This document shows positions 1 through 56,342 of a DNA stretch of 56,342 nt, piece by piece (position 1 is the stretch's first letter; each line of letters begins with the position of its first letter). The DNA is from Deferrisomatales bacterium (GTDB taxonomy: Bacteria > Desulfobacterota > Deferrisomatia > Deferrisomatales > Deferrisomataceae), in NCBI GenBank assembly GCA_024277875.1, contig JAJRUI010000131.1, forward strand, positions 1 to 56,342, in the 5' to 3' direction. A program made the position numbers and the translations under genes. The notes below the pieces were generated by a model. It was not told the DNA's origin. It saw nothing but the letters and a program-made list of their open reading frames with translations, and did no database searches.

Positions 1-637
1 CGTACCACACGTTGCGGAGCACCTCGGGCGCCTCCTTCTTGAGCAGGTGGTACGCGAACAGGCCGCCGCCCCAGTGGGCCAGGATCCACCGGGTGTCCGG
101 GTGCTCCCGCACCAGGGCATACACCTCGGACGGCTCCATGGGGCTCTTGCCCGGGTACGCGTGGCCCACCGGCTCGTTGGTGTGCAGGAGCAGTGGAACG
201 CTCGCCTCCCGGCACAGGTCGGCCAGGGGCCCCACGGCCGCGCGCACCTCCGGCCCGAGGCCCGCGCCGTAGGTGGCGATCTCCCCCAGGCCCCGGGCCC
301 CGGCCCCCAGGCACCGCTCGGCCTCCCGCACAGCGGCCGCGCCCCGCAGGGGGTTGACGCAGGCCAGCGGGACGATCCGATCCGGAAACCGCCGGGCCGC
401 GTCCAGGGCGTAGTCGTTGCACAGCCGGGTGAGGCCGTCGTCGTTCCACGGAAACCCGAACGCGCACGCGGCCCGGATGCCGGACCGGTCCAGGTACGCC
501 ACCAGGTCGGAGGCGCCCGCGAGCCGCGCCCGGGGGTCGGCGTACAACAGGCTGAAGTCGGCCTCGCCGGGAAAGAACGCGGCCCGGTCGGCCCGGATCT
601 CCGGCGGGCACAGGTGGGTGTGGGCGTCGAGGATCAT
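1..637 (-). CDS. Amidohydrolase-family (TIM-barrel) metal-dependent hydrolase, 3' end cut off by window
   Basis: This minus-strand reading frame starts with ATG at 637 and runs off the left edge without a stop, giving 212 residues. The N-terminus MILDAHTHL carries the HxH metal motif of the amidohydrolase-2 superfamily. Further in are LLHTNEPVGH and WILAHWGGG, which fit the later metal-binding histidines on the barrel strands. The substrate cannot be told from sequence; relatives hydrolyse or decarboxylate small carboxylated compounds. It lies 52 bp downstream of the transporter gene on the same strand and may be co-transcribed with it. The family assignment is good, the function unknown. Confidence 0.75.
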   Translation of the reverse strand, partial: MILDAHTHLCPPEIRADRAAFFPGEADFSLLYADPRARLAGASDLVAYLDRSGIRAACAFGFPWNDDGLTRLCNDYALDAARRFPDRIVPLACVNPLRGAAAVREAERCLGAGARGLGEIATYGAGLGPEVRAAVGPLADLCREASVPLLLHTNEPVGHAYPGKSPMEPSEVYALVREHPDTRWILAHWGGGLFAYHLLKKEAPEVLRNVWY

Positions 638-689
638 GGGTGGGATGATACCGGGACCGGCCCGGGGTGTCCACGCGGCCGGCGCCGGT

Positions 690-2006
690 TCAACGGGCCG
701 GCGCCGGGGGCGGCACGCGGCCGCCGTGGGCCAGCAGGACGAGGTTCGAGCACACCCGGCCCGCCAGGATCGCGGCGGCCGCCACCACGACCCCCACCCC
801 GTCGAGCCCCGCGATCCCGACCCACAACCCGGCGCCGATCACGGCCACCTCGGCCACGGTGGCCGCGGTGATCGGCCGGGTGCGGCGGGCCTGGACGTGG
901 AGCGCCCGCAGGAACGACAGGCTCACCGTGAGGGCAGGCACCGGCACCAGCAAGGCCGTGGGCACGAGCGCCATCCGGGCGAGTTCCGGGGTCAGGCCGG
1001 ACACCCCCTCGAACCACACCCGGGACGCGGGGGTCAGGGCCACCGCGGCCAGCCCCCCGGCCGCGCCCAGGCCGAGCCACGTCCCGAACCGGGCCAGGGC
1101 CGGGCGGCCCTGCCACCGGTCGCCCAGCAGGGCGATGATCACCTCCTGGTAAGACAGGCCGAGGCAGCTGAACACGAACACCAGCGCCCGCACCACCGGG
1201 AACACGGCCATGGACAGGACCGGCTCCCGGGCCCGGGCCAGGAAGAACGTGGCCATCGGGTGGATCGCCAGGGTCAGCACCGCGCTCAGGGCCAGGGGGC
1301 CGTAGAACCGGGCGATCGCGATCTGGGACGGGCCCGGCGTCGGGCCGGGCGGCCCGGACCGCAGCCGGGCCACGGACGGCGCCACCATCCACCGGCACGC
1401 CACGGCCTCGGCCAGCACCCCGGCCGTGAGCGCGGACGCGCCCACGGTCGCGCCGCCCGCGCCCAGGTGGAACCCGGCCTGGGCCGTGGCCGCCATGACG
1501 ACCAGCCGCACCCCGGTGCCGTACCCCACCCGCCGGGTCTGTCCGCTGCGGATCAGCACCCCCTGGTAGAACCGGCGGTACCCGATCACCCCGGGCCACG
1601 GCAGCAGCCACACCAGCGCGGGGTGGGTGAGCCGGGCCACCCCGGGGGGCAGGTCCAGCACCCGGTCGGCCAGCACCCGGTACACCGGGGGCAGCACCGC
1701 GACCACGGCCGCGCCGGTGACGAGCCAGCTCAGGCCCAGGGAGAACCGGCGTACCGAGGCCAGGGACGCCCGGTCCCGCACCAGGGCGGTGGCCGCGGCC
1801 ATCAGCATGATGACCGGCGCCTCAAGGATCAGGGCCACCGAGAACGACACCCCGAACGCGGCCAGGTTGGGCTCGGGAGCGGGCAGGCGCGCGATCACCG
1901 CGGCCAGGTACGGGCCCTCCACGCTCATCATGAGCCAGGTGGCGGCCAGGGGCAGCCAGAACCGGAGGATCTCGCGGGGGCGAAGTCGGGCGGGGTCGGG
2001 AGCCAT
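690..2006 (-). CDS. MATE/MOP-superfamily-like polytopic membrane transporter (ANKH-like)
   Basis: 438 residues, almost entirely hydrophobic, with about 12 predicted membrane segments in two similar halves. The overall look (FWLPLAATWLMM at the start, a second half beginning FYGPLALSAVLTLAIHPMATFFLARA) resembles the MOP superfamily and especially bacterial homologues of the progressive ankylosis protein ANKH. No substrate can be inferred. ATG at 2006 is the only sensible start; no strong ribosome-binding site precedes it. The amidohydrolase follows on the same strand. It could also be annotated simply as a MATE-like efflux protein. Confidence 0.6.
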   Translation of the reverse strand: MAPDPARLRPREILRFWLPLAATWLMMSVEGPYLAAVIARLPAPEPNLAAFGVSFSVALILEAPVIMLMAAATALVRDRASLASVRRFSLGLSWLVTGAAVVAVLPPVYRVLADRVLDLPPGVARLTHPALVWLLPWPGVIGYRRFYQGVLIRSGQTRRVGYGTGVRLVVMAATAQAGFHLGAGGATVGASALTAGVLAEAVACRWMVAPSVARLRSGPPGPTPGPSQIAIARFYGPLALSAVLTLAIHPMATFFLARAREPVLSMAVFPVVRALVFVFSCLGLSYQEVIIALLGDRWQGRPALARFGTWLGLGAAGGLAAVALTPASRVWFEGVSGLTPELARMALVPTALLVPVPALTVSLSFLRALHVQARRTRPITAATVAEVAVIGAGLWVGIAGLDGVGVVVAAAAILAGRVCSNLVLLAHGGRVPPPAPAR

Positions 2007-2177
2007 GGGGCCGGGGTCGGATCTCCGCTTCCGGGGAGGGAGGGGACGAAGGCGTCACAGCATACGCGCAACCCGCCCCGGCCTGGAACGCAAATCCGCC
2101 AGCCGGGTGGGCCGGAGCGGCGCGGAAGTGGTACCCTCCGGGAAGGGGAAAGCCGGCGGAGGACGCGGGAGGCGCGG

Positions 2178-2630
2178 ATGGGAGACGGAAGCGGGGCGGG
2201 TGCGTGGGACGAACTGCGGGACCCCGTCCGGGAGCAGTTCGTCATGGACGGCTGGATCGCCACGGCGCCGTTCGAGGCACTGTGCGGGATCGAGATCGTG
2301 GAGGCCGCCGCCGGTCGCGCCGTGCTGCGGATGCCGTTCCGGGTCAAGCTGGCCCAGGGTGGCGGACTCCTGCACGGCGGCGCCCTCACCACCCTGGCCG
2401 ACACCGCCGTGGCCGTGGCGGTCAAGAGCCTGGTGCCAGCGGGCACCCGGTTCGCCACCCTGGAGTTGAACACCCGGTTCCTGGCGCCGGTGCGGCGGGG
2501 TGCGGTGGAGGCCCGGGCCCGGGTCGAGCGTGTCGGGGAGCGGGACCTGGCGGGAGAGGCGGACCTGTACGGCGAGGACGGCCTCCGGGTGGCCGCGTTC
2601 CGCAGCCTGTTCCGGCTGGCCCGGACGTGA
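2178..2630 (+). CDS. PaaI-type hotdog-fold acyl-CoA thioesterase
   Basis: 150 residues, the usual size for a single hotdog-fold thioesterase. The central stretch GGGLLHGGALTTLADTAVAVA matches the PaaI/YbgC-like motif HGG-x-(8)-D, where the glycine-rich turn and the Asp place the CoA thioester for hydrolysis. ATG at 2178 is preceded by a purine-rich stretch (GGACGCGGGAGGCGCGG). Only 16 bp separate it from the OYE-type oxidoreductase downstream, so the two are probably co-transcribed. The acyl substrate is not predictable. The long in-frame extension upstream overlaps the opposite-strand transporter and is not coding. Confidence 0.8.
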   Translation: MGDGSGAGAWDELRDPVREQFVMDGWIATAPFEALCGIEIVEAAAGRAVLRMPFRVKLAQGGGLLHGGALTTLADTAVAVAVKSLVPAGTRFATLELNTRFLAPVRRGAVEARARVERVGERDLAGEADLYGEDGLRVAAFRSLFRLART

Positions 2631-2646
2631 CGAGGAGGGGAGCCCC

Positions 2647-3753
2647 GTGAGCGCGTTGTTCGAACCGGTCCGGATCGGGGCCCTCGAAGCCCGCAACCGC
2701 GTCGTGCGCTCGGCCACGTGGCTGGGGATGGCGGACGAGCGGGGCCGGGCCACCGGCGAGTTGGTGGACCGGTACGCCGCCCTCGGGCGGGGCGGCGCAG
2801 GGATCGTGATCACCGGGTACACCGCGGTGGACCCGGCCGGCCGGCAGATGCCCCGGATGCTCGGCGCGTGGGCCGACGACCAGGTGCCCGGCCTGGCCCG
2901 GGTGGCGCGGGCCCTGGCCGAGACGGGCGCCACCGCCGGGGTGCAGCTCGTCCACGCGGGCGGCCAGACCCGGTCGGCGTGGATCGGGGGCGCGTCCCCG
3001 GTGGCCCCGTCGTTCGTGGACGTGCCCCAGTACCCGGAGATGCCCCGGGAACTGAGCGCCGAGGGGGTGGCCGCCGCAGCCGCGGCGTTCGGGCGGGCCG
3101 CGGAGCGGGTGCGCCGGGCCGGGTTCGCGTTCGTCCAGATCCACGCGGCCCACGGCTACCTGGTGAACCAGTTCCTGTCCCCGGCCACCAACCACCGCAC
3201 CGACCGGTACGGTGGCGACCTGCGCGGCCGGTTCCGGTTCCTCCAGGAGGTGCTGGCCGCGGTGGCTGCCGCGGCCGGGCCGGACTTTCCCGTGGCGGTG
3301 AAGCTGAGCGGCGCGGACTTCGTGCCCGGCGGGTTCGAGGCCGGCGAGGCGGCCCGGGTGGCGGGCTGGCTCGGCGCCCGGGGGATCGCGTTCGTCGAGG
3401 TGAGCGGCGGAACCCCGGCCAGCGGCCGGCTCGGGCCGGTGCGGCCCGGGGTGGCTCCCGGCGAGGGGGAGGCGTACTTTCGCGACCTGGCCCGCCGGGT
3501 CCGGCTGGAGGCCGGGTGCGCCGTGGCCGCGGTGGGCGGACTTCGCAGCCCGGAGGTCTTGGAGGAGCTGCTCGTCCTGGGGGAGGCCGACCTGGTGGCC
3601 CTGTCGCGCCCCCTGATCCGGGAGCCCGACCTGCCGGCCCGGTGGCAACGGGGCGACCGGTCGCCGGCCGCGTGCGTGTCGTGCAACGGGTGCTTCGGCC
3701 CGGGCCGGGCCGGCCACGGGGTGCGGTGCGTCCGGCCGGGCGGGACCGGGTAG
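2647..3753 (+). CDS. NADH:flavin oxidoreductase, old yellow enzyme family (single-domain)
   Basis: 368 residues from a GTG start. The N-terminus LFEPVRIGALEARNRVVRSAT is the typical OYE opening. IHAAHGYLVNQFLSP carries the HxAHGYL active-site signature, and NHRTDRYGGDLRGRFRF is the conserved phosphate/FMN region. The C-terminus contains a small Cys cluster (CVSCNGCF, then RCV). This resembles the start of the iron-sulfur segment of 2,4-dienoyl-CoA reductase/TMA dehydrogenase-type enzymes, but the second FAD/NAD domain is absent. It probably reduces an activated alkene such as an enone or enoyl compound. It sits between a thioesterase and acetoacetyl-CoA synthetase. Confidence 0.85.
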   Translation: MSALFEPVRIGALEARNRVVRSATWLGMADERGRATGELVDRYAALGRGGAGIVITGYTAVDPAGRQMPRMLGAWADDQVPGLARVARALAETGATAGVQLVHAGGQTRSAWIGGASPVAPSFVDVPQYPEMPRELSAEGVAAAAAAFGRAAERVRRAGFAFVQIHAAHGYLVNQFLSPATNHRTDRYGGDLRGRFRFLQEVLAAVAAAAGPDFPVAVKLSGADFVPGGFEAGEAARVAGWLGARGIAFVEVSGGTPASGRLGPVRPGVAPGEGEAYFRDLARRVRLEAGCAVAAVGGLRSPEVLEELLVLGEADLVALSRPLIREPDLPARWQRGDRSPAACVSCNGCFGPGRAGHGVRCVRPGGTG

Positions 3754-3801
3754 CGCGCTCCGGCGCAACCCCCCTGTCCGGCGGGAAATCCGGACCGGCC
3801 C

Positions 3802-3830
3802 TTGCGGCCGGCGGGCGGTTTCGCTATGGT
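3802..3830 (+). promoter_or_regulatory. Candidate sigma-70-type promoter for the acetoacetyl-CoA synthetase gene
   Basis: TTGCGG at 3802-3807 and TATGGT at 3825-3830 are separated by 17 bp. They lie in the short gap between the OYE gene and the synthetase gene, with the start codon 50 bp further on. Seen by eye only. Confidence 0.45.
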
Positions 3831-3879
3831 CCGTCTTCTTTTCGCCCATCCCCCTTGCCCGTGTCGGAGGAGCGTCGTC

Positions 3880-5832
3880 ATGGCCAAGCTGTTGTGGAAG
3901 CCGTCCGAGGACCGGATCGCCAACGCGAACCTCACCCGGTTCATCCGGTTCGTGAACCGGGAGCAGGGGCTCGACCTGGACGGGTACGACGAGCTGTACC
4001 AGTGGTCGGTCGCGAACATCCCCGAGTTCTGGGAACTCATGTGGCAGTTCGCCGGGATCAAGTGCTCCACCCCGTACGAGACCGTGCTCGAGAACCCGCA
4101 GATGCCCGGGGCGGTGTGGTTCAAGGGCGCCCGCCTGAACTTCGCCGAAAACCTGCTCCGCCACCGGGACGATCGCACCGCCCTGGTGTTCGTCCGGGAG
4201 GGGGGCGCCGAGGACGGGCGGCTCACTTACGCCGAGCTGTACGACCGGGTGGCCCGCCTGGCGCGGTTCCTGAAGGGGGCAGGGGTGGGCCCGGGCGACC
4301 GGGTGGCCGGTTTCATGCCCAACCGGATCGAGACCGTGGTGGCCATGCTGGCCACCACCAGCCTCGGCGGGATCTGGTCGTCGTGCAGCCCGGACTTCGG
4401 GTTCAAGGGGGTGATGGACCGGTTCGGCCAGATCGAGCCCAAGGTGCTCGTCACCGCCGACGGGTACTTCTACAACGGCAAGGCGTTCGACTCCCTCGGC
4501 CGGGTGCGCCAGGTGGCCGACGAGATCGGCGCGATCGAGCGGATCGTGGTGGTGCCGTTCACCACGGACGCGCCCGACCTGGCGGGCCTGCCCAAGGCCG
4601 TGCTGTCGGACGACGCCCTGGCCGGGGATGACCCGGGGGAGATCGCGTTCGCCCAGCTGCCGTTCGACCACCCCCTGTACATCATGTACTCGTCGGGCAC
4701 CACGGGCGTGCCAAAGTGCATCGTCCACGGCGCGGGCGGCACCCTGATCCAGCACGCCAAGGAACACCTGCTCCACACCGATCTCACCCGGGACGACACG
4801 ATCTTCTACTTCACCACCTGCGGGTGGATGATGTGGAACTGGCTGGTGAGCGCGTTGTTCGTGGGCGCCGAGGTGGTGCTGTTCGACGGCAGCCCTGGCT
4901 ACCCGGACCTGGACGTGCTGTGGAAGATGGCCGAGGACCAGAAACTCACCGTGTTCGGCACCAGCGCCAAGTACATCAGCATGTGCGAGAAGAGCGACGT
5001 GCACCCGGGCCGGGACCACGACCTGTCGGCCCTCAAGGCGGTGTGCTCCACGGGGTCGCCCCTGTCCGACGAGGGGTTCGAGTGGGTGTACCGGGAGGTG
5101 AAGGCCGACCTCCAGCTGGCGTCCATTTCGGGCGGCACCGACATCATCAGCTGCTTCATGCTGGGCTCGCCGATCGACCCGGTGTACGCGGGCGAGATCC
5201 AGAAGCGGGGCCTGGGTATGAAGGTGGAGGCGTGGGACGACGAGGGCAAGCCGGTGGTGGGGCAGAAGGCCGAGCTGGTGTGCACCGCGCCGTTCCCGTC
5301 CATGCCGATCTACTTCTGGAAGGATCCGGGCAACGAGAAGTACCTGGATGCGTACTTCCGCGCGTACCCGGGGGTGTGGCGCCACGGGGACTACATCGAG
5401 ATCACCGAGCGGGGCGGGGTGATCGTGTACGGCCGGTCCGACGCCACCCTGAACCCGGGCGGCGTGCGGATCGGCACGGCCGAGATCTACCGCCAGGTGG
5501 AGGCCCTGGACGAGGTGGTGGAGTCCCTGGTGGTGGGCCAGCAGTGGGAGGACGACGTGCGGGTCGTCCTGTTCGTGGTGCTCCGGGAAGGGGTCGCGCT
5601 CGACGACGCCCTGGTCAAGAAGATCAAGACCCAGATCCGCACCAACACGACCCCCCGCCACGTGCCGGCCAAGGTGATCGCGGTGCCCGACATCCCCCGG
5701 ACGATCAGCGGCAAGCTGGTGGAGATCGCGGTCACCAAGGTGATCCACGGCGAAGAGGTGAAGAACAAGGACGCCCTGGCCAACCCCGAGGCCCTGGAGC
5801 ACTTCAAGGACCTGCCCGAGCTGGCGTCCTGA
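3880..5832 (+). CDS. aacS: Acetoacetyl-CoA synthetase (acetoacetate--CoA ligase, EC 6.2.1.16)
   Basis: 650 residues, the normal length for this AMP-forming ligase. It activates acetoacetate with ATP and CoA in the cytosol. The AMP-binding signature YSSGTTGVPKCIVHG lies in the middle. WRHGDYIEI and YGRSDATLNPGGVRIG are the adenylate-forming hinge motifs, and RTISGKLVEIAV carries the catalytic, acetylatable lysine of acyl-CoA synthetases. The N-terminus (LWKPSEDRI, then GAVWFKGARLNFAENLL) is typical of acetoacetyl-CoA rather than acetyl-CoA synthetases. ATG at 3880 follows a CGGAGG ribosome-binding site; an in-frame ATG-like codon at 3802 lies in promoter-like DNA and was rejected. Together with the thiolase at 32658 it would feed acetoacetate into acetyl-CoA metabolism. 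Confidence 0.92.
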   Translation: MAKLLWKPSEDRIANANLTRFIRFVNREQGLDLDGYDELYQWSVANIPEFWELMWQFAGIKCSTPYETVLENPQMPGAVWFKGARLNFAENLLRHRDDRTALVFVREGGAEDGRLTYAELYDRVARLARFLKGAGVGPGDRVAGFMPNRIETVVAMLATTSLGGIWSSCSPDFGFKGVMDRFGQIEPKVLVTADGYFYNGKAFDSLGRVRQVADEIGAIERIVVVPFTTDAPDLAGLPKAVLSDDALAGDDPGEIAFAQLPFDHPLYIMYSSGTTGVPKCIVHGAGGTLIQHAKEHLLHTDLTRDDTIFYFTTCGWMMWNWLVSALFVGAEVVLFDGSPGYPDLDVLWKMAEDQKLTVFGTSAKYISMCEKSDVHPGRDHDLSALKAVCSTGSPLSDEGFEWVYREVKADLQLASISGGTDIISCFMLGSPIDPVYAGEIQKRGLGMKVEAWDDEGKPVVGQKAELVCTAPFPSMPIYFWKDPGNEKYLDAYFRAYPGVWRHGDYIEITERGGVIVYGRSDATLNPGGVRIGTAEIYRQVEALDEVVESLVVGQQWEDDVRVVLFVVLREGVALDDALVKKIKTQIRTNTTPRHVPAKVIAVPDIPRTISGKLVEIAVTKVIHGEEVKNKDALANPEALEHFKDLPELAS

Positions 5833-5846
5833 AGGCGGGCGCCCCC

Positions 5847-6251
5847 GTGGAGGCGCACCGGGTCCACGTGGTGGCCGCCGTGCTCCGGGACCGGGCGGGC
5901 CGGGTGCTCTTGGCCCGCCGCCCCCCGGGCGGCCCCCACGGGGGGCTGTGGGAGTTCCCGGGCGGCAAGGTCGAGCCCGGAGAGACGCCCCGGGAGGCCC
6001 TGGCCCGGGAGATCCTCGAGGAACTCGGCGTGGAGGTCGTGGTGGGCGGCCGGGTGGCCGCGGTGGACCACGACTACCCCCACCTGGCGATCCGCCTGGA
6101 CGCGTACGCGTGCCGGCTCGCGCGGGGCGAGCCCCGGGGCGTGGACGGGCAGGCGGTTGCCTGGGTCCGGCCCCGGGACCTCCCCGCCCTTGCCCTGCCC
6201 GCGGCGGACCGGCCGATCGCGATCCGGCTGGCCCGGGACGACGGTCCTTGA
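5847..6251 (+). CDS. MutT-type Nudix hydrolase (8-oxo-dGTP diphosphatase-like)
   Basis: 134 residues from GTG at 5847, 14 bp after the stop of the synthetase gene and so probably translated from the same message. The full Nudix box GX5EX7REUXEEXGU is visible as GGKVEPGETPREALAREILEEL followed by GV. The N-terminus VHVVAAVLRDRAGRVLLARR and the length are those of MutT, which removes oxidised nucleotides from the pool. Another nucleoside-diphosphate substrate is possible. The -35 element of the rnf promoter overlaps its stop codon. Confidence 0.85.
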   Translation: MEAHRVHVVAAVLRDRAGRVLLARRPPGGPHGGLWEFPGGKVEPGETPREALAREILEELGVEVVVGGRVAAVDHDYPHLAIRLDAYACRLARGEPRGVDGQAVAWVRPRDLPALALPAADRPIAIRLARDDGP

Positions 6252-6277
6252 CACCCCCCTGACCGGTTTCCTATCCT
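6248..6277 (+). promoter_or_regulatory. Sigma-70-type promoter of the rnf operon
   Basis: A perfect TTGACA (6248-6253) and TATCCT (6272-6277) are spaced 18 bp apart. They lie 81 bp upstream of rnfA and overlap the end of the Nudix gene. AAAGG at 6349-6353 is a plausible ribosome-binding site for rnfA. Confidence 0.65.
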
Positions 6278-6357
6278 GACCGCCCCGGTCCCCGGGGGAG
6301 GGGTCGTCTCGGTTCCTGTTCGTTTGTTCGTTTTCCTTTGGGTACGAAAGGTGGGCG

Positions 6358-6933
6358 ATGGCCGCGCTGGGCCTCCTTTTCATCAGCGCCGTGCTGGTGA
6401 ACAACTTCGTGCTGTCCCGGTTCCTGGGGATCTGCCCGTTCCTGGGCGTCTCCAAGAAGACCGAGACCGCCGTGGGCATGGGGCTCGCCGTGCTGTTCGT
6501 GATGACCGTGGCCTCGGTGGCCACGTGGCTGATCCAGCGCCTCCTTCTGACGCCCCTCCACCTCGAATACCTCCAGACGATCGCGTTCATCCTGGTCATC
6601 GCCGCCCTCGTCCAGCTCGTGGAGATGGTGGTGCAGGTGACGAGCCCGGCCCTGTACCAGGCCCTCGGGATCTTCCTGCCGCTGATCACCACCAACTGCG
6701 CCGTGCTCGGCCTGGCCGTGCTCAACGTGCAGAAGGGCCACGGGTTCCTGGAGACCGTGGTGTTCAGCGTGGGCGCGGCCGCCGGGTTCGCCCTGGCCCT
6801 GGTGCTGTTTTCGGGCATCCGGGAGCGGATCGCCGTGGCCGACGTGCCCCGGCCGTTCCAGGGTACGGCCATCGCCCTGGTGACCGCCGGCCTGCTGAGC
6901 CTCGCGTTCATGGGGTTCGCCGGGATGGTGTAG
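6358..6933 (+). CDS. rnfA: Ion-translocating oxidoreductase (Rnf) complex subunit A
   Basis: 191 residues with six predicted membrane segments, as expected for RnfA/Rsx[21 protein letters not shown] and the later [12 protein letters not shown] are the two inverted-repeat motifs that define RnfA and RnfE and hold the membrane-embedded iron-sulfur centre through their cysteines. It forms part of the cation-pumping membrane core that couples ferredoxin:NAD+ electron transfer to an ion gradient. First gene of the rnfABCDGE operon; rnfB follows after 13 bp. Confidence 0.97.
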
Positions 6934-6946
6934 TGAGCGGCGCCCC

Positions 6947-7948
6947 GTGATCGAAGCGGTGCTCATCGTGGGCGGGCTCGGCCTGGTGTCCGCCCTGGGG
7001 CTGGGGCTCGCGAGCCTCAAGTTCCGGGTCGAGGTGGACCCCCGGGTCGAGGCCCTGGAAGGGGTGCTGCCCGGCGCCAACTGCGGCGCGTGCGGGTATG
7101 CCGGGTGTTCGGCCCTGGCCAAGGCGCTGGCCGAGGGGGCGGCCGAGCCCACCGCGTGCACCCCGGGGGGCGCCGAGGTGGCCGGGGCGATCGCCGGGAT
7201 CCTCGGCGTGGAGGCCGGGACCACCGTGCGGCGGATCGCGGTGGTCCACTGCCGGGGCGGGCGCGGGGTGGCCCTGGACAAGGGCGTGTACGTGGGGGTG
7301 CCCGACTGCCGGGCCGCGGCCCTGGTGGGCGGCGGCCCCAAGCTGTGCAGCGCCGGCTGCCTGGGGCTGGGGACCTGCGAGCGGGCGTGCCCGTTCGGCG
7401 CGATCCACCTGGACGGGGCCGGGCTTCCCCGGGTGGCCCCGGACCGGTGCACCGGGTGCGGCGCGTGCGTGGACGCGTGCCCCAAGCGGATCATCGACCT
7501 CGAGCCCGACGGGTGCCGGGTGCACGTGCGGTGCCGCAGCACCGACCGGGGAAAGGCCGTGAAGGCGGTGTGCTCCGAGGGGTGCATCGGGTGCGGCCGG
7601 TGCGCCAAGGCGTGCCCGGTGGACGCGATCGCCATGGACCGCGGTCTGGCGAGGATCGACCCGGACGCGTGTGTGTCCTGCGGCCGGTGCGCCGCGGTGT
7701 GTCCCACCGCCAACATCGACGACCTGGTGGCCGGCCGGTGCAAGGCCCTCATCGACGAGCCGGCGTGCATCGGGTGCGGCAAGTGCGCCCGGGTGTGCCC
7801 GGTGGACGCGATCGCGGGCGAGCGCAAGGCGCCCCACCGGGTGGACGCCGACCGGTGCGTGGGGTGCGGCCGGTGCGCGCCGGTGTGCCCGGCCGGCGCG
7901 ATCCGGGACGGCGACCCGATCCCGACCTCCGTGGAGACGGCGGCGTGA
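6947..7948 (+). CDS. rnfB: Rnf complex polyferredoxin subunit B
   Basis: 333 residues from a GTG start. An N-terminal membrane helix (about 1-24) is followed by the [12 protein letters not shown] cluster (C46, C49, C54, with C71 as fourth ligand). Six ferredoxin-type CxxCxxCxxxC motifs follow ([12 protein letters not shown] with an upstream Cys, [60 protein letters not shown]). The short gammaproteobacterial RsxB has far fewer; this long form resembles the clostridial/acetogen type. It would take electrons from ferredoxin and pass them to the membrane core. Its TGA overlaps the rnfC start by two bases, implying translational coupling. Confidence 0.96.
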
Positions 7949-9279
7949 GCGCCGGCCGGACGTTCAAGCGGGGCGGGGTGCACCCCCCCGGCGAGAAGCA
8001 CCGCACCGCGGCCGTGGCGGTGGAGGACGCGCCGTTGCCCGAACGGCTGGTGGTGCCGGTCAGCCAGCACATCGGCGCGCCCGCCCGGCCCGTGGTGAAG
8101 AAGGGCGACCGGGTGCTGGCCGGGCAGGTCCTGGCCGAGGCCGTGGGGTTCGTGTCCGTACCGGTGCACGCGCCCACCTCGGGCACGGTGCGGCGGGTGG
8201 ACGTGGCCCCACACCCCATGGGCACGCCCCAGCCCGCGATCGAGATCGAGGCCGACGGCGACGACGCGTGGGCCGAGCCCCTGGAGCCGATCCCCGCGCC
8301 CGAGGCGGCCGACCCGTCCGTGCTCCGCCGGCGGATCCAGGAAGCCGGCATCGTGGGCCTGGGCGGCGCCACGTTCCCGACCCACGTGAAGCTGTCGCCG
8401 CCCCCGGAGGCGACGATCGACGCGGTGATCCTGAACGGGGTGGAGTGCGAGCCGTACCTCACCGCGGACCACCGCCTGATGCTCGAGGCCGCCGGCGAGA
8501 TCCTGGCGGGTTTGCAGATCGTCCTGCACCTGTTCGGCCTGGAACGGGGCTGGGTGGGGATCGAGGAGAACAAGCCCGACGCGATCGCCGAGATGGGCCG
8601 CCGGGCCGGGGACGGCGGGTGGGCCGAGGTGGTCCCCCTGGAGATCAAGTACCCCCAGGGCGCGGAGAAACAGCTGATCCAGGCGGTGCTCGGCCGGGAG
8701 GTGCCGTCCGGCGCCCTGCCCATGGCCGTGGGCGCGGTGGTCCAGAACGTGGCCACTGCGGCCGCGATCCACGCGGCCGTGGTCCGGGGCCGGCCCCTGG
8801 TGGAACGGGTCGTCACGGTCACCGGGCCGGGCGTTCGCGAGCCGAAGAACCTCCGGTTCCGGGTGGGCACGCCGGTGCGGCACCTGGTGGACCGGTGCGG
8901 CGGGCTCACGGGCGACGTGGCCAAGGTGGTGCTCGGTGGCCCGATGATGGGGCTGGCCCAGCACACCCTGGACGTGCCCGCGATCAAGGGCACGTCGGGC
9001 GTCTTGTGCCTCACCCGGGACCGGGTGCGCACCGCGCCGGCCGGCCCGTGCCTCCGGTGCGGCCGGTGCGTGGACGCGTGCCCCATGGGCCTCGAGCCCA
9101 CCGGCATCGCCGCCGCGATCGGCGCGGACCTGGTGGAGGAGGCCGACCGGTACCACGCCCTGGACTGCATCGAGTGCGGCTCGTGCGCCTACGTGTGCCC
9201 GGCGTTCATCCCCCTGGTCCAGTCGATCCGGTACGCCAAGGGCCGCGTGCTGTCCTGGCGCCGGAAGCGTGGCCGGTGA
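7945..9279 (+). CDS. rnfC: Rnf complex NADH-binding flavo-iron-sulfur subunit C
   Basis: 444 residues from GTG at 7945, which overlaps the rnfB stop. The N-terminus [15 protein letters not shown] is the RnfC hallmark (GG-hP-x-KxxT). The middle has the NuoF-like Rossmann/FMN domain ([48 protein letters not shown]). The C-terminus has two 4Fe-4S motifs, [12 protein letters not shown] and [12 protein letters not shown]. It is the site where NAD+ is reduced or NADH oxidised on the cytoplasmic face. Length and order are standard. Confidence 0.97.
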
Positions 9280-9282
9280 CCG

Positions 9283-9360
9283 GTGACTTGGAACTTGGAA
9301 CTCGGAACCTCGAACCCTGGACCTCGACCCTTGAGCCTTGAACCTCGCCCCCTGACCCTG
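9283..9360 (+). repeat. Degenerate heptad repeat tract (GGAACCT type) at the start of rnfD
   Basis: About eleven imperfect copies of a seven-base unit (TTGGAAC, TCGGAAC, CTCGAAC, CTGGACC, CTCGACC, CTTGAGC, CTTGAAC, CTCGCCC, CTGACCC). It is the same family as the tracts at 11596, 19192 and 34600. The tract stays open in the rnfD frame. Confidence 0.75.
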
Positions 9361-10326
9361 TCCTCGTCGCCCCACGCGTTCGCCGGGGACTCCACGGCGC
9401 GGATCATGTGGACGGTGGTGGCCGCCCTGGCGCCGGCCACCGCGTGGGGGATCTACGCGTTCGGCCCCCGGGCGGCATGGGTGACCGCGCTGGCCGTGGC
9501 CGGATGCGCGGGGTTCGAGGCCGTGTTCCAGCGGATGCGGGGCCGGCCGGTGACCGTGTCGGACGGATCGGCTGTCCTGACCGGACTGCTCTTGGCCCTG
9601 AACCTGCCCGCGGCCAGCCCGTGGTGGCTGGTGGTGCTGGGCGCGGCCGTGGCCATGGGGCTGGGCAAGCATGTGTTCGGCGGCCTCGGCCAGAACCCGT
9701 TCAACCCGGCCCTGGTGGCCCGGGTGGTGCTGCTCGTGTCGTTCCCGGTGCAGATGACCACCTGGTCCGCGCCCGGAAGCTTCCTGGCCGACGGGATCAG
9801 CGGGGCCACCCCCCTGGGCGCGGCCAAGACAGCGGTGGCCACGGCCGGGGTGCTCGGGCCGGCCGGCCACGTGGACCTGTGGGCGCTCGCGCTGGGCGCC
9901 CACGGCGGCTCCATCGGCGAGGTGTCCGCGATCGCCCTGATCCTGGGCGCGGCCGTTCTGCTGTGGCGCCGGATCATCCCGTGGGACATCCCGGCGGCGT
10001 TCATCGGCGCCACGCTCCTCGTCACCGGCGCGGTGTGGGAACTCCACCCCGACCGGGTGCTCGACCCCCTGGCCCAGATCCTCACCGGGGGGCTCCTGCT
10101 GGGCGCCCTGTTCATGGCCACCGACATGGTGACGAGCCCCCTGACCCGCAAGGGGCGGTGGATCTTCGGCCTCGGGTGCGGGGTGATCACCGCCGCGATC
10201 CGGTTGTGGGGGGGGTACCCCGAGGGGGTGAGCTTCGCGATCCTGCTGATGAACGCGTGCGTGCCCCTGATCGATCGGTTCACCCGGCCTCGGAAGTTCG
10301 GTTGGGTGAAGGAGGCGGCGCCGTGA
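9283..10326 (+). CDS. rnfD: Rnf complex membrane flavoprotein subunit D
   Basis: 347 residues if GTG at 9283 is used. After residue about 28 the protein is a standard RnfD: SSPHAF, several membrane segments, and DGISGATPLGA with the Thr (T176 in this numbering) expected to bind FMN covalently. The first roughly 28 residues are encoded by the degenerate heptad repeat at 9283-9360 and have no counterpart in the RnfD family, which normally begins a few residues before SSPH. TTG at 9331 or a nearby CTG are alternative starts, so the true N-terminus is unresolved. The stop overlaps the rnfG start. Confidence 0.93.
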   Translation: MTWNLELGTSNPGPRPLSLEPRPLTLSSSPHAFAGDSTARIMWTVVAALAPATAWGIYAFGPRAAWVTALAVAGCAGFEAVFQRMRGRPVTVSDGSAVLTGLLLALNLPAASPWWLVVLGAAVAMGLGKHVFGGLGQNPFNPALVARVVLLVSFPVQMTTWSAPGSFLADGISGATPLGAAKTAVATAGVLGPAGHVDLWALALGAHGGSIGEVSAIALILGAAVLLWRRIIPWDIPAAFIGATLLVTGAVWELHPDRVLDPLAQILTGGLLLGALFMATDMVTSPLTRKGRWIFGLGCGVITAAIRLWGGYPEGVSFAILLMNACVPLIDRFTRPRKFGWVKEAAP

Positions 10327-10892
10327 GGGAAGTGGCCCGCATGGTGGGGGTGCTCACCCTGGTGTGCGTCCTGGCCGCCCTGGCCCTGGCCAAGGTGTAC
10401 GACCTGACCGAGGAACCGATCCGGGAGGCCAAGCGCCAGGAACTGCTCCGGGCCGTCGGGGCCGTACTGCCGGCGTTCGACAACGCGCCAGACGCGGACG
10501 CCCGCGAGGTGGACGGGGTCACGTACTACCCCGGCCGCAAGGTTGGGGAATTGGTGGGGGTGGCGTTCCCGGTGCGCTCGAACGAGGGGTACTCGGGTAC
10601 GATCGAGGCCCTGGTGGGGGTCGACCCCACGGGCCGGGTGACCGGGGTGGTCGTCCTGGCCCACGCCGAGACCCCGGGACTCGGCGCCAAGGCGGCCGAC
10701 CCCGGGTTTCTCGCCCAGTTCAACGGCCGGTCCCTGGACGACGCCCGGTGGGCGGTCAAGAAGGACGGCGGCGACTTCGACCAGATCACCGGTGCCACGA
10801 TCACCCCCCGGGCGATCGTGGCCGCGATCCGCACCGGCCTGGAGCGCTACCGGGCGGCGAAGCCGCGGATGGATGTGTTTGGTGACCAGTGA
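10323..10892 (+). CDS. rnfG: Rnf complex covalent-FMN subunit G
   Basis: 189 residues from GTG at 10323. One N-terminal membrane helix (about 5-25) anchors a periplasmic FMN-binding domain. The flavinylation motif is DQITGATITP, where T159 is expected to carry FMN through a phosphoester bond added by ApbE. VDPTGRVTGVVVLAHAETPGLG is the usual RnfG/NqrC core. The last few codons run into an octad repeat tract that also separates it from rnfE. Confidence 0.95.
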   Translation: MREVARMVGVLTLVCVLAALALAKVYDLTEEPIREAKRQELLRAVGAVLPAFDNAPDADAREVDGVTYYPGRKVGELVGVAFPVRSNEGYSGTIEALVGVDPTGRVTGVVVLAHAETPGLGAKAADPGFLAQFNGRSLDDARWAVKKDGGDFDQITGATITPRAIVAAIRTGLERYRAAKPRMDVFGDQ

Positions 10893-11000
10893 CTCGTGAT
10901 TGGTGATTGGTGATTGGTGACCATGCTGTTGCCTTCACCGGTCACGAGTCACGAATTACCAATCACGGCAGTTCCCCCTGAACCTTGAACCCGGACCCCC
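10883..11000. repeat. Octad repeat with inverted copies, followed by heptad copies, between rnfG and rnfE
   Basis: Units of the type GTGATTGG run in one orientation at 10883-10920 (GGTGACCAGTGACTCGTGAT, then three GTGATTGG-like copies). They return inverted at 10939-10968 (GGTCACGAGTCACGAATTAC, then CAATCACGG). A short heptad piece (CTTGAACC) follows at 10980-10991. The opposed copies could fold into a long imperfect hairpin in the mRNA inside the operon. No gene fits here. Confidence 0.75.
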
Positions 11001-11001
11001 C

Positions 11002-11595
11002 ATGTCCCTGGCCCGACAGTTCTGGAACGGAATCGCTTCGGACAACCCGGTGTTCCGGCTGGTGCTGGGCATGTGCCCGACCCTGGCCGTGACCACCGAG
11101 GCCGTGAACGGCATCGGCATGGGGCTGGCCACCACGTTCGTGCTCCTGTGCTCCAACGCGGTGGTCAGCCTGATCCGGTCGGTGATCCCGGCCAAGGTGC
11201 GCATCCCCGCGTACATCGTGGTGATCGCCGCGTTCGTCACCGTGGTGGACCTGGTGATGAACGCGTACGCCCACGACCTGCATAAGGCCCTGGGGGTGTT
11301 CATCCCCCTGATCGTGGTCAACTGCGTGATCCTGGGCCGGGCCGAGGCGTTCGCGTCCCGCAACGGGGTGGCTGCGTCCGTGGCCGACGGCCTGGGCATG
11401 GGCCTGGGCTTCACCCTCAGCCTCACCCTGCTCGGGAGCGTGCGCGAGGTGCTCGGCAACGGCACCCTGTTTGGCGCGTCCCTGTTCGGGGCGTCGTACC
11501 AGCCCCTGATCGTGATGATCCTGCCCCCGGGCGCGTTCATCACGCTGGGCCTGCTGCTGGCCGGGATCAACCGGGTGGGGGCCAGGGAGTCCTGA
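11002..11595 (+). CDS. rnfE: Rnf complex subunit E
   Basis: 197 residues with six predicted membrane segments, homologous to RnfA in inverted topology. NPVFRLVLGMCPTLAVTT and IPLIVVNCVILGRAEAFAS are the diagnostic motifs with the two cysteines proposed to hold the intramembrane cluster. It completes the order A-B-C-D-G-E, the same order as in Rhodobacter, Vibrio and E. coli rsx operons. No terminator with a U-tract follows; a heptad repeat and then the nuo promoter come next. Confidence 0.97.
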   Translation: MSLARQFWNGIASDNPVFRLVLGMCPTLAVTTEAVNGIGMGLATTFVLLCSNAVVSLIRSVIPAKVRIPAYIVVIAAFVTVVDLVMNAYAHDLHKALGVFIPLIVVNCVILGRAEAFASRNGVAASVADGLGMGLGFTLSLTLLGSVREVLGNGTLFGASLFGASYQPLIVMILPPGAFITLGLLLAGINRVGARES

Positions 11596-11636
11596 GCCGT
11601 GAACCCGGAACCCGGAACCCGGAACGTCGAACCTGA
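11596..11636 (+). repeat. Heptad repeat tract after rnfE
   Basis: Copies of the unit GGAACCC (CGTGAACCC, GGAACCC, GGAACCC, GGAACGT, CGAACCT) lie directly after the rnfE stop and upstream of the nuo promoter. Confidence 0.65.
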
Positions 11637-11685
11637 ACAATCCCCACACGTTGTGCTTTTATGCGCGAACGCGCGGGTTTCCGTC

Positions 11686-11715
11686 TTGACAGGCGCGAAG
11701 CGGCCACAGTAGCAT
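11686..11715 (+). promoter_or_regulatory. Sigma-70-type promoter of the complex I operon
   Basis: A perfect TTGACA (11686-11691) and TAGCAT (11710-11715) are 18 bp apart and 72 bp upstream of nuoA. The GGTCGAGGAG just before the nuoA ATG gives a ribosome-binding site. The block 11641-11787 is AT-richer than its surroundings, as expected for a promoter. Confidence 0.65.
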
Positions 11716-11787
11716 ACGCGCGACTTTGTACCAGGCCTTCACAAGCAGGCGGCGCAACTTCTCTCCAGACCGGTCGAGGAGTCACCG

Positions 11788-12144
11788 ATGCTCCAGAACT
11801 ACATCCCCATCCTGATCCTGTTCCTGCTCGCCGCGGGGTTCGGACTGGGCGTCGTGGTCATCTCGATGTTCCTCGGCCCCCGCCGGCCCGACCCCAGCAA
11901 GCTCAGCACCTACGAGTGCGGCATGGAGGTCGAGCCCGGCGCCCGCCAGCGGTTCGACGTGAAGTACTACCTCGTGTTCATGGCGTTCCTCGTGTTCGAC
12001 GTGGAAGTGGTGTTCATGTACCCGTGGGCGGTGCGGTTCCAGAAGCTGGGGCTGTTCGGGTTCGTGGAGATGCTGATCTTCCTGCTCATCCTCCTCGTGG
12101 GCTACGTGTACATCTGGAGGAAGGGAGTGCTGGAATGGGAATAG
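11788..12144 (+). CDS. nuoA: NADH-quinone oxidoreductase subunit A
   Basis: 118 residues with three membrane segments. [34 protein letters not shown] is the signature of NuoA/ND3, including the loop cysteine and the conserved acidic residues of the second and third helices. It is a membrane-arm subunit next to the quinone site. It overlaps nuoB by 10 bp, so the two are translationally coupled. Confidence 0.97.
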
Positions 12145-12635
12145 AGACCAACCTGCCCCCGTTCATGCTGACCAAGCTCGAGGCGGCGGTCGGCTGGGCC
12201 CGTAAGAACTCGATCTGGCCGGCGACCTTCGGGCTGGCGTGCTGCGCCCTCGAGATGATGGTGGCGTCGTCGTCCCACTACGACATCGCCCGGTTCGGAG
12301 CCGAGGTGTTCCGGCCGTCCCCCCGCCAGTCGGACCTGATGATCGTGGCCGGCACCGTGACCAAGAAGATGGCCGCCATGGTCCAGAAGATCTATTCCCA
12401 GATGCCCGACCCCAAGTGGGTGATCGCGTACGGCACCTGCGCGTGCTCGGGCGGGATCTTCAATGTGTACAACACGGTCCAGGGCGTGGACCAGATCCTG
12501 CCCGTGGACGTGTACGTACCCGGCTGCCCGCCCCGGCCCGAACAGCTCCTGGCCGGGATCATCAAGCTCCAGGACAAGATCGGGCAGCAGAAGTTCTCGG
12601 ACTTCCCCGACACCGCGGGCGAGCTGTCCGCCTGA
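12135..12635 (+). CDS. nuoB: NADH-quinone oxidoreductase subunit B (N2 cluster)
   Basis: 166 residues. [18 protein letters not shown] and PGCPPRPE supply the four cysteines, including the tandem CysCys, that hold cluster N2, the last electron carrier before quinone. ATG at 12135 lies inside the end of nuoA. It is complete and unremarkable, so the quinone-reducing end of the enzyme appears functional. Confidence 0.97.
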
Positions 12636-12652
12636 ACCGGCGAGGAGATCCC

Positions 12653-13132
12653 ATGAGCGATCTGACCGCTGTTGCGGACGCGCTGCAAAAGGAGTTCGGC
12701 GACGCCGTCCGGGCCTGCGAGGAGTTCCGGGGCCAGGCGATCGTCACGGTGGACAAGGACCGGATCGTGGACGTGGCCACGTTCTGCCGGGACGACGTGC
12801 GGCTGTCGTTCGAGATGCTCACCGATCTGACCGCAGTGGACCGGACCCCCCGGGCCCCCCGGTTCGAGGTGGTGTACAACCTGTACTCGTTCGCCCACAA
12901 CCGCCGGCTGCGCCTGAAGGCCCCGGTGGCCGAGAACGACACCCTCGCAACTGTGGAGGGCGTGTGGAAGAGCGCCAACTGGCTCGAGCGCGAGGTGTAC
13001 GACCTGTTCGGGATCGTGTTCGACGGGCACTCGGACCTGCGCCGGATCCTGCTGTGGGACGGGTACGTGGGGCACCCCCTGCGCAAGGACTTCCCCCTGG
13101 AGGGGATCCCCCAGAAGGTGGTCTACCGGTAG
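12653..13132 (+). CDS. nuoC: NADH-quinone oxidoreductase subunit C
   Basis: 159 residues of the 30-kDa subunit family. The diagnostic end is WLEREVYDLFGIVFDGHSDLRRI followed by LRKDFPLEG. It is a separate gene, not fused to nuoD as in E. coli. It is a hydrophilic connecting-arm subunit. A GAGGAGATCCC ribosome-binding site precedes the ATG. It has about 17 bp to nuoB and 53 bp to nuoD. Confidence 0.96.
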   Translation: MSDLTAVADALQKEFGDAVRACEEFRGQAIVTVDKDRIVDVATFCRDDVRLSFEMLTDLTAVDRTPRAPRFEVVYNLYSFAHNRRLRLKAPVAENDTLATVEGVWKSANWLEREVYDLFGIVFDGHSDLRRILLWDGYVGHPLRKDFPLEGIPQKVVYR

Positions 13133-13185
13133 CCGCCGCGCACCGCTTGCGCGCCCCGCGTCCGAGAATCTTCGGAGAGGTCACG

Positions 13186-14364
13186 ATGGCCGAGACCAAG
13201 AACATGATCGTCAACATGGGCCCCCAGCACCCGGCCACCCACGGCGTGCTCCGGGTGGTGCTGGAGCTGGACGGCGAGATCGTGGTGAAGGCCACGCCGC
13301 ACCTGGGTCACCTGCACCGGGGGCTCGAGAAGCTGGCCGAGACCAAGACCTACCACCAGGCCCTCACGCTCACCGACCGGATGGACTATACGGGGGCCCT
13401 GATCAACAACCTTGGGTACTGCCTGGCCGTGGAGAAGCTCCTGGACATCGAGGACCGCATCCCGGAGCGGGCCACGGTGCTGCGGGTGCTCCTGTGCGAA
13501 CTCCAGCGGATCGCGGGCCACCTGCTGTGGCTCGCCACCCACGCCCTGGACATGGGCGCCATGACCGTCCTGTTCTACGCGTTCCGCGAGCGTGAGACCG
13601 TGATCGACCTGCTCGAGGACGTGACCGGCGCCCGCCTGACCCCGAGTTTCGTGCGGGTGGGCGGCCTGGCCCAGGACGCGCCCCCGGTGTTCTTCGAGAA
13701 GGCCCGCCGGTTCGTCCAGGACTTCCCGTCCAAGATGGCCGAGTACGAGCGGCTCCTCACCGACAACCGGATCTGGCGCGAGCGCACCGAGGGGATCGGG
13801 ATCCTGTCCAGGGAGGACTGCATCCAGTACGCCCTGACCGGGCCGGTGCTCCGGGCGGCCGGCGTGGAGTGGGACCTGCGCAAGAAGCAGCCGTACTGCG
13901 GGTACGAGACCTACGACTTTGAGATCCCCACCGGCACGAAGGGCGACGTGTTCGAGCGGTACCTCGTGCGCCTCGAGGAGATGCGCCAGTCCCTGCGGAT
14001 CGTGGAGCAGGCCCTGGACCGCGTGCCGGACGGCCCGGTGATGGCGGACGAGGCCGTGGTCTCGCCGCCCCCCAAGGAGGAGGTGTACGAGGACATCGGC
14101 CAGCTGATCCGCCACTTCAAGTGGATGAGCGCCGGTTTCCCCGTGCCCGAGGGCGACGTGTACGTGGGCGTGGAGGCCACCAAGGGCGAGTTGGGGTACT
14201 ACCTGGTGTCCGACGGCAGCGAGAAACCGTACCGGTTCCGGGTGCGGCCGCCGTGTTTCGTCAACCTCCAGGCCCTGGAAGACATGATCGTGGGCCGCAT
14301 GGTGGCCGACGTGATCGCGGTGATCGGCTCCCTGGACATCGTGCTCGGCGAGATCGACCGGTAG
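13186..14364 (+). CDS. nuoD: NADH-quinone oxidoreductase subunit D (49-kDa, quinone site)
   Basis: 392 residues, standard length. NMGPQHPATHGVLR near the N-terminus provides the conserved His of the quinone-binding loop, and LHRGLEKLAE follows. The C-terminus ends in VIGSLDIVLGEIDR as in other NuoD proteins. It lacks the Ni-Fe cysteines of hydrogenases, so this is a true complex I quinone-module subunit rather than a group 4 hydrogenase. The next gene starts 92 bp later. Confidence 0.97.
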   Translation: MAETKNMIVNMGPQHPATHGVLRVVLELDGEIVVKATPHLGHLHRGLEKLAETKTYHQALTLTDRMDYTGALINNLGYCLAVEKLLDIEDRIPERATVLRVLLCELQRIAGHLLWLATHALDMGAMTVLFYAFRERETVIDLLEDVTGARLTPSFVRVGGLAQDAPPVFFEKARRFVQDFPSKMAEYERLLTDNRIWRERTEGIGILSREDCIQYALTGPVLRAAGVEWDLRKKQPYCGYETYDFEIPTGTKGDVFERYLVRLEEMRQSLRIVEQALDRVPDGPVMADEAVVSPPPKEEVYEDIGQLIRHFKWMSAGFPVPEGDVYVGVEATKGELGYYLVSDGSEKPYRFRVRPPCFVNLQALEDMIVGRMVADVIAVIGSLDIVLGEIDR

Positions 14365-14456
14365 GGAGCTTCCGCAAACCCTCGTGAATTGGCACCCCGA
14401 ACGGGGTGCGTCGCGGGCCGCTCCCGGGCGGCCCGACAGATCACGGAAGGTTGTTC

Positions 14457-16454
14457 ATGGGCGATCTGATCTTCTCCAGCTGGGGCGGCCAAGTGGTGGA
14501 CAGCCGCCGGGGCGGCGGGGTGGGCGCCGACGACGTGGCGTTGCCCAAGGCCCTTGCGTCGGGCACGCCGGTGGCCGGGGTCATGGGATGGGACGGCATC
14601 GCCGTGTGGGGCGACGGGGTCCAGGTGATCGACCTGGCGCGCGCCTACGCCGAGGGGCTCGTCCGCAACTCGTGCGGCCAGTGCGTGCCGTGCCGGGTGG
14701 GCAGCAAGGTGATCTTCGACTGCCTGGACCGCGTGTGCAGCGGCAAGGGACGGCCCACCGACCTGTCCACGGTCGAGCGCCTGGCCGCCCGGCTCAAGGA
14801 CCAGGCCATGTGCGACCTGGGCCGGACCTGCGGCAAGGCGTTCGCCGACTTCGCGACCCACTTCAAGGCCGAGGTCGAGGCGGCCGTGGCCGCGGGCAGC
14901 GAGATCCCCCGGGGAACCTACCGGCTCAAGGTGACCGCGCCGTGCAAGAGCGCGTGCCCGGCCCACCTGGACATCCCCACCTACGTGGAACTGATCCGCA
15001 AGGGGCGGTTCCTGGACAGCCTCGAGGTGATCCGGCAGGACAACTGCCTGCCCGGCACCGTGGGCCGGGTGTGCGTGCGGCCGTGCGAGTTCAACTGCCG
15101 CCGCCAGAACGTGGACGGCCCGGTCCAGATCAAGTACCTCAAGCGGTTCGTGGCCGACTACGAGCTGGACCGCAAACGCCCGCCCCGGTTGCCCAAGCCG
15201 GCCGCCGACAAGCCGAAGGTGGCGGTGGTGGGCGCCGGGCCGGCCGGCCTGTCCTGCGCGTACTACCTGGCCCAGATGGGGTACGGGGTCACCGTGTTCG
15301 AAGCCCTGCCCGAGCCCGGCGGCATGGCCGCGGTGGGCATCCCGGACTACCGGCTACCCCGCCAGCTCCTGCAGCACGAGGTGGGCCTGATCGAGGCCCT
15401 CGGGGTCGAGATCCGGTACAACACCGACATCGGCACGGACGTCCCGTTCGAGGACCTGCTCAAGGGCGAGTACAAGGCCGTGTTCGTTGCGGTGGGTGCC
15501 CGGCTGGGCACGGGGTTGCGGGCCCCGGGCGAGGACGAGGCCCGGGAAGGGTTCATGCGCGGGGCCGACTTCCTCCGGGACGTGGCCCTGGGGCGGGAGG
15601 TGTTCGTCGGCAAGCGGATCGTGGTGGTGGGCGGCGGCAACGTGGCCATCGACTGCGTGCGTACCGCCCTCAGGCTCGGGTACGAGGACGTGAAGCTGGT
15701 GTACCGCCGCACCGAGAAGGAGATGCCTGCCGACGACGTGGAGATCGCCGACGCCAAGGCCGAGGGCATCGAGTTCCTGTTCCTGCACAACCCCACCCGG
15801 CTGGTGCTCGACGACAACGGAAAGGTCAAGGGCGTCGAGCTGATCAAGATGGAACTGGGCGAGCCCGACGCGTCGGGCCGGCGCCGGCCCGTGCCGGTGG
15901 AGGGCAGCGAGTTCGTGCTCGACACCGACGCGGTGATCCCGGCCATCGGCCAGGCGATCGACCTGGGGTTCCTGCCCGAGGACGGCCCGGTCAAGGCCGA
16001 CAGGTGGAACCAGGTCGAGGTGGAGGGCCTGAACTGGCTGGCTGGCGTGGCCAACGGGGTGGGGGTGTTCTCGGCCGGCGACTGCGTCACCGGGCCCCTG
16101 ACCCTGATCGGCGGCCTGGCCGGGGGCAAGGAGGCCGCGTTCCAGATCGACCGGTTCCTCCAGGAGGGCCGCACCGAGCCTCTGGAGGAGTGGGTGATGA
16201 ACGCGTACGTGGCCCAGCTGAACCCGTACGACGACGCCGAGGACGTGGGCCTGCCGGCCACCACCGAGCCGGCCCACATCCACCACCTGCCGGTGGAAGA
16301 GCGGATCCGGGACTTCCGGGAGGCGGAAGTCGGGTTCACCCACGAAGAGGCCATCGCCGACGCCAGCCGGTGCCTGCGGTGTTACCGGATGCTCCTGGTG
16401 GCGGTGGGTGGCGACGGGGCTGGCGCGCCCGGCTCCCCGACCGCCGACCGCTGA
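14457..16454 (+). CDS. Fusion flavoprotein: NuoF C-terminal Fe-S domain plus GltD-like NAD(P)H/FAD oxidoreductase (SfrB-like)
   Basis: 665 residues from ATG at 14457 after a GGAAGG site. Residues 1-145 resemble only the tail of NuoF: CGQCVPC (C73, C76, C79) plus C119 fit cluster N3, but the FMN/NADH-binding front of NuoF is missing. Residues about 160-235 are the cysteine-rich Fer4_20 domain of glutamate synthase small subunits (C163, C167, C206, C210, C214). From about 253 follow two Rossmann folds, VVGAGPAGLSCAYYLAQMG for FAD and VVVGGGNVAIDCVRTALRLG with nearby YRRTEKEMPA, typical of NADPH binding in GltD. GVFSAGDCVTGPLTLIGGLA closes the FAD site. The architecture matches what I know of Geobacter SfrB. 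It sits exactly where nuoE-nuoF would be and is 22 bp from the formate dehydrogenase gene, so it is likely an NADPH (or NADH) input/output module of this complex I. Confidence 0.88.
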   Translation: MGDLIFSSWGGQVVDSRRGGGVGADDVALPKALASGTPVAGVMGWDGIAVWGDGVQVIDLARAYAEGLVRNSCGQCVPCRVGSKVIFDCLDRVCSGKGRPTDLSTVERLAARLKDQAMCDLGRTCGKAFADFATHFKAEVEAAVAAGSEIPRGTYRLKVTAPCKSACPAHLDIPTYVELIRKGRFLDSLEVIRQDNCLPGTVGRVCVRPCEFNCRRQNVDGPVQIKYLKRFVADYELDRKRPPRLPKPAADKPKVAVVGAGPAGLSCAYYLAQMGYGVTVFEALPEPGGMAAVGIPDYRLPRQLLQHEVGLIEALGVEIRYNTDIGTDVPFEDLLKGEYKAVFVAVGARLGTGLRAPGEDEAREGFMRGADFLRDVALGREVFVGKRIVVVGGGNVAIDCVRTALRLGYEDVKLVYRRTEKEMPADDVEIADAKAEGIEFLFLHNPTRLVLDDNGKVKGVELIKMELGEPDASGRRRPVPVEGSEFVLDTDAVIPAIGQAIDLGFLPEDGPVKADRWNQVEVEGLNWLAGVANGVGVFSAGDCVTGPLTLIGGLAGGKEAAFQIDRFLQEGRTEPLEEWVMNAYVAQLNPYDDAEDVGLPATTEPAHIHHLPVEERIRDFREAEVGFTHEEAIADASRCLRCYRMLLVAVGGDGAGAPGSPTADR

Positions 16455-16476
16455 AAGCAGACAGCTGGAGAGATCC

Positions 16477-19149
16477 ATGGTCAACCTCACGATCGACGCA
16501 GTCCAGGTCAGCGTACCCGAGGGTTCGACGATCCTGGAGGCGGCCCAGGCCGCGGGGATCCGGATCCCGACCCTGTGCTGGCTCAAGAAGCTCTCGCCCA
16601 TCGGGTCGTGCCGCATGTGCGTGGTCCACGTGGACGGGGTGTCCAGGCCCGTGACCGCGTGCGACACCGTGGCCGGGGACGGGCTGGTGGTCACCACCGA
16701 CTCGGACGAACTCCGGGAGATGCGCCGGGACGTGCTCAGGCTGCTCCTGGTGCGCCACCCCCTGGACTGCCCGGTGTGCGACAAGGGCGGCGAGTGCGAC
16801 CTCCAGGACCTGGTGACCGAGTTCGGGGTGACGGCCAAGGAGTACGGCACCGAGCCGTTCGAGCGCCAGTTGCCCCGGTACGTGTCGCCGTTCATCCAGC
16901 AGTGGCCCGACCGGTGCGTGCTGTGCGGCCGGTGCGTGCAGGCGTGCACCGAGATCAAGGGCATCGGGTGCATCCAGATCGTGGACAACGGGCTGCACAG
17001 CTACATCGGTCCCAAGCCCGGGGCCGAGTGCGTGTCCTGCGGCGAGTGTCTGAGCGTGTGCCCCGTGGGCGCCCTGACCGACGGGGTCCGGGAGACCAAG
17101 GCCCGGATCTGGCAGTCCGAGCGGGTGGAGACCACCTGCGGATACTGCGGGGTCGGGTGCCAACTCGAGCTCAACGTGCTGGACGGCCGGATCCTGCGGG
17201 TCACCACCACCGACTTCGACAAGGCGCCCAACCACGGCACCCTGTGCGTGAAGGGGCGGTTCGGGTGGGAGTTCGTGGACCACCCCGACCGGCTCACCAA
17301 GCCCCTGGTTCGCAAGGACGGGGACCTGGTGGAGAGCACCTGGGACGAGGCCCTCGGTCTGGTGGCGTCCCGGCTCCAGCAGATCAAGGACGAGCACGGA
17401 CCGGACGCGCTGGGCGGGTTCACCAGCGCCCGGTGCACCAACGAAGAGAACTACCTGTTCCAGAAGTTCTTACGCGCGGTGATCGGGACGAACAACGTCG
17501 ATCACTGCGCACGACTCTGACACAGCGCCACGGTGGCCGGTCTGGCCACTAGCTTCGGTTCGGGCGCCATGACCAACGCCATCGCCTGCGTGGACAAGGC
17601 AGAGGCCTTCCTGGTCATCGGCTCCAACACCACCGAGAACCACCCGATCATCGGCGACCGGGTCAAGCGGGCCGTCACCCGCCGGGGCGCCAAGCTGGTC
17701 GTGATCGACCCACGGCGGATCCCCCTGGCCGAGTACGCCAACGTGTTCCTCCAGATCCGGCCCGGGGACAACATCGCGGTCCTGAACGGGATCATGCACG
17801 TGATCCTCCAGGAGGGGCTCCACGACGCCGCGTACATCGAGGAACGGTGCGAGGGGTTCGACGCGTTCGCCGCGAGCCTGGAGAAGTTCACCCCCGAGTG
17901 GGTCGAGCAGAACACCGGCGTGTCCGCCGACGCCCTGCGCGAGGCCGCCCGGCTGTACGCCACCGCCGACCCGGCCTCGATCTTGTACGCGATGGGCGTC
18001 ACCCAGCACACCCAGGGCACCGACGCGGTCAAGGCCCTGGCCAACCTGGCCATGCTCACGGGCAACGTGGGCAAGGAGGGCGGCGGCCTGAACCCCTTGC
18101 GGGGCCAGAACAACGTGCAGGGCGCGTGCGACATGGGCGGGCTGCCCAACGTGGTCACCGGGTACCAGAAGGTCGCCGACGACGAGGCCATGGCCAAGTT
18201 CGACGAGGCGTGGGGCCGCAAGGTGCGCCGGGAGGTGGGCCTCACCGTGACCGAGATGGGCAACCGGGCCGCCGACGGCTCCCTGAAGGCCCTCTATATC
18301 ATGGGCGAGAACCCCATGATCACCGACCCGGACCTGCACCACATCGAGAAGGCCCTGGACAACCTGGAGTTCCTGGTGGTCCAGGACATCTTCCTGACCG
18401 AGACCGGCCAGAAGGCCGACGTGGTGCTGCCCGCGTGCTCGTTCGCCGAGAAGGACGGCACGTTCACCAACACCGAGCGCCGGGTGCAGCGGGTTCGGCG
18501 GGCCGTGGCGCCCACGCCGGGCTGCCGGCCCGACTGGGCGATCCTGGCGGACCTGATGGGCCGCATGGGGTACAAGGCCGAGTACGCAGGCCCCGAGGAG
18601 ATCTTCGAGGAGATCCGCAGCCTCACCCCGAGCTACGCGGGCATCACCTACGACCGGATCGAGAACGAGGGCATCCCGTGGCCGTGTCCGGACACCGACC
18701 ACCCCGGCACGCCGATCCTGCACGTGGGCGGGTTCGCCCGGGGCAAGGGCCTGTTCCACCCGGTCGATTACAACGGACCCGACGAACTGCCGGACGACGA
18801 CTATCCGTTCTTCCTGACCACCGGACGCGAACACCCCCACTACCACTCGGGCACCATGACCCGGCGGTGCGGCCGGATCAACGACTGCTTCCCCGAGGGG
18901 TTCATGGAGATGAACCCGGTGGACGCCGAACGCCTGGGCCTCGCCACCGGCGACCCGGTCAAGGTGTCGTCCCGCCGGGGCGAGATCACCACCAAGGTCC
19001 AGGTGATCGACCGCACCGCGCCGGGCACGGTGTTCATGAGCTTCCACTACAGCGAGTCGCCGGTGAACCAGCTCACCAACTCGGCGGCGTGCCCGACCTG
19101 CAAGATCCCGGAGTACAAGGTGTGCGCGGTGCGGGTGGAGAAACTGTAG
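16477..19149 (+). CDS. fdhA: Selenocysteine formate dehydrogenase catalytic subunit with NuoG-like N-terminus (in-frame UGA at 17518-17520 read as Sec348)
   Basis: One 890-residue protein interrupted on paper by a TGA that is in frame with both halves. Order: 2Fe-2S domain (C34, C45, C48, C62); His-Cys3 cluster (H94, C98, C101, C107); two 4Fe-4S motifs (C147-C157 and C185-C195); molybdopterin domain opening with CGYCGVGC (C221, C224, C228, C257) and K259. At the active site HCARL-Sec-HS has the Sec-His pair of formate dehydrogenases. The C-terminal dinucleotide-binding domain begins near FLTTGREHPHYHSGTM. A bacterial SECIS hairpin follows the UGA. It should oxidise formate (or reduce CO2) at a bis-MGD Mo/W centre. 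It takes the place of nuoG, so electrons probably go through the N-terminal clusters to NuoI and/or to the upstream flavoprotein. Non-selenocysteine reading would give a useless 347-residue fragment. Confidence 0.93.
17518..17550 (+). promoter_or_regulatory. Selenocysteine UGA codon and bacterial SECIS hairpin in fdhA
   Basis: TGA at 17518-17520 is followed after exactly 18 nt by the loop GGTCT (17539-17543), closed by a perfect 6-bp stem GTGGCC (17533-17538) / GGCCAC (17544-17549). The spacing and the GGUCU apical loop are the same as in E. coli fdhF mRNA, which SelB recognises. The flanking protein context (CARL-U-HS) is the formate dehydrogenase active site. It implies that selA, selB, selC and selD exist elsewhere in the genome. 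Confidence 0.93.
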
Positions 19150-19157
19150 GGCGGTAC

Positions 19158-19231
19158 TTCGTGATCCGTGACTCGTGATTGGTGATTGGTGAATTGAACC
19201 GGAAACCGGAAACCGGGAACCGGAAACCGAC
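19158..19231 (+). repeat. Octad plus heptad repeat tract between fdhA and nuoH
   Basis: Octads GTGATCCG, TGACTCGT, GATTGGTG and GATTGGTG are followed directly by heptads of the type GGAAACC (five copies, 19196-19230). The two repeat classes are joined end to end in a 106-bp gap inside the operon. Confidence 0.7.
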
Positions 19232-19255
19232 GCCTGCCGTCTTTGGAGTCTGACG

Positions 19256-20260
19256 ATGCTCGACTTCGTGATCGAGAGCGTGATCAAGGTCGTGGTGGTG
19301 TTCGCGGTCCTGATGCTGTTCGTGGCCTACACCACCTGGATCGAGCGCAAGGTGCTCGGCCGGATCCAGGTGCGCCACGGGCCGAACCGGGTGGGGCCGT
19401 TCGGCCTGCTCCAGCCGATCGCCGACGGGCTCAAGGGGTTCTTCAAGGAGGACATCATCCCGTCCAACACGGACCGGTTGCTGTACGCCCTGGCCCCGGC
19501 CCTGTCGATCATCCCGGCGCTCCTGGTGGTCGCGGTGATCCCGTTCGGCGACCAGTTCACCCTGTTCGGCCGCACGATCACGATGCGGATCACCGACATC
19601 AACGTGGGCCTGCTGTACATCCTGGGGCTGGCTGGCCTCGGGGAGTACGGGGTGATGCTGGGCGGGTGGGCGTCCAACAACCGGTACGGCCTGCTGGGCT
19701 CCCTGCGCACGGCCGCCCAGATGATCAGCTACGAACTGGCCCTGGGGATCACCCTGATCAGCGTGATCATGGTGAGCGGCAGCCTGTCCCTGGTGGAGAT
19801 CGTCGAGGCCCAGGCCGGCCTGTGGAACGTGTTCAAGCCGATCCTGTGGGTGCCGTTCATCCTGTACATCATCTGCGGGCTGGCCGAGATCAACCGGACC
19901 CCGTTCGACATGCCCGAGGCCGAGTCCGAACTCGCGTGCGGGTTCAATATCGAGTACTCCAGCATGAAGTTCGCCATGTTCTTCATGGCCGAGTACGCCC
20001 ACGCGATCAGCCTGGCGGCCCTGATCACCTGCCTGTTCCTGGGCGGGTGGAACCTGCCGTTCGTGGCGACGCCGGGTTTCCTGAAGCTGCCCGTGTTCCT
20101 CGCCAAGGTGTTCGCCCTGGTGTTCTTCTTCGTCTGGGAGCGCGGCACCTTCCCCCGCCTGCGGTACGACCAGATCATGCGGTTCGGCTGGAAGGTGCTG
20201 ATGCCGATCGCCCTGGCCAACATCGTGGTGGTGGGGCTGTACTACACCGTCATCGCGTAG
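19256..20260 (+). CDS. nuoH: NADH-quinone oxidoreductase subunit H
   Basis: 334 residues with eight predicted membrane helices. TTWIERKVLGRIQVRHGPNRVGPFG is the NuoH/ND1 signature, and AEINRTPFDMPEAESELACGFNIEYS is the conserved acidic loop lining the quinone chamber. It joins the membrane arm to the hydrophilic modules. ATG at 19256 is supported by homology. It is complete. Confidence 0.97.
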   Translation: MLDFVIESVIKVVVVFAVLMLFVAYTTWIERKVLGRIQVRHGPNRVGPFGLLQPIADGLKGFFKEDIIPSNTDRLLYALAPALSIIPALLVVAVIPFGDQFTLFGRTITMRITDINVGLLYILGLAGLGEYGVMLGGWASNNRYGLLGSLRTAAQMISYELALGITLISVIMVSGSLSLVEIVEAQAGLWNVFKPILWVPFILYIICGLAEINRTPFDMPEAESELACGFNIEYSSMKFAMFFMAEYAHAISLAALITCLFLGGWNLPFVATPGFLKLPVFLAKVFALVFFFVWERGTFPRLRYDQIMRFGWKVLMPIALANIVVVGLYYTVIA

Positions 20261-20284
20261 CAGGTCGCTGAGGAGGAACTGCCC

Positions 20285-20722
20285 ATGATTCCCGTCAAGA
20301 GCCGGCGGATCGGCTTCTTTGGGACGCCCCTGCCCTTGCTCAAGGGGCTCCTGTTCACCCTGAGCCGACTGTTCACCAAGCCGGTGACCTACCAGTACCC
20401 GGAGCAGAAGCGCCAGCCGGCCGACCGGTGGCGGGGGCTGCACCGGCTCAAGACCACCGACGCCGGCCAGCTCAAGTGCGTGGCGTGCGGCCTGTGCGAG
20501 GCGGTGTGCCCGGCCAACGTGATCACGGTGGAGGCCAAGGAGACGCCGGACGGCCGGCGGTTCCCGAACCGGTTCGTGGTGGAGGTGACCCGGTGCATCT
20601 TCTGCGGCTACTGCCAGGAGGCGTGCCCCAAGGACGCCATCGAGCTGACCACCAACTACGAGTTCTGCGGCTACACCCGGGAAGAGTTCCACATGACCCG
20701 GGACGTGCTGGCCCGCAACTGA
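20285..20722 (+). CDS. nuoI: NADH-quinone oxidoreductase subunit I (N6a/N6b ferredoxin)
   Basis: 145 residues, shorter than the roughly 180-residue E. coli protein but with both 4Fe-4S motifs complete: CVACGLCEAVCP and CIFCGYCQEACP. These hold clusters N6a and N6b and form the only electron path from the NuoG-position subunit to NuoB. In this operon that partner is the formate dehydrogenase. A GAGGAACTGCCC ribosome-binding site precedes the ATG. Confidence 0.96.
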   Translation: MIPVKSRRIGFFGTPLPLLKGLLFTLSRLFTKPVTYQYPEQKRQPADRWRGLHRLKTTDAGQLKCVACGLCEAVCPANVITVEAKETPDGRRFPNRFVVEVTRCIFCGYCQEACPKDAIELTTNYEFCGYTREEFHMTRDVLARN

Positions 20723-20735
20723 GGAGGGGCTCCGG

Positions 20736-21242
20736 ATGATGCTGGCGATGTTCTTCCTTGCGGCAGGCGTGGCGGTGCTCGGCGCGCTGGGCGTGCTGCT
20801 GTGCCGCAACCCGATCCACTCGGCCCTGGGCCTGGTGGCCACCATGGTATCGCTGGCCGTGGTGTACCTGCTGCACCACGCGGAGTTCATCTTCGTGATC
20901 CAGCTCATGGTGTACGCGGGCGCGGTGATGGGGTTGATCGTGTTCGTGATCATGCTCCTGGACATCCGGCGGGAGGAGGCGGCGTCCTCCCGGTTCGCGC
21001 CGGGCAAGGTGGTCGGCGTGGGCCTGGCCGGGCTGTTCTTCGTGGCGATCCTGGTGCCGTTCACCTCCCGGCTCACCGGCCGGATGGGCGGCATGACCGA
21101 GAGCGCCCTGGAGCGGATCGGCAGCGTCCAGTACCTGTCGGACCAGTTGTTCGGGCCGTACCTGCTGCCGTTCGAGATCGCGTCGATCCTGCTGCTGGTG
21201 GGGCTCGTGGGCGCGGTGACCCTGGCGAAGAAGAAGCTGTGA
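20736..21242 (+). CDS. nuoJ: NADH-quinone oxidoreductase subunit J
   Basis: 168 residues with five predicted membrane helices. RNPIHSALGLVATMVSLAVVYLLHHAEFIFVIQLMVYAGAVMGLIVFVIMLLD is the conserved NuoJ/ND6 core with the glycine-rich third helix. It starts 13 bp after nuoI behind a GAGGAGGGG site. An octad repeat tract separates it from nuoK. Confidence 0.96.
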   Translation: MMLAMFFLAAGVAVLGALGVLLCRNPIHSALGLVATMVSLAVVYLLHHAEFIFVIQLMVYAGAVMGLIVFVIMLLDIRREEAASSRFAPGKVVGVGLAGLFFVAILVPFTSRLTGRMGGMTESALERIGSVQYLSDQLFGPYLLPFEIASILLLVGLVGAVTLAKKKL

Positions 21243-21246
21243 GGCC

Positions 21247-21290
21247 GTGAACGGATCACCGATCACCGGTCACTGATCACCGATCACCGG
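21247..21290 (+). repeat. Octad repeat tract between nuoJ and nuoK
   Basis: Copies of CCGATCAC/GGATCACC type: GGATCACC, GATCACCG, GTCACTGA, TCACCGAT, CACCGGAG. The nuoK ribosome-binding site (GGAGGGCGACCCG) follows immediately. Confidence 0.65.
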
Positions 21291-21308
21291 AGTCCGGAGG
21301 GCGACCCG

Positions 21309-21611
21309 ATGATACCTCTCGAATACTCGCTCACGCTGTCGGCCGTGCTGTTCACCCTGGGGGTGATCGGGGTGCTGGTGCGGCGCAACGTGATCGTGCT
21401 GCTGATGTGCGTCGAGTTGATGCTCAACGCGGTGAACCTGTCGTTCGTGGCCCTGTCGGACCACCTGAACAGCGCCGAGGGCCTGCTCTACGTGTTCTTC
21501 GTGATGACCGTGGCTGCGGCCGAGGCGTCGGTGGGACTCGCGATCGTGGTGAGCCTCGTCCGTGCCCGGAATACCGTGTACGCCGACGAGGTCGACCTGC
21601 TCAAGGGCTGA
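21309..21611 (+). CDS. nuoK: NADH-quinone oxidoreductase subunit K
   Basis: 100 residues with three membrane helices. [24 protein letters not shown] contains the glutamate of helix 2 that takes part in proton translocation in NuoK/ND4L, and the [13 protein letters not shown] end is typical. It has 22 bp to nuoL. Confidence 0.97.
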
Positions 21612-21633
21612 CCGCAGCCGGAGGACGTTACCC

Positions 21634-23676
<2,043 letters not shown>

Positions 23677-23694
23677 GGCGAGGGAGACGGATCG

Positions 23695-25248
23695 ATGAGC
23701 CACTTCCCGTATCTGAGCACGATCACGTTCATCCCCCTGGTCGGGGCGCTCGTGCTGCTGGCGATGAACCGGCGCAACGTGGGCCTGATCCGCGGGTGGA
23801 CCCTGGCCGTGGCCGCGGTGAACTTCGTGATCAGCCTGGCCCTGTGGGCCCGGTTCGACCCGGCCGTGGGCGGCATGCAGTTCATGGAGCGCAAGGCGTG
23901 GATCGCGTCCCTCGGCATCCAGTACTTCGTGGGGATCGACGGGATCAGCCTGTGGCTGGTGTTGCTGACCACGTTCCTCACGGTGATCTGCGTGGTGTCG
24001 AGCTGGGGCGTCGAAAAACAGGTCAAGGAGTACATGCTGTTCTTCCTGGTGCTCGAGACCGGGATGCTCGGCGCACTGATCAGCCTCGACCTCGTCCTGT
24101 TCTACGTCTTCTGGGAAGCGATGCTGATCCCGATGTACTTCCTGATCGGGGTCTGGGGCGGCACCGACCGGATCTACGCCGCGGTCAAGTTCTTCATCTA
24201 CACCATGGTCGGGTCGCTCCTGATGCTGGTGGCGATCCTCGTGCTGTACTTCCTGAACATCAAGGCGGGCAACGCGCCCACCTTCGACCTGTTGCAGCTC
24301 TACCAGCTGCCGATAGCGCCCAACGTGCAGTTCTGGATGTTCGCGGCGTTCTGCCTGGCGTTCGCCATCAAGGTGCCCATGTGGCCCCTGCATACCTGGT
24401 TGCCCGACGCCCACACCCAGGCGCCCACGGCCGGTTCGGTGATCCTGGCCGGGGTGCTCCTGAAGATGGGCACCTACGGGTTCCTGCGGTTCGCGATGCC
24501 CCTGTTCCCGAACGCGGCCCAGGCGTGGGCGCCGTTCATGATGACGATCGCGGTGGTCGGCATCATCTACGGTGCCCTGGTGGCCATGGTGCAGACCGAC
24601 GTGAAGAAGCTGGTGGCGTACTCGTCGGTGTCCCACCTGGGGTACGTGATGCTCGGCCTGTTCGCCCTGAACGCCCAGGGCGTGGCCGGCGGCATCTACC
24701 AGAGCCTGAACCACGGCATCTCCACCGGCGCCCTGTTCCTGTTGGTGGGGGTGATCTACGAGCGGCGACACACCCGGGAGATCGCGGAGTTCGGCGGGCT
24801 GGCCAAGCAGATGCCCGCGTACGCCACGGTGTTCCTGATCATCACCATGAGTTCGATCGGGCTGCCGGGCCTCAACGGGTTCGTGGGCGAGTTCCTGATC
24901 ATGCTCGGCACGTTCCTCACCTCCAAGACGGCAGCGGTGTTCGCGGCCAGCGGGGTGATCCTGGCGGCCGGGTACATGCTGTGGATGGTGAAACGGGTGT
25001 TCTTCGGGCCCTTGGACAACGAGAAGAACCAGAACCTGGCCGACCTCAACCGGCTGGAGTGGGGCTACCTGCTCCCGATGGTGTTCCTGGCGTTCTGGAT
25101 GGGCCTGTACCCGGGCACGTTCCTGCGCAAGATGGACGCCACCGTGGAGCTGTGGCTCAGCCGGTTCGAGGCCAAACGCGAGGCGTGCCTGGAACTGGAC
25201 CGCCCCGACGCGGCTGTGGCGTTCCGGGTGGAGACCGAAAACCAGTAG
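23695..25248 (+). CDS. nuoM: NADH-quinone oxidoreductase subunit M
   Basis: 517 residues, about 14 membrane helices. FYVFWEAMLIPMYFLIGVWGG contains the conserved Glu, and KVPMWPLHTWLPDAHTQAPTAGSVILAG and AYSSVSHLGYVMLGLF are the NuoM/ND4 proton-channel motifs. It starts 18 bp after nuoL behind GAGGCGAGGGAGACGG. Confidence 0.97.
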   Translation: MSHFPYLSTITFIPLVGALVLLAMNRRNVGLIRGWTLAVAAVNFVISLALWARFDPAVGGMQFMERKAWIASLGIQYFVGIDGISLWLVLLTTFLTVICVVSSWGVEKQVKEYMLFFLVLETGMLGALISLDLVLFYVFWEAMLIPMYFLIGVWGGTDRIYAAVKFFIYTMVGSLLMLVAILVLYFLNIKAGNAPTFDLLQLYQLPIAPNVQFWMFAAFCLAFAIKVPMWPLHTWLPDAHTQAPTAGSVILAGVLLKMGTYGFLRFAMPLFPNAAQAWAPFMMTIAVVGIIYGALVAMVQTDVKKLVAYSSVSHLGYVMLGLFALNAQGVAGGIYQSLNHGISTGALFLLVGVIYERRHTREIAEFGGLAKQMPAYATVFLIITMSSIGLPGLNGFVGEFLIMLGTFLTSKTAAVFAASGVILAAGYMLWMVKRVFFGPLDNEKNQNLADLNRLEWGYLLPMVFLAFWMGLYPGTFLRKMDATVELWLSRFEAKREACLELDRPDAAVAFRVETENQ

Positions 25249-25297
25249 CGGCAGACCCGTCGGCGCCTCGCCGACCAGCCGACCCAAAGGTGGATCC

Positions 25298-26752
25298 ATG
25301 AACTTCCAGATGGCAGACCTCCAGCTCCTGGCGCCCCACATCGTGGTCTTGGCCACGGCGCTCCTCGTCCTGCTCGCCGAGGCGTTTTGCAAGGGGGAGC
25401 GCAAGGGTTACCTGGCCTACCTGGGCATTGCCGGCATCGTGGTCGCCGCGCTGCTCACCCCGCGCCTGTTCGGCCCCCAGCGGCTCGGGTTCTCGGGCAT
25501 GCTGGCCGGGGACGGTTTTGCCGCGTTCTTCTACTTCATCCTGTACGCGGTGGGCATCCTGACGCTGCTCGTCAGCCAGAACTACCTGCGGGACGAGCGG
25601 TTCGAGCACGGCGAGTACTACGCCCTGGTGCTGCTGGCCCTGGTGGGCATGATGCTGATGGCGGGCGCCACCCACCTGATGGTCGTGTTCCTGGCCCTCG
25701 AGACCATGAGCATCGCGATCTACGCGCTGGCCGGGTACTTCCGGACCGAGCGGTCGGTGGAGGCGTCGCTGAAGTACTTCATCCTGGGCGGGTTCGCGTC
25801 CGGGTTCCTGCTCTACGGCATCGCCCTGATCTACGGCGCGTGCGGCACCACCCAGATCTACGACGTGATGGCGTACTTCAAGGCCCTGCCGGCCCTGACC
25901 TCGTCGCCCATGGCCCTGGCCGGGATCGGCCTGCTCACCGTTGGGTTCGGGTTCAAGGTGGCGGCCGTGCCGTTCCACGCGTGGACCCCGGACGTGTACC
26001 AGGGGGCGCCCACCTCGGTGACCGCGTTCATGGCCACCGGGGTCAAGGCGGCCGCGTTCAGCGCGTTCCTTCGGGTGTTCGTGGTGGCGTTCCAGGGCAC
26101 CCACGTGGAGTGGAGCGGGGTGCTGTGGGTGCTGGCGCTCCTGACCATGACCCTCGGGAACCTGACCGCGATCGCCCAGACCGACGTCAAGCGGATGCTC
26201 GCCTACTCGTCGATCGCCCATGCCGGGTACCTGCTGGTGGGACTCGTGGTGGGCACCCCGGAGGCGAGTTCGGCCATGATGGTGTACCTGCTGGCCTACG
26301 CGTTCATGAACATCGGCGCGTTCGCGTGCGTGATCATGGTGGGCCGATACGGCCAGGAGAACACGTCCCTGGACGCGTACGCGGGCATCGGGTTCCGGTT
26401 CCCGGCCCTGGGGCTGGCCATGGCGGTGTTCATGTTCTCGATGGCCGGGATTCCCCCGACCGCCGGGTTCATCGGGAAGTTCCTGATCTTCAAGGCCGCG
26501 GTGCACGAGGGGTACTACTGGCTCACGATCCTGGGCGTGCTGAACTCGGCGGCCAGCGTCTACTACTACCTGCGGGTGATCATCACCATGTACTTCAAGC
26601 CGTCCCCGGACGAACCCGCCGTGGACGGCCTGAGGGTCGGCCCGAGCGCCGCCCTGGCCACCGTGCTCGCCGGGGTGGGCGTGCTGTACCTGGGAATCAT
26701 CCCGGGCGGCATCATCAAACTGGCCGAACAGGCCGTGCGGTTCATGGGCTGA
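25298..26752 (+). CDS. nuoN: NADH-quinone oxidoreductase subunit N
   Basis: 484 residues, about 14 membrane helices. FLALETMSIAIYALAGYFRT, FKVAAVPFHAWTPDVYQGAPTSVTAFMATG and AYSSIAHAGYLLVGLV are diagnostic for NuoN/ND2. It is the last gene of the operon, and a strong terminator hairpin lies 38 bp past its stop. All seven membrane-arm subunits (A, H, J, K, L, M, N) are therefore present and intact. Confidence 0.97.
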   Translation: MNFQMADLQLLAPHIVVLATALLVLLAEAFCKGERKGYLAYLGIAGIVVAALLTPRLFGPQRLGFSGMLAGDGFAAFFYFILYAVGILTLLVSQNYLRDERFEHGEYYALVLLALVGMMLMAGATHLMVVFLALETMSIAIYALAGYFRTERSVEASLKYFILGGFASGFLLYGIALIYGACGTTQIYDVMAYFKALPALTSSPMALAGIGLLTVGFGFKVAAVPFHAWTPDVYQGAPTSVTAFMATGVKAAAFSAFLRVFVVAFQGTHVEWSGVLWVLALLTMTLGNLTAIAQTDVKRMLAYSSIAHAGYLLVGLVVGTPEASSAMMVYLLAYAFMNIGAFACVIMVGRYGQENTSLDAYAGIGFRFPALGLAMAVFMFSMAGIPPTAGFIGKFLIFKAAVHEGYYWLTILGVLNSAASVYYYLRVIITMYFKPSPDEPAVDGLRVGPSAALATVLAGVGVLYLGIIPGGIIKLAEQAVRFMG

Positions 26753-26789
26753 ACCGGCCACCCAGCGGCTCCAGGGCCGACGCTTCCCC

Positions 26790-26830
26790 GGCGGGGCTCC
26801 CATCTCGGGAGCCCCGCCTTCGTATTTCTT
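26790..26830 (+). terminator. Rho-independent terminator of the nuo operon
   Basis: A perfect 12-bp stem GGCGGGGCTCCC (26790-26801) / GGGAGCCCCGCC (26807-26818) with a five-base loop is followed by TTCGTATTTCTT. It is the clearest intrinsic terminator in the window. Confidence 0.9.
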
Positions 26831-27086
26831 GTCCTAACGCTGCAACGGATCGGCGGCCGTGGTATACCTGGGGGCGGGGGCGCGTGCGCGGCCCGCCAAA
26901 GCCGAAGATGGCGTTGTTTCCACCCGGCCCGCGGTAGCTCCGATCCCCCCCTGGAAAGGGCTTCTGTTTGGTTGTCAGGCCGGAAATGATCACAGACGGA
27001 TGCCGTGCCCGGGGGGGGCGGCCCGGCAGCGGTTCCGAGGGCCTCCCCCCTGCGGACCGGGCCGTGTCGTGAGCCCGGGGCGCGCC
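26831..27086 (+). other. Leader region before the CoA-transferase/GNAT gene (no gene seen)
   Basis: The gap from the nuoN stop to the next start is 334 bp. After the terminator it holds a weak -10-like TATACC at 26863-26868, an AT-richer patch near 26966-26995 (TTTGGTTGTCAGGCCGGAAA) and a G-run at 27008-27017. No convincing ORF, riboswitch or repeat was recognised. An in-frame open stretch reaches back to 26859, but its composition and lack of homology speak against coding. Confidence 0.4.
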
Positions 27087-28937
27087 GTGACCGACCCGGA
27101 CTGGAAGACCCGGTACCGGTCCAAGGTGATGACCCGGAACGCCGCCCTGTCGCTGATCCCGAGGGGCGCGAAGATCTTCGTGGGGTCGGCGTGCGGCGAA
27201 CCCCAGTACCTGGTCCGCGGCCTGGCGGAACGGACCGCCACCCTCGCCGACTCCGAGATCCTCCACATCCTGACCCTCGGGGTCGCCCCTTACGCGGACG
27301 AGAAGTTCTCCCGGGTGTTCCGGCACAACGCGTTCTTCATCGGCGACAACACCCGCCGGGCCGTGGCAGAGGGCCGGGCCGACTACACCCCGGTCTATCT
27401 CTCAGAACTCCCCGACCTGTTCCGGTGCCGCAGGCTTCGGATCGACGTGGCCCTGGTCCAGGTCACCCCACCGGACCGCCACGGCTACGTGAGCCTCGGG
27501 GTGAGCGTGGACGTGACCAAGGCGGCCGTGGCGGCGGCCCGGGTCGTCATCGCCGAGGTGAACCCCAACATGCCCCGGAGCCTGGGTGACTCGTTCGTCC
27601 CGGTGGACCGGTTCGACGCCCTGGTGGCGCACGCCTCGCCGGTGATCGAGTATCCCCAGCCGGTACCCGGCGAGACCGCCGGGCGCATCGGCCGCAACAT
27701 CGCCCGGCTGGTGGGCGACGGGGCCACGGTCCAGATCGGGATCGGTGCGATCCCCAACGCGGCCGCCCGCGCCTTGCGGGACAAGCGGGACCTGGGGGTG
27801 CATACCGAGATGTTCTCGGACTGGCTCCTGGACCTCGTGCGGGCCGGGGCGGTGACCAACCGGCGCAAGAGCCTCCACCCGGGCAAGGTCGTGGCGTCGT
27901 TCTGCATGGGGTCCCGGGACCTGTACGACTTCATCGACAACAACCCGATGGTGGAGCTGCGGCCCAGCGAGTACACCAACGACCCGTTCGTGATCGCCCG
28001 GAACGATGACATGGTGGCCGTCAACACCGCCCTGGAGGTGGATCTGACCGGCCAGGTGTGCTCCGACTCCCTCGGCCACCAGTTCTACTCCGGGATCGGC
28101 GGCCAGGTGGACTTCATCCGGGGCGCGGCCCGGAGCCGGGGCGGCAAACCGATCATCGCGCTGGCCTCCACCGCCCGGGGCGGCACGGTCTCTCGGATCG
28201 TGCCACAGCTGTCCCCCGGCGCCGGGGTGGTCACCACCCGGGCGTCGGCCCGGTACGTGGTGACCGAGTGGGGGTGCGCCGACCTCCACGGCCGGACGAT
28301 TCGGGAGCGGGCCATGGCCCTCATCCAGATCGCCCACCCCGGGTTTCGAAAGGAACTCCTGGAAGCGGCCAGGCGGCTCCACTACGTGTACCCCGACCAG
28401 ATCATCGCGCCGGCCCTGGATCTGTACCCCGAACAGTACGAGGTCCGGAAGCGGTTCGGGGACCGGGAGGTCCTGCTGCGCCCCCTCAAGCCCACCGACG
28501 AGCCCCTGCTCAAGGACCTGTTCTACGCCCTGTCCGACGAGTCCGTGTACCGGCGGTATTTCGCGGTGATCCGGTACATGCCCCACGAAAAGCTCCAGCA
28601 GGAACTCGACCTGGACTACGATGCCCGCATGGCGATCGCCGCGGTGGTCGCACCGGCCGGGGTGGAGGAGATGGTCGGCCTCGCGCGGTACGTGCTGGAT
28701 CCGTCCACCGGGTACGCTGACGCCGCGTTCCTGGTGCGGGACGACTGGCAGGGCAGGGGGGTCGGGGGGTTCCTCGTGCGCCACCTGATCCACGTGGCCC
28801 GGGACCGGGGGGTGCGGGGGATCACGGCCACCGTCATGCCGGACAACCGGGCCATGCTCCACCTGTTCCACAAGCTGGGCCGCACCGTGGAGACCCGGTT
28901 CGAGGAGGGGGCCTACCAGGTGATGTTCGAGATCTGA
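27087..28937 (+). CDS. Acetyl-CoA hydrolase/4-hydroxybutyrate CoA-transferase-type enzyme fused to a C-terminal GNAT domain
   Basis: 616 residues from GTG at 27087 (GTG at 27069 is an alternative six codons upstream). Residues about 1-430 form the two-part acetyl-CoA hydrolase/transferase fold; HTEMFSDWLLDLV holds the Glu expected to form the glutamyl-CoA intermediate, and GIGAIPNAAARAL and GIGGQVDFIRGAARSRGGKPIIAL are family motifs. Residues about 440-616 are a GNAT acetyltransferase domain: VLLRPLKPTDEPLLKDLFYALS at its start and RDDWQGRGVGGFLVRHLI as the acetyl-CoA pyrophosphate loop. It likely moves CoA between short-chain acids; the GNAT half may sense or use acyl-CoA. It stands alone between the nuo terminator and the corrinoid genes. 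Confidence 0.85.
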   Translation: MTDPDWKTRYRSKVMTRNAALSLIPRGAKIFVGSACGEPQYLVRGLAERTATLADSEILHILTLGVAPYADEKFSRVFRHNAFFIGDNTRRAVAEGRADYTPVYLSELPDLFRCRRLRIDVALVQVTPPDRHGYVSLGVSVDVTKAAVAAARVVIAEVNPNMPRSLGDSFVPVDRFDALVAHASPVIEYPQPVPGETAGRIGRNIARLVGDGATVQIGIGAIPNAAARALRDKRDLGVHTEMFSDWLLDLVRAGAVTNRRKSLHPGKVVASFCMGSRDLYDFIDNNPMVELRPSEYTNDPFVIARNDDMVAVNTALEVDLTGQVCSDSLGHQFYSGIGGQVDFIRGAARSRGGKPIIALASTARGGTVSRIVPQLSPGAGVVTTRASARYVVTEWGCADLHGRTIRERAMALIQIAHPGFRKELLEAARRLHYVYPDQIIAPALDLYPEQYEVRKRFGDREVLLRPLKPTDEPLLKDLFYALSDESVYRRYFAVIRYMPHEKLQQELDLDYDARMAIAAVVAPAGVEEMVGLARYVLDPSTGYADAAFLVRDDWQGRGVGGFLVRHLIHVARDRGVRGITATVMPDNRAMLHLFHKLGRTVETRFEEGAYQVMFEI

Positions 28938-29059
28938 CCGGCTGGCGTGTCCAGCCCGCTTCGCTCGATGTGTGGCCTGGAGCGGGTCGGCCGTGTCGAC
29001 CAAGGGGAGGACGGAGAACAACGGAACGGGGGACGACGCGCGCGCGGGAGGTGATCCAG

Positions 29060-30613
29060 ATGATCGTGATCGGTGAGAAGATCAACGGAACCCGGCCCGA
29101 GGTGGCGGACGCGATTCTCAGGAGAGACGCGGACCGGATCCGGCACCTGGCCCGGAGCCAGGCTGCGGCCGGCGCCGACTACCTCGACCTGAACGCGGGC
29201 ACCGGTCCTGACCGGGAACCGGACGACCTGGTGTGGCTGGTGGAGACGGTCCGGACGGCGGCCGACTGCCGGCTGTGCCTGGACAGCGCCAACCCGGCGG
29301 CCCTGGAGGCGGGGATCCGGGCGGCGCCGGGGCGCGTCCTGCTGAACTCCCTGAGCGGCGAGCAGGACCGGATCGACGGGGTGCTGCCCCTGGCCCAACG
29401 GTACGGCACCGAACTGGTTCTCCTGGCCCTCGACGATCACGGCGTTCCCGCCACTCCGGAGGCCCGACTGGCCGTGGTCCAACGCCTCGTGGGCCTGGCC
29501 CGGGGGGCCGGCCTTCCCGACGATGCCCTGTACGTGGACCCCCTGATCACCACCGTGGCCACCGACCCGCAGGCCCCGGCCGTTGCCCTCGACACCCTGC
29601 GCCGGGTCCGGGCCGCGCTGCCCGGCCTTCACCTCACCTGCGGCCTGTCCAACGTCTCGTTCGGCCTGCCGGCGCGGGCGTGGGTGAACCGGGCCTTCCT
29701 GGCCATGGCCGTGGCCGAGGGCCTGGACTGCGCGATCCTGGACCCGTGCGAGCCCGGCCTGGCCGCGATCCTGCGGGCGGCGGAACTGGTGCAGGGGCTC
29801 GACCCGGACTGCCGGCGGTACAACGAGGCGGCCCGGGCCGGCACCGCCCCGGCCGTGTCCCGGGCGCTCCAGGACCTCACCCGGGCCCTGGCCGCGGCCG
29901 GCCTGGTGGACGCGGGCGGGGACGCGGCACCCGGGGCCGGGGCCGAGGAATCCGTGGCAGAGCCGCCTGCCGGGGCCGGCGACCTCCTGGCCGAGCTGGA
30001 GGCCGCCCTGGTGGCGATGGACAAACCCAGGGTGGACGAGATTTCCGCCCGGCTCCTGGAAGGCGGCGCCGATCCCCTGGCCGTGCTCGAGGCGTCCCGG
30101 CGGGCCATGGAGGAGGTGGGGCGTCGGTTCGAGGCCCGGGAGTACTTCGTGCCCGAGTTGATCCTGGCCGGCCGGATGCTCCAGGAGATCGCGGGCCGGG
30201 CCGGGCCGCTCCTCGCGGCCGGCGCCGGGCCGGCCCCCGGCCGGGGCCGGGTGCTGATCGGCACGGTGGCGGGGGACATCCACGACATCGGCAAGGACAT
30301 CGTGGTCACCCTGCTCGAGGTGAACGGGTACGAGGTGCGGGATCTGGGCGTTGACGTGCCCCCGGACCGGTTCGTGGAGGCCGCCCGGGAGTTCCGGCCC
30401 CACGTGGTGGGCCTGAGCGGGTTCCTGACCCTGGCCTACGACCCCATGCGCGACACGATCGCGGCCCTCCGGGCCAGCGGATTCGGGGACGTGAAGGTGA
30501 TGATCGGCGGCGGCCAGGTGGACGACCAGGTGCGCGCCTACACCGGCGCCGACGCCACGGGCCGCGACGCGATGGAAGCGGTGCGCCTGTGCGGGGAGTG
30601 GATCGAAACGTGA
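29060..30613 (+). CDS. Methyltetrahydrofolate:corrinoid methyltransferase fused to a B12-binding corrinoid domain
   Basis: 517 residues from ATG at 29060 after GGGAGGTG. Residues about 1-270 are a pterin-binding TIM barrel of the AcsE/MetH type: LDLNAGTGPD, LDSANP (D75) and GLSNVSFGLP. A linker of about 35 Ala/Gly/Glu-rich residues leads to the helical B12 cap (about 305-385). The cobalamin Rossmann domain follows with GDIHDIGKDIV, where H408 is the lower axial ligand. This is methionine synthase without its homocysteine and reactivation modules. Those roles could be supplied by the next two genes, which overlap or abut it. It would move a methyl group between methyl-THF and a corrinoid. Confidence 0.88.
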   Translation: MIVIGEKINGTRPEVADAILRRDADRIRHLARSQAAAGADYLDLNAGTGPDREPDDLVWLVETVRTAADCRLCLDSANPAALEAGIRAAPGRVLLNSLSGEQDRIDGVLPLAQRYGTELVLLALDDHGVPATPEARLAVVQRLVGLARGAGLPDDALYVDPLITTVATDPQAPAVALDTLRRVRAALPGLHLTCGLSNVSFGLPARAWVNRAFLAMAVAEGLDCAILDPCEPGLAAILRAAELVQGLDPDCRRYNEAARAGTAPAVSRALQDLTRALAAAGLVDAGGDAAPGAGAEESVAEPPAGAGDLLAELEAALVAMDKPRVDEISARLLEGGADPLAVLEASRRAMEEVGRRFEAREYFVPELILAGRMLQEIAGRAGPLLAAGAGPAPGRGRVLIGTVAGDIHDIGKDIVVTLLEVNGYEVRDLGVDVPPDRFVEAAREFRPHVVGLSGFLTLAYDPMRDTIAALRASGFGDVKVMIGGGQVDDQVRAYTGADATGRDAMEAVRLCGEWIET

Positions 30614-31887
30614 ACCCTGACCGGGAGGTTCCCATTGAGAGACCCAACGAAGCCGTATACCGGCAGCGGGAGCAGCGGCTCCTGGACGCGATCGCCCTCA
30701 GGGAGCCGGATCGGGTGCCGGTGGTGCCCCTGTTCGCGTTCTTCAACTGCTACTTCACCGGTATCACGCCGGGCGAGGCGTACCGGGACCCGGAAAAGGC
30801 CGTGGAGGCGTGGCGGCGCACGATCCACCACTTCCAGCCCGACGCCACCTACAGCGTGAACTTCACGATCTACGCGATGGACGAGGTACTGTCGGCCCTG
30901 GATTTCAAGGCGATGAAGTGGCCGGGCCGGGGGGTGCCCGAGGATCAGCCGTTCCAGTTCGTGGAAGACGCGTACCTGGGGGAGGACGAGTACGACGAGC
31001 TGTTCGCGGATCCGGGCAGTTTCTTCCTGCGCAAACTCCTGCCCCGGCTGGCCGGCAACCTGTCCGGCCTGGCCAAGCTGCCGCCCCTGGAGACCGCGGC
31101 CCTGGGGTACGTGTGGCCGGCCGTGCTGCCCGCGTTTGCCGACCCGGACGTGGTCGAGGCCCTGGAGACCCTGCTTGCGGCGGCCAAGAAGCAGGCCCGG
31201 TGGGCCGCGACGTTCGGCGCGTTCGCCCGGGAACTGCGGGAGGCCGGGTTCCCGTCGATCAAGGAGCAGACCGTGCTCGCGCCCTACGACCTGGTGGCGG
31301 ACAACCTGCGGGGCACCACGGGCGCGGCCACGGACCTGCTGCTCCAGCCCGACAACCTGTTGCGGGCGGTGGAGCGGCTCGCGCCGATGATGAGCCGCCT
31401 CGGGGTGGCCGGCGCCCGGGCCAAGGGGAACCCCCGGGTGTTCATCCCCCTGCACAAGGGCACGGACAGCTTCATGTCCCTCGCGCAGTTCAAACGGTTC
31501 TACTGGCCCAGCCTCCAGCGCCTGATCCTGGATCTGGTCGAGGCCGGGTGCACCCCGTACCTGCTGATCGAGGGGCTGTACAACACCCGGCTCGAGGTGA
31601 TCCGGGACGTGCCGCCGGGCACGTGTATCTACCACTTCGAGGGCACCGACATCTTCGAGGCCAAGCGCGTCCTCGGGGACACGGTGTGCCTCATGGGCAA
31701 CCTGCCCAACTCCCTGCTGGCCACGGGCACGGTGGAGCAGGTGCGCGAGCACACCAAACGGCTGGTGGACGGGTGCGGGGACGGCGGCGGGTTCATCATG
31801 AGCGCGGGCGCCCTGATCGACCAGGCCCGGCCCGAGAACGTGGAGGCCTGGATCGAGACCACCCGGGAGTACGGAAAGTACCGGTAG
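30610..31887 (+). CDS. Uroporphyrinogen decarboxylase-superfamily methyltransferase (MtaA/MtbA-like)
   Basis: 425 residues from GTG at 30610, overlapping the preceding TGA. The fold is recognised from REPDRVPVVPLFAFFNCYFTG near the N-terminus and the barrel end YHFEGTDIFEAKRVLGDTVCLMGNLP. In corrinoid methyltransferases of this superfamily the zinc ligands are a HxC pair and a later Cys. Here the pair is HFE and the later segment reads GGGFIMSAGALID without Cys, so zinc binding is doubtful. The GGGAGG at 30623-30628 is placed too far downstream for GTG 30610 but 5 bp before an in-frame ATT at 30634. Context argues for methyl transfer from or to the corrinoid protein, not haem synthesis. Confidence 0.75.
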   Translation: MNPDREVPIERPNEAVYRQREQRLLDAIALREPDRVPVVPLFAFFNCYFTGITPGEAYRDPEKAVEAWRRTIHHFQPDATYSVNFTIYAMDEVLSALDFKAMKWPGRGVPEDQPFQFVEDAYLGEDEYDELFADPGSFFLRKLLPRLAGNLSGLAKLPPLETAALGYVWPAVLPAFADPDVVEALETLLAAAKKQARWAATFGAFARELREAGFPSIKEQTVLAPYDLVADNLRGTTGAATDLLLQPDNLLRAVERLAPMMSRLGVAGARAKGNPRVFIPLHKGTDSFMSLAQFKRFYWPSLQRLILDLVEAGCTPYLLIEGLYNTRLEVIRDVPPGTCIYHFEGTDIFEAKRVLGDTVCLMGNLPNSLLATGTVEQVREHTKRLVDGCGDGGGFIMSAGALIDQARPENVEAWIETTREYGKYR

Positions 31888-31894
31888 GGACGGG

Positions 31895-32575
31895 GTGCTG
31901 GGCGCGGGAGGAACGCCTCTGGAAATCCGGCTGGCCGAGGTCAAGCGCCTGATGGGCATGGGCGCCCGGTCGGCCGAACCCCACCGGATGGACGGCCGGT
32001 TCCGGGAACTCCTGGCCCTGGGCAGGGAGTTGGCCCGGCCGGCCGAGGCGTGGCGGGAACTGGACGTGGCCGGGGTGGCCGGCGGCGAGGTGGAACTGGC
32101 CGGCGGCACCGTGTTCCACGCCCCCCGCCTCGCCCGGGCCCTGCGGGCCGCCCGGCGGGCCGTGGTGTTCGCGGTGACGATCGGGGGCGCGCTCGAGGAC
32201 CGGGCGGCCCGGCTCAAGGCCGGCGCAGATCCCCTGGGCGCGTACGTGCTCGACGCGGTGGGGTCGGTTGCGGCCGAGGCCGCGGTGGAGCGGTTCCAGG
32301 CGGCGTACACCGCCGGGCTGTCGGAGCGGGGGCTCGCCGCCACCCTGCGGTTCAGCCCGGGGTACTGCGACTGGGACGTGTCCGAGCAGCGCGCGGTGTT
32401 CGCGGTGCTCGGACAGCGGCCGGCCGGGGTGCGGCTGCTGCCGTCCGGCGTGCTGGTGCCCCGCAAGTCCGTCACCGGGGTGTTCGGGGTGGTGCCGGCC
32501 GGGGAGGGCGAACCCGTCCCCGAGAACCCGTGCCGCGCGTGTCCGAGCCGGGACTGCCCGACCCGCCGGCCGTGA
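31895..32575 (+). CDS. Vitamin B12-dependent methionine synthase activation-domain protein (corrinoid reactivation)
   Basis: 226 residues from GTG at 31895. RFSPGYCDWDVSEQRAVFAVL matches the RxxPGYxxxP(L)xxQ motif of the MetH AdoMet-binding reactivation domain. LLPSGVLVPRKSVTGVFGV and the Cys-rich end CRACPSRDCPTRR are usual in free-standing versions. It would re-methylate oxidised cob(II)alamin with AdoMet. GGGAGGA at 31905-31911 stands 7 bp before an in-frame CTG at 31919; starting there gives MEIRLAEVKRLMG, close to the normal N-terminus, so the start is uncertain. It is the third gene of the methyl-transfer set. Confidence 0.82.
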   Translation: MLGAGGTPLEIRLAEVKRLMGMGARSAEPHRMDGRFRELLALGRELARPAEAWRELDVAGVAGGEVELAGGTVFHAPRLARALRAARRAVVFAVTIGGALEDRAARLKAGADPLGAYVLDAVGSVAAEAAVERFQAAYTAGLSERGLAATLRFSPGYCDWDVSEQRAVFAVLGQRPAGVRLLPSGVLVPRKSVTGVFGVVPAGEGEPVPENPCRACPSRDCPTRRP

Positions 32576-32595
32576 CGCCGCTGGTCGGCAAAGTT

Positions 32596-32630
32596 CGGCG
32601 GGCCCCCCGAGGAGGCCCGCCGCCCGTCTT
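32596..32630. terminator. Hairpin between convergent genes (likely shared terminator)
   Basis: A perfect 9-bp stem CGGCGGGCC (32596-32604) / GGCCCGCCG (32614-32622) has a nine-base loop. A weak T-containing stretch (CCCGTCTTCCC) follows on the plus side. It lies between the end of the reactivation gene and the end of the convergent thiolase gene. Confidence 0.5.
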
Positions 32631-32657
32631 CCCAGACCCGGTGCCGGAGGACGCTGC

Positions 32658-33941
32658 CTACACGGCCTCCACCACCAGGGCCATGCCCTGGCCGCCGCCG
32701 ATGCACAGGGACGCCAGGCCGTACCGGCCGCCCCGGCGGCGTAGCTCGTTCACCAGGGTGACCACGATCCGGGCTCCGGAGCACCCGATCGGGTGTCCCA
32801 GGGACACGCCGCTGCCCACCACGTTGGTCTTGTCCAGGTCGAGGTCCAGCTCCCGGAGGCACGCGATCGCCTGGGCCGCGAACGCCTCGTTGAGTTCCAC
32901 CAGGTCCAGGTCCGCCGTGGTGAGGCCGGCCCGGGCCAGGGCCCGGCGGGTGGCCGGTACCGGCCCCAGGCCCATGTAGGCCGGATCGAGCCCGCCCGAC
33001 GCCCAGGACACCACCCGGGCCAGGGGCTGGAGCCCGGCGCGCCCGGCCGCGTCCGCCCCCATCAACAGCAGGGCGGCGGCGCCGTCGTTGATCCCGGACG
33101 CGTTGCCCGCGGTGACCGTACCGTCCTTCTTGCACGCGGGGCGGAGCTTGCCCATCTTCTCGGCCGTGGTGTCCATCGGCCGCTCGTCGGTGTCCACCAC
33201 CACCGGATCCCCCCGGCGCCGGGGCACGGTCACCGGCACGATCTCGGCCGCGAACCGGCCGTCGGCCTGGGCCGCCCGGGCCCGCTGGTGGCTCAGGGCG
33301 CCCAGTTCGTCCTGCTCCTGGCGGGAGATGCCGTACAGCTCGGCCAGGTTCTCGGCCGTCAGGCCCATGTGATACCCGTAGAAGCACTCCCACAGGCCGT
33401 CGTGGACCATCAGGTCCACGAGGTCGGTGTTGTTCATCCGGGCGCCCCAGCGCGCCGCGGGCAGGGCGTACGGGATCCGGCTCATGTTCTCCATGCCGCC
33501 GGCCACCACCGCATCCGCCTCGCCGCCCCGGATCGACTGGGTCGCCAGGGTGATCGCCTTCATGCCCGACGCGCACACCTTGTTCACGGTGAACGCGGGC
33601 GTCTCCTTGGGCACGCCGGCCCGGATCGACGCCTGCCGGCCCACGTTCTGGCCCTGGGCCGCGCCGACCACGTTGCCCAGGATCACCTCGTCCACCTGGA
33701 CCGGCGTGAGGCCGTCGTCGTAGTCGTGGTAGCGCTCCTCCAGCTCGGTCGGGCCCCGGCCGGCCAGGGCGCCGGGCTCGAGCGCCTTCAGGTCGTCTCC
33801 CACCACGGGCCGCACCCCGGCGCGGGTCAGGGCGCCCCGCACCGCGGTGGCACCCAGATCGGCCACGGCCACGTCCTTGAGGGCACCCCCGAAGTTGCCC
33901 ACGGCCGTCCGGGCCCCCGCAACGATCACCACCTCTCGCAT
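32658..33941 (-). CDS. Acetyl-CoA C-acetyltransferase (thiolase)
   Basis: 427 residues from ATG at 33941, behind a GGGAGGA site. [14 protein letters not shown] carries the nucleophile Cys (C123), NEAFAAQA the CoA-binding His/Asn region, [11 protein letters not shown] the catalytic His, and [11 protein letters not shown] the second Cys. It condenses two acetyl-CoA to acetoacetyl-CoA or the reverse. It is about 35 residues longer than typical thiolases because of an inserted acidic segment at about 48-82. It is the first of three minus-strand genes here only by position: tpx ends upstream of it with about 90 bp between, so it may have its own promoter. Confidence 0.93.
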
Positions 33942-34033
33942 GTGCCTGTCCTCCCTCGGAAAAAGTGTCCGGCGGAACAATGTGCCGCCTCTCGGATGGG
34001 GAACGGCGGCCGGGGACGGCCCCGGCCGCCGGG

Positions 34034-34549
34034 TTACGCCAGGGCCCGGACCGCGGCCAGGGCCGCGTCGTAGTCCGGGTGGTCGGTGGCCTCCGGAACG
34101 ACCTGGGCGTGCCGGACCGTTCCGCCCGCGTCCACCACGAAGATCGCCCGGGCCAGCAGCCTGAGTTCGTCGATCAGCACCCCGTACGCGGTGCCGAACG
34201 ACACGTCCTTGTAGTCCGACAGCACCCGGATCCGGTCGATGCCGTGGGTCGCGCAGAATCGTTTCTGGGCGAACGGCAGGTCCACCGACACCGTGACCAC
34301 CGTCACCCCGTCGGGCAGGCCGGCGGCCTCCTCGTGGAACCGCTTGGTCTGGAGTTCGCACACCGGCGTGTCCAGGCTCGGCACCACGCTCAGCAGCTTG
34401 ATCCCGCCGCCCAGATCCGCCAGGGTCACGGGTTGCAAGTCTCCGTCCACCACGGTGAAGTCGGGCGCCGGTGCGCCCTCCCTGCACTCCGGGCCCACCA
34501 GGGTCATCGGGTTGCCCATCATCGTCACGACACCGGTCCGCTTTTCCAT
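34034..34549 (-). CDS. tpx: Thiol peroxidase (atypical 2-Cys peroxiredoxin)
   Basis: 171 residues, standard for Tpx. [15 protein letters not shown] contains the peroxidatic Cys (C64) with the preceding Thr, and KRFCATHGI the resolving Cys (C99). It reduces hydrogen and alkyl peroxides with thioredoxin as donor, a common defence in anaerobes. ATG at 34549 follows AAAGGAAC. The upstream gap to the SUMF-domain gene is filled by a heptad repeat. Confidence 0.96.
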
Positions 34550-34599
34550 GACAGCGTTCCTTTCCGCCCCTGGACGGGGCTGCAGTCTACACCGGTTGG

Positions 34600-34631
34600 C
34601 CTCGAACCTTGAACCTTGAACCTTGAACTTT
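34600..34631. repeat. Heptad repeat (TTGAACC) between tpx and the SUMF-domain gene
   Basis: The least degenerate heptad tract in the window: CTCGAAC, CTTGAAC, CTTGAAC, CTTGAAC, TTT. The TAA stop of the SUMF-domain gene (34632-34630) lies at its edge. Confidence 0.75.
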
Positions 34632-35517
34632 AGTGTCCATCCGGGGCTGCTTCGAAGTCCCCCGGCCAGAACCCCTTTTTGTCCGGCGCCTCCCCTGCCC
34701 ACACGAGCCGGAACCCGGTGAACGGGGACCGGATCGCCGGGTGTTCCCCGACCCGGCTGGCCGAGCGGATCTGGGTGCCCGGGTCGAACCAGTTGCCGCC
34801 CCGCCGCACCCGGCCGTTTCCGTGGCCGGGCCCCCGGGGGTCCACGGCCGGGCCGGCCGGGTAGGGGCCGTACCAGTCCTCGCACCACTCCCACACGTTG
34901 CCGTTCATGTCGTACAGGCCCCACGCGTTGGGCGGGTAGCTCCCCACTGGCGCGGGCCGCTCTTGCTCGATCCCCTGGGCAGCGGCGTAGGCCAGGCACT
35001 CCCCCGAGCCCCGCTCGCTGTTGCCGTACATCGCCTTCGCGCACACCGCCGCGTCGCCCCAGGGATAGACCGTGGGGGTTCCGGCCCGGGCCGCGTATTC
35101 CCACTCGGCCTCGGTGGGGAGCCGGTACCTGCCGCTGCCCCCCCTGCGGTTGAGCTTGTCCACGAACCGCTGGGCATCGTGCCAGGACGCCTTGGTCACG
35201 GGCTCGTCGTCCACGCCCCGGAACCGGCTGAAAAAGCTCCGGCCCATCACGCTGCGCCACTGGGCCAGGGTGACCTCGGTGGTCTGGATGTAGAACCCGC
35301 GGGTGATCGTGACCTCGCGCTGGCCCTCGTCCGGCCGCCGGCCGGCCTCGCCGGGCGGGCTGCCCATCACGAACGTGCCCGGCGGAATCCAGACGAACGC
35401 CATGCCCAGCGCGTTGACGAACTGGTGGCGGCCGGCCGCGGCCGGCCCGGCCCCGGCCGTTGCCAGCAGCCCTGCGATCACGGCCAGCCCCAGCGGGTGG
35501 CGAAACGAGCTGTGCAT
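34630..35517 (-). CDS. Secreted formylglycine-generating-enzyme-like (SUMF1-domain) protein
   Basis: 295 residues. The N-terminus (about 1-28, ending in AGAGPAAAG) looks like a Sec signal peptide. The rest is a FGE-sulfatase/SUMF1 fold: MAFVWIPPGTFVMGSPPGE, TEVTLAQWRSVMG, YRLPTEAEWEYAARAG, MNGNVWEWCEDWYG, RVRRGGNWFDPG and the closing FTGFRLVW. The paired cysteines that make up the active site of true formylglycine-generating enzymes are not at the expected place near SRVGEHPAIRSPFTGFR. It is therefore probably a non-FGE member with a binding or other role. Periplasmic or outer-surface location is likely. Confidence 0.85.
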   Translation of the reverse strand: MHSSFRHPLGLAVIAGLLATAGAGPAAAGRHQFVNALGMAFVWIPPGTFVMGSPPGEAGRRPDEGQREVTITRGFYIQTTEVTLAQWRSVMGRSFFSRFRGVDDEPVTKASWHDAQRFVDKLNRRGGSGRYRLPTEAEWEYAARAGTPTVYPWGDAAVCAKAMYGNSERGSGECLAYAAAQGIEQERPAPVGSYPPNAWGLYDMNGNVWEWCEDWYGPYPAGPAVDPRGPGHGNGRVRRGGNWFDPGTQIRSASRVGEHPAIRSPFTGFRLVWAGEAPDKKGFWPGDFEAAPDGH

Positions 35518-35568
35518 GGCGGTCTCCCTCTCCCCGGGCAGGGCCCGTGCCTGGTAGTGCCACCGGTC

Positions 35569-35596
35569 ATGCTATCAGCGTGGGCGCCCGGGTCAA
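35569..35596 (-). promoter_or_regulatory. Candidate promoter for the SUMF-domain gene (minus strand)
   Basis: On the minus strand TTGACC (35596-35591) and TAGCAT (35574-35569) have a 16-bp spacer, 52 bp upstream of the start codon. The gap 35518-35733 thus holds two divergent promoters. Confidence 0.5.
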
Positions 35597-35641
35597 ATCC
35601 GGCGAGCCGCGCCCAGGGGTTCCCCGGCGGTTCCCGTCCGA

Positions 35642-35670
35642 TTGACAGTTTCGGCCGCCGCCAATAGTAT
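35642..35670 (+). promoter_or_regulatory. Sigma-70-type promoter for the dynamin-like GTPase gene
   Basis: A perfect TTGACA (35642-35647), 17-bp spacer and TAGTAT (35665-35670), 63 bp upstream of the GTG start. Confidence 0.65.
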
Positions 35671-35733
35671 GAACGGCCCTCCGACGCGCGCCCAGCTGGC
35701 CTGGCGTGAGCCTTCGCACAGGGTGAACAAACG

Positions 35734-37896
35734 GTGAACGACAACGGCATCAACCACGCCGAGCGGGCGCGGTCCCTCGCGTTCCTGCTCGAGTCGGCCG
35801 CCCAGGTCCTCGGGACCGAGGACGCCGCCCTGGGCACGTGGCTCGTCCGGCTGAAACACCTGGCGGTGGCCGGAGACGGCACGCTCCGGGTGGCTGTGGC
35901 CGGCACGGTCAAGAGCGGCAAGAGCACCCTGGTGAACGCCCTGGTGGGCCGGGACGTGCTCAAACGGGGCGCCGGCATCATCACGTCCCTGGTCACCCGG
36001 GTGCGGGCCGGGCCGGAGCCGGCCGCCCGGATCCTCCTGAAGGGGTGGAACGAGGTCAACCGCGAGGTGGCCGACGCAGCCCTGTTCCTGGGCGCGAGCC
36101 CGGAAGGAACGGCGCCGGACCTGCGCAGCGGGGAGGACCGGGCCCGCATGGCCGGCGTGCTGGCCGAACTCGGGGACGACGCGTTCGGGGAGGGCGGGTT
36201 CTTCGACAAGAACGTGGCCCTGCTGCGGGCGTACCTGGACGGGTACGAGCGGGTGTCCCCGCTCCTGGAGGACGAGCCCACGGAACTGGTCCTGGGCCCG
36301 GACGCGTTCTCCCGGCACCGGGAGTTCGCCGGTGCCGACGCCCTGGCCGTGTACGTGGACGACCTGACCCTGGAGTTGCCGGGCCTGCCGTTTTCGGGGG
36401 ACGTCGAGATCGGGGACTGCCAGGGGTACGACTCGCCCAACCCCCGGCACATGGAAAAGGTCCAGGAGTACCTGCTCGAATCCCACCTGGTGCTGTACGT
36501 GGTGTCGAGCCGGGTGGGCCTCAGGGAGGCGGACCTGAGGTTCCTGCGGGACATCAAGGCCCTGGGGCTCGCGGACACCACCCGGTTCGTACTCAACGCC
36601 GACCTGGGGGAACTGGAGTCGGCCGGGGAACTGGTCGAGATGGGGCACGCCGTCTCGGCGCAGGTGGCGGCCCTCGTGCCCGCCCCAGGACCGGTGTACA
36701 CCGTGTCCGCCCTGCGGGCGCTGCTGGAGGCCCGGGCCCGCAACGGAGAGGAACTGGGCCGGAAGGACCGGCTGCTCCTGGAGTTGTGGGCCGAGTCCCC
36801 GGCTGCCGAGGTGGACGCGTACGACCGGTTCCTGGAGTGGCTGGCCGCCGAGGTGGACCGGGGCAGGCAGGAGCGCCTGCGCGCGGTGCGCGAGGACGCG
36901 GCCCGGCGGGCGGCGGGCGCCCTGCGCAGCCGGGTGGAGGCCGCCCTGGTGCTGCTGGATCGCCGGGCCGAGGACCTGTCGGCCGAACGGGCGGCCCTGG
37001 ACGAAGCCCGCAGCCGGGTGGAGCGCACCCTGGCCGGGTTCGGGGAGGGCTTGCGGTCGGTGGCCGGCCGGCTGCGCACCGACCTGTTCGCAGCGGTGGA
37101 CCGGGTGTTCCATCCGCCGGGAGGCGTCCTGGCCGAGGAGGTGATCCGGGCCGTGGCCGCCCTGGAGCCTTCCGCGGACGCCCTGGAGCCGAAGGACCGC
37201 AAGCGGATCGACCGCCAGATGTCCCGGATCTACCAGGAGATGAAGACCGCGTTCCACCAGTACAAGGTAGAGGAGGTGAACCCCCGGGCCGTGGAACAGA
37301 TCCGGCGGATCTGGGCGGAGACCACCGAAGCCCTGGGAAAGGCCGCCCGCGGGCCGGCCGACCTGCTGGTGGCCAGTGTGGAGGGGTACCGGGCCGAAGC
37401 GGCCCGGTACGGGGTGGCGGTGCCGCCCCTGGATCTGCCCGACCTGGACCCGTCCATCGGCCGGCGGGTGATCCCCCTGTTCTCGTCGGTGGCCTACGCG
37501 CCGGCCGACCACACGGTGGACCGGGCCCTGGCGTTCGCGTCCCAGTGGACCCGCAAGCTGGCCACCGGCTGGACCCGGCGGCTCCTGGGCCGGGCCGAGC
37601 GCAAGGGGTTCGTGGCGTCCCTGCTGGAAGACGGCGTCGCAGCGGTACGGGAACTCCTGGACGAAGAGGTCCGCTCGAACCTGCTCAACTACAACGAGCA
37701 GCTCAAGTACCAGGTGCTCGGGCCCGGGCTGGAAGCCCTGGTGGACGCGTGGGCCGACGCGTACCGGGAGACCGTGGAGGCCCTGGTGCTCGATCTCGGG
37801 GCCCTGTCCGAGCGGCTCGAACGCGAGGGATCCGGCCAGGCCGACCTGGAGCCGCGGCTCAGGGGGATCCTGGATGCCCTCGAACCCCTGTCCTGA
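35734..37896 (+). CDS. Bacterial dynamin-like large GTPase
   Basis: 720 residues from GTG at 35734. The GTPase domain has GTVKSGKSTLVNAL (P-loop/G1, about 57-70), TSLVTRVRAG (G2 Thr in switch I), DCQGYDSP (G3 DxxG) and LNADLGELES in the G4 position, where the usual TKxD is changed to NADL. After about 380 the protein is mostly helical with charged coiled-coil-like stretches and an amphipathic segment near 560-620 (WTRKLATGWTRRLLG), fitting the stalk and membrane-contact parts of dynamins. It probably binds and remodels membranes or responds to membrane stress. Its end overlaps the radical-SAM gene by 23 bp. Confidence 0.8.
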   Translation: MNDNGINHAERARSLAFLLESAAQVLGTEDAALGTWLVRLKHLAVAGDGTLRVAVAGTVKSGKSTLVNALVGRDVLKRGAGIITSLVTRVRAGPEPAARILLKGWNEVNREVADAALFLGASPEGTAPDLRSGEDRARMAGVLAELGDDAFGEGGFFDKNVALLRAYLDGYERVSPLLEDEPTELVLGPDAFSRHREFAGADALAVYVDDLTLELPGLPFSGDVEIGDCQGYDSPNPRHMEKVQEYLLESHLVLYVVSSRVGLREADLRFLRDIKALGLADTTRFVLNADLGELESAGELVEMGHAVSAQVAALVPAPGPVYTVSALRALLEARARNGEELGRKDRLLLELWAESPAAEVDAYDRFLEWLAAEVDRGRQERLRAVREDAARRAAGALRSRVEAALVLLDRRAEDLSAERAALDEARSRVERTLAGFGEGLRSVAGRLRTDLFAAVDRVFHPPGGVLAEEVIRAVAALEPSADALEPKDRKRIDRQMSRIYQEMKTAFHQYKVEEVNPRAVEQIRRIWAETTEALGKAARGPADLLVASVEGYRAEAARYGVAVPPLDLPDLDPSIGRRVIPLFSSVAYAPADHTVDRALAFASQWTRKLATGWTRRLLGRAERKGFVASLLEDGVAAVRELLDEEVRSNLLNYNEQLKYQVLGPGLEALVDAWADAYRETVEALVLDLGALSERLEREGSGQADLEPRLRGILDALEPLS

Positions 37897-38758
37897 ACCG
37901 TACCCCTCGGCCGGCCGGTACTGGCGGGCCCGGTACGGGCAGCGCGTCCAGCGGGTCAGCCTGGACGCCGGGTTCTCGTGTCCCAACCTGGACGGCACCA
38001 AGGGCACGGCCGGGTGCGCGTTCTGCGACCCGGCCTCGTTCAGCCCCAGCGCGGGGGATCCCCGCCCCGTGGCGGCCCAGCTGGACGCCGGGATCGCCCG
38101 GTTGCGCCGCCGTGGCATCCGCCTCGCCGCGGCCTACTTCCAGCCCAACACCAACACCCACGCCCCCCTGGAGCGCCTGGCCGCCGTGTGGGACGCGGCA
38201 GCAGCCCGGCCCGAGGTGGTGGTCCTGTGCGTGGGCACCCGGCCCGACAGCGTGCCCGACCCGGTGCTGGACCTGCTGGCGTCCTACGCGGACCGGTTCG
38301 AGACCTGGCTCGAACTCGGGCTGCAGAGCGCCCACGACCGCACCCTGGAGCGGCTGGGGCGGGGGCACGACGCCCGGGCGTTCGCCGATGCGAGCCGCCG
38401 GGCGCGCCGGCGGGGCCTCCTGGTGTGCGCCCACGTGATCCTCGGCTTGCCCGGAGAGGGGCCGGCCGACGAGCGCGTGACGGCCGACCGGCTGGCCGGG
38501 TGGGGCGTGGACGGCGTCAAGCTCCACCAGCTCGCGGTGGTGTCGGGAACCGGGTTGGAGGCGGCGTGGCGGCGGGGGGAACTGGCCGTGCTGGACGAAC
38601 AGCGGTACGCTGCCCGGGCTGCCGCGTTCCTGTCCCGGTTGCCCCGGTCCACGGTGGTCCACCGGCTGGCGGGGGACACCCGGGGCGGCCGGCTTTTGGC
38701 GCCCCGGTTCGACAAGGGCCGGGTGCTCCGGGCGATCCGGGACCGGCTGGGGGGGTAG
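37874..38758 (+). CDS. Radical SAM protein of the YhcC/YtqA (TIGR01212) family
   Basis: 294 residues. The cluster-binding motif is CPNLDGTKGTAGCAFC with C36, C48 and C51, the wide spacing typical for this family rather than CxxxCxxC. FQPNTNTHAPLERL, ELGLQSAHDRTLERLGRGHD and HVILGLPGEG are further family landmarks. The biochemical role of YhcC/YtqA is not firmly known. The start overlaps the GTPase gene, so the two are likely translated from one message. A hairpin-plus-A-run follows. Confidence 0.88.
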   Translation: MPSNPCPEPYPSAGRYWRARYGQRVQRVSLDAGFSCPNLDGTKGTAGCAFCDPASFSPSAGDPRPVAAQLDAGIARLRRRGIRLAAAYFQPNTNTHAPLERLAAVWDAAAARPEVVVLCVGTRPDSVPDPVLDLLASYADRFETWLELGLQSAHDRTLERLGRGHDARAFADASRRARRRGLLVCAHVILGLPGEGPADERVTADRLAGWGVDGVKLHQLAVVSGTGLEAAWRRGELAVLDEQRYAARAAAFLSRLPRSTVVHRLAGDTRGGRLLAPRFDKGRVLRAIRDRLGG

Positions 38759-38762
38759 ATCG

Positions 38763-38791
38763 AAAAAAGCCGGCCCCGGGAAGGGGCCGGC
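38763..38791 (-). terminator. Rho-independent terminator of the tRNA-Arg transcript
   Basis: On the minus strand a 9-bp stem GCCGGCCCC / GGGGCCGGC (38791-38783 and 38777-38769) with a five-base loop is followed by six T (38768-38763). It begins eight bases past the tRNA 3' end. Read on the plus strand it may also stop the radical-SAM transcript. Confidence 0.85.
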
Positions 38792-38798
38792 CGGCGGC

Positions 38799-38875
38799 TG
38801 GTGGGCGAGGCGGGATTCGAACCCACGGCCTCTGGTTCCGGAGACCAGCGCTCTATCCAGCTGAGCTACTCGCCC
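38799..38875 (-). tRNA. tRNA-Arg, anticodon CCG
   Basis: A complete 77-nt cloverleaf on the minus strand: acceptor GGGCGAG/CTCGCCC, D arm GCTC-AGCTGGATA-GAGC, anticodon arm CTGGT-CTCCGGA-ACCAG with CCG in the loop, and T arm with GTTCGAATC. The 3' CCA is encoded (38801-38799). It reads CGG arginine codons, which are very frequent in this GC-rich window. Confidence 0.95.
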
Positions 38876-38889
38876 GAAGAAGGACGCAG

Positions 38890-38918
38890 AGTTAAGCACA
38901 CCCGCTACGGGATTGCAA
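38890..38918 (-). promoter_or_regulatory. Candidate promoter of the tRNA-Arg gene
   Basis: On the minus strand TTGCAA (38918-38913), 17-bp spacer and TTAACT (38895-38890), 15 bp before the mature 5' end. Confidence 0.5.
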
Positions 38919-38961
38919 CCCCGGCCGGCTGATTTCAGGCCCGGGCGAAACGGAGAACGTC

Positions 38962-40965
38962 ATGAAGAAGCCGGTGAAGATCCTGGTGGGCCTTGCAGCG
39001 GTCGTGATCGTCGTGGTGGGCGCCGCTGTCCTGGGCGCCAGGCTGTACCTGACCAAGGACCGGGTCCTCGGGTGGGTGGTCCCCCCCCTGGAGGCCAGGC
39101 TCCACCGCAAGGTCGTGGTGGCGGACGCCGGAGGCGGGCTGACCGGCCTGTACCTGGACGGCCTGGACGTGCGGCCCGAGGGCGCTCCCGAGCCCCTGGT
39201 CGCCGTGGACCGGCTGAGGGTCCGGTGGAACCTGTGGGCCCTCCTGGCCGGACGGGTCGAGATCCTGGAGGTCCGGCTGGTGGCGCCCCGGATCCACGTG
39301 GTCCGGCTGGCCGACGGCCGGCTCGACATCGACGACCTGCTGGCCCCGGCCGGCGCCGCCGGGCAGGCGGCCGAGCCGCCGGGCCCGTCCGGGACCCCGT
39401 CCGCCGGGGCCGGCGGCGGCCTGGACCTGGTGGTCGCCCTGTTCGCCCTGGAGAACGGCCGGGTGGCGTTCGAGGACCGGGCCGCGGTCCCTCCCCGCAC
39501 CTGGGTGCTGGACGACATCGACTCCACCGTGAGCGGGTTCAGCCTGGACCGGCCGGTGGCGTTCACCCTGTCCGCGCTCCTGCCCGGCGGCCGGGAGGCG
39601 CGGTTCCGGTCCGAGGGCGAGGTGAACCTCGCAACGGGTGACCTGTCGGCCAAGCTGTGGGTGGACCCGGTGTCCCTCGTGTCCCTGAACCCGCTCCTGG
39701 GGCCGGACCCGGTGTTCTCCGGGGGGATCGCCGAGCTGGACGCCTCGGTGTCGGGCCGCCTGGAAGGCGAGGTCCGGGCCGAAGGCGGGGCCCGGGTGGC
39801 CGGGCTCCGACTCGGGGCCGGGGACCGGGCCGGGGAGGCGGGCGACGTGGAGGCGCGGTTCAAGGCGACCTACGACCCGGGGCAGGGCGTCGCGACCCTG
39901 GCGGGGCTGGACGTCACCGCCGCCGGCCAGGAACTGCACGTGGAGGGCCGGGCCGAGCGCCTGGAGGACCGGCCGCAGATCACGTTCTCCCTCACCTCGC
40001 CGCGGCTCCAGGCGGACCCCCTTCTGGCCCTGCTGCCCGGGGAAGAAGCCGGAGCGCCGGCTGGAAGGGACGAACCCCGGGCGGACGAAACCGGGCCGGA
40101 GACCGTGTCCGCCCCGGCCGTGGACGTCACCGGCGACATCGCGGTGGACCGGCTCGAAGCCGGGGGCGCCGTGCTCGAAACGGTGCGCGCCCACGTGGAA
40201 CTCGACCACGGGCAACTGCGGCTCGATCCGGTGTCGGCCGTGGTGTACGGCGGCGACCTGGACGCGGGGGTGACGGCCGATCTCGGCCGGCCCGGCCCGC
40301 CGTTCACGGCCCGGGCCTCCCTGGCCGGCACCCGCGTGGGCAAGCTCCTGGCCGGCCTCGACCCGAAGCTCGCCGGCGTGCTCACGGGCGACCTGTCGGC
40401 CACCGTGGACGCGGAGGGCTCGGGGGGGGACCTGGACGCGTTGAACGCGACGGTACAGGCCGAGGTCCAGGACGGCAAACTGGTGGAACACCCCCTCGTC
40501 GGGGAGTTCTCCCGCCTGTTCGGGACGCGGGACCTGGAGAAGGTCGCGTTCTACAGCCTGGCCGTGGACGCTGCAGCCGAGGACGGCCGGGCCCGGGTGA
40601 AGCGGCTCGTGCTGCGGGGCAAGGACATCCAGGCCACCGGCACGGGCACGGTGGGCCTCACGGGAGACCGGCCCCTGGACCTGCGGCTCGCCGTGGCCGT
40701 TCCCCGGCGGTTGACCGCGAAGCTGGTGAAGAACCCGGTGGTGCTGGACGCGGTGACCGACGACCAGGGGTGGTCGCGCCTGCCGCTGCTGCTGCAGGGA
40801 ACCGCGGCTGCGCCGCGGTACGCCCTGGACGCGAAAAGGCTGGCGCAGCTCGCGGCCAAGCCCCTGCAGGACCGGGCCGAGAAGCTCCTGGGTGACAAGG
40901 TGCCCGGAGGGGGAGAGGTGAAAAAGCTGATCGAGAAACTGCCCGGCACCCCGTTCGGAAACTGA
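38962..40965 (+). CDS. AsmA-family inner-membrane-anchored protein
   Basis: 667 residues. One N-terminal membrane helix (about 5-28, KILVGLAAVVIVVVGAAVLG) is followed by a long beta-rich periplasmic part of the AsmA/YicH/TamB type: VVPPLEARLHRKVVVADAGGGLTGLYLDGLDV near the start and repeated GRARVKRLVLRGKDIQATGTGTVGL-like strands near the end. Low-complexity Pro/Ala/Gly linkers occur at about 133-150 and 355-385. Such proteins are thought to carry or bridge lipids between inner and outer membranes. The neighbouring lptFG genes, on the other strand, also serve the outer membrane. Confidence 0.8.
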   Translation: MKKPVKILVGLAAVVIVVVGAAVLGARLYLTKDRVLGWVVPPLEARLHRKVVVADAGGGLTGLYLDGLDVRPEGAPEPLVAVDRLRVRWNLWALLAGRVEILEVRLVAPRIHVVRLADGRLDIDDLLAPAGAAGQAAEPPGPSGTPSAGAGGGLDLVVALFALENGRVAFEDRAAVPPRTWVLDDIDSTVSGFSLDRPVAFTLSALLPGGREARFRSEGEVNLATGDLSAKLWVDPVSLVSLNPLLGPDPVFSGGIAELDASVSGRLEGEVRAEGGARVAGLRLGAGDRAGEAGDVEARFKATYDPGQGVATLAGLDVTAAGQELHVEGRAERLEDRPQITFSLTSPRLQADPLLALLPGEEAGAPAGRDEPRADETGPETVSAPAVDVTGDIAVDRLEAGGAVLETVRAHVELDHGQLRLDPVSAVVYGGDLDAGVTADLGRPGPPFTARASLAGTRVGKLLAGLDPKLAGVLTGDLSATVDAEGSGGDLDALNATVQAEVQDGKLVEHPLVGEFSRLFGTRDLEKVAFYSLAVDAAAEDGRARVKRLVLRGKDIQATGTGTVGLTGDRPLDLRLAVAVPRRLTAKLVKNPVVLDAVTDDQGWSRLPLLLQGTAAAPRYALDAKRLAQLAAKPLQDRAEKLLGDKVPGGGEVKKLIEKLPGTPFGN

Positions 40966-41206
40966 GGGCGGAGCGGGTCTCTTTCAGTTGTAGAGAACAA
41001 CGAAAGTTCTGCCGGTTTCTCTCTTTTTTGGGGCTGTTCGGGGTGGGCCCGGTGGAGCAGGGGCCAGTGAGGAGGCGCCAAGGAGGTGATGCCATCCTTG
41101 GAGAAGCCCCCCCAGGACCCTGCGGGGCCCGACAACGGTGTGAAAGGAACGTTGCTGGATCCCGGTGCCTTGGGCGGCGGCGGGCCTGGGGTTCAGGAAC
41201 CAGATT

Positions 41207-42292
41207 TCAGTTAGCCCCCCGCTCGGCCCGGACCAGGAGCCCCACGCCCACGGCCGCGAACACCAGGTTCCCCGCCCACGCCGCCACGGGCGGCGGGAGC
41301 GCACCGGTCTTGCCCAGGGACAGGCCGAGGCCCACCACCAGCCAGTACGCGAACCCCAGGCCCACGCCCCACACCAGCGCCACGGCCACGCCCCCCTTGC
41401 GCCCGCCACCCCGGATCCCGAACGGGAACGCCAGGAGCGGCATCAGCACGCTCACGAACGGCATGCTGGTCTTGGCCCACAGCCCCACCTCCAGGTTCCG
41501 GGCGTCCAACCCCTGGGCCCGGCGCTTGCGCACCCGGTCGCGCAGCTCCCACCAGGACAGCTCGTCCGGCCGGCTTCGGCCCAGGGTCAGATCCTCGGGC
41601 GTCACGTCGATCGGCAGGGCCGTGTCCCGGAGCACCTCGGTGGTGAACCGGCCGTCCGGGCCGAACACGCGCAGTTGGGCTTCTGCGGCCCGCCACTTCT
41701 CGCCGTCCCACCGGGCAGACGGCGCGTCCAGCCGCTCCTCCAGGCGTCCGCCGGCCAGCCGGGCCACGCTCACCCCCTGCAGGGTGCCGTCCCCGGCGAG
41801 CCGGGCCACGTGGACCAGCCGGTCGCCGGACCGGACCCACAGATCCTCCCGCTTGACCAGGGTGTTTCGGGGTTTGCCCTTGATCCGCACGTGCTTGACC
41901 TCGTTGTGCAGGGCCATTCCCCGGGGCGCCAGGAACTCCTGGGTGGGTGCCGCCACCGCGGCCACGGCCAGGCCGCCCAGGAGGAACGGCCGGGCGAGCC
42001 GGGCCAGGGACAGGCCGCTGCTGCGCAGGGCGGTGATCTCCCCGTGCCGCGACAGGAGCACCAGGGAGACCAGGGTCGCCAGCAGGCACGCCATCGGGGC
42101 CGCCTGCACCGCGATCCACGGCAGCTTGGCCGCGAACAGCACCACCACGTCCCATGCCTCCGGCTCGTATTTGAGCAGGAGCCGGAGCTTCTCGAAGAAC
42201 TCGATCAGCACGAACAGTCCCAGGAAGGTGCCGAACACGAGCGCGAACATCGCGCCGAACCGGCCGGCCAGGTACCGGTCGATCACCTTCAC
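41207..42292 (-). CDS. lptG: LPS export ABC transporter permease LptG
   Basis: 361 residues from GTG at 42292, which overlaps the lptF stop by four bases. VIDRYLAGRFGAMFALVFGTFLGLFVLIEFFEKL at the N-terminus and three C-terminal helices (SMPFVSVLMPLLAFPFGIRG and following) frame a periplasmic jellyroll domain. This is the LptF/LptG layout: six helices with a central beta domain. With LptF and the LptB ATPase it extracts LPS from the inner membrane. Longer in-frame stretches upstream lie within lptF. It implies a Gram-negative, LPS-bearing cell. Confidence 0.92.
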   Translation of the reverse strand: MKVIDRYLAGRFGAMFALVFGTFLGLFVLIEFFEKLRLLLKYEPEAWDVVVLFAAKLPWIAVQAAPMACLLATLVSLVLLSRHGEITALRSSGLSLARLARPFLLGGLAVAAVAAPTQEFLAPRGMALHNEVKHVRIKGKPRNTLVKREDLWVRSGDRLVHVARLAGDGTLQGVSVARLAGGRLEERLDAPSARWDGEKWRAAEAQLRVFGPDGRFTTEVLRDTALPIDVTPEDLTLGRSRPDELSWWELRDRVRKRRAQGLDARNLEVGLWAKTSMPFVSVLMPLLAFPFGIRGGGRKGGVAVALVWGVGLGFAYWLVVGLGLSLGKTGALPPPVAAWAGNLVFAAVGVGLLVRAERGAN

Positions 42293-43443
42293 GGCGCCTC
42301 CCCCCGCCCCGGCCGCAGCCGGGAACGCACCCGCGCGGCCCACCGGGCCGCGGCCTCCTCGAACGCCAGGGGCGCCTCGCGGCTCTTCCTGCGGTACGCG
42401 TACACGGCCGCGGCCCCCAGGGCCAGGTTCGGGAGCCACATGGCCGCCTCAGGGGGCAGGGCGCCCCGCTTGCCCAGGGTCCTGCCGGTGGTCAGCAGGG
42501 CGTAGTACGCCAGCAGCACCAGCAGGCACAGGACGACCCCCCGGCTGCGGCCGGAGCGGGAGTGGTGCAGGCCCAGGGAAGCCCCGAGCAGCCCGAACAC
42601 CAGGCACGCCGCCGGCACGGCCAGGCGGCCGTGGAGTTCCATGCGCGCGTCCCGCCGGCCCGCGAGGGCCGCACGCACCACCGTTGTCGTGGGCTGCTCC
42701 GTCACCTCCGGGGCCCACGTCCGGGTCGGCAGCGGCACGGTCAGGTCGTAGCGCTCGAACCGGAGGCGCCGGTAGGGCTTGCCCGGACCGCCGAACTGGT
42801 GCATCTCCCCGTCGGTCAGGGCGAGTTCCAGGCCGCTGCCCCTGGGGGCCAGCCGGCCCTCCCGGGCCAGGATCCACACGTCCCCCCCGTCCTGTCGGAG
42901 CCGGATGAACACGTCACCGAGCACGCCGGTCTTCCGGTCGGTCCGGTCCGCGTACACCGTGATGCCCCGGGCCACTTCGGTGAACACCCCGGCCTCGGTG
43001 GCCAGGTCGATCCGGTTGCGGAACGACGCGTACAGCACCTCCTGGAACGCCCGGGCGGCCCGGGGCTGTGCCCAGAGGGTCGTGGCGCCGGTGACCAGCA
43101 TCACGGCCACGGACAGGGCGGCCACCGGCCGCAGGTTCTGGGCCAGGCTCAGCCCGCACGCCCGCATCACCACCACCTCGCTGTCCGCGCTCAGCCGGCC
43201 CATGGCCAGGAGAACGGCCAGCAGCAGGCTCACCGGCAGGAGCACCGGGAACAGGGCGGGCAGGGCCAGGGCCAGCAGGCGGAGCACGTCCCCGAGGGGC
43301 GCGCCCCGTGCGATCACCAGGTCCGACAGAAGGAACAGCCGGTGCATCATGAGCACGAACGAGAACACCACCAGGGACAGCACCAGGGTGGGCAGGCACT
43401 CGGTCAGGACGTACCGGTCGAGGACGCGCATGGGCGCCAGCAT
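42289..43443 (-). CDS. lptF: LPS export ABC transporter permease LptF
   Basis: 384 residues from ATG at 43443; ATG at 43431 (MRVLDRYVLTE) is an equally good start and closer to the family N-terminus. LSADSEVVVMRACGLS is the coupling helix region typical of LptF/LptG (the S-E-x-x-x-x-R-A-x-G-x-S motif). The periplasmic domain lies between about 120 and 260. It pairs with lptG through a four-base overlap. A divergent deoC starts 86 bp away. Confidence 0.93.
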   Translation of the reverse strand: MLAPMRVLDRYVLTECLPTLVLSLVVFSFVLMMHRLFLLSDLVIARGAPLGDVLRLLALALPALFPVLLPVSLLLAVLLAMGRLSADSEVVVMRACGLSLAQNLRPVAALSVAVMLVTGATTLWAQPRAARAFQEVLYASFRNRIDLATEAGVFTEVARGITVYADRTDRKTGVLGDVFIRLRQDGGDVWILAREGRLAPRGSGLELALTDGEMHQFGGPGKPYRRLRFERYDLTVPLPTRTWAPEVTEQPTTTVVRAALAGRRDARMELHGRLAVPAACLVFGLLGASLGLHHSRSGRSRGVVLCLLVLLAYYALLTTGRTLGKRGALPPEAAMWLPNLALGAAAVYAYRRKSREAPLAFEEAAARWAARVRSRLRPGRGEAP

Positions 43444-43472
43444 ACCCCACGGCAGGGGCGGCGAGAACCCGC

Positions 43473-43501
43473 TTGAGCGTCCAGGGGGCGGGTGGTACGG
43501 T
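43473..43501 (+). promoter_or_regulatory. Candidate promoter for deoC
   Basis: TTGAGC (43473-43478), 17-bp spacer, TACGGT (43496-43501), 28 bp before the deoC ATG. The -10 element is poor. Confidence 0.35.
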
Positions 43502-43529
43502 GGGGAGCCGGGGGGACCGGGAGAGGACG

Positions 43530-44204
43530 ATGACCTGGGACGAGATCGCGGCCACCATCGAGAGCACCCTGCTGGGCGCCACCACCACGGCGGCGGACGT
43601 GGCCGCCCTGTGCCGGGAGGCGGTCGAGGCCGGTTTCTTCGGGGTGTGCGTGGCGCCGTGCCGGGTGGCCGACGCGGTGGACGCCGTGGCCGGAACCGGC
43701 GTGCGCGTGGTGAGCGTGGCCGGGTTTCCCCTGGGCACCCAGACCACCCGGGCCAAGGTGCGCGAGGTGGCCGAGCTGTTCGAGCGGGGCGCCCACGAAG
43801 TGGACCTGGTGCTGAACCTGGGCTGGTTCCTGGACGGGCGGTTGACGCCCGTGTCCAAGGAGGTCCGGGAGGCCCGCGCCGCAGCCGGCAGCGGGGTGCT
43901 CAAGGTGATCGTGGAGACCGGTGCCCTGACGCCGGGCCAGGCCCGGGAGGCCGCCGCCCTGGCCCTGGGGGCTGGCGCCGACTTCCTCAAGACCTCCACC
44001 GGGTTCGGCCCGGCCGGCGCCCGGATCCCGGACGTCCGCCTCCTGCGCCAGGTGGCCGGGAGCCGGTGCGGGGTCAAGGCGGCCGGGGGGATCCGGTCCT
44101 ACGACCAGGTGGCGGGCCTGCTGGCCGCGGGTGCCGACCGCATCGGAACGTCGGCCGCCGGCGCGATCCGCCGGGAGGCGCTGGCCCGGGAGCCGGCCGG
44201 CTAA
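43530..44204 (+). CDS. deoC: Deoxyribose-phosphate aldolase
   Basis: 224 residues, normal size. Class I aldolase barrel with the Schiff-base lysine in DFLKTSTGFG (K154) and the second lysine in CGVKAAGGI (K183). VDLVLNLGWFLDG and VIVETGAL are family motifs. It splits 2-deoxyribose-5-phosphate into acetaldehyde and glyceraldehyde-3-phosphate, linking nucleoside breakdown (see the purine nucleoside phosphorylase at 50281) to central metabolism. GAGAGGACG precedes the ATG. Its TAA overlaps the TAG of the convergent gene. Confidence 0.94.
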   Translation: MTWDEIAATIESTLLGATTTAADVAALCREAVEAGFFGVCVAPCRVADAVDAVAGTGVRVVSVAGFPLGTQTTRAKVREVAELFERGAHEVDLVLNLGWFLDGRLTPVSKEVREARAAAGSGVLKVIVETGALTPGQAREAAALALGAGADFLKTSTGFGPAGARIPDVRLLRQVAGSRCGVKAAGGIRSYDQVAGLLAAGADRIGTSAAGAIRREALAREPAG

Positions 44205-45184
44205 CCCGCCGGTGCCGGTGCCCGGGCCGACAGGCCCTGCGGCCGGTCCAGGATCTCCAGGGCCGACTCCACCAGCTCCCGGGTGTTGGGCTCGGCGTAG
44301 ATGCTGGCCTCCAGGTGGGGCCGGTACGCCGTGAGTACTTCCAGGAAGCCTTCCCGCGACAGGTGCCCCCTCCGGTACCTGCGCTTCAGGTGGGCCCGGA
44401 TCACCGACGCGGCCTTGAGCCCTGCGTGGCCCGTCGGGTCCGCCCGGAACGGCCATCCCTCCTCCCGGTCGATCAGGAACGCGAGCACCGCGTCCAGGGA
44501 CAGCCGCTTGTACCGGGCGACCCGCTGGGGGTCGAGTTCGACCCGGGACTGGGCCAGGGCCTGCCGGATGATCTCGTGCCACTTCCGGAACCGGCCCATC
44601 AGCACCACGGAGTTGAAGATCACCTTGTTGGTCTGGAACGACAACAGGGTGCGGGACAGCACGGCCTTGAGCAGGTCGTCGTTGTCCTGGTGCATCTGCC
44701 GGCTGATCCGGTACGGGATCGTCCACACCTCGTCCGGCGCGTGGGTGTCGAACCGGACCTCCCAGTAGGTGTGGCGCATCGCCCGGGTGTTGAAGCTCAG
44801 GATCGTCTTGTACGGCACGAAGTAGTTGTGGGCCACCACGTCCGCCGCGAGATGAGACAGGTACCCCCACGCGAATGCCTCCTGGGAGGGCCGGGCCGCG
44901 CGCTCGAGCACCTCGAGCCCGAACGTCCACCGGTGGCAGTGGCGCAGGTAGTGGGTGAACCGCTTGGCCACCACGATGTCGGCCGCGATCGTGCCGTACA
45001 GGTAGTCCAGGGCGTGGGTCCGGAGCAGATCCTGGAGGGGGACGGGAAGCAGCCCCAGGTTCGCGAGGACTTGGGTTCCGAGTTCCAGGTGGGTCGCCGG
45101 GCCCCACGCCCACGCTGCCGCAGGAAGGAGCACGGCGACGAGCGTCAGGACGGCCACCCGAGCCAGGAAGGCCAGGGGGATCAT
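44201..45184 (-). CDS. Secreted or membrane-anchored zinc-dependent phospholipase C-like (S1/P1-type) protein
   Basis: 327 residues from ATG at 45184. A hydrophobic N-terminus (about 1-26, ending AAAWA) looks like a signal peptide. After cleavage the chain starts WGPATHLELG, as in zinc-dependent phospholipase C, whose mature N-terminal Trp and early His bind zinc. YLYGTIAADIV, HCHRWTFG and AWGYLSHLAADVVAHNYFVP supply further His/Asp ligands of the trinuclear site. Enzymatic activity is unproven; such proteins are common in deltaproteobacteria. An upstream in-frame extension to 45304 runs into the rlmN promoter region and was rejected. Confidence 0.8.
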   Translation of the reverse strand: MIPLAFLARVAVLTLVAVLLPAAAWAWGPATHLELGTQVLANLGLLPVPLQDLLRTHALDYLYGTIAADIVVAKRFTHYLRHCHRWTFGLEVLERAARPSQEAFAWGYLSHLAADVVAHNYFVPYKTILSFNTRAMRHTYWEVRFDTHAPDEVWTIPYRISRQMHQDNDDLLKAVLSRTLLSFQTNKVIFNSVVLMGRFRKWHEIIRQALAQSRVELDPQRVARYKRLSLDAVLAFLIDREEGWPFRADPTGHAGLKAASVIRAHLKRRYRRGHLSREGFLEVLTAYRPHLEASIYAEPNTRELVESALEILDRPQGLSARAPAPAG

Positions 45185-45238
45185 GGGGCGGAGTATATCC
45201 CCGGCCGGGCAAGGGGTCAAAGGCGCGAGCGGCGCTCG

Positions 45239-45268
45239 TTGACTCGTCGAGAACCCTCGGGGTATAAA
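45239..45268 (+). promoter_or_regulatory. Sigma-70-type promoter for rlmN and following genes
   Basis: TTGACT (45239-45244), 18-bp spacer and TATAAA (45263-45268), 56 bp upstream of the rlmN ATG. The block is clearly AT-richer than its surroundings. Confidence 0.65.
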
Positions 45269-45324
45269 CACAACTCCCCGGTTTTCCAGCCCGTTTCGCT
45301 TCAACCCGAACCCGACGGCCGGCC

Positions 45325-46353
45325 ATGACCCGACCCTCCCACCTCCTGGATCTCGACCTGCCGGGGCTCGAGGCGTACTTCGCCTCCCTGGGGGAACGGC
45401 CGTTCCACGCCCGCCAGGTGATGCGCTGGGTGTACAAGCGCGGCGCCACCGGGTTCGACGCGATGACCGACCTGTCGGCCGGCCTGCGCGAGCGCCTGGC
45501 CCGGGAGGCCAGCCTGGCCGTACCCCGGGTGGCGGCGGAGCACGAGAGCCGGGACGGCACGCGCAAGCTCCTGCTGGAACTCGGGGACGGCAAGCGAGTC
45601 GAGACCGTGCTGATCCCGGACGCAGGCCGGATCACCCAGTGCGTCTCGACCCAGGTCGGGTGCGCCATGGGGTGCGCCTTCTGCCGCACCGGCACCCAGG
45701 GGTACGAGCGCAACCTGACCGCCGGCGAGATCGTGGGCCAGGTGGTGCTGGGCCAGCGCAGGGCGGGTGCCCGGATCACCAACGTGGTGTTCATGGGCAT
45801 GGGCGAGCCCCTGCACAACCGGGACAATGTGGTCCGGGCGGTGCGGATCCTGGGCTCGGACCACGGGCTCAACATCACCCGGCGCCGGCTCACCGTGTCC
45901 ACCTCGGGGCTCGTGGACGAGATGCGGCGGCTGCCCGCGGACGTGCTCCCGGCCCTGGCGGTCAGCCTCAACGCCACCACCGACGCGGTGCGCGACCGGT
46001 TGATGCCGGTGAACCGGCGGTGGCCGATCGCCGAGCTGCTGGGCGCCCTCAAAGACCTGCCCCTGCCGCCCCGTGCCCGGTACACCATCGAGTACGTGCT
46101 GCTCGGGGGCGTGAACGACACGCCCGACGATGCCCGGCGGCTGGTTCGGCTGCTGTCGGACGTGCGGTGCAAGGTGAACCTGATCGCGTACAACCCCCAC
46201 CCGGACAGCCCGTTCCGGGCGCCGGACCCGGCCGCGGTGGAGGCGTTCCAGGCGCACCTGCTGGCCAAGAACTTCACCGCGATCCTGCGCAAGAGCCGGG
46301 GCGAGGACATCCTGGCCGCGTGCGGCCAGCTCAAGGCCGACACCGCCAACTGA
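45325..46353 (+). CDS. rlmN: Dual-specificity 23S rRNA/tRNA adenine-C2 methyltransferase
   Basis: 342 residues. Radical-SAM motif CAMGCAFC (C113, C117, C120) within CVSTQVGCAMGCAFCRTGTQ. MGMGEPLHN, TVSTSGLV and SLNATTD are RlmN landmarks, and the C-terminal ILAACGQLK holds the methyl-carrying Cys. It methylates A2503 of 23S rRNA and A37 of some tRNAs. It is the first gene of a likely unit with mtnP and the PfkB kinase. Confidence 0.95.
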   Translation: MTRPSHLLDLDLPGLEAYFASLGERPFHARQVMRWVYKRGATGFDAMTDLSAGLRERLAREASLAVPRVAAEHESRDGTRKLLLELGDGKRVETVLIPDAGRITQCVSTQVGCAMGCAFCRTGTQGYERNLTAGEIVGQVVLGQRRAGARITNVVFMGMGEPLHNRDNVVRAVRILGSDHGLNITRRRLTVSTSGLVDEMRRLPADVLPALAVSLNATTDAVRDRLMPVNRRWPIAELLGALKDLPLPPRARYTIEYVLLGGVNDTPDDARRLVRLLSDVRCKVNLIAYNPHPDSPFRAPDPAAVEAFQAHLLAKNFTAILRKSRGEDILAACGQLKADTAN

Positions 46354-46354
46354 A

Positions 46355-46373
46355 ACCGATCACGAGTCACGAG
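46355..46373 (+). repeat. Short octad repeat between rlmN and mtnP
   Basis: ACCGATCACGAGTCACGAG: two to three degenerate octads (CCGATCAC, GAGTCACG) fill most of the 27-bp gap. Confidence 0.5.
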
Positions 46374-46380
46374 GACCCAC

Positions 46381-47250
46381 ATGGACAGCGCCATCGGCAT
46401 CATCGGGGGGAGCGGGCTGTACGAGATGGACGGGCTCGAAGACGTGCGGGAGGTGGTGCTGGCCACCCCGTTCGGCAGTCCGTCGGACACGCTGGTCGAG
46501 GGGTGGTACGCCGGCCGCCGGCTGGTGTTCCTGCCCCGCCACGGACGGGGTCACCGGTTCCTGCCGTCCGAGGTGCCGTACCGGGCCAACGTCTGGGCGC
46601 TGCGCAGCCTGGGGGTGGGCCGGGTGCTCTCCCTGTCCGCGGTGGGCAGCCTGGACGAAGACCTCCGGCCCGGGGACATCTGCCTGCCCGACCAGTTCAT
46701 CGACCGGACCTGGGGCCGGCCGAACACGTTCTTCGGCAACGGCATCGTGGGCCACGTGGCCCTGGCCGACCCGGTGTGCGCCGACCTGGCCGGAGCGGTG
46801 TGGGACACCCGCGGCGCGGTGGGCGCCCGGTTCCACCGGGGTGGCGCGTACCTGTGCATCCAGGGGCCCCAGTTCTCGACCCGGGCCGAGTCCCACCTGT
46901 ACCGGTCCTGGGGCGCCCGGGTGATCGGCATGACCAACGCCACCGAGGCCCGGCTCGCCCGGGAGGCCGAGCTGTGCTACACCACGGTGGCCCTGGTGAC
47001 CGACTACGACTGCTGGCACGAGGCCGAGGACGAGGTGAGCGTGGAGGCGGTGCTCGAGGTGCTCCACCGGAACGTGGACACGGCCAAGCGGATCGTGCAG
47101 GAGACGGTGAAGCGCCTGCCCGAGACGCGGTCGTGTCCGTGCCGCGACGCGGCCCGCTACGCGGTGCTCACCGATCCGGCGGCCATCCCGCCCGAGACCC
47201 GGCGGGCCGTGGACCTGTTGTTTGGCCGATACCTGGAGGCCGGGGGATGA
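46381..47250 (+). CDS. mtnP: S-methyl-5'-thioadenosine phosphorylase
   Basis: 289 residues. IGIIGGSGLYEMDGLED, PRHGRGHRFLPSEVPYRANVWALRSLGV and IQGPQFSTRAESHLYRSWGARVIGMTNATEARLAREAELCY are the MTAP signatures for phosphate, ribose and base binding. It cleaves methylthioadenosine (a by-product of AdoMet use) and possibly 5'-deoxyadenosine made by the radical-SAM enzymes nearby. It overlaps the PfkB kinase start by four bases (ATGA), so the products may act in sequence. Confidence 0.93.
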   Translation: MDSAIGIIGGSGLYEMDGLEDVREVVLATPFGSPSDTLVEGWYAGRRLVFLPRHGRGHRFLPSEVPYRANVWALRSLGVGRVLSLSAVGSLDEDLRPGDICLPDQFIDRTWGRPNTFFGNGIVGHVALADPVCADLAGAVWDTRGAVGARFHRGGAYLCIQGPQFSTRAESHLYRSWGARVIGMTNATEARLAREAELCYTTVALVTDYDCWHEAEDEVSVEAVLEVLHRNVDTAKRIVQETVKRLPETRSCPCRDAARYAVLTDPAAIPPETRRAVDLLFGRYLEAGG

Positions 47251-48167
47251 GCAACGACCTGCTGGTGGTGGGCTCGGTGGCGATCGACTCGGTGGAGACC
47301 CCGTTCGGCCGGGAGGACGAGGCCTTGGGGGGCTCGGCCCTGTACTTTACGGCCGCGGCGAGCCTGTTCGCCAAGGTGCGGCTCGTGGCCGTGGTGGGGG
47401 AGGACTTCCCCCTGGAGCGGATCGCGTTTTTGTCCGAGCGCGAGGCCGACCTGTCGGGCCTCGACCGCCGGCCCGGCCGCACGTTCCGGTGGAAGGGCCG
47501 GTACGGGTTCGACCTGAACGAGGCCCACACCCTGGAGACCCACCTGAACGTGTTCGAGGCGTTCGTGCCCGAGCTGACCCCCGAGCAACGGGCGTGCCCG
47601 TACGTGTTCCTGGCCAACATCGACCCGGATCTCCAGCAGCGGGTGCTCGACCAGGTGGACGCCCCCCGGTTCGTGGCCCTGGACACCATGAACTTCTGGA
47701 TCGAGGGCAAGCGCCGGAGCCTGGTGGAGGCGATCGGCCGGGTAAACCTGGTGGTCCTGAACGACGCCGAGGCCCGGATGCTGGCCGGGGAGCCCAACCT
47801 GGTGCGGGCGGCCCAGGAGATCCTGTCCTGGGGGCCGGACGGGGTGGTCGTGAAGCAGGGGGAGTACGGCGCGATCTACTTCGCGGACCACCACGTGTTC
47901 TCGGCGCCCGCGTACCCCCTGGAGGCCGTGTTCGACCCCACCGGGGCCGGGGACAGCTTTGCCGGCGGGTTGATGGGCTACCTGGCGAGCACCGGCAACG
48001 AGGACCCCGACAACATCCGCCGGGCCATCGTGTTCGGGTCGGCCCTGGCCAGTTTCGACGTGGAGGCGTTCAGCTTCCGCCGGCTGGAGACCCTGACCTA
48101 CCCGGAGGTGGCCGAACGGTTCCGGGCGTTCAAGGCCCTGACCCACTTCGAGGCCGAGCTGGACTGA
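47247..48167 (+). CDS. PfkB-family sugar/nucleoside kinase
   Basis: 306 residues from ATG at 47247, which overlaps the mtnP stop. LLVVGSVAIDSVETPFG and ALGGSALYFTAAAS at the N-terminus and DPTGAGDSFAGGLMGYL with the catalytic Asp near the C-terminus define the ribokinase/PfkB fold. The substrate is not evident. The tight coupling to mtnP suggests a sugar or nucleoside arising in methylthioadenosine/5'-deoxyadenosine salvage, but that is inference. Confidence 0.87.
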   Translation: MSNDLLVVGSVAIDSVETPFGREDEALGGSALYFTAAASLFAKVRLVAVVGEDFPLERIAFLSEREADLSGLDRRPGRTFRWKGRYGFDLNEAHTLETHLNVFEAFVPELTPEQRACPYVFLANIDPDLQQRVLDQVDAPRFVALDTMNFWIEGKRRSLVEAIGRVNLVVLNDAEARMLAGEPNLVRAAQEILSWGPDGVVVKQGEYGAIYFADHHVFSAPAYPLEAVFDPTGAGDSFAGGLMGYLASTGNEDPDNIRRAIVFGSALASFDVEAFSFRRLETLTYPEVAERFRAFKALTHFEAELD

Positions 48168-48173
48168 CCGGGT

Positions 48174-48203
48174 GCTGAAAAACCCCGTCCGCGGGTTTTC
48201 AGC
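48174..48203. terminator. Hairpin between convergent pfkB-type and response-regulator genes
   Basis: GCTGAAAAACCC (48174-48185) pairs with GGGTTTTCAGC (48193-48203) with one bulged A and a seven-base loop. The A/T-rich arms give a short U-run on either strand, so it can serve both genes. It overlaps the stop codon of the receiver gene. Confidence 0.55.
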
Positions 48204-48561
48204 CACGGCCTCCCGGGGCCACGCGCCGGACCGTGCGTTTCAGGGGTTCGAGGTCCGGGGACTTCACCACGTACGCATCCGCGCCCGGCGGGGCCTCTTC
48301 GCCGGGCGGGGGACCGAACGCGGTGAACAGGATCACGGGCAGCCGCGGGCGGGCCGCCTTGAGGCGGGCCAGGACGTCCAGCCCCCCCAGGCCCGGCATC
48401 TTGAGGTCGAGGATCACCAGGTCGGGCGGCCGGTGACGGACCGCCTCCAACCCCGAAGAGCCGTCGGCGGCTGTCTCCACGTGGTGGCCGTCCAGGACGA
48501 GTTCTTCCCGAACGAGGAACCGGATGCTCTCGTCGTCGTCGATCAGCAGGATCCTGGCCAT
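48199..48561 (-). CDS. Stand-alone response-regulator receiver protein
   Basis: 120 residues, a single CheY-like domain. DDD at 8-10 forms the acidic pocket, D52 in LVILDLKMPG is the phosphorylation site, T80 in LFTAFG and K100 in YVVKSPD complete the switch set. There is no output domain and no kinase gene nearby, so the partner is unknown. It is transcribed away from the TPR lipoprotein gene; the two possible ATG codons share one CCATGG. Confidence 0.9.
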   Translation of the reverse strand: MARILLIDDDESIRFLVREELVLDGHHVETAADGSSGLEAVRHRPPDLVILDLKMPGLGGLDVLARLKAARPRLPVILFTAFGPPPGEEAPPGADAYVVKSPDLEPLKRTVRRVAPGGRG

Positions 48562-49384
48562 GGACCGGCGCTCCGCCCCCCCCCAGGGGGGCCCCGCCGC
48601 GCGGGGTGGACGGGCATCATATCTCTGCCGGGGTGCGTGTCAACTCACCGTCGTGTTCCTGGTTCTCGCCGGGGTTGCCGGGTGCGGCGGCGCGGCCCGG
48701 GAGGCCCAGGTCAAGGACGCCGAGGCGTACTACAAGCTGGGGCTGGCGTTCCTGATGGAGGGGCGGCCGGCCCCGGCCCTCCAGAAGCTGTCCCGGGCCG
48801 AGACCCTGACCCCGGACGACCCCAAGGTGCTCAACGCCCTGGGCCTGGCGTACTGGGCCCGGGGAGAGGCCGGCCTGGCCGAGGCCAAGTTCCGGAAGGC
48901 CGTGGGGGTGGACCCGAAGTTCGCCGACGCGTGGAACAACCTGGGCGCCCTGTACCTGTCCCAGGAGCGGTACGACAAGGCGATCCCGCCCCTGGAGAAG
49001 GCCCTGTCCAACGTGTTCTACACCACCCAGGAACGGGCGCTGACCAACCTGGGCTGGGCCCTGCACAAGGTGGGGCGAACGGCCGAGGGCAAGCGCAAGC
49101 TGATCGACGCGGTGGAGGTGGCACCCGGGTTCCCCCTGGCCCACAAGAACCTGGGGATGCTGTACTACGACGAGGGCGACTACGAAGCAGCCCTGGCCGA
49201 ACTGGACCGGGCGGCCCGGTCGGTCCCGGACGACGGCGAGGTCCAGCTGTACCGGGGGTTGTGCCTGCTGCGCACGGGCAACAAAGATGAGGCCCGAAAG
49301 GCGCTCGAGAAGGCGTGGCGCCTGTCGCCCCGGGACGAGGTGGGGCGGTCGGCCAAGGCGTATCTGGACCTGCTGACCCCCTGA
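48560..49384 (+). CDS. TPR-repeat lipoprotein
   Basis: 274 residues if ATG at 48560 is used. A hydrophobic stretch ending in LVLAGVAGC fits a lipoprotein signal with lipobox VAGC. At least five TPR units follow (AYYKLGLAFLMEGRPAPALQKL, VLNALGLAYWARGEAGLAEAKF, AWNNLGALYLSQERYDKAIPPL, ALTNLGWALHKVGRTAEGKRKL, AHKNLGMLYYDEGDYEAALAEL). The layout is like PilF/NlpI. The start is uncertain: GTG at 48653 gives a signal peptide with no positive residues, ATG 48560 a long one overlapping the divergent gene's start. rodZ follows after 9 bp. Confidence 0.8.
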   Translation: MDRRSAPPQGGPAARGGRASYLCRGACQLTVVFLVLAGVAGCGGAAREAQVKDAEAYYKLGLAFLMEGRPAPALQKLSRAETLTPDDPKVLNALGLAYWARGEAGLAEAKFRKAVGVDPKFADAWNNLGALYLSQERYDKAIPPLEKALSNVFYTTQERALTNLGWALHKVGRTAEGKRKLIDAVEVAPGFPLAHKNLGMLYYDEGDYEAALAELDRAARSVPDDGEVQLYRGLCLLRTGNKDEARKALEKAWRLSPRDEVGRSAKAYLDLLTP

Positions 49385-49393
49385 GGAGGCGCC

Positions 49394-50284
49394 ATGGACG
49401 CTGCCGGCACCCGAGGTTTCGGCGAGACCCTGCGACAGGCCCGGGACCGGGCCGGCCGCACCACGGCCCAGGTGGCGGCCACCACCCGGATCCAGGAGAA
49501 GTACGTGATCGCCCTGGAGGCCGAGGACTGGGAGGCGCTTCCGGCCGGGGTGATCGGCCGGGGGTTCGTCCGGGTGCTGGCCCGGGAGTACGGCGAACCG
49601 GCGGCAGCGTGGGTGGACCTGTACCGGGCGGCCCGGGGCGAGCCCGAGGACCCCCCGGACTACGCCCTGCCCGAGCCCGACTGGACGGTGAAGCTGCGCC
49701 ACCGCCGGCGCCTGGGGCCGGTGGGCGCGGTGGTGCTCCTGCTGGCCGGGTGCGCCGTGGGCGTGTGGCTCTGGCAGCCGTGGGCCGTGCCAGTGGTGCC
49801 GGAGCCCGCCCCGACCCGCCCCCTGGCTGCGGAACCGGCCCCGCCGCCGGACCCGGCGCTGGAACGGTCCGCCACGGCGGAGGCGGCCGTGGCCGTTGCC
49901 GAACCCGCCCGGCCCGAGGCCATGCCGGCCGCCGCTCCCGAGCCGGCTGCCGAACCCCCTGCGCCGGCCGCCCGGCCGGCGCAGCCGGAACCCGCTCCGG
50001 CCGAGGCCCCGGCGCCGCCCCGGGCCGTGCCCCACCGCCTCGAGGTCCGGGCGGTGGAGCGCACCTGGATCCGGGTGCGCGCCGACGGCGGCGAGGCCCG
50101 GGACCGGGTGCTCCGGCCCGGCGAGGCGGCCACGTTCACGGCCGGCGACCGGCTCGAGTTCAAGACCGGCAACGCGGGCGGCATCCGGCTGGCGTGGGAC
50201 GGCGAGGCGCTGAAGGTGCCGGGGGAGCCCGGCCAGGTGCGCACCTTGACGTTCCCGGCCGACCTGGAGCACCTGCGGCCGTGA
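49394..50284 (+). CDS. rodZ: RodZ-like cytoskeletal/cell-shape protein
   Basis: 296 residues. N-terminal HTH_25 domain (about 8-75: GETLRQARDRAGRTTAQVAATTRIQEKYVIALE, then GVIGRGFVRVLAREYG), a basic stretch RHRRR, one membrane helix (about 108-128), a long Pro/Ala/Glu-rich periplasmic linker and a C-terminal DUF4115 beta domain (ERTWIRVRADGGE, LKTG-like end). RodZ links MreB to the membrane and helps set rod shape. It sits between the TPR lipoprotein and the nucleoside phosphorylase, overlapping the latter by four bases. Confidence 0.88.
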   Translation: MDAAGTRGFGETLRQARDRAGRTTAQVAATTRIQEKYVIALEAEDWEALPAGVIGRGFVRVLAREYGEPAAAWVDLYRAARGEPEDPPDYALPEPDWTVKLRHRRRLGPVGAVVLLLAGCAVGVWLWQPWAVPVVPEPAPTRPLAAEPAPPPDPALERSATAEAAVAVAEPARPEAMPAAAPEPAAEPPAPAARPAQPEPAPAEAPAPPRAVPHRLEVRAVERTWIRVRADGGEARDRVLRPGEAATFTAGDRLEFKTGNAGGIRLAWDGEALKVPGEPGQVRTLTFPADLEHLRP

Positions 50285-51111
50285 CCGCCCGGCCGCCCGA
50301 CCCGGCTGCCGAAGCCGCGGCCGAGGCCCTGGGGCCAGCCTGGCGCGGGGTGGACGCCGTGGCCGTGCTGGGCTCGGGCCTCGGCGCGGCCGCCGACCGG
50401 CTGGAGGTCGAGGCCCGGGTTGCTGCCGGCGACCTGCCCGGGTGGGGCGGCGGCTCGGTGCCGGGCCACCGGGGCCGGCTGGTGCTCGCCCGCACGGCCG
50501 GCCGGCGGGTCGCGGTGTTCGACGGCCGGCGCCACCTGTACGAGGGCGCGCCGCCGGCCGAGGTGGCGCTGCCGGCCCGGCTGGCCGCGGCCCTGGGCGC
50601 CGGCGTGCTGGTGCTGCTCTCGGCGGTGGGCGGCGTGGACCCGGCCCTGGGCGTGGGGGACTGGGTGTTCGTGACCGACCACCTCAACTGGATGGGCCGC
50701 AACCCCCTGGAGGGGGTGGTCACCCCGGACGGACCGCCGTTCGTGGACCTGAGCCGCACCTACCGCACCGACCTGCTGGACTCGGTGCGGGCCCGGGCGC
50801 CGGGGGTGCGGGTCGAGCCCGGGGTGCTGGCCGCGTTCACCGGGCCCACCTACGAGACCCCGGCCGAGGTCCGGTGGGCGGCCGCGGCCGGCGCTGCCGC
50901 GGTAGGCATGTCCACCGTGCCCGAGGCCGTGTGGGCGCGGTTCCTGGACGTGGACGTGGTCGCCCTGGGCAGGGTGGCCAACCCGGCGGCCGGCCTGTGC
51001 CAGGCCCCCCTGGACCACGCGTCGGTGGTGGCCGAGGGCCGCCGGGGCGCGGCCGACGCGGCCGCGCTGCTCGAAGCCGCGGTGGCCGCGTGGGCCGAGG
51101 GCCAGGGGTAG
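50281..51111 (+). CDS. Purine-nucleoside phosphorylase (trimeric PNP family)
   Basis: 276 residues from GTG at 50281. VLGSGLGAAADRL is the phosphate-binding start, VPGHRGRLVLA carries the His, LLSAVGGVDPALGVGDWVFVTDHLNWMGRNPL and FTGPTYETPAEVRWAAAAGAAAVGMSTVPEA build the base and ribose pocket. It phosphorolyses inosine/guanosine-type nucleosides. It can deliver ribose- or deoxyribose-1-phosphate upstream of DeoC. No inducible-promoter features were seen. Confidence 0.93.
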   Translation: MTARPPDPAAEAAAEALGPAWRGVDAVAVLGSGLGAAADRLEVEARVAAGDLPGWGGGSVPGHRGRLVLARTAGRRVAVFDGRRHLYEGAPPAEVALPARLAAALGAGVLVLLSAVGGVDPALGVGDWVFVTDHLNWMGRNPLEGVVTPDGPPFVDLSRTYRTDLLDSVRARAPGVRVEPGVLAAFTGPTYETPAEVRWAAAAGAAAVGMSTVPEAVWARFLDVDVVALGRVANPAAGLCQAPLDHASVVAEGRRGAADAAALLEAAVAAWAEGQG

Positions 51112-51150
51112 TTCCGGCCGCTGTCCATCGCGTACAATCCCCGCAGGTTC

Positions 51151-51176
51151 CCGATCACCGATCACCCACCACCACC
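51151..51176 (+). repeat. Short octad repeat before the PP-loop enzyme gene
   Basis: CCGATCACCGATCACC followed by a CCACCACC run; two clear copies of CCGATCAC. A -10-like TACAAT lies just upstream at 51133-51138 without a good -35. Confidence 0.5.
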
Positions 51177-51185
51177 GAGGCCCCC

Positions 51186-52235
51186 ATGACCGACGCGCCG
51201 GAAGACGTGCGCACGCCCACCCCCGACGGCCCGGTCCGGGCCATCAGCCTGTTGTCCGGGGGGCTCGACTCGATCCTGGCCACCCGGGTCGTCCAGGACC
51301 AGGGGGTGGACGTGCTGGCCGTGCACTTCATCACCCCCTTTTTCGGCGACGACAAGCGGGGCCGGGAGGACGAGGTGGTCGCGTACTACCGGGACGCGTT
51401 CGGCATCCGGGCCCGGATCGTGGACGTGTCCGAGGCGTACCTGGACGTGCTGGCCGAGCCCCGGTACGGGTACGGCAAGAACTTCAACCCGTGCATCGAC
51501 TGCAAGATCTTCCTGCTGCGCCAGGCGGTGGAGATCCTGCACGCCGAGGGCGCCCGGTTCCTGGTCACGGGCGAGGTGCTGGGCCAGCGGCCCATGAGCC
51601 AGCGCCGCGACGCCATGAACGCCGTGGCCAAGCACTCCGGCGCCCGGGACATCCTGCTGCGGCCCCTGTCGGCCCTGAACCTGCCGATCACCGCGGCCGA
51701 GCGCAACGGCTGGGTGGACCGCAACCGCCTGTACGGGTTCCAGGGCCGCACCCGCAAGCCCCAGCTGGCGCTGGCCGAGAAGCTGGGCATCACCGAGTTC
51801 CCCACCCCGGCGGGCGGGTGCCGGCTCACCGACCCGGCGCTGGGCGCCCGGGTGCGCCGGTATTTCGAGACCGTGCCCCCGGCCGATCGCCGGCCCGACG
51901 ACGTGCGGCTCGTGCTGGTGGGCCGGCCGTTCCGCCTGCCGGGCGGCAGCTGGTTCACCCTGGGCCGCAATCAGGCCGAGAACCGGGTCGTGGAGCGCCT
52001 GGCCCGGCCCGGGGACGAGATCGTCCGGGCGGCCGGCCCGCCCGGCCCCCTGGGCGTGCTGCGGCCGTCCGGGGACCCGGACGACCGGGCCCGGGCCGCG
52101 GCCGTGCTGCTCCGGTACTGCCCCCGGGCCGGCCCCGGCACCCGGGTCGCGTTCGGGCCCGGCGTGGACCGGCCGGAACGGGTCGTGGACCCCGCCGAGG
52201 TGGACCGGGCCGGGATCGACGCGTGGAGGTTCTGA
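51186..52235 (+). CDS. PP-loop ATP-pyrophosphatase, tRNA-thiolation type, with C-terminal NFACT-R-like domain
   Basis: 349 residues. LLSGGLDSILATRVVQDQGVDVLAVHF is the PP-loop (SGGxDS) of the N-type ATP pyrophosphatases such as ThiI and MnmA. NPCIDCKIFLL adds a CxxC, and EVLGQRPMSQRRDAM and TPAGGCRLTDP are further conserved blocks with another Cys. From about 235 a second domain (LVLVGRPFRLPGGSWFTLGRNQAENRVV) resembles the NFACT RNA-binding domain. It most likely activates a tRNA uridine for sulfur insertion. It is neither classic ThiI (no THUMP, no rhodanese) nor MnmA. ATG at 51186. Confidence 0.75.
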   Translation: MTDAPEDVRTPTPDGPVRAISLLSGGLDSILATRVVQDQGVDVLAVHFITPFFGDDKRGREDEVVAYYRDAFGIRARIVDVSEAYLDVLAEPRYGYGKNFNPCIDCKIFLLRQAVEILHAEGARFLVTGEVLGQRPMSQRRDAMNAVAKHSGARDILLRPLSALNLPITAAERNGWVDRNRLYGFQGRTRKPQLALAEKLGITEFPTPAGGCRLTDPALGARVRRYFETVPPADRRPDDVRLVLVGRPFRLPGGSWFTLGRNQAENRVVERLARPGDEIVRAAGPPGPLGVLRPSGDPDDRARAAAVLLRYCPRAGPGTRVAFGPGVDRPERVVDPAEVDRAGIDAWRF

Positions 52236-52239
52236 CCGG

Positions 52240-54369
52240 GTGAGCGGCGCGGCCGACCGGGAGGGATACCGCCGCCGGCGGGAGGTGCTGCACACTCCGC
52301 TCACCGCGGTGCGCGGGGTGGGGACCAAGGTGGCCGAGCGCCTGGCTCGCAAGGGGCTGCGCACCCTGGACGACGCCCTGGCGTTCCTGCCCCTCCGGTA
52401 CGAAGACCGCACCCGGCCCCGGCCGCTGTCGGCCCTCGCGGCCGGGGAGACGGCCACCTTCCGCGGCCGGATCCGCTCGATCGGGGTCCAGGCCTACCGC
52501 CGCCGTCGGGTGCTGGAGGCCGTGCTCGACGACGGCACCGGCCGCGCCACCCTCAAGTGGTTCCGGGGCAACTTCGCGTGGCTCCAGAAGAGCCTGCCGG
52601 CCGGCGCCGAGGTGGTGGGCTCGGGGCCCGTGCGGGTGTTCCAGGGCCGCTGCGAGGTGCACCACCCCGAACTCGAGGTGCTGGGCGACGGCGGCCAGGC
52701 CGAGGGGTTCGACCGGGTGGTGCCGATCTACTCCGAGGTGGAGGGTGTCCACCCCCGGGCCCTGCGCCGGATCCTGGCGGCCGCCCTGGACCGGGCCCTG
52801 CCCGCCGTGGCCGACCTGGTGCCCGCCGACCTGCCCGGCCGGCCCGACCTGCCGGCCATGGCCGATGCGTACCGGGAGGTGCACTTCCCGTCCCGGGGCG
52901 GCCCCGGGCTGGACGCCCGGGTGGCGGCGGCGCGCCGGGCCCTGGTGCTCGAGGAGTTCTACTTCCTCCAGCTCGGGCTGCTCCTGAAAAAGGAGGGCGT
53001 GGCCCTGCGGGACGGCATCGCGCTGCGGCCCGACTTCAGGCTGGTCCGGGCCCTGCTGGACGGCCTGCCGTTCTCCCTGACCGGGGCCCAGCGCCGGGTG
53101 CTCCGGGAGATCCGGCGCGACATGGAACAGCCCCGGCCGATGCACCGGCTGCTCCAGGGCGACGTGGGCAGCGGCAAGACCCTGGTGGCCCTGGTGGCCG
53201 CCCTGATGGCCGTGGAGAGCGGGTACCAGGCGGCCCTGATGGCGCCCACCGAGATCCTGGCCGAGCAGCACGGGTGGACCCTGTCGGCCCTGTGCCGGGA
53301 CCTGCCCGTGGACGTGGCCGTGCTCACCAGCGGCACGCCCCGGCCCGACCGGGAGCGGATCCTGGAGGGCCTGGCGTCGGGCGCGGTCCACCTGGCCGTG
53401 GGCACCCACGCCCTGATCCAGGAGGGGGTGTCGTTCGCCCGGCTGGGCCTGGTGATCGTGGACGAGCAGCACCGGTTCGGCGTGCTCCAGCGGGCGGGCC
53501 TGGTGGAGAAGGGCGCCCGCCCGGACGTGCTCGTGATGACCGCCACCCCGATTCCCCGCAGCCTGTCCATGACCGTGTACGGCGACCTGGACTTGTCGGT
53601 GATCGACGAACTCCCGCCCGGCCGCACGCCCGTGGCCACCCGGGTCGTGCGCGAGAAGGACCTGGGCCGGGTGTACGCGTTCGTCCGGGACCAGGTGGCC
53701 CTGGGCCGGCAGGCGTACCTGGTATACCCCCTGGTGGACGACAGCGAGGCCCTGGAAGACCTGCGGGCCGCCACCACCATGGCCGACCGGTTCCGGGACG
53801 AGGTGTTCCCGGGCCTCGAGGTGGGGCTGCTCCACGGCCGGATGCGGGCGGCCGACAAGGAGGCCGTGATGGCCGCGTCCGCCGCCGGCCGGCTCCAGGT
53901 GCTCGTGTGCACCACCGTGATCGAGGTGGGCATCGACGTGCCCAACGCCACCGTGATGGTGGTGGAGCACGCCGAGCGGTTCGGGCTGGCCCAGCTCCAC
54001 CAGCTGCGGGGCCGGGTGGGGCGGGGCGGCCACCGGTCGTACTGCGTGCTCGTGGCCGGCAGCCGGGTGGGCCGGGACGGGTGGGAGCGGCTCCGGGTGC
54101 TGGCCCGCACCGGCGACGGGTTCCGGATCGCCGAAGAGGACCTGCGGATCCGCGGCCCCGGCGACCTGCTGGGCACCCGGCAGTCCGGCCTGCCCGACTT
54201 CCGCATCGGCAACATCCTGCGCGACGGCCCCGTGCTCCAGCAGGCCCGGGACCTGGCCCGGGAGACCCTGGCCCGGGACCCGGGCCTGGCCACGGGCCGG
54301 TACCCGGCCCTCCGGGACGCCCTGCGCGACCGGTGGCAGGGGCGGCTCCAGCTGGCCCGGGTGGGATAG
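52240..54369 (+). CDS. recG: ATP-dependent DNA helicase RecG
   Basis: 709 residues from GTG at 52240, five bases after the upstream stop. The N-terminal wedge/OB domain (GVGTKVAERLARKGLRTLDDALAFLPLRYEDR) is complete. Helicase motifs: GDVGSGKT (Walker A), DEQHRFG (DExH variant typical of RecG), TATPIPRSL (motif III), EVGIDVPNATVMVVEHAERFGLAQLHQLRGRVGRG (motifs V-VI), and the C-terminal TRQSGLPDFRIGN wedge-interacting segment. It regresses stalled replication forks and branch-migrates Holliday junctions. Confidence 0.97.
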   Translation: MSGAADREGYRRRREVLHTPLTAVRGVGTKVAERLARKGLRTLDDALAFLPLRYEDRTRPRPLSALAAGETATFRGRIRSIGVQAYRRRRVLEAVLDDGTGRATLKWFRGNFAWLQKSLPAGAEVVGSGPVRVFQGRCEVHHPELEVLGDGGQAEGFDRVVPIYSEVEGVHPRALRRILAAALDRALPAVADLVPADLPGRPDLPAMADAYREVHFPSRGGPGLDARVAAARRALVLEEFYFLQLGLLLKKEGVALRDGIALRPDFRLVRALLDGLPFSLTGAQRRVLREIRRDMEQPRPMHRLLQGDVGSGKTLVALVAALMAVESGYQAALMAPTEILAEQHGWTLSALCRDLPVDVAVLTSGTPRPDRERILEGLASGAVHLAVGTHALIQEGVSFARLGLVIVDEQHRFGVLQRAGLVEKGARPDVLVMTATPIPRSLSMTVYGDLDLSVIDELPPGRTPVATRVVREKDLGRVYAFVRDQVALGRQAYLVYPLVDDSEALEDLRAATTMADRFRDEVFPGLEVGLLHGRMRAADKEAVMAASAAGRLQVLVCTTVIEVGIDVPNATVMVVEHAERFGLAQLHQLRGRVGRGGHRSYCVLVAGSRVGRDGWERLRVLARTGDGFRIAEEDLRIRGPGDLLGTRQSGLPDFRIGNILRDGPVLQQARDLARETLARDPGLATGRYPALRDALRDRWQGRLQLARVG

Positions 54370-54392
54370 GGGCCCGGGCCAGCGACCAACGG

Positions 54393-54422
54393 TTGACACG
54401 CCGCCGGAGCTTGTGATTTTCT
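54393..54422 (+). promoter_or_regulatory. Candidate promoter for folD-fchA
   Basis: A perfect TTGACA at 54393-54398 is followed, 17-18 bp later, only by a weak T-rich -10 (ATTTTC/TTTTCT near 54416-54422). The region 54411-54460 is AT-rich against a 70 % GC background. Confidence 0.4.
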
Positions 54423-54436
54423 ACGCTCGGCTTTGG

Positions 54437-54458
54437 TCCCCGTTTTTGGGGAGTTTTT
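54437..54458 (+). terminator. Small hairpin with T-run in the folD leader (possible attenuator)
   Basis: A 5-bp stem TCCCC (54437-54441) / GGGGA (54448-54452) with a T-rich loop is followed by GTTTTT. It stands between the candidate promoter and the folD start. The stem is short, so an attenuator role is only a suggestion. Confidence 0.3.
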
Positions 54459-54490
54459 CGAACCTGGGGTTTCGAGGAAGGGAGGATCCG

Positions 54491-55360
54491 ATGGCCGCAA
54501 AGATCATCAAGGGGGCGCCGATCGCCGAGGAGATCCGCGGGGAGCTGCGGGCCGAGGTGGACGCGCTCAAGGCGAAGGGGGTCACGCCCAAGCTGTCGGT
54601 GGTCCTGGTGGGCTCCGACCCGGGCAGCGTGTGGTACGCCCGCAACAAGGTGAGCACCGGCGAGAAGATCGGGGTCCCGGTCGAGGTGCACGAGATGCCC
54701 GAGGACACCCCCGAGGCCGACGTGGTGGCCATGGTCGAAAAGCTCAACGCCGACCCGGACGTCCACGGCATCCTGGTGGAACTGCCCCTGCCGGGCCACA
54801 TCGACAAGAGCAAGGTGATGAACGCGATCCTCCCGGCCAAGGACGTGGACGGGGTCACGGCCGAGATGCGCGGCTACCTGCTGGGCGGCCAGGAGCACCT
54901 GGCCCTGGTGCCGGCCACCCCGCTGGCGTGCATCGAGCTGATCGAGCGCGCCGGGGTCGCGATCAAGGGCAAGCGGGTCACCGTGGTGGGCCGGGGCGAC
55001 ACCGTGGGCCGGCCCCTGGCCATGCTGCTCCTCCAGAAGGGCCGGGACGCCACCGTGACCGTGTGCCACAGCCGCACCGCCGACCTGGCCGGCGCGTGCC
55101 GGGAGGCCGAGATCCTGGTGGCCGCGGCCGGCGCGGGCGCCGACCACCTGGTCAAGAAAGACATGGTGCGGCCCGGCGCCACCGTGATCGACGCGGCCAT
55201 CAACGAGACCGCCGACGGCTCGATCACCGGCGACGTGGAGCCCGCCGCGTCCGATGTGGCCGGCGTGATCACCCCGGTGCCGGGCGGCGTGGGCAGCCTG
55301 ACCACCACCATCATCATCGGCAACACCATCAAGGCCCTGAAACTCCAGAAAGGGCTGTGA
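54491..55360 (+). CDS. folD: Methylenetetrahydrofolate dehydrogenase/methenyltetrahydrofolate cyclohydrolase FolD
   Basis: 289 residues. YARNKVSTGEKIGV carries the Lys of the cyclohydrolase site (Y-x-x-x-K), VDGVTAEM and PATPLACIELI the folate site, and VVGRGDTVGRPLAMLLLQKG the NADP loop (the usual RSxIVGxP reads RGDTVGRP here). It interconverts methylene-, methenyl- and formyl-THF. ATG at 54491 follows GAGGAAGGGAGGATCC. It pairs with fchA, giving two enzymes with cyclohydrolase potential in one unit. Confidence 0.95.
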   Translation: MAAKIIKGAPIAEEIRGELRAEVDALKAKGVTPKLSVVLVGSDPGSVWYARNKVSTGEKIGVPVEVHEMPEDTPEADVVAMVEKLNADPDVHGILVELPLPGHIDKSKVMNAILPAKDVDGVTAEMRGYLLGGQEHLALVPATPLACIELIERAGVAIKGKRVTVVGRGDTVGRPLAMLLLQKGRDATVTVCHSRTADLAGACREAEILVAAAGAGADHLVKKDMVRPGATVIDAAINETADGSITGDVEPAASDVAGVITPVPGGVGSLTTTIIIGNTIKALKLQKGL

Positions 55361-55367
55361 GGGAAGC

Positions 55368-55440
55368 GGTCAGCCGCCAGCCAAGCTGATCGCTGAAGGC
55401 TGACGGCCATCACGAGTCACCGATCACCGATCACCGACAA
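55368..55440 (+). repeat. Mixed degenerate repeat tract between folD and fchA
   Basis: It begins with copies of a GCTGA-type unit (CAGCCGCCAGCCAAGCTGAT, CGCTGAAGGCTGACGGC) and ends with octads (CACGAGTC, ACCGATCA, CCGATCAC, CGAC). It fills nearly the whole 91-bp intergenic gap ahead of the fchA ribosome-binding site. Confidence 0.65.
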
Positions 55441-55451
55441 CGAGGATCCCC

Positions 55452-56078
55452 ATGTCGATCTACGAAAAGAGCCTGAACGAGTACCTGGAGGTCGCCGCGT
55501 CAAAGAGCGCCACCCCCGGCGGCGGCAGCGTCAGCGCTGTGGTGGCGGCCAACGCCGCGGCCATGGTGAGCATGGTGGCCAACCTGACCCTGGGCAAGAA
55601 GGGCTACGAGGACGCCCAGGACCTGGCCCAGAAGGTGGCCGACGGGTGCGCCCGGATCATCGAGGACCTCAAGGACCTGACCGCCAGGGACATGCAGGCG
55701 TTCGGCATCTTCATGGACGCCTGGCGGATGCCGTCCGACACCGACGAGCAAAAGGCGGCCAAGGCCGACGCCATGGAAAAGGCCGCCCAAAACGCGTCCC
55801 AGGTGCCCCTGGACATCTGCAAGAAGTGCCTGGAGATCCTGGAGTACGCGGCCGAGATCGCGCCCGTGGGCAACAAGGGCGCCATCTCCGACGTGGGCGT
55901 GGGCGCGTACATCGCCGAGGCGGCCCTGAAGGCGGCCATGCTCAGCGTGGACATCAACCTGCCGTCCATCAAGACCGCGTCGTTCAAGGAGATGCTCGTG
56001 GCCGAACGGGCCCGGCTGTTCACCGAGGCCGAGGAGTTGAAAGTCCTCGCCGTGGCGGACGTCAAGAAACGGCTCTAG
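55452..56078 (+). CDS. fchA: Methenyltetrahydrofolate cyclohydrolase (FTCD_C family)
   Basis: 208 residues of the formiminotransferase-cyclodeaminase C-terminal family. SATPGGGSVSAVVAANAAAMVSMVANLT is the glycine-rich folate-binding start, and the remainder is all helical, as in Clostridium FchA and serine-cycle Fch proteins. It converts methenyl-THF to 10-formyl-THF (or the reverse) in the methyl branch of the Wood-Ljungdahl pathway and other C1 routes. The corrinoid methyltransferase (29060) and formate dehydrogenase (16477) provide further C1 context. Confidence 0.92.
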   Translation: MSIYEKSLNEYLEVAASKSATPGGGSVSAVVAANAAAMVSMVANLTLGKKGYEDAQDLAQKVADGCARIIEDLKDLTARDMQAFGIFMDAWRMPSDTDEQKAAKADAMEKAAQNASQVPLDICKKCLEILEYAAEIAPVGNKGAISDVGVGAYIAEAALKAAMLSVDINLPSIKTASFKEMLVAERARLFTEAEELKVLAVADVKKRL

Positions 56079-56121
56079 CATCCCAACCGGCCCGGGCTTC
56101 CAGCCCGGGCCGGTTGGGATG
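56079..56121 (+). terminator. Very long perfect hairpin after fchA
   Basis: A 19-bp perfect stem, CATCCCAACCGGCCCGGGC (56079-56097) with its inverted complement at 56103-56121 and loop TTCCA, starts right after the stop codon. No U-tract follows (CAGGTTTCC), so it is either a terminator of a non-standard kind or a 3'-end-protecting structure. From 56122 to the window end nothing further was recognised. Confidence 0.6.
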
Positions 56122-56342
56122 CAGGTTTCCGGTACTAAGACCTGCAATTGTATTGCCAGGGTACGGGGTGGGCGCCTGGTTCCGGCCGGGTGCCAGTAGC
56201 GGCACCCGATTGCCGCGCCTTGCGATGCCGCTGTTTGCCGGTTGGTCCGGGCCTTGCCAGCGGAACCCTTGGCGTCCGGAGACGATCCGGACGTTCGAAC
56301 GGCGCGGCGAGTCAAGGGGCCGCACCCGGCGCTCCACCAGCC

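What the first reader, a model, noticed from the sequence alone, without database searches (positions are those of the whole stretch)
11788..26752. Complex I operon in which NuoEFG is replaced by a selenocysteine formate dehydrogenase and an NADPH-type flavoprotein
Seen: nuoA, B, C, D, H, I, J, K, L, M and N are all intact and in canonical order. Between nuoD and nuoH, where nuoE-nuoF-nuoG normally lie, are only two genes: a NuoF-tail/GltD fusion and a catalytic formate dehydrogenase whose N-terminus has all the NuoG-type clusters (2Fe-2S, His-Cys3, two 4Fe-4S). No nuoE and no FMN/NADH domain of NuoF exist in the operon. Known: NuoG and FdhA share ancestry, and NuoG has lost Mo-cofactor catalysis in normal complex I. 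Inference: the operon encodes a proton-pumping formate (and/or NADPH):quinone oxidoreductase, possibly bifurcating or reversible for CO2 reduction, with electrons entering NuoI from the FDH N-terminal clusters. I do not know a characterised enzyme of this exact composition.
Basis: partly seen in the sequence, partly recalled or inferred. Interest (0 to 1): 0.92.

Follow-up and report, generated by a model that had tools for sequence, protein, structure and literature searches.

The report
Complex I with built-in formate dehydrogenase
In a group of mostly uncultured anaerobic bacteria, the genes for the membrane proton pump that normally takes electrons from NADH carry, in place of the NADH-reading parts, what looks like a working selenium-dependent formate dehydrogenase and an NADPH-type flavoprotein, so the pump may run on formate or be driven backwards to make formate from CO2.

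Summary
Window 11788-26752 is nuoABCD-[flavoprotein]-[fdhA]-nuoHIJKLMN. FdhA (16477-19149) scores as a selenocysteine formate dehydrogenase and has the NuoG-type Fe-S ligands; its UGA is followed by a SECIS hairpin that pairs in all relatives tested. The flavoprotein (14457-16454) is the NuoF N3-cluster domain joined to a GltD/NfnB-like FAD domain, without the FMN/NADH domain. The operon's FdhA is the only NuoG-type protein found in this genome and in 6 of 8 order relatives searched; one, rated 100% complete, has no NuoF-family hit. One relative also has a separate canonical nuoABCDEFG-H operon. The layout is not unique: of 112 distinct loci fetched for this flavoprotein 71 lie in nuo clusters; 20 have an intact FDH in the NuoG slot, 33 a NuoG without the FDH active site. 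Full NuoF-GltD fusions also occur. Most likely a reversible formate/NADP(H):quinone oxidoreductase that pumps protons, in a genome with Wood-Ljungdahl genes. Bifurcation is not supported. Assembly, activity and direction are untested, and the pair also occurs away from nuo. Ten searches of open-licence papers found no description of this composition. New variant of a known kind.

The parts
11788..12144 (+). nuoA
   Evidence: NuoA models, just under cut-off; D79/E81 (E. coli numbering) kept
12135..12635 (+). nuoB, N2 cluster subunit (four Cys kept)
   Evidence: (scanned from 12150)
12653..13132 (+). nuoC
   Evidence: TIGR01961 over cut-off
13186..14364 (+). nuoD; HPATHG and MDY present, the two NiFe ligand patterns searched for absent
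   Evidence: TIGR01962 567 bits; motifs
14457..16454 (+). flavoprotein: NuoF C-terminal N3-cluster domain + Fer4_20 + GltD/NfnB-like FAD/NADPH domain (665 aa), no FMN/NADH domain
16477..19149 (+). fdhA: selenocysteine formate dehydrogenase with NuoG-type N-terminal clusters, in the NuoG position
17518..17520 (+). UGA read as selenocysteine (codon 348; aligns with U140 of E. coli FDH-H)
   Evidence: tRNA-Sec on C10
17533..17549 (+). SECIS apical hairpin GTGGCC-GGTCT-GGCCAC
   Evidence: 276 of 276 standard pairs in 46 distinct sequences
19256..20260 (+). nuoH
20285..20722 (+). nuoI, two 4Fe-4S motifs
   Evidence: TIGR01971 over cut-off
20736..21242 (+). nuoJ
   Evidence: NuoJ models below cut-off
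21309..21611 (+). nuoK
   Evidence: E36/E72 kept
21634..23676 (+). nuoL
   Evidence: TIGR01974 over cut-off
23695..25248 (+). nuoM
   Evidence: TIGR01972 over cut-off
25298..26752 (+). nuoN
   Evidence: TIGR01770 over cut-off

Best explanation
The operon encodes a complex I whose NADH module (NuoEFG) is replaced by a two-subunit module. A live selenocysteine formate dehydrogenase occupies the NuoG position. A flavoprotein that kept only the N3-cluster domain of NuoF, and carries a GltD/NfnB-type FAD domain instead of the FMN/NADH domain, occupies the NuoF position. Proposed electron path (inferred): formate <-> Mo/W-Sec site -> N7-type 4Fe-4S -> the 4Fe-4S chain of FdhA -> NuoI (N6a/b) -> NuoB (N2) -> quinone (menaquinone assumed), coupled to proton translocation by NuoHJKLMN. 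NADPH <-> FAD -> two 4Fe-4S -> N3-like cluster -> 2Fe-2S of FdhA joins the same chain. It would be reversible: forward it conserves energy from formate or NADPH; backward it uses quinol and proton motive force to reduce CO2 to formate for the Wood-Ljungdahl pathway. Shown: gene content, order, cluster and active-site ligands, SECIS, conservation, no other NuoG-type hit in this genome. Inferred: physical assembly, quinone activity, NADPH use, direction.
For: Composition and ligands. FDH active-site set K44/U140/H141/R333 complete. SECIS pairing; tRNA-Sec 72 bits. Listed quinone-site, N2, N6 and most listed charged residues kept in the Nuo subunits. One PF10588 hit in the genome and in 6 of 8 order relatives, in all six in the operon's FDH; G061 (rated 100% complete) has no Complex1_51K hit. 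Same slot conserved: 71 of 112 distinct loci in nuo clusters, 20 with an intact FDH in the slot, 33 with a NuoG lacking the FDH site there. Intact in-slot FDHs fall in three groups of the tree. FdhA distances track NuoD in the 23 catalytic loci, r=0.92, against 0.93 for NuoD-NuoH. Full NuoF-GltD fusions sit between nuoE and a NuoG-like gene followed by nuoH in L122 and L217. Wood-Ljungdahl genes present. Structural precedent for GltD feeding NuoG-type clusters: StnC (PMC10482914, passages).
Against: The flavoprotein also occurs away from nuo: 41 of 112 loci have no nuo flank (12 of them on stretches short on one side), and 20 such loci hold catalytically intact FDH genes, so the pair can presumably work as a soluble enzyme. 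In the tree stand-alone and in-nuo rows intermix (5 changes). Five loci have the intact FDH upstream of nuoA and nothing between flavoprotein and nuoH; four more (L104, L140, L145, L189) have no FDH/NuoG-like hit between them at all. G265 of the same order has, besides this operon, a canonical nuo operon with nuoE, nuoF and a NuoG-like gene. Two of 12 order genomes sampled (G125, G223) gave no flavoprotein match at E<=1e-150. Co-divergence is also expected from shared vertical descent; no unlinked control gene was used. No structure of the assembled complex could be predicted.
Confidence: 0.68

Rival explanations
1. FdhA and the flavoprotein form a soluble NADP-dependent formate dehydrogenase that is only co-transcribed with an 11-subunit complex I, which takes electrons from ferredoxin or another carrier.
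For: 41 of 112 distinct loci have no nuo flank, and 21 tree rows from 20 such loci are catalytically intact FDHs; four loci have flavoprotein and nuoH with no FDH/NuoG-like hit between; 11-subunit complexes without an N module are known (PMC11238625 passages); Rnf genes lie beside the operon.
Against: The two genes sit in the nuoEFG slot in many families; in 33 loci the same flavoprotein is paired there with a NuoG that lacks the FDH active-site set, which would be of no use in a soluble FDH; the N3-domain of NuoF is kept with its four Cys invariant in 11 sequences; no other PF10588 protein was found in this genome and in 6 of 8 relatives.
Confidence: 0.22
2. The module is in complex I, but mainly as an NADPH:quinone oxidoreductase; the FDH site is a side entry used little, or on its way to being lost.
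For: In 33 nuo loci the FDH site set is gone but the flavoprotein stays; GltD/NfnB-like fold.
Against: All 8 rows of the window's own order keep the K-U-H-R set; dN/dS of fdhA is within the range of the nuo genes; of the three of this genome's seven Molybdopterin-domain hits that were scanned with NCBIfam it is the only one over the FDH-alpha cut-off, and the other selenocysteine one has a Tat-like leader by eye.
Confidence: 0.25
3. Flavin-based electron bifurcation at the GltD domain (NADPH to quinone and to formate/ferredoxin).
For: NfnB-like fold and the R201 equivalent are present.
Against: Neither NfnA nor a HydBC pair is in the operon; StnC with the same arginine does not bifurcate (PMC10482914, passages).
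Confidence: 0.05

Closest known systems
14-subunit respiratory complex I (NDH-1, NuoA-N)
   Same: Membrane arm, Q module, gene order, NuoG-type cluster chain, N3-type cluster domain
   Different: No NuoE, no FMN/NADH domain; the NuoG is a catalytic FDH by sequence; an extra GltD-type FAD domain
[quoted passage not shown] Desulfitobacterium hafniense; PMC11238625, passages)
   Same: NuoEFG missing
   Different: Here a dedicated replacement module lies in the operon
FdsA-type cytosolic NAD+ formate dehydrogenases (PDB 6tg9, 9ktl)
   Same: FdhA fold and clusters; 9ktl_A TMq 0.91
   Different: Those are soluble with NuoEF-like partners (recalled); here the neighbours are a GltD flavoprotein and complex I
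StnABC / NfnABC transhydrogenases (PDB 8oh5, 9bov; PMC10482914, passages)
   Same: GltD domain joined to a NuoG/Fdh-like domain
   Different: FDH domain inactive, soluble, with a HydBC-type bifurcating pair (Stn)
Geobacter SfrAB (recalled; name seen in passages of PMC7894505)
   Same: SfrB-like flavoprotein plus NuoG/Fdh-like partner; that L115-L121 are SfrAB-type is my reading
   Different: Those loci lack the catalytic residues and nuo flanks
Bacillus ForCE menaquinone-linked FDH (PDB 8rqz; PMC8808070, search listing only)
   Same: NuoG-like FDH linked to menaquinone
   Different: No complex I membrane arm (recalled)
Formate hydrogenlyase
   Same: FDH coupled to a complex I relative
   Different: Here NuoD lacks the NiFe ligand patterns, and the FDH is NuoG-like

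Membership tests
Complex I (Q and P modules) | NuoABCDHIJKLMN present | tested here: met
   (A and J below narrow cut-offs)
Complex I (Q and P modules) | N2, N6a, N6b ligands; quinone-site His and Tyr motifs; no NiFe ligand patterns | tested here: met
   (which residues matter is recalled)
Complex I (Q and P modules) | Charged residues of NuoA, H, K, L, M, N listed from memory | tested here: met
   in NuoJ the listed E55 is Q here
14-subunit NADH:quinone oxidoreductase | NuoE and the NuoF FMN/NADH domain in the operon | tested here: not met
14-subunit NADH:quinone oxidoreductase | NADH oxidation | not testable with these tools
   needs enzyme assay
Metal-dependent formate dehydrogenase (FdhA, TIGR01591) | Score over the curated cut-off | tested here: met
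   864.6 against 666.25
Metal-dependent formate dehydrogenase (FdhA, TIGR01591) | K44, Sec/Cys140, H141, R333 (E. coli FDH-H numbering; list recalled) | tested here: met
   KUHR
Metal-dependent formate dehydrogenase (FdhA, TIGR01591) | Formate oxidation activity | not testable with these tools
   needs enzyme assay
NuoG (as an electron-transfer fold) | 2Fe-2S, His-Cys3 and 4Fe-4S ligands of NuoG | tested here: met
   in that alignment E. coli NuoG itself misses one ligand of one 4Fe-4S motif and three of another
NuoG (TIGR01973 equivalog) | Score over cut-off | tested here: not met
   421.5 against 470.05
Bifurcating Nfn/Stn | NfnA or HydBC-type partner in the operon | tested here: not met
   gene content
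Formate hydrogenlyase | NiFe ligand patterns in the NuoD-like subunit | tested here: not met

The most novel reading that the evidence does not exclude
A complex I whose NuoG is a live formate dehydrogenase, run in reverse by quinol and proton motive force, is the CO2-reducing entry enzyme of the Wood-Ljungdahl pathway in Deferrisomatales and other Desulfobacterota, and its relatives show stepwise loss of the FDH site to give an ordinary non-catalytic NuoG.
Probability: 0.35. Interest if true: 0.93.

Novelty: new variant of a known kind. Interest (0 to 1): 0.82.

Why it matters
NuoG of ordinary complex I carries a non-catalytic molybdoenzyme domain and an off-path N7 cluster, long read as relics (recalled). 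Here the domain looks alive inside a complete complex I operon, with versions lacking the active site in the same slot of relatives, so origin and loss can be compared directly. If it works as proposed, it is a direct proton-pumping link between formate/CO2 and the quinone pool: energy from formate respiration, or pmf-driven CO2 reduction for autotrophy. It also suggests one candidate answer to what feeds complex I in Desulfobacterota reported to lack NuoEFG.

Tried and rejected
Canonical nuoEFG elsewhere: looked for in the own genome with PF01512, PF01257 and PF10588; found only NuoE/NuoF-like proteins of HydB type and no second PF10588 hit. In relatives it does occur once, in G265. Sequencing-error stop instead of Sec: rejected by SECIS pairing, tRNA-Sec and the same TGA in relatives. 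Group 4 hydrogenase: no NiFe ligand patterns. Bifurcation: see rivals. The separate Sec FDHs upstream of nuoA in L098, L151, L152 and L169 seemed at first extra support for an FDH tied to complex I; in L098 and L151 the genes beside them look HdrA/FdhB-like by eye, so they may be another system and are not counted as support. In some searches I used off-frame starts for nuoD and nuoC; corrected, and the NuoD identities should be ignored. One search was a translation in a wrong frame, replaced. The NuoN dN value for L085 looks like an alignment artefact of a partial hit. E. coli position 277 of NuoCD was a wrong guess. The SECIS shuffle control has a high mean, 260 of 276, because protein conservation fixes most bases; the result still exceeds all 500 shuffles (maximum 265). 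Prior reports were looked for with 10 searches in an open-licence library only; passages of 15 papers were seen, none in full. The comparative study of sulfate reducers by Pereira et al. (PMC3119410) is not held, so an earlier mention there or elsewhere is possible. Of PMC8808070, PMC13399641 and PMC7117923 only listings were seen.
Full report
OBSERVATION. The window is contig C112 of a 2.98 Mb, 150-contig genome rated 92% complete. Eleven nuo genes lie on the + strand in canonical order with short spacers. Between nuoD and nuoH there are two genes. The first encodes 665 aa: a domain like the C-terminal N3-cluster region of NuoF, then Fer4_20, then a GltD/NfnB-like FAD and pyridine-nucleotide domain; there is no FMN/NADH domain. 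The four Cys of the N3 motif (C73, C76, C79, C119) are invariant in an 11-sequence alignment. The second encodes an 890-aa formate dehydrogenase with one in-frame TGA at codon 348.

THE FDH IS BUILT TO WORK. It passes the FDH-alpha model by about 200 bits and stays below the NuoG cut-off. Ligands of the 2Fe-2S, the His-Cys3 cluster and three further 4Fe-4S motifs are present, and so are K44, U140, H141 and R333 of E. coli FDH-H (list recalled). A hairpin at nucleotides 16-32, counting the U of UGA as 1, forms standard pairs in 276 of 276 cells over 46 distinct sequences (47 loci rows, in-nuo and stand-alone); sliding the 3' arm gives at most 176, and 500 shuffles of the arms at most 265 (mean 260, since protein conservation fixes most bases). 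One pair occurs as G-C, C-G, A-T and G-T. Three of four Cys homologues break at least one pair; L105 does not. A tRNA-Sec over the gathering score is in the genome. A model of FdhA (mean pLDDT 83) matches FdsA-type FDHs best (9ktl_A TMq 0.91) and complex I NuoG further down (8e9h_G 0.73, E. coli 7nz1_G 0.70).

THE REST OF COMPLEX I. Against E. coli, the Cys of NuoB and NuoI, the charged residues of NuoA, H, K, L, M and N that I listed from memory, and the quinone-site motifs in NuoD are kept; NuoJ E55 is Q. NuoD has neither of the two NiFe ligand patterns searched for.

IS THERE ANOTHER N MODULE? In this genome PF10588 hits only this FdhA. NuoE/NuoF homologues occur on C23, beside genes that look Hdr-like by eye, and on C150; both NuoF-like proteins have extra 2Fe-2S and 4Fe-4S domains as in HydB-type proteins. 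A second nuo-type cluster on C90 showed no nuoEFG in the stretch read (five of its proteins scanned). I then searched 8 of the 11 order relatives at hand. PF10588 occurs once in six (G001, G002, G003, G061, G097, G153), in all six in the operon's FDH; in G153 the operon is cut by a contig end and the FDH heads another contig, followed by nuoH, I, J, K. G265 and G285 have a second hit (contamination 6 and 9%). In G265 it lies in a canonical-looking nuoABCDEFG-H-I-J-K operon, so that organism seems to have both forms. In G285 it lies beside GltD- and NuoF-like pieces without nuo hits, in the manner of Stn. G061, rated 100% complete, has no PF01512 hit; the single-contig G001 has two, a 453-aa RnfC-like one near the operon and a 798-aa open frame.

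DISTRIBUTION. All 4 genomes of the family have the flavoprotein, the three relatives at 81-82% identity. Of 12 genomes of the order in the phylum sample 10 match at E<=1e-150 and two, G125 and G223, do not; in the phylum 113 of 395 match. Eleven of the 123 duplicate others, leaving 112. Of these 71 lie in nuo clusters: 59 have nuoD and nuoH on their two sides, 12 only one, the stretch ending within 2.5 kb on the other side. 41 have no nuo flank; 12 of them are on stretches short on one side. Of the 71, 20 have an intact FDH set in the NuoG slot (19 Sec, one Cys, L105), 5 have the intact FDH upstream of nuoA, 33 have a NuoG without the set in the slot (4 of them with a separate Sec FDH upstream), and 13 were not classed (no FDH-like row of 600 aa or more, or dropped, as L147, L192). 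L057, with its Sec site in two tblastn pieces, is among the 13; so are L104, L140, L145 and L189, with no FDH/NuoG-like hit between flavoprotein and nuoH. The record titled 'Deferrisomatales bacterium C14-16' (L127) has the same flavoprotein as G285; intact in-slot FDHs also occur in MAG records titled Candidatus Methylomirabilis (L196) and Bacteroidales (L203).

TREE. 92 rows, LG+G4, quick search; left out were rows under 600 aa, duplicates, E. coli FdhF and L143_0, L147_0, L192_0, L192_1, L201_0. The 51 rows with the intact set fall in one 54-row group (SH-aLRT 99) with three rows lacking it inside. Intact in-slot FDHs fall in three groups: the window's own of 8 rows (100), one of 9 rows (100), one of 14 rows (96); stand-alone rows sit in the latter two. 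SfrA-like rows and 31 of the 33 non-catalytic NuoG rows lie outside. The root is on a very long branch and unsure; the program warns of long branches meeting. Because a lost Sec site is hard to regain, I read the non-catalytic versions as repeated losses (inference).

CO-INHERITANCE. Over 51 in-nuo loci the flavoprotein tracks NuoD with r=0.87; FdhA/NuoG only 0.49, perhaps because non-catalytic copies evolve faster. In the 23 catalytic loci FdhA-NuoD is 0.92, against 0.93 for NuoD-NuoH. Shared descent alone could give this.

WHERE THE FLAVOPROTEIN COMES FROM. Relatives of 1,016-1,054 aa have a NuoF part joined to the same GltD part: 12 of the 13 loci examined for this; in L122, the one scanned with Pfam, the FMN domain is included. 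In L122 and L217 such a fusion lies between nuoE and a NuoG-like gene followed by nuoH; in the other ten no nuoA-D or nuoH-N hit was found in the stretch. The window's protein is like the same fusion minus the FMN domain.

MECHANISM. In StnC a GltD domain passes NADPH electrons through 4Fe-4S clusters to NuoG-type clusters, beside an inactive FdhF domain (PMC10482914, passages). The same wiring here would join NADPH and formate entries on one chain into NuoI. With recalled potentials (CO2/formate about -430 mV, menaquinone about -75 mV) two electrons release about 69 kJ/mol, near the cost of four protons at 150-170 mV, so the reaction could run either way; which quinone the organism has was not tested. 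The genome has FTHFS, a CdhC-type acetyl-CoA synthase gene, and on this contig a methyl-THF methyltransferase (over a cut-off) and FolD- and FchA-like genes (below cut-offs). Of seven Molybdopterin-domain hits three were scanned with NCBIfam; only this one passes the FDH-alpha cut-off, and the other Sec protein, on C99, has a Tat-like leader by eye. So this FDH is the best candidate for cytoplasmic CO2/formate conversion.

LITERATURE. No paper found describes nuoD-flavoprotein-fdhA-nuoH (ten searches, listed in Tried and rejected; passages of 15 papers). Desulfurivibrio dismutans is reported to have a Nuo cluster without NuoEFG and perhaps an 'unknown electron-donating oxidoreductase' (PMC12142623, passages); whether it carries this module was not checked. 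Seep-SRB1g has an fdhF2 next to nfnB (PMC10553843, passages), possibly the stand-alone pair. Preprints and most subscription papers were not searched.

VERDICT. The arrangement is real, conserved and functionally coherent; assembly and activity remain to be shown.

Noticed in passing
window 7090-11595: An rnf cluster (RnfD and RnfE over cut-offs, an RnfC-like gene by eye) lies just upstream of nuo; a Complex1_51K hit in a 450-489-aa frame lies about 5.4-5.9 kb upstream of the flavoprotein also in G001, G003, G285, G097 and G153.
   Followed up: partly
L029 (G000:C90) 2665-13597: A second complex I-type cluster without nuoEFG in the stretch read, in which two MrpD/antiporter-D-like proteins (489 and 615 aa) stand where NuoL would be, followed by NuoM and NuoN.
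   Followed up: partly
L208, L209, L211-L219, L122: Fusions of a NuoF part with a GltD domain (1,016-1,054 aa), mostly beside FDH and nuoE genes away from nuo, twice within nuo clusters.
   Followed up: partly
L098, L151, L152 upstream of nuoA: A short Sec FDH without the NuoG-like N-terminus, next to genes that look HdrA/FdhB-like by eye, directly before nuo clusters whose NuoG lacks the FDH site.
   Followed up: partly
L097, L137, L154, L156, L157: Order fdhA(Sec)-nuoABCD-flavoprotein-nuoH: the FDH gene stands before nuoA.
   Followed up: partly
L251 (G265:C62) 2356-13374: A canonical-looking nuo operon with nuoE, nuoF and a NuoG-like gene in an order relative that also has the FDH-type operon.
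   Followed up: partly
L004 (G000:C23) 365-8727: Hdr-like genes, NuoE, HydB-type NuoF and a HoxU-like protein in one cluster by eye, suggestive of an electron-bifurcating complex.
   Followed up: no
stand-alone FDH rows, e.g. L106, L107, L113, L114, L195: The first position of the His-Cys3 motif is Gly in 9 and Gln in 1 of 21 stand-alone FDH rows, but His in 57 of 59 in-nuo rows.
   Followed up: no
window 28970-31887 and 54413-56078: A methyl-THF:corrinoid methyltransferase joined to a corrinoid-protein domain, a weak MtaA/CmuA-like gene, and FolD- and FchA-like genes on the same contig.
   Followed up: partly
window 11600-11650 and 19180-19235: Spacers upstream of nuoA and between fdhA and nuoH hold runs of an accgga/aacccgg-type short repeat.
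   Followed up: no
L104, L189, L140, L145: Flavoprotein directly followed by nuoH with no FDH/NuoG-like hit between them.
   Followed up: partly
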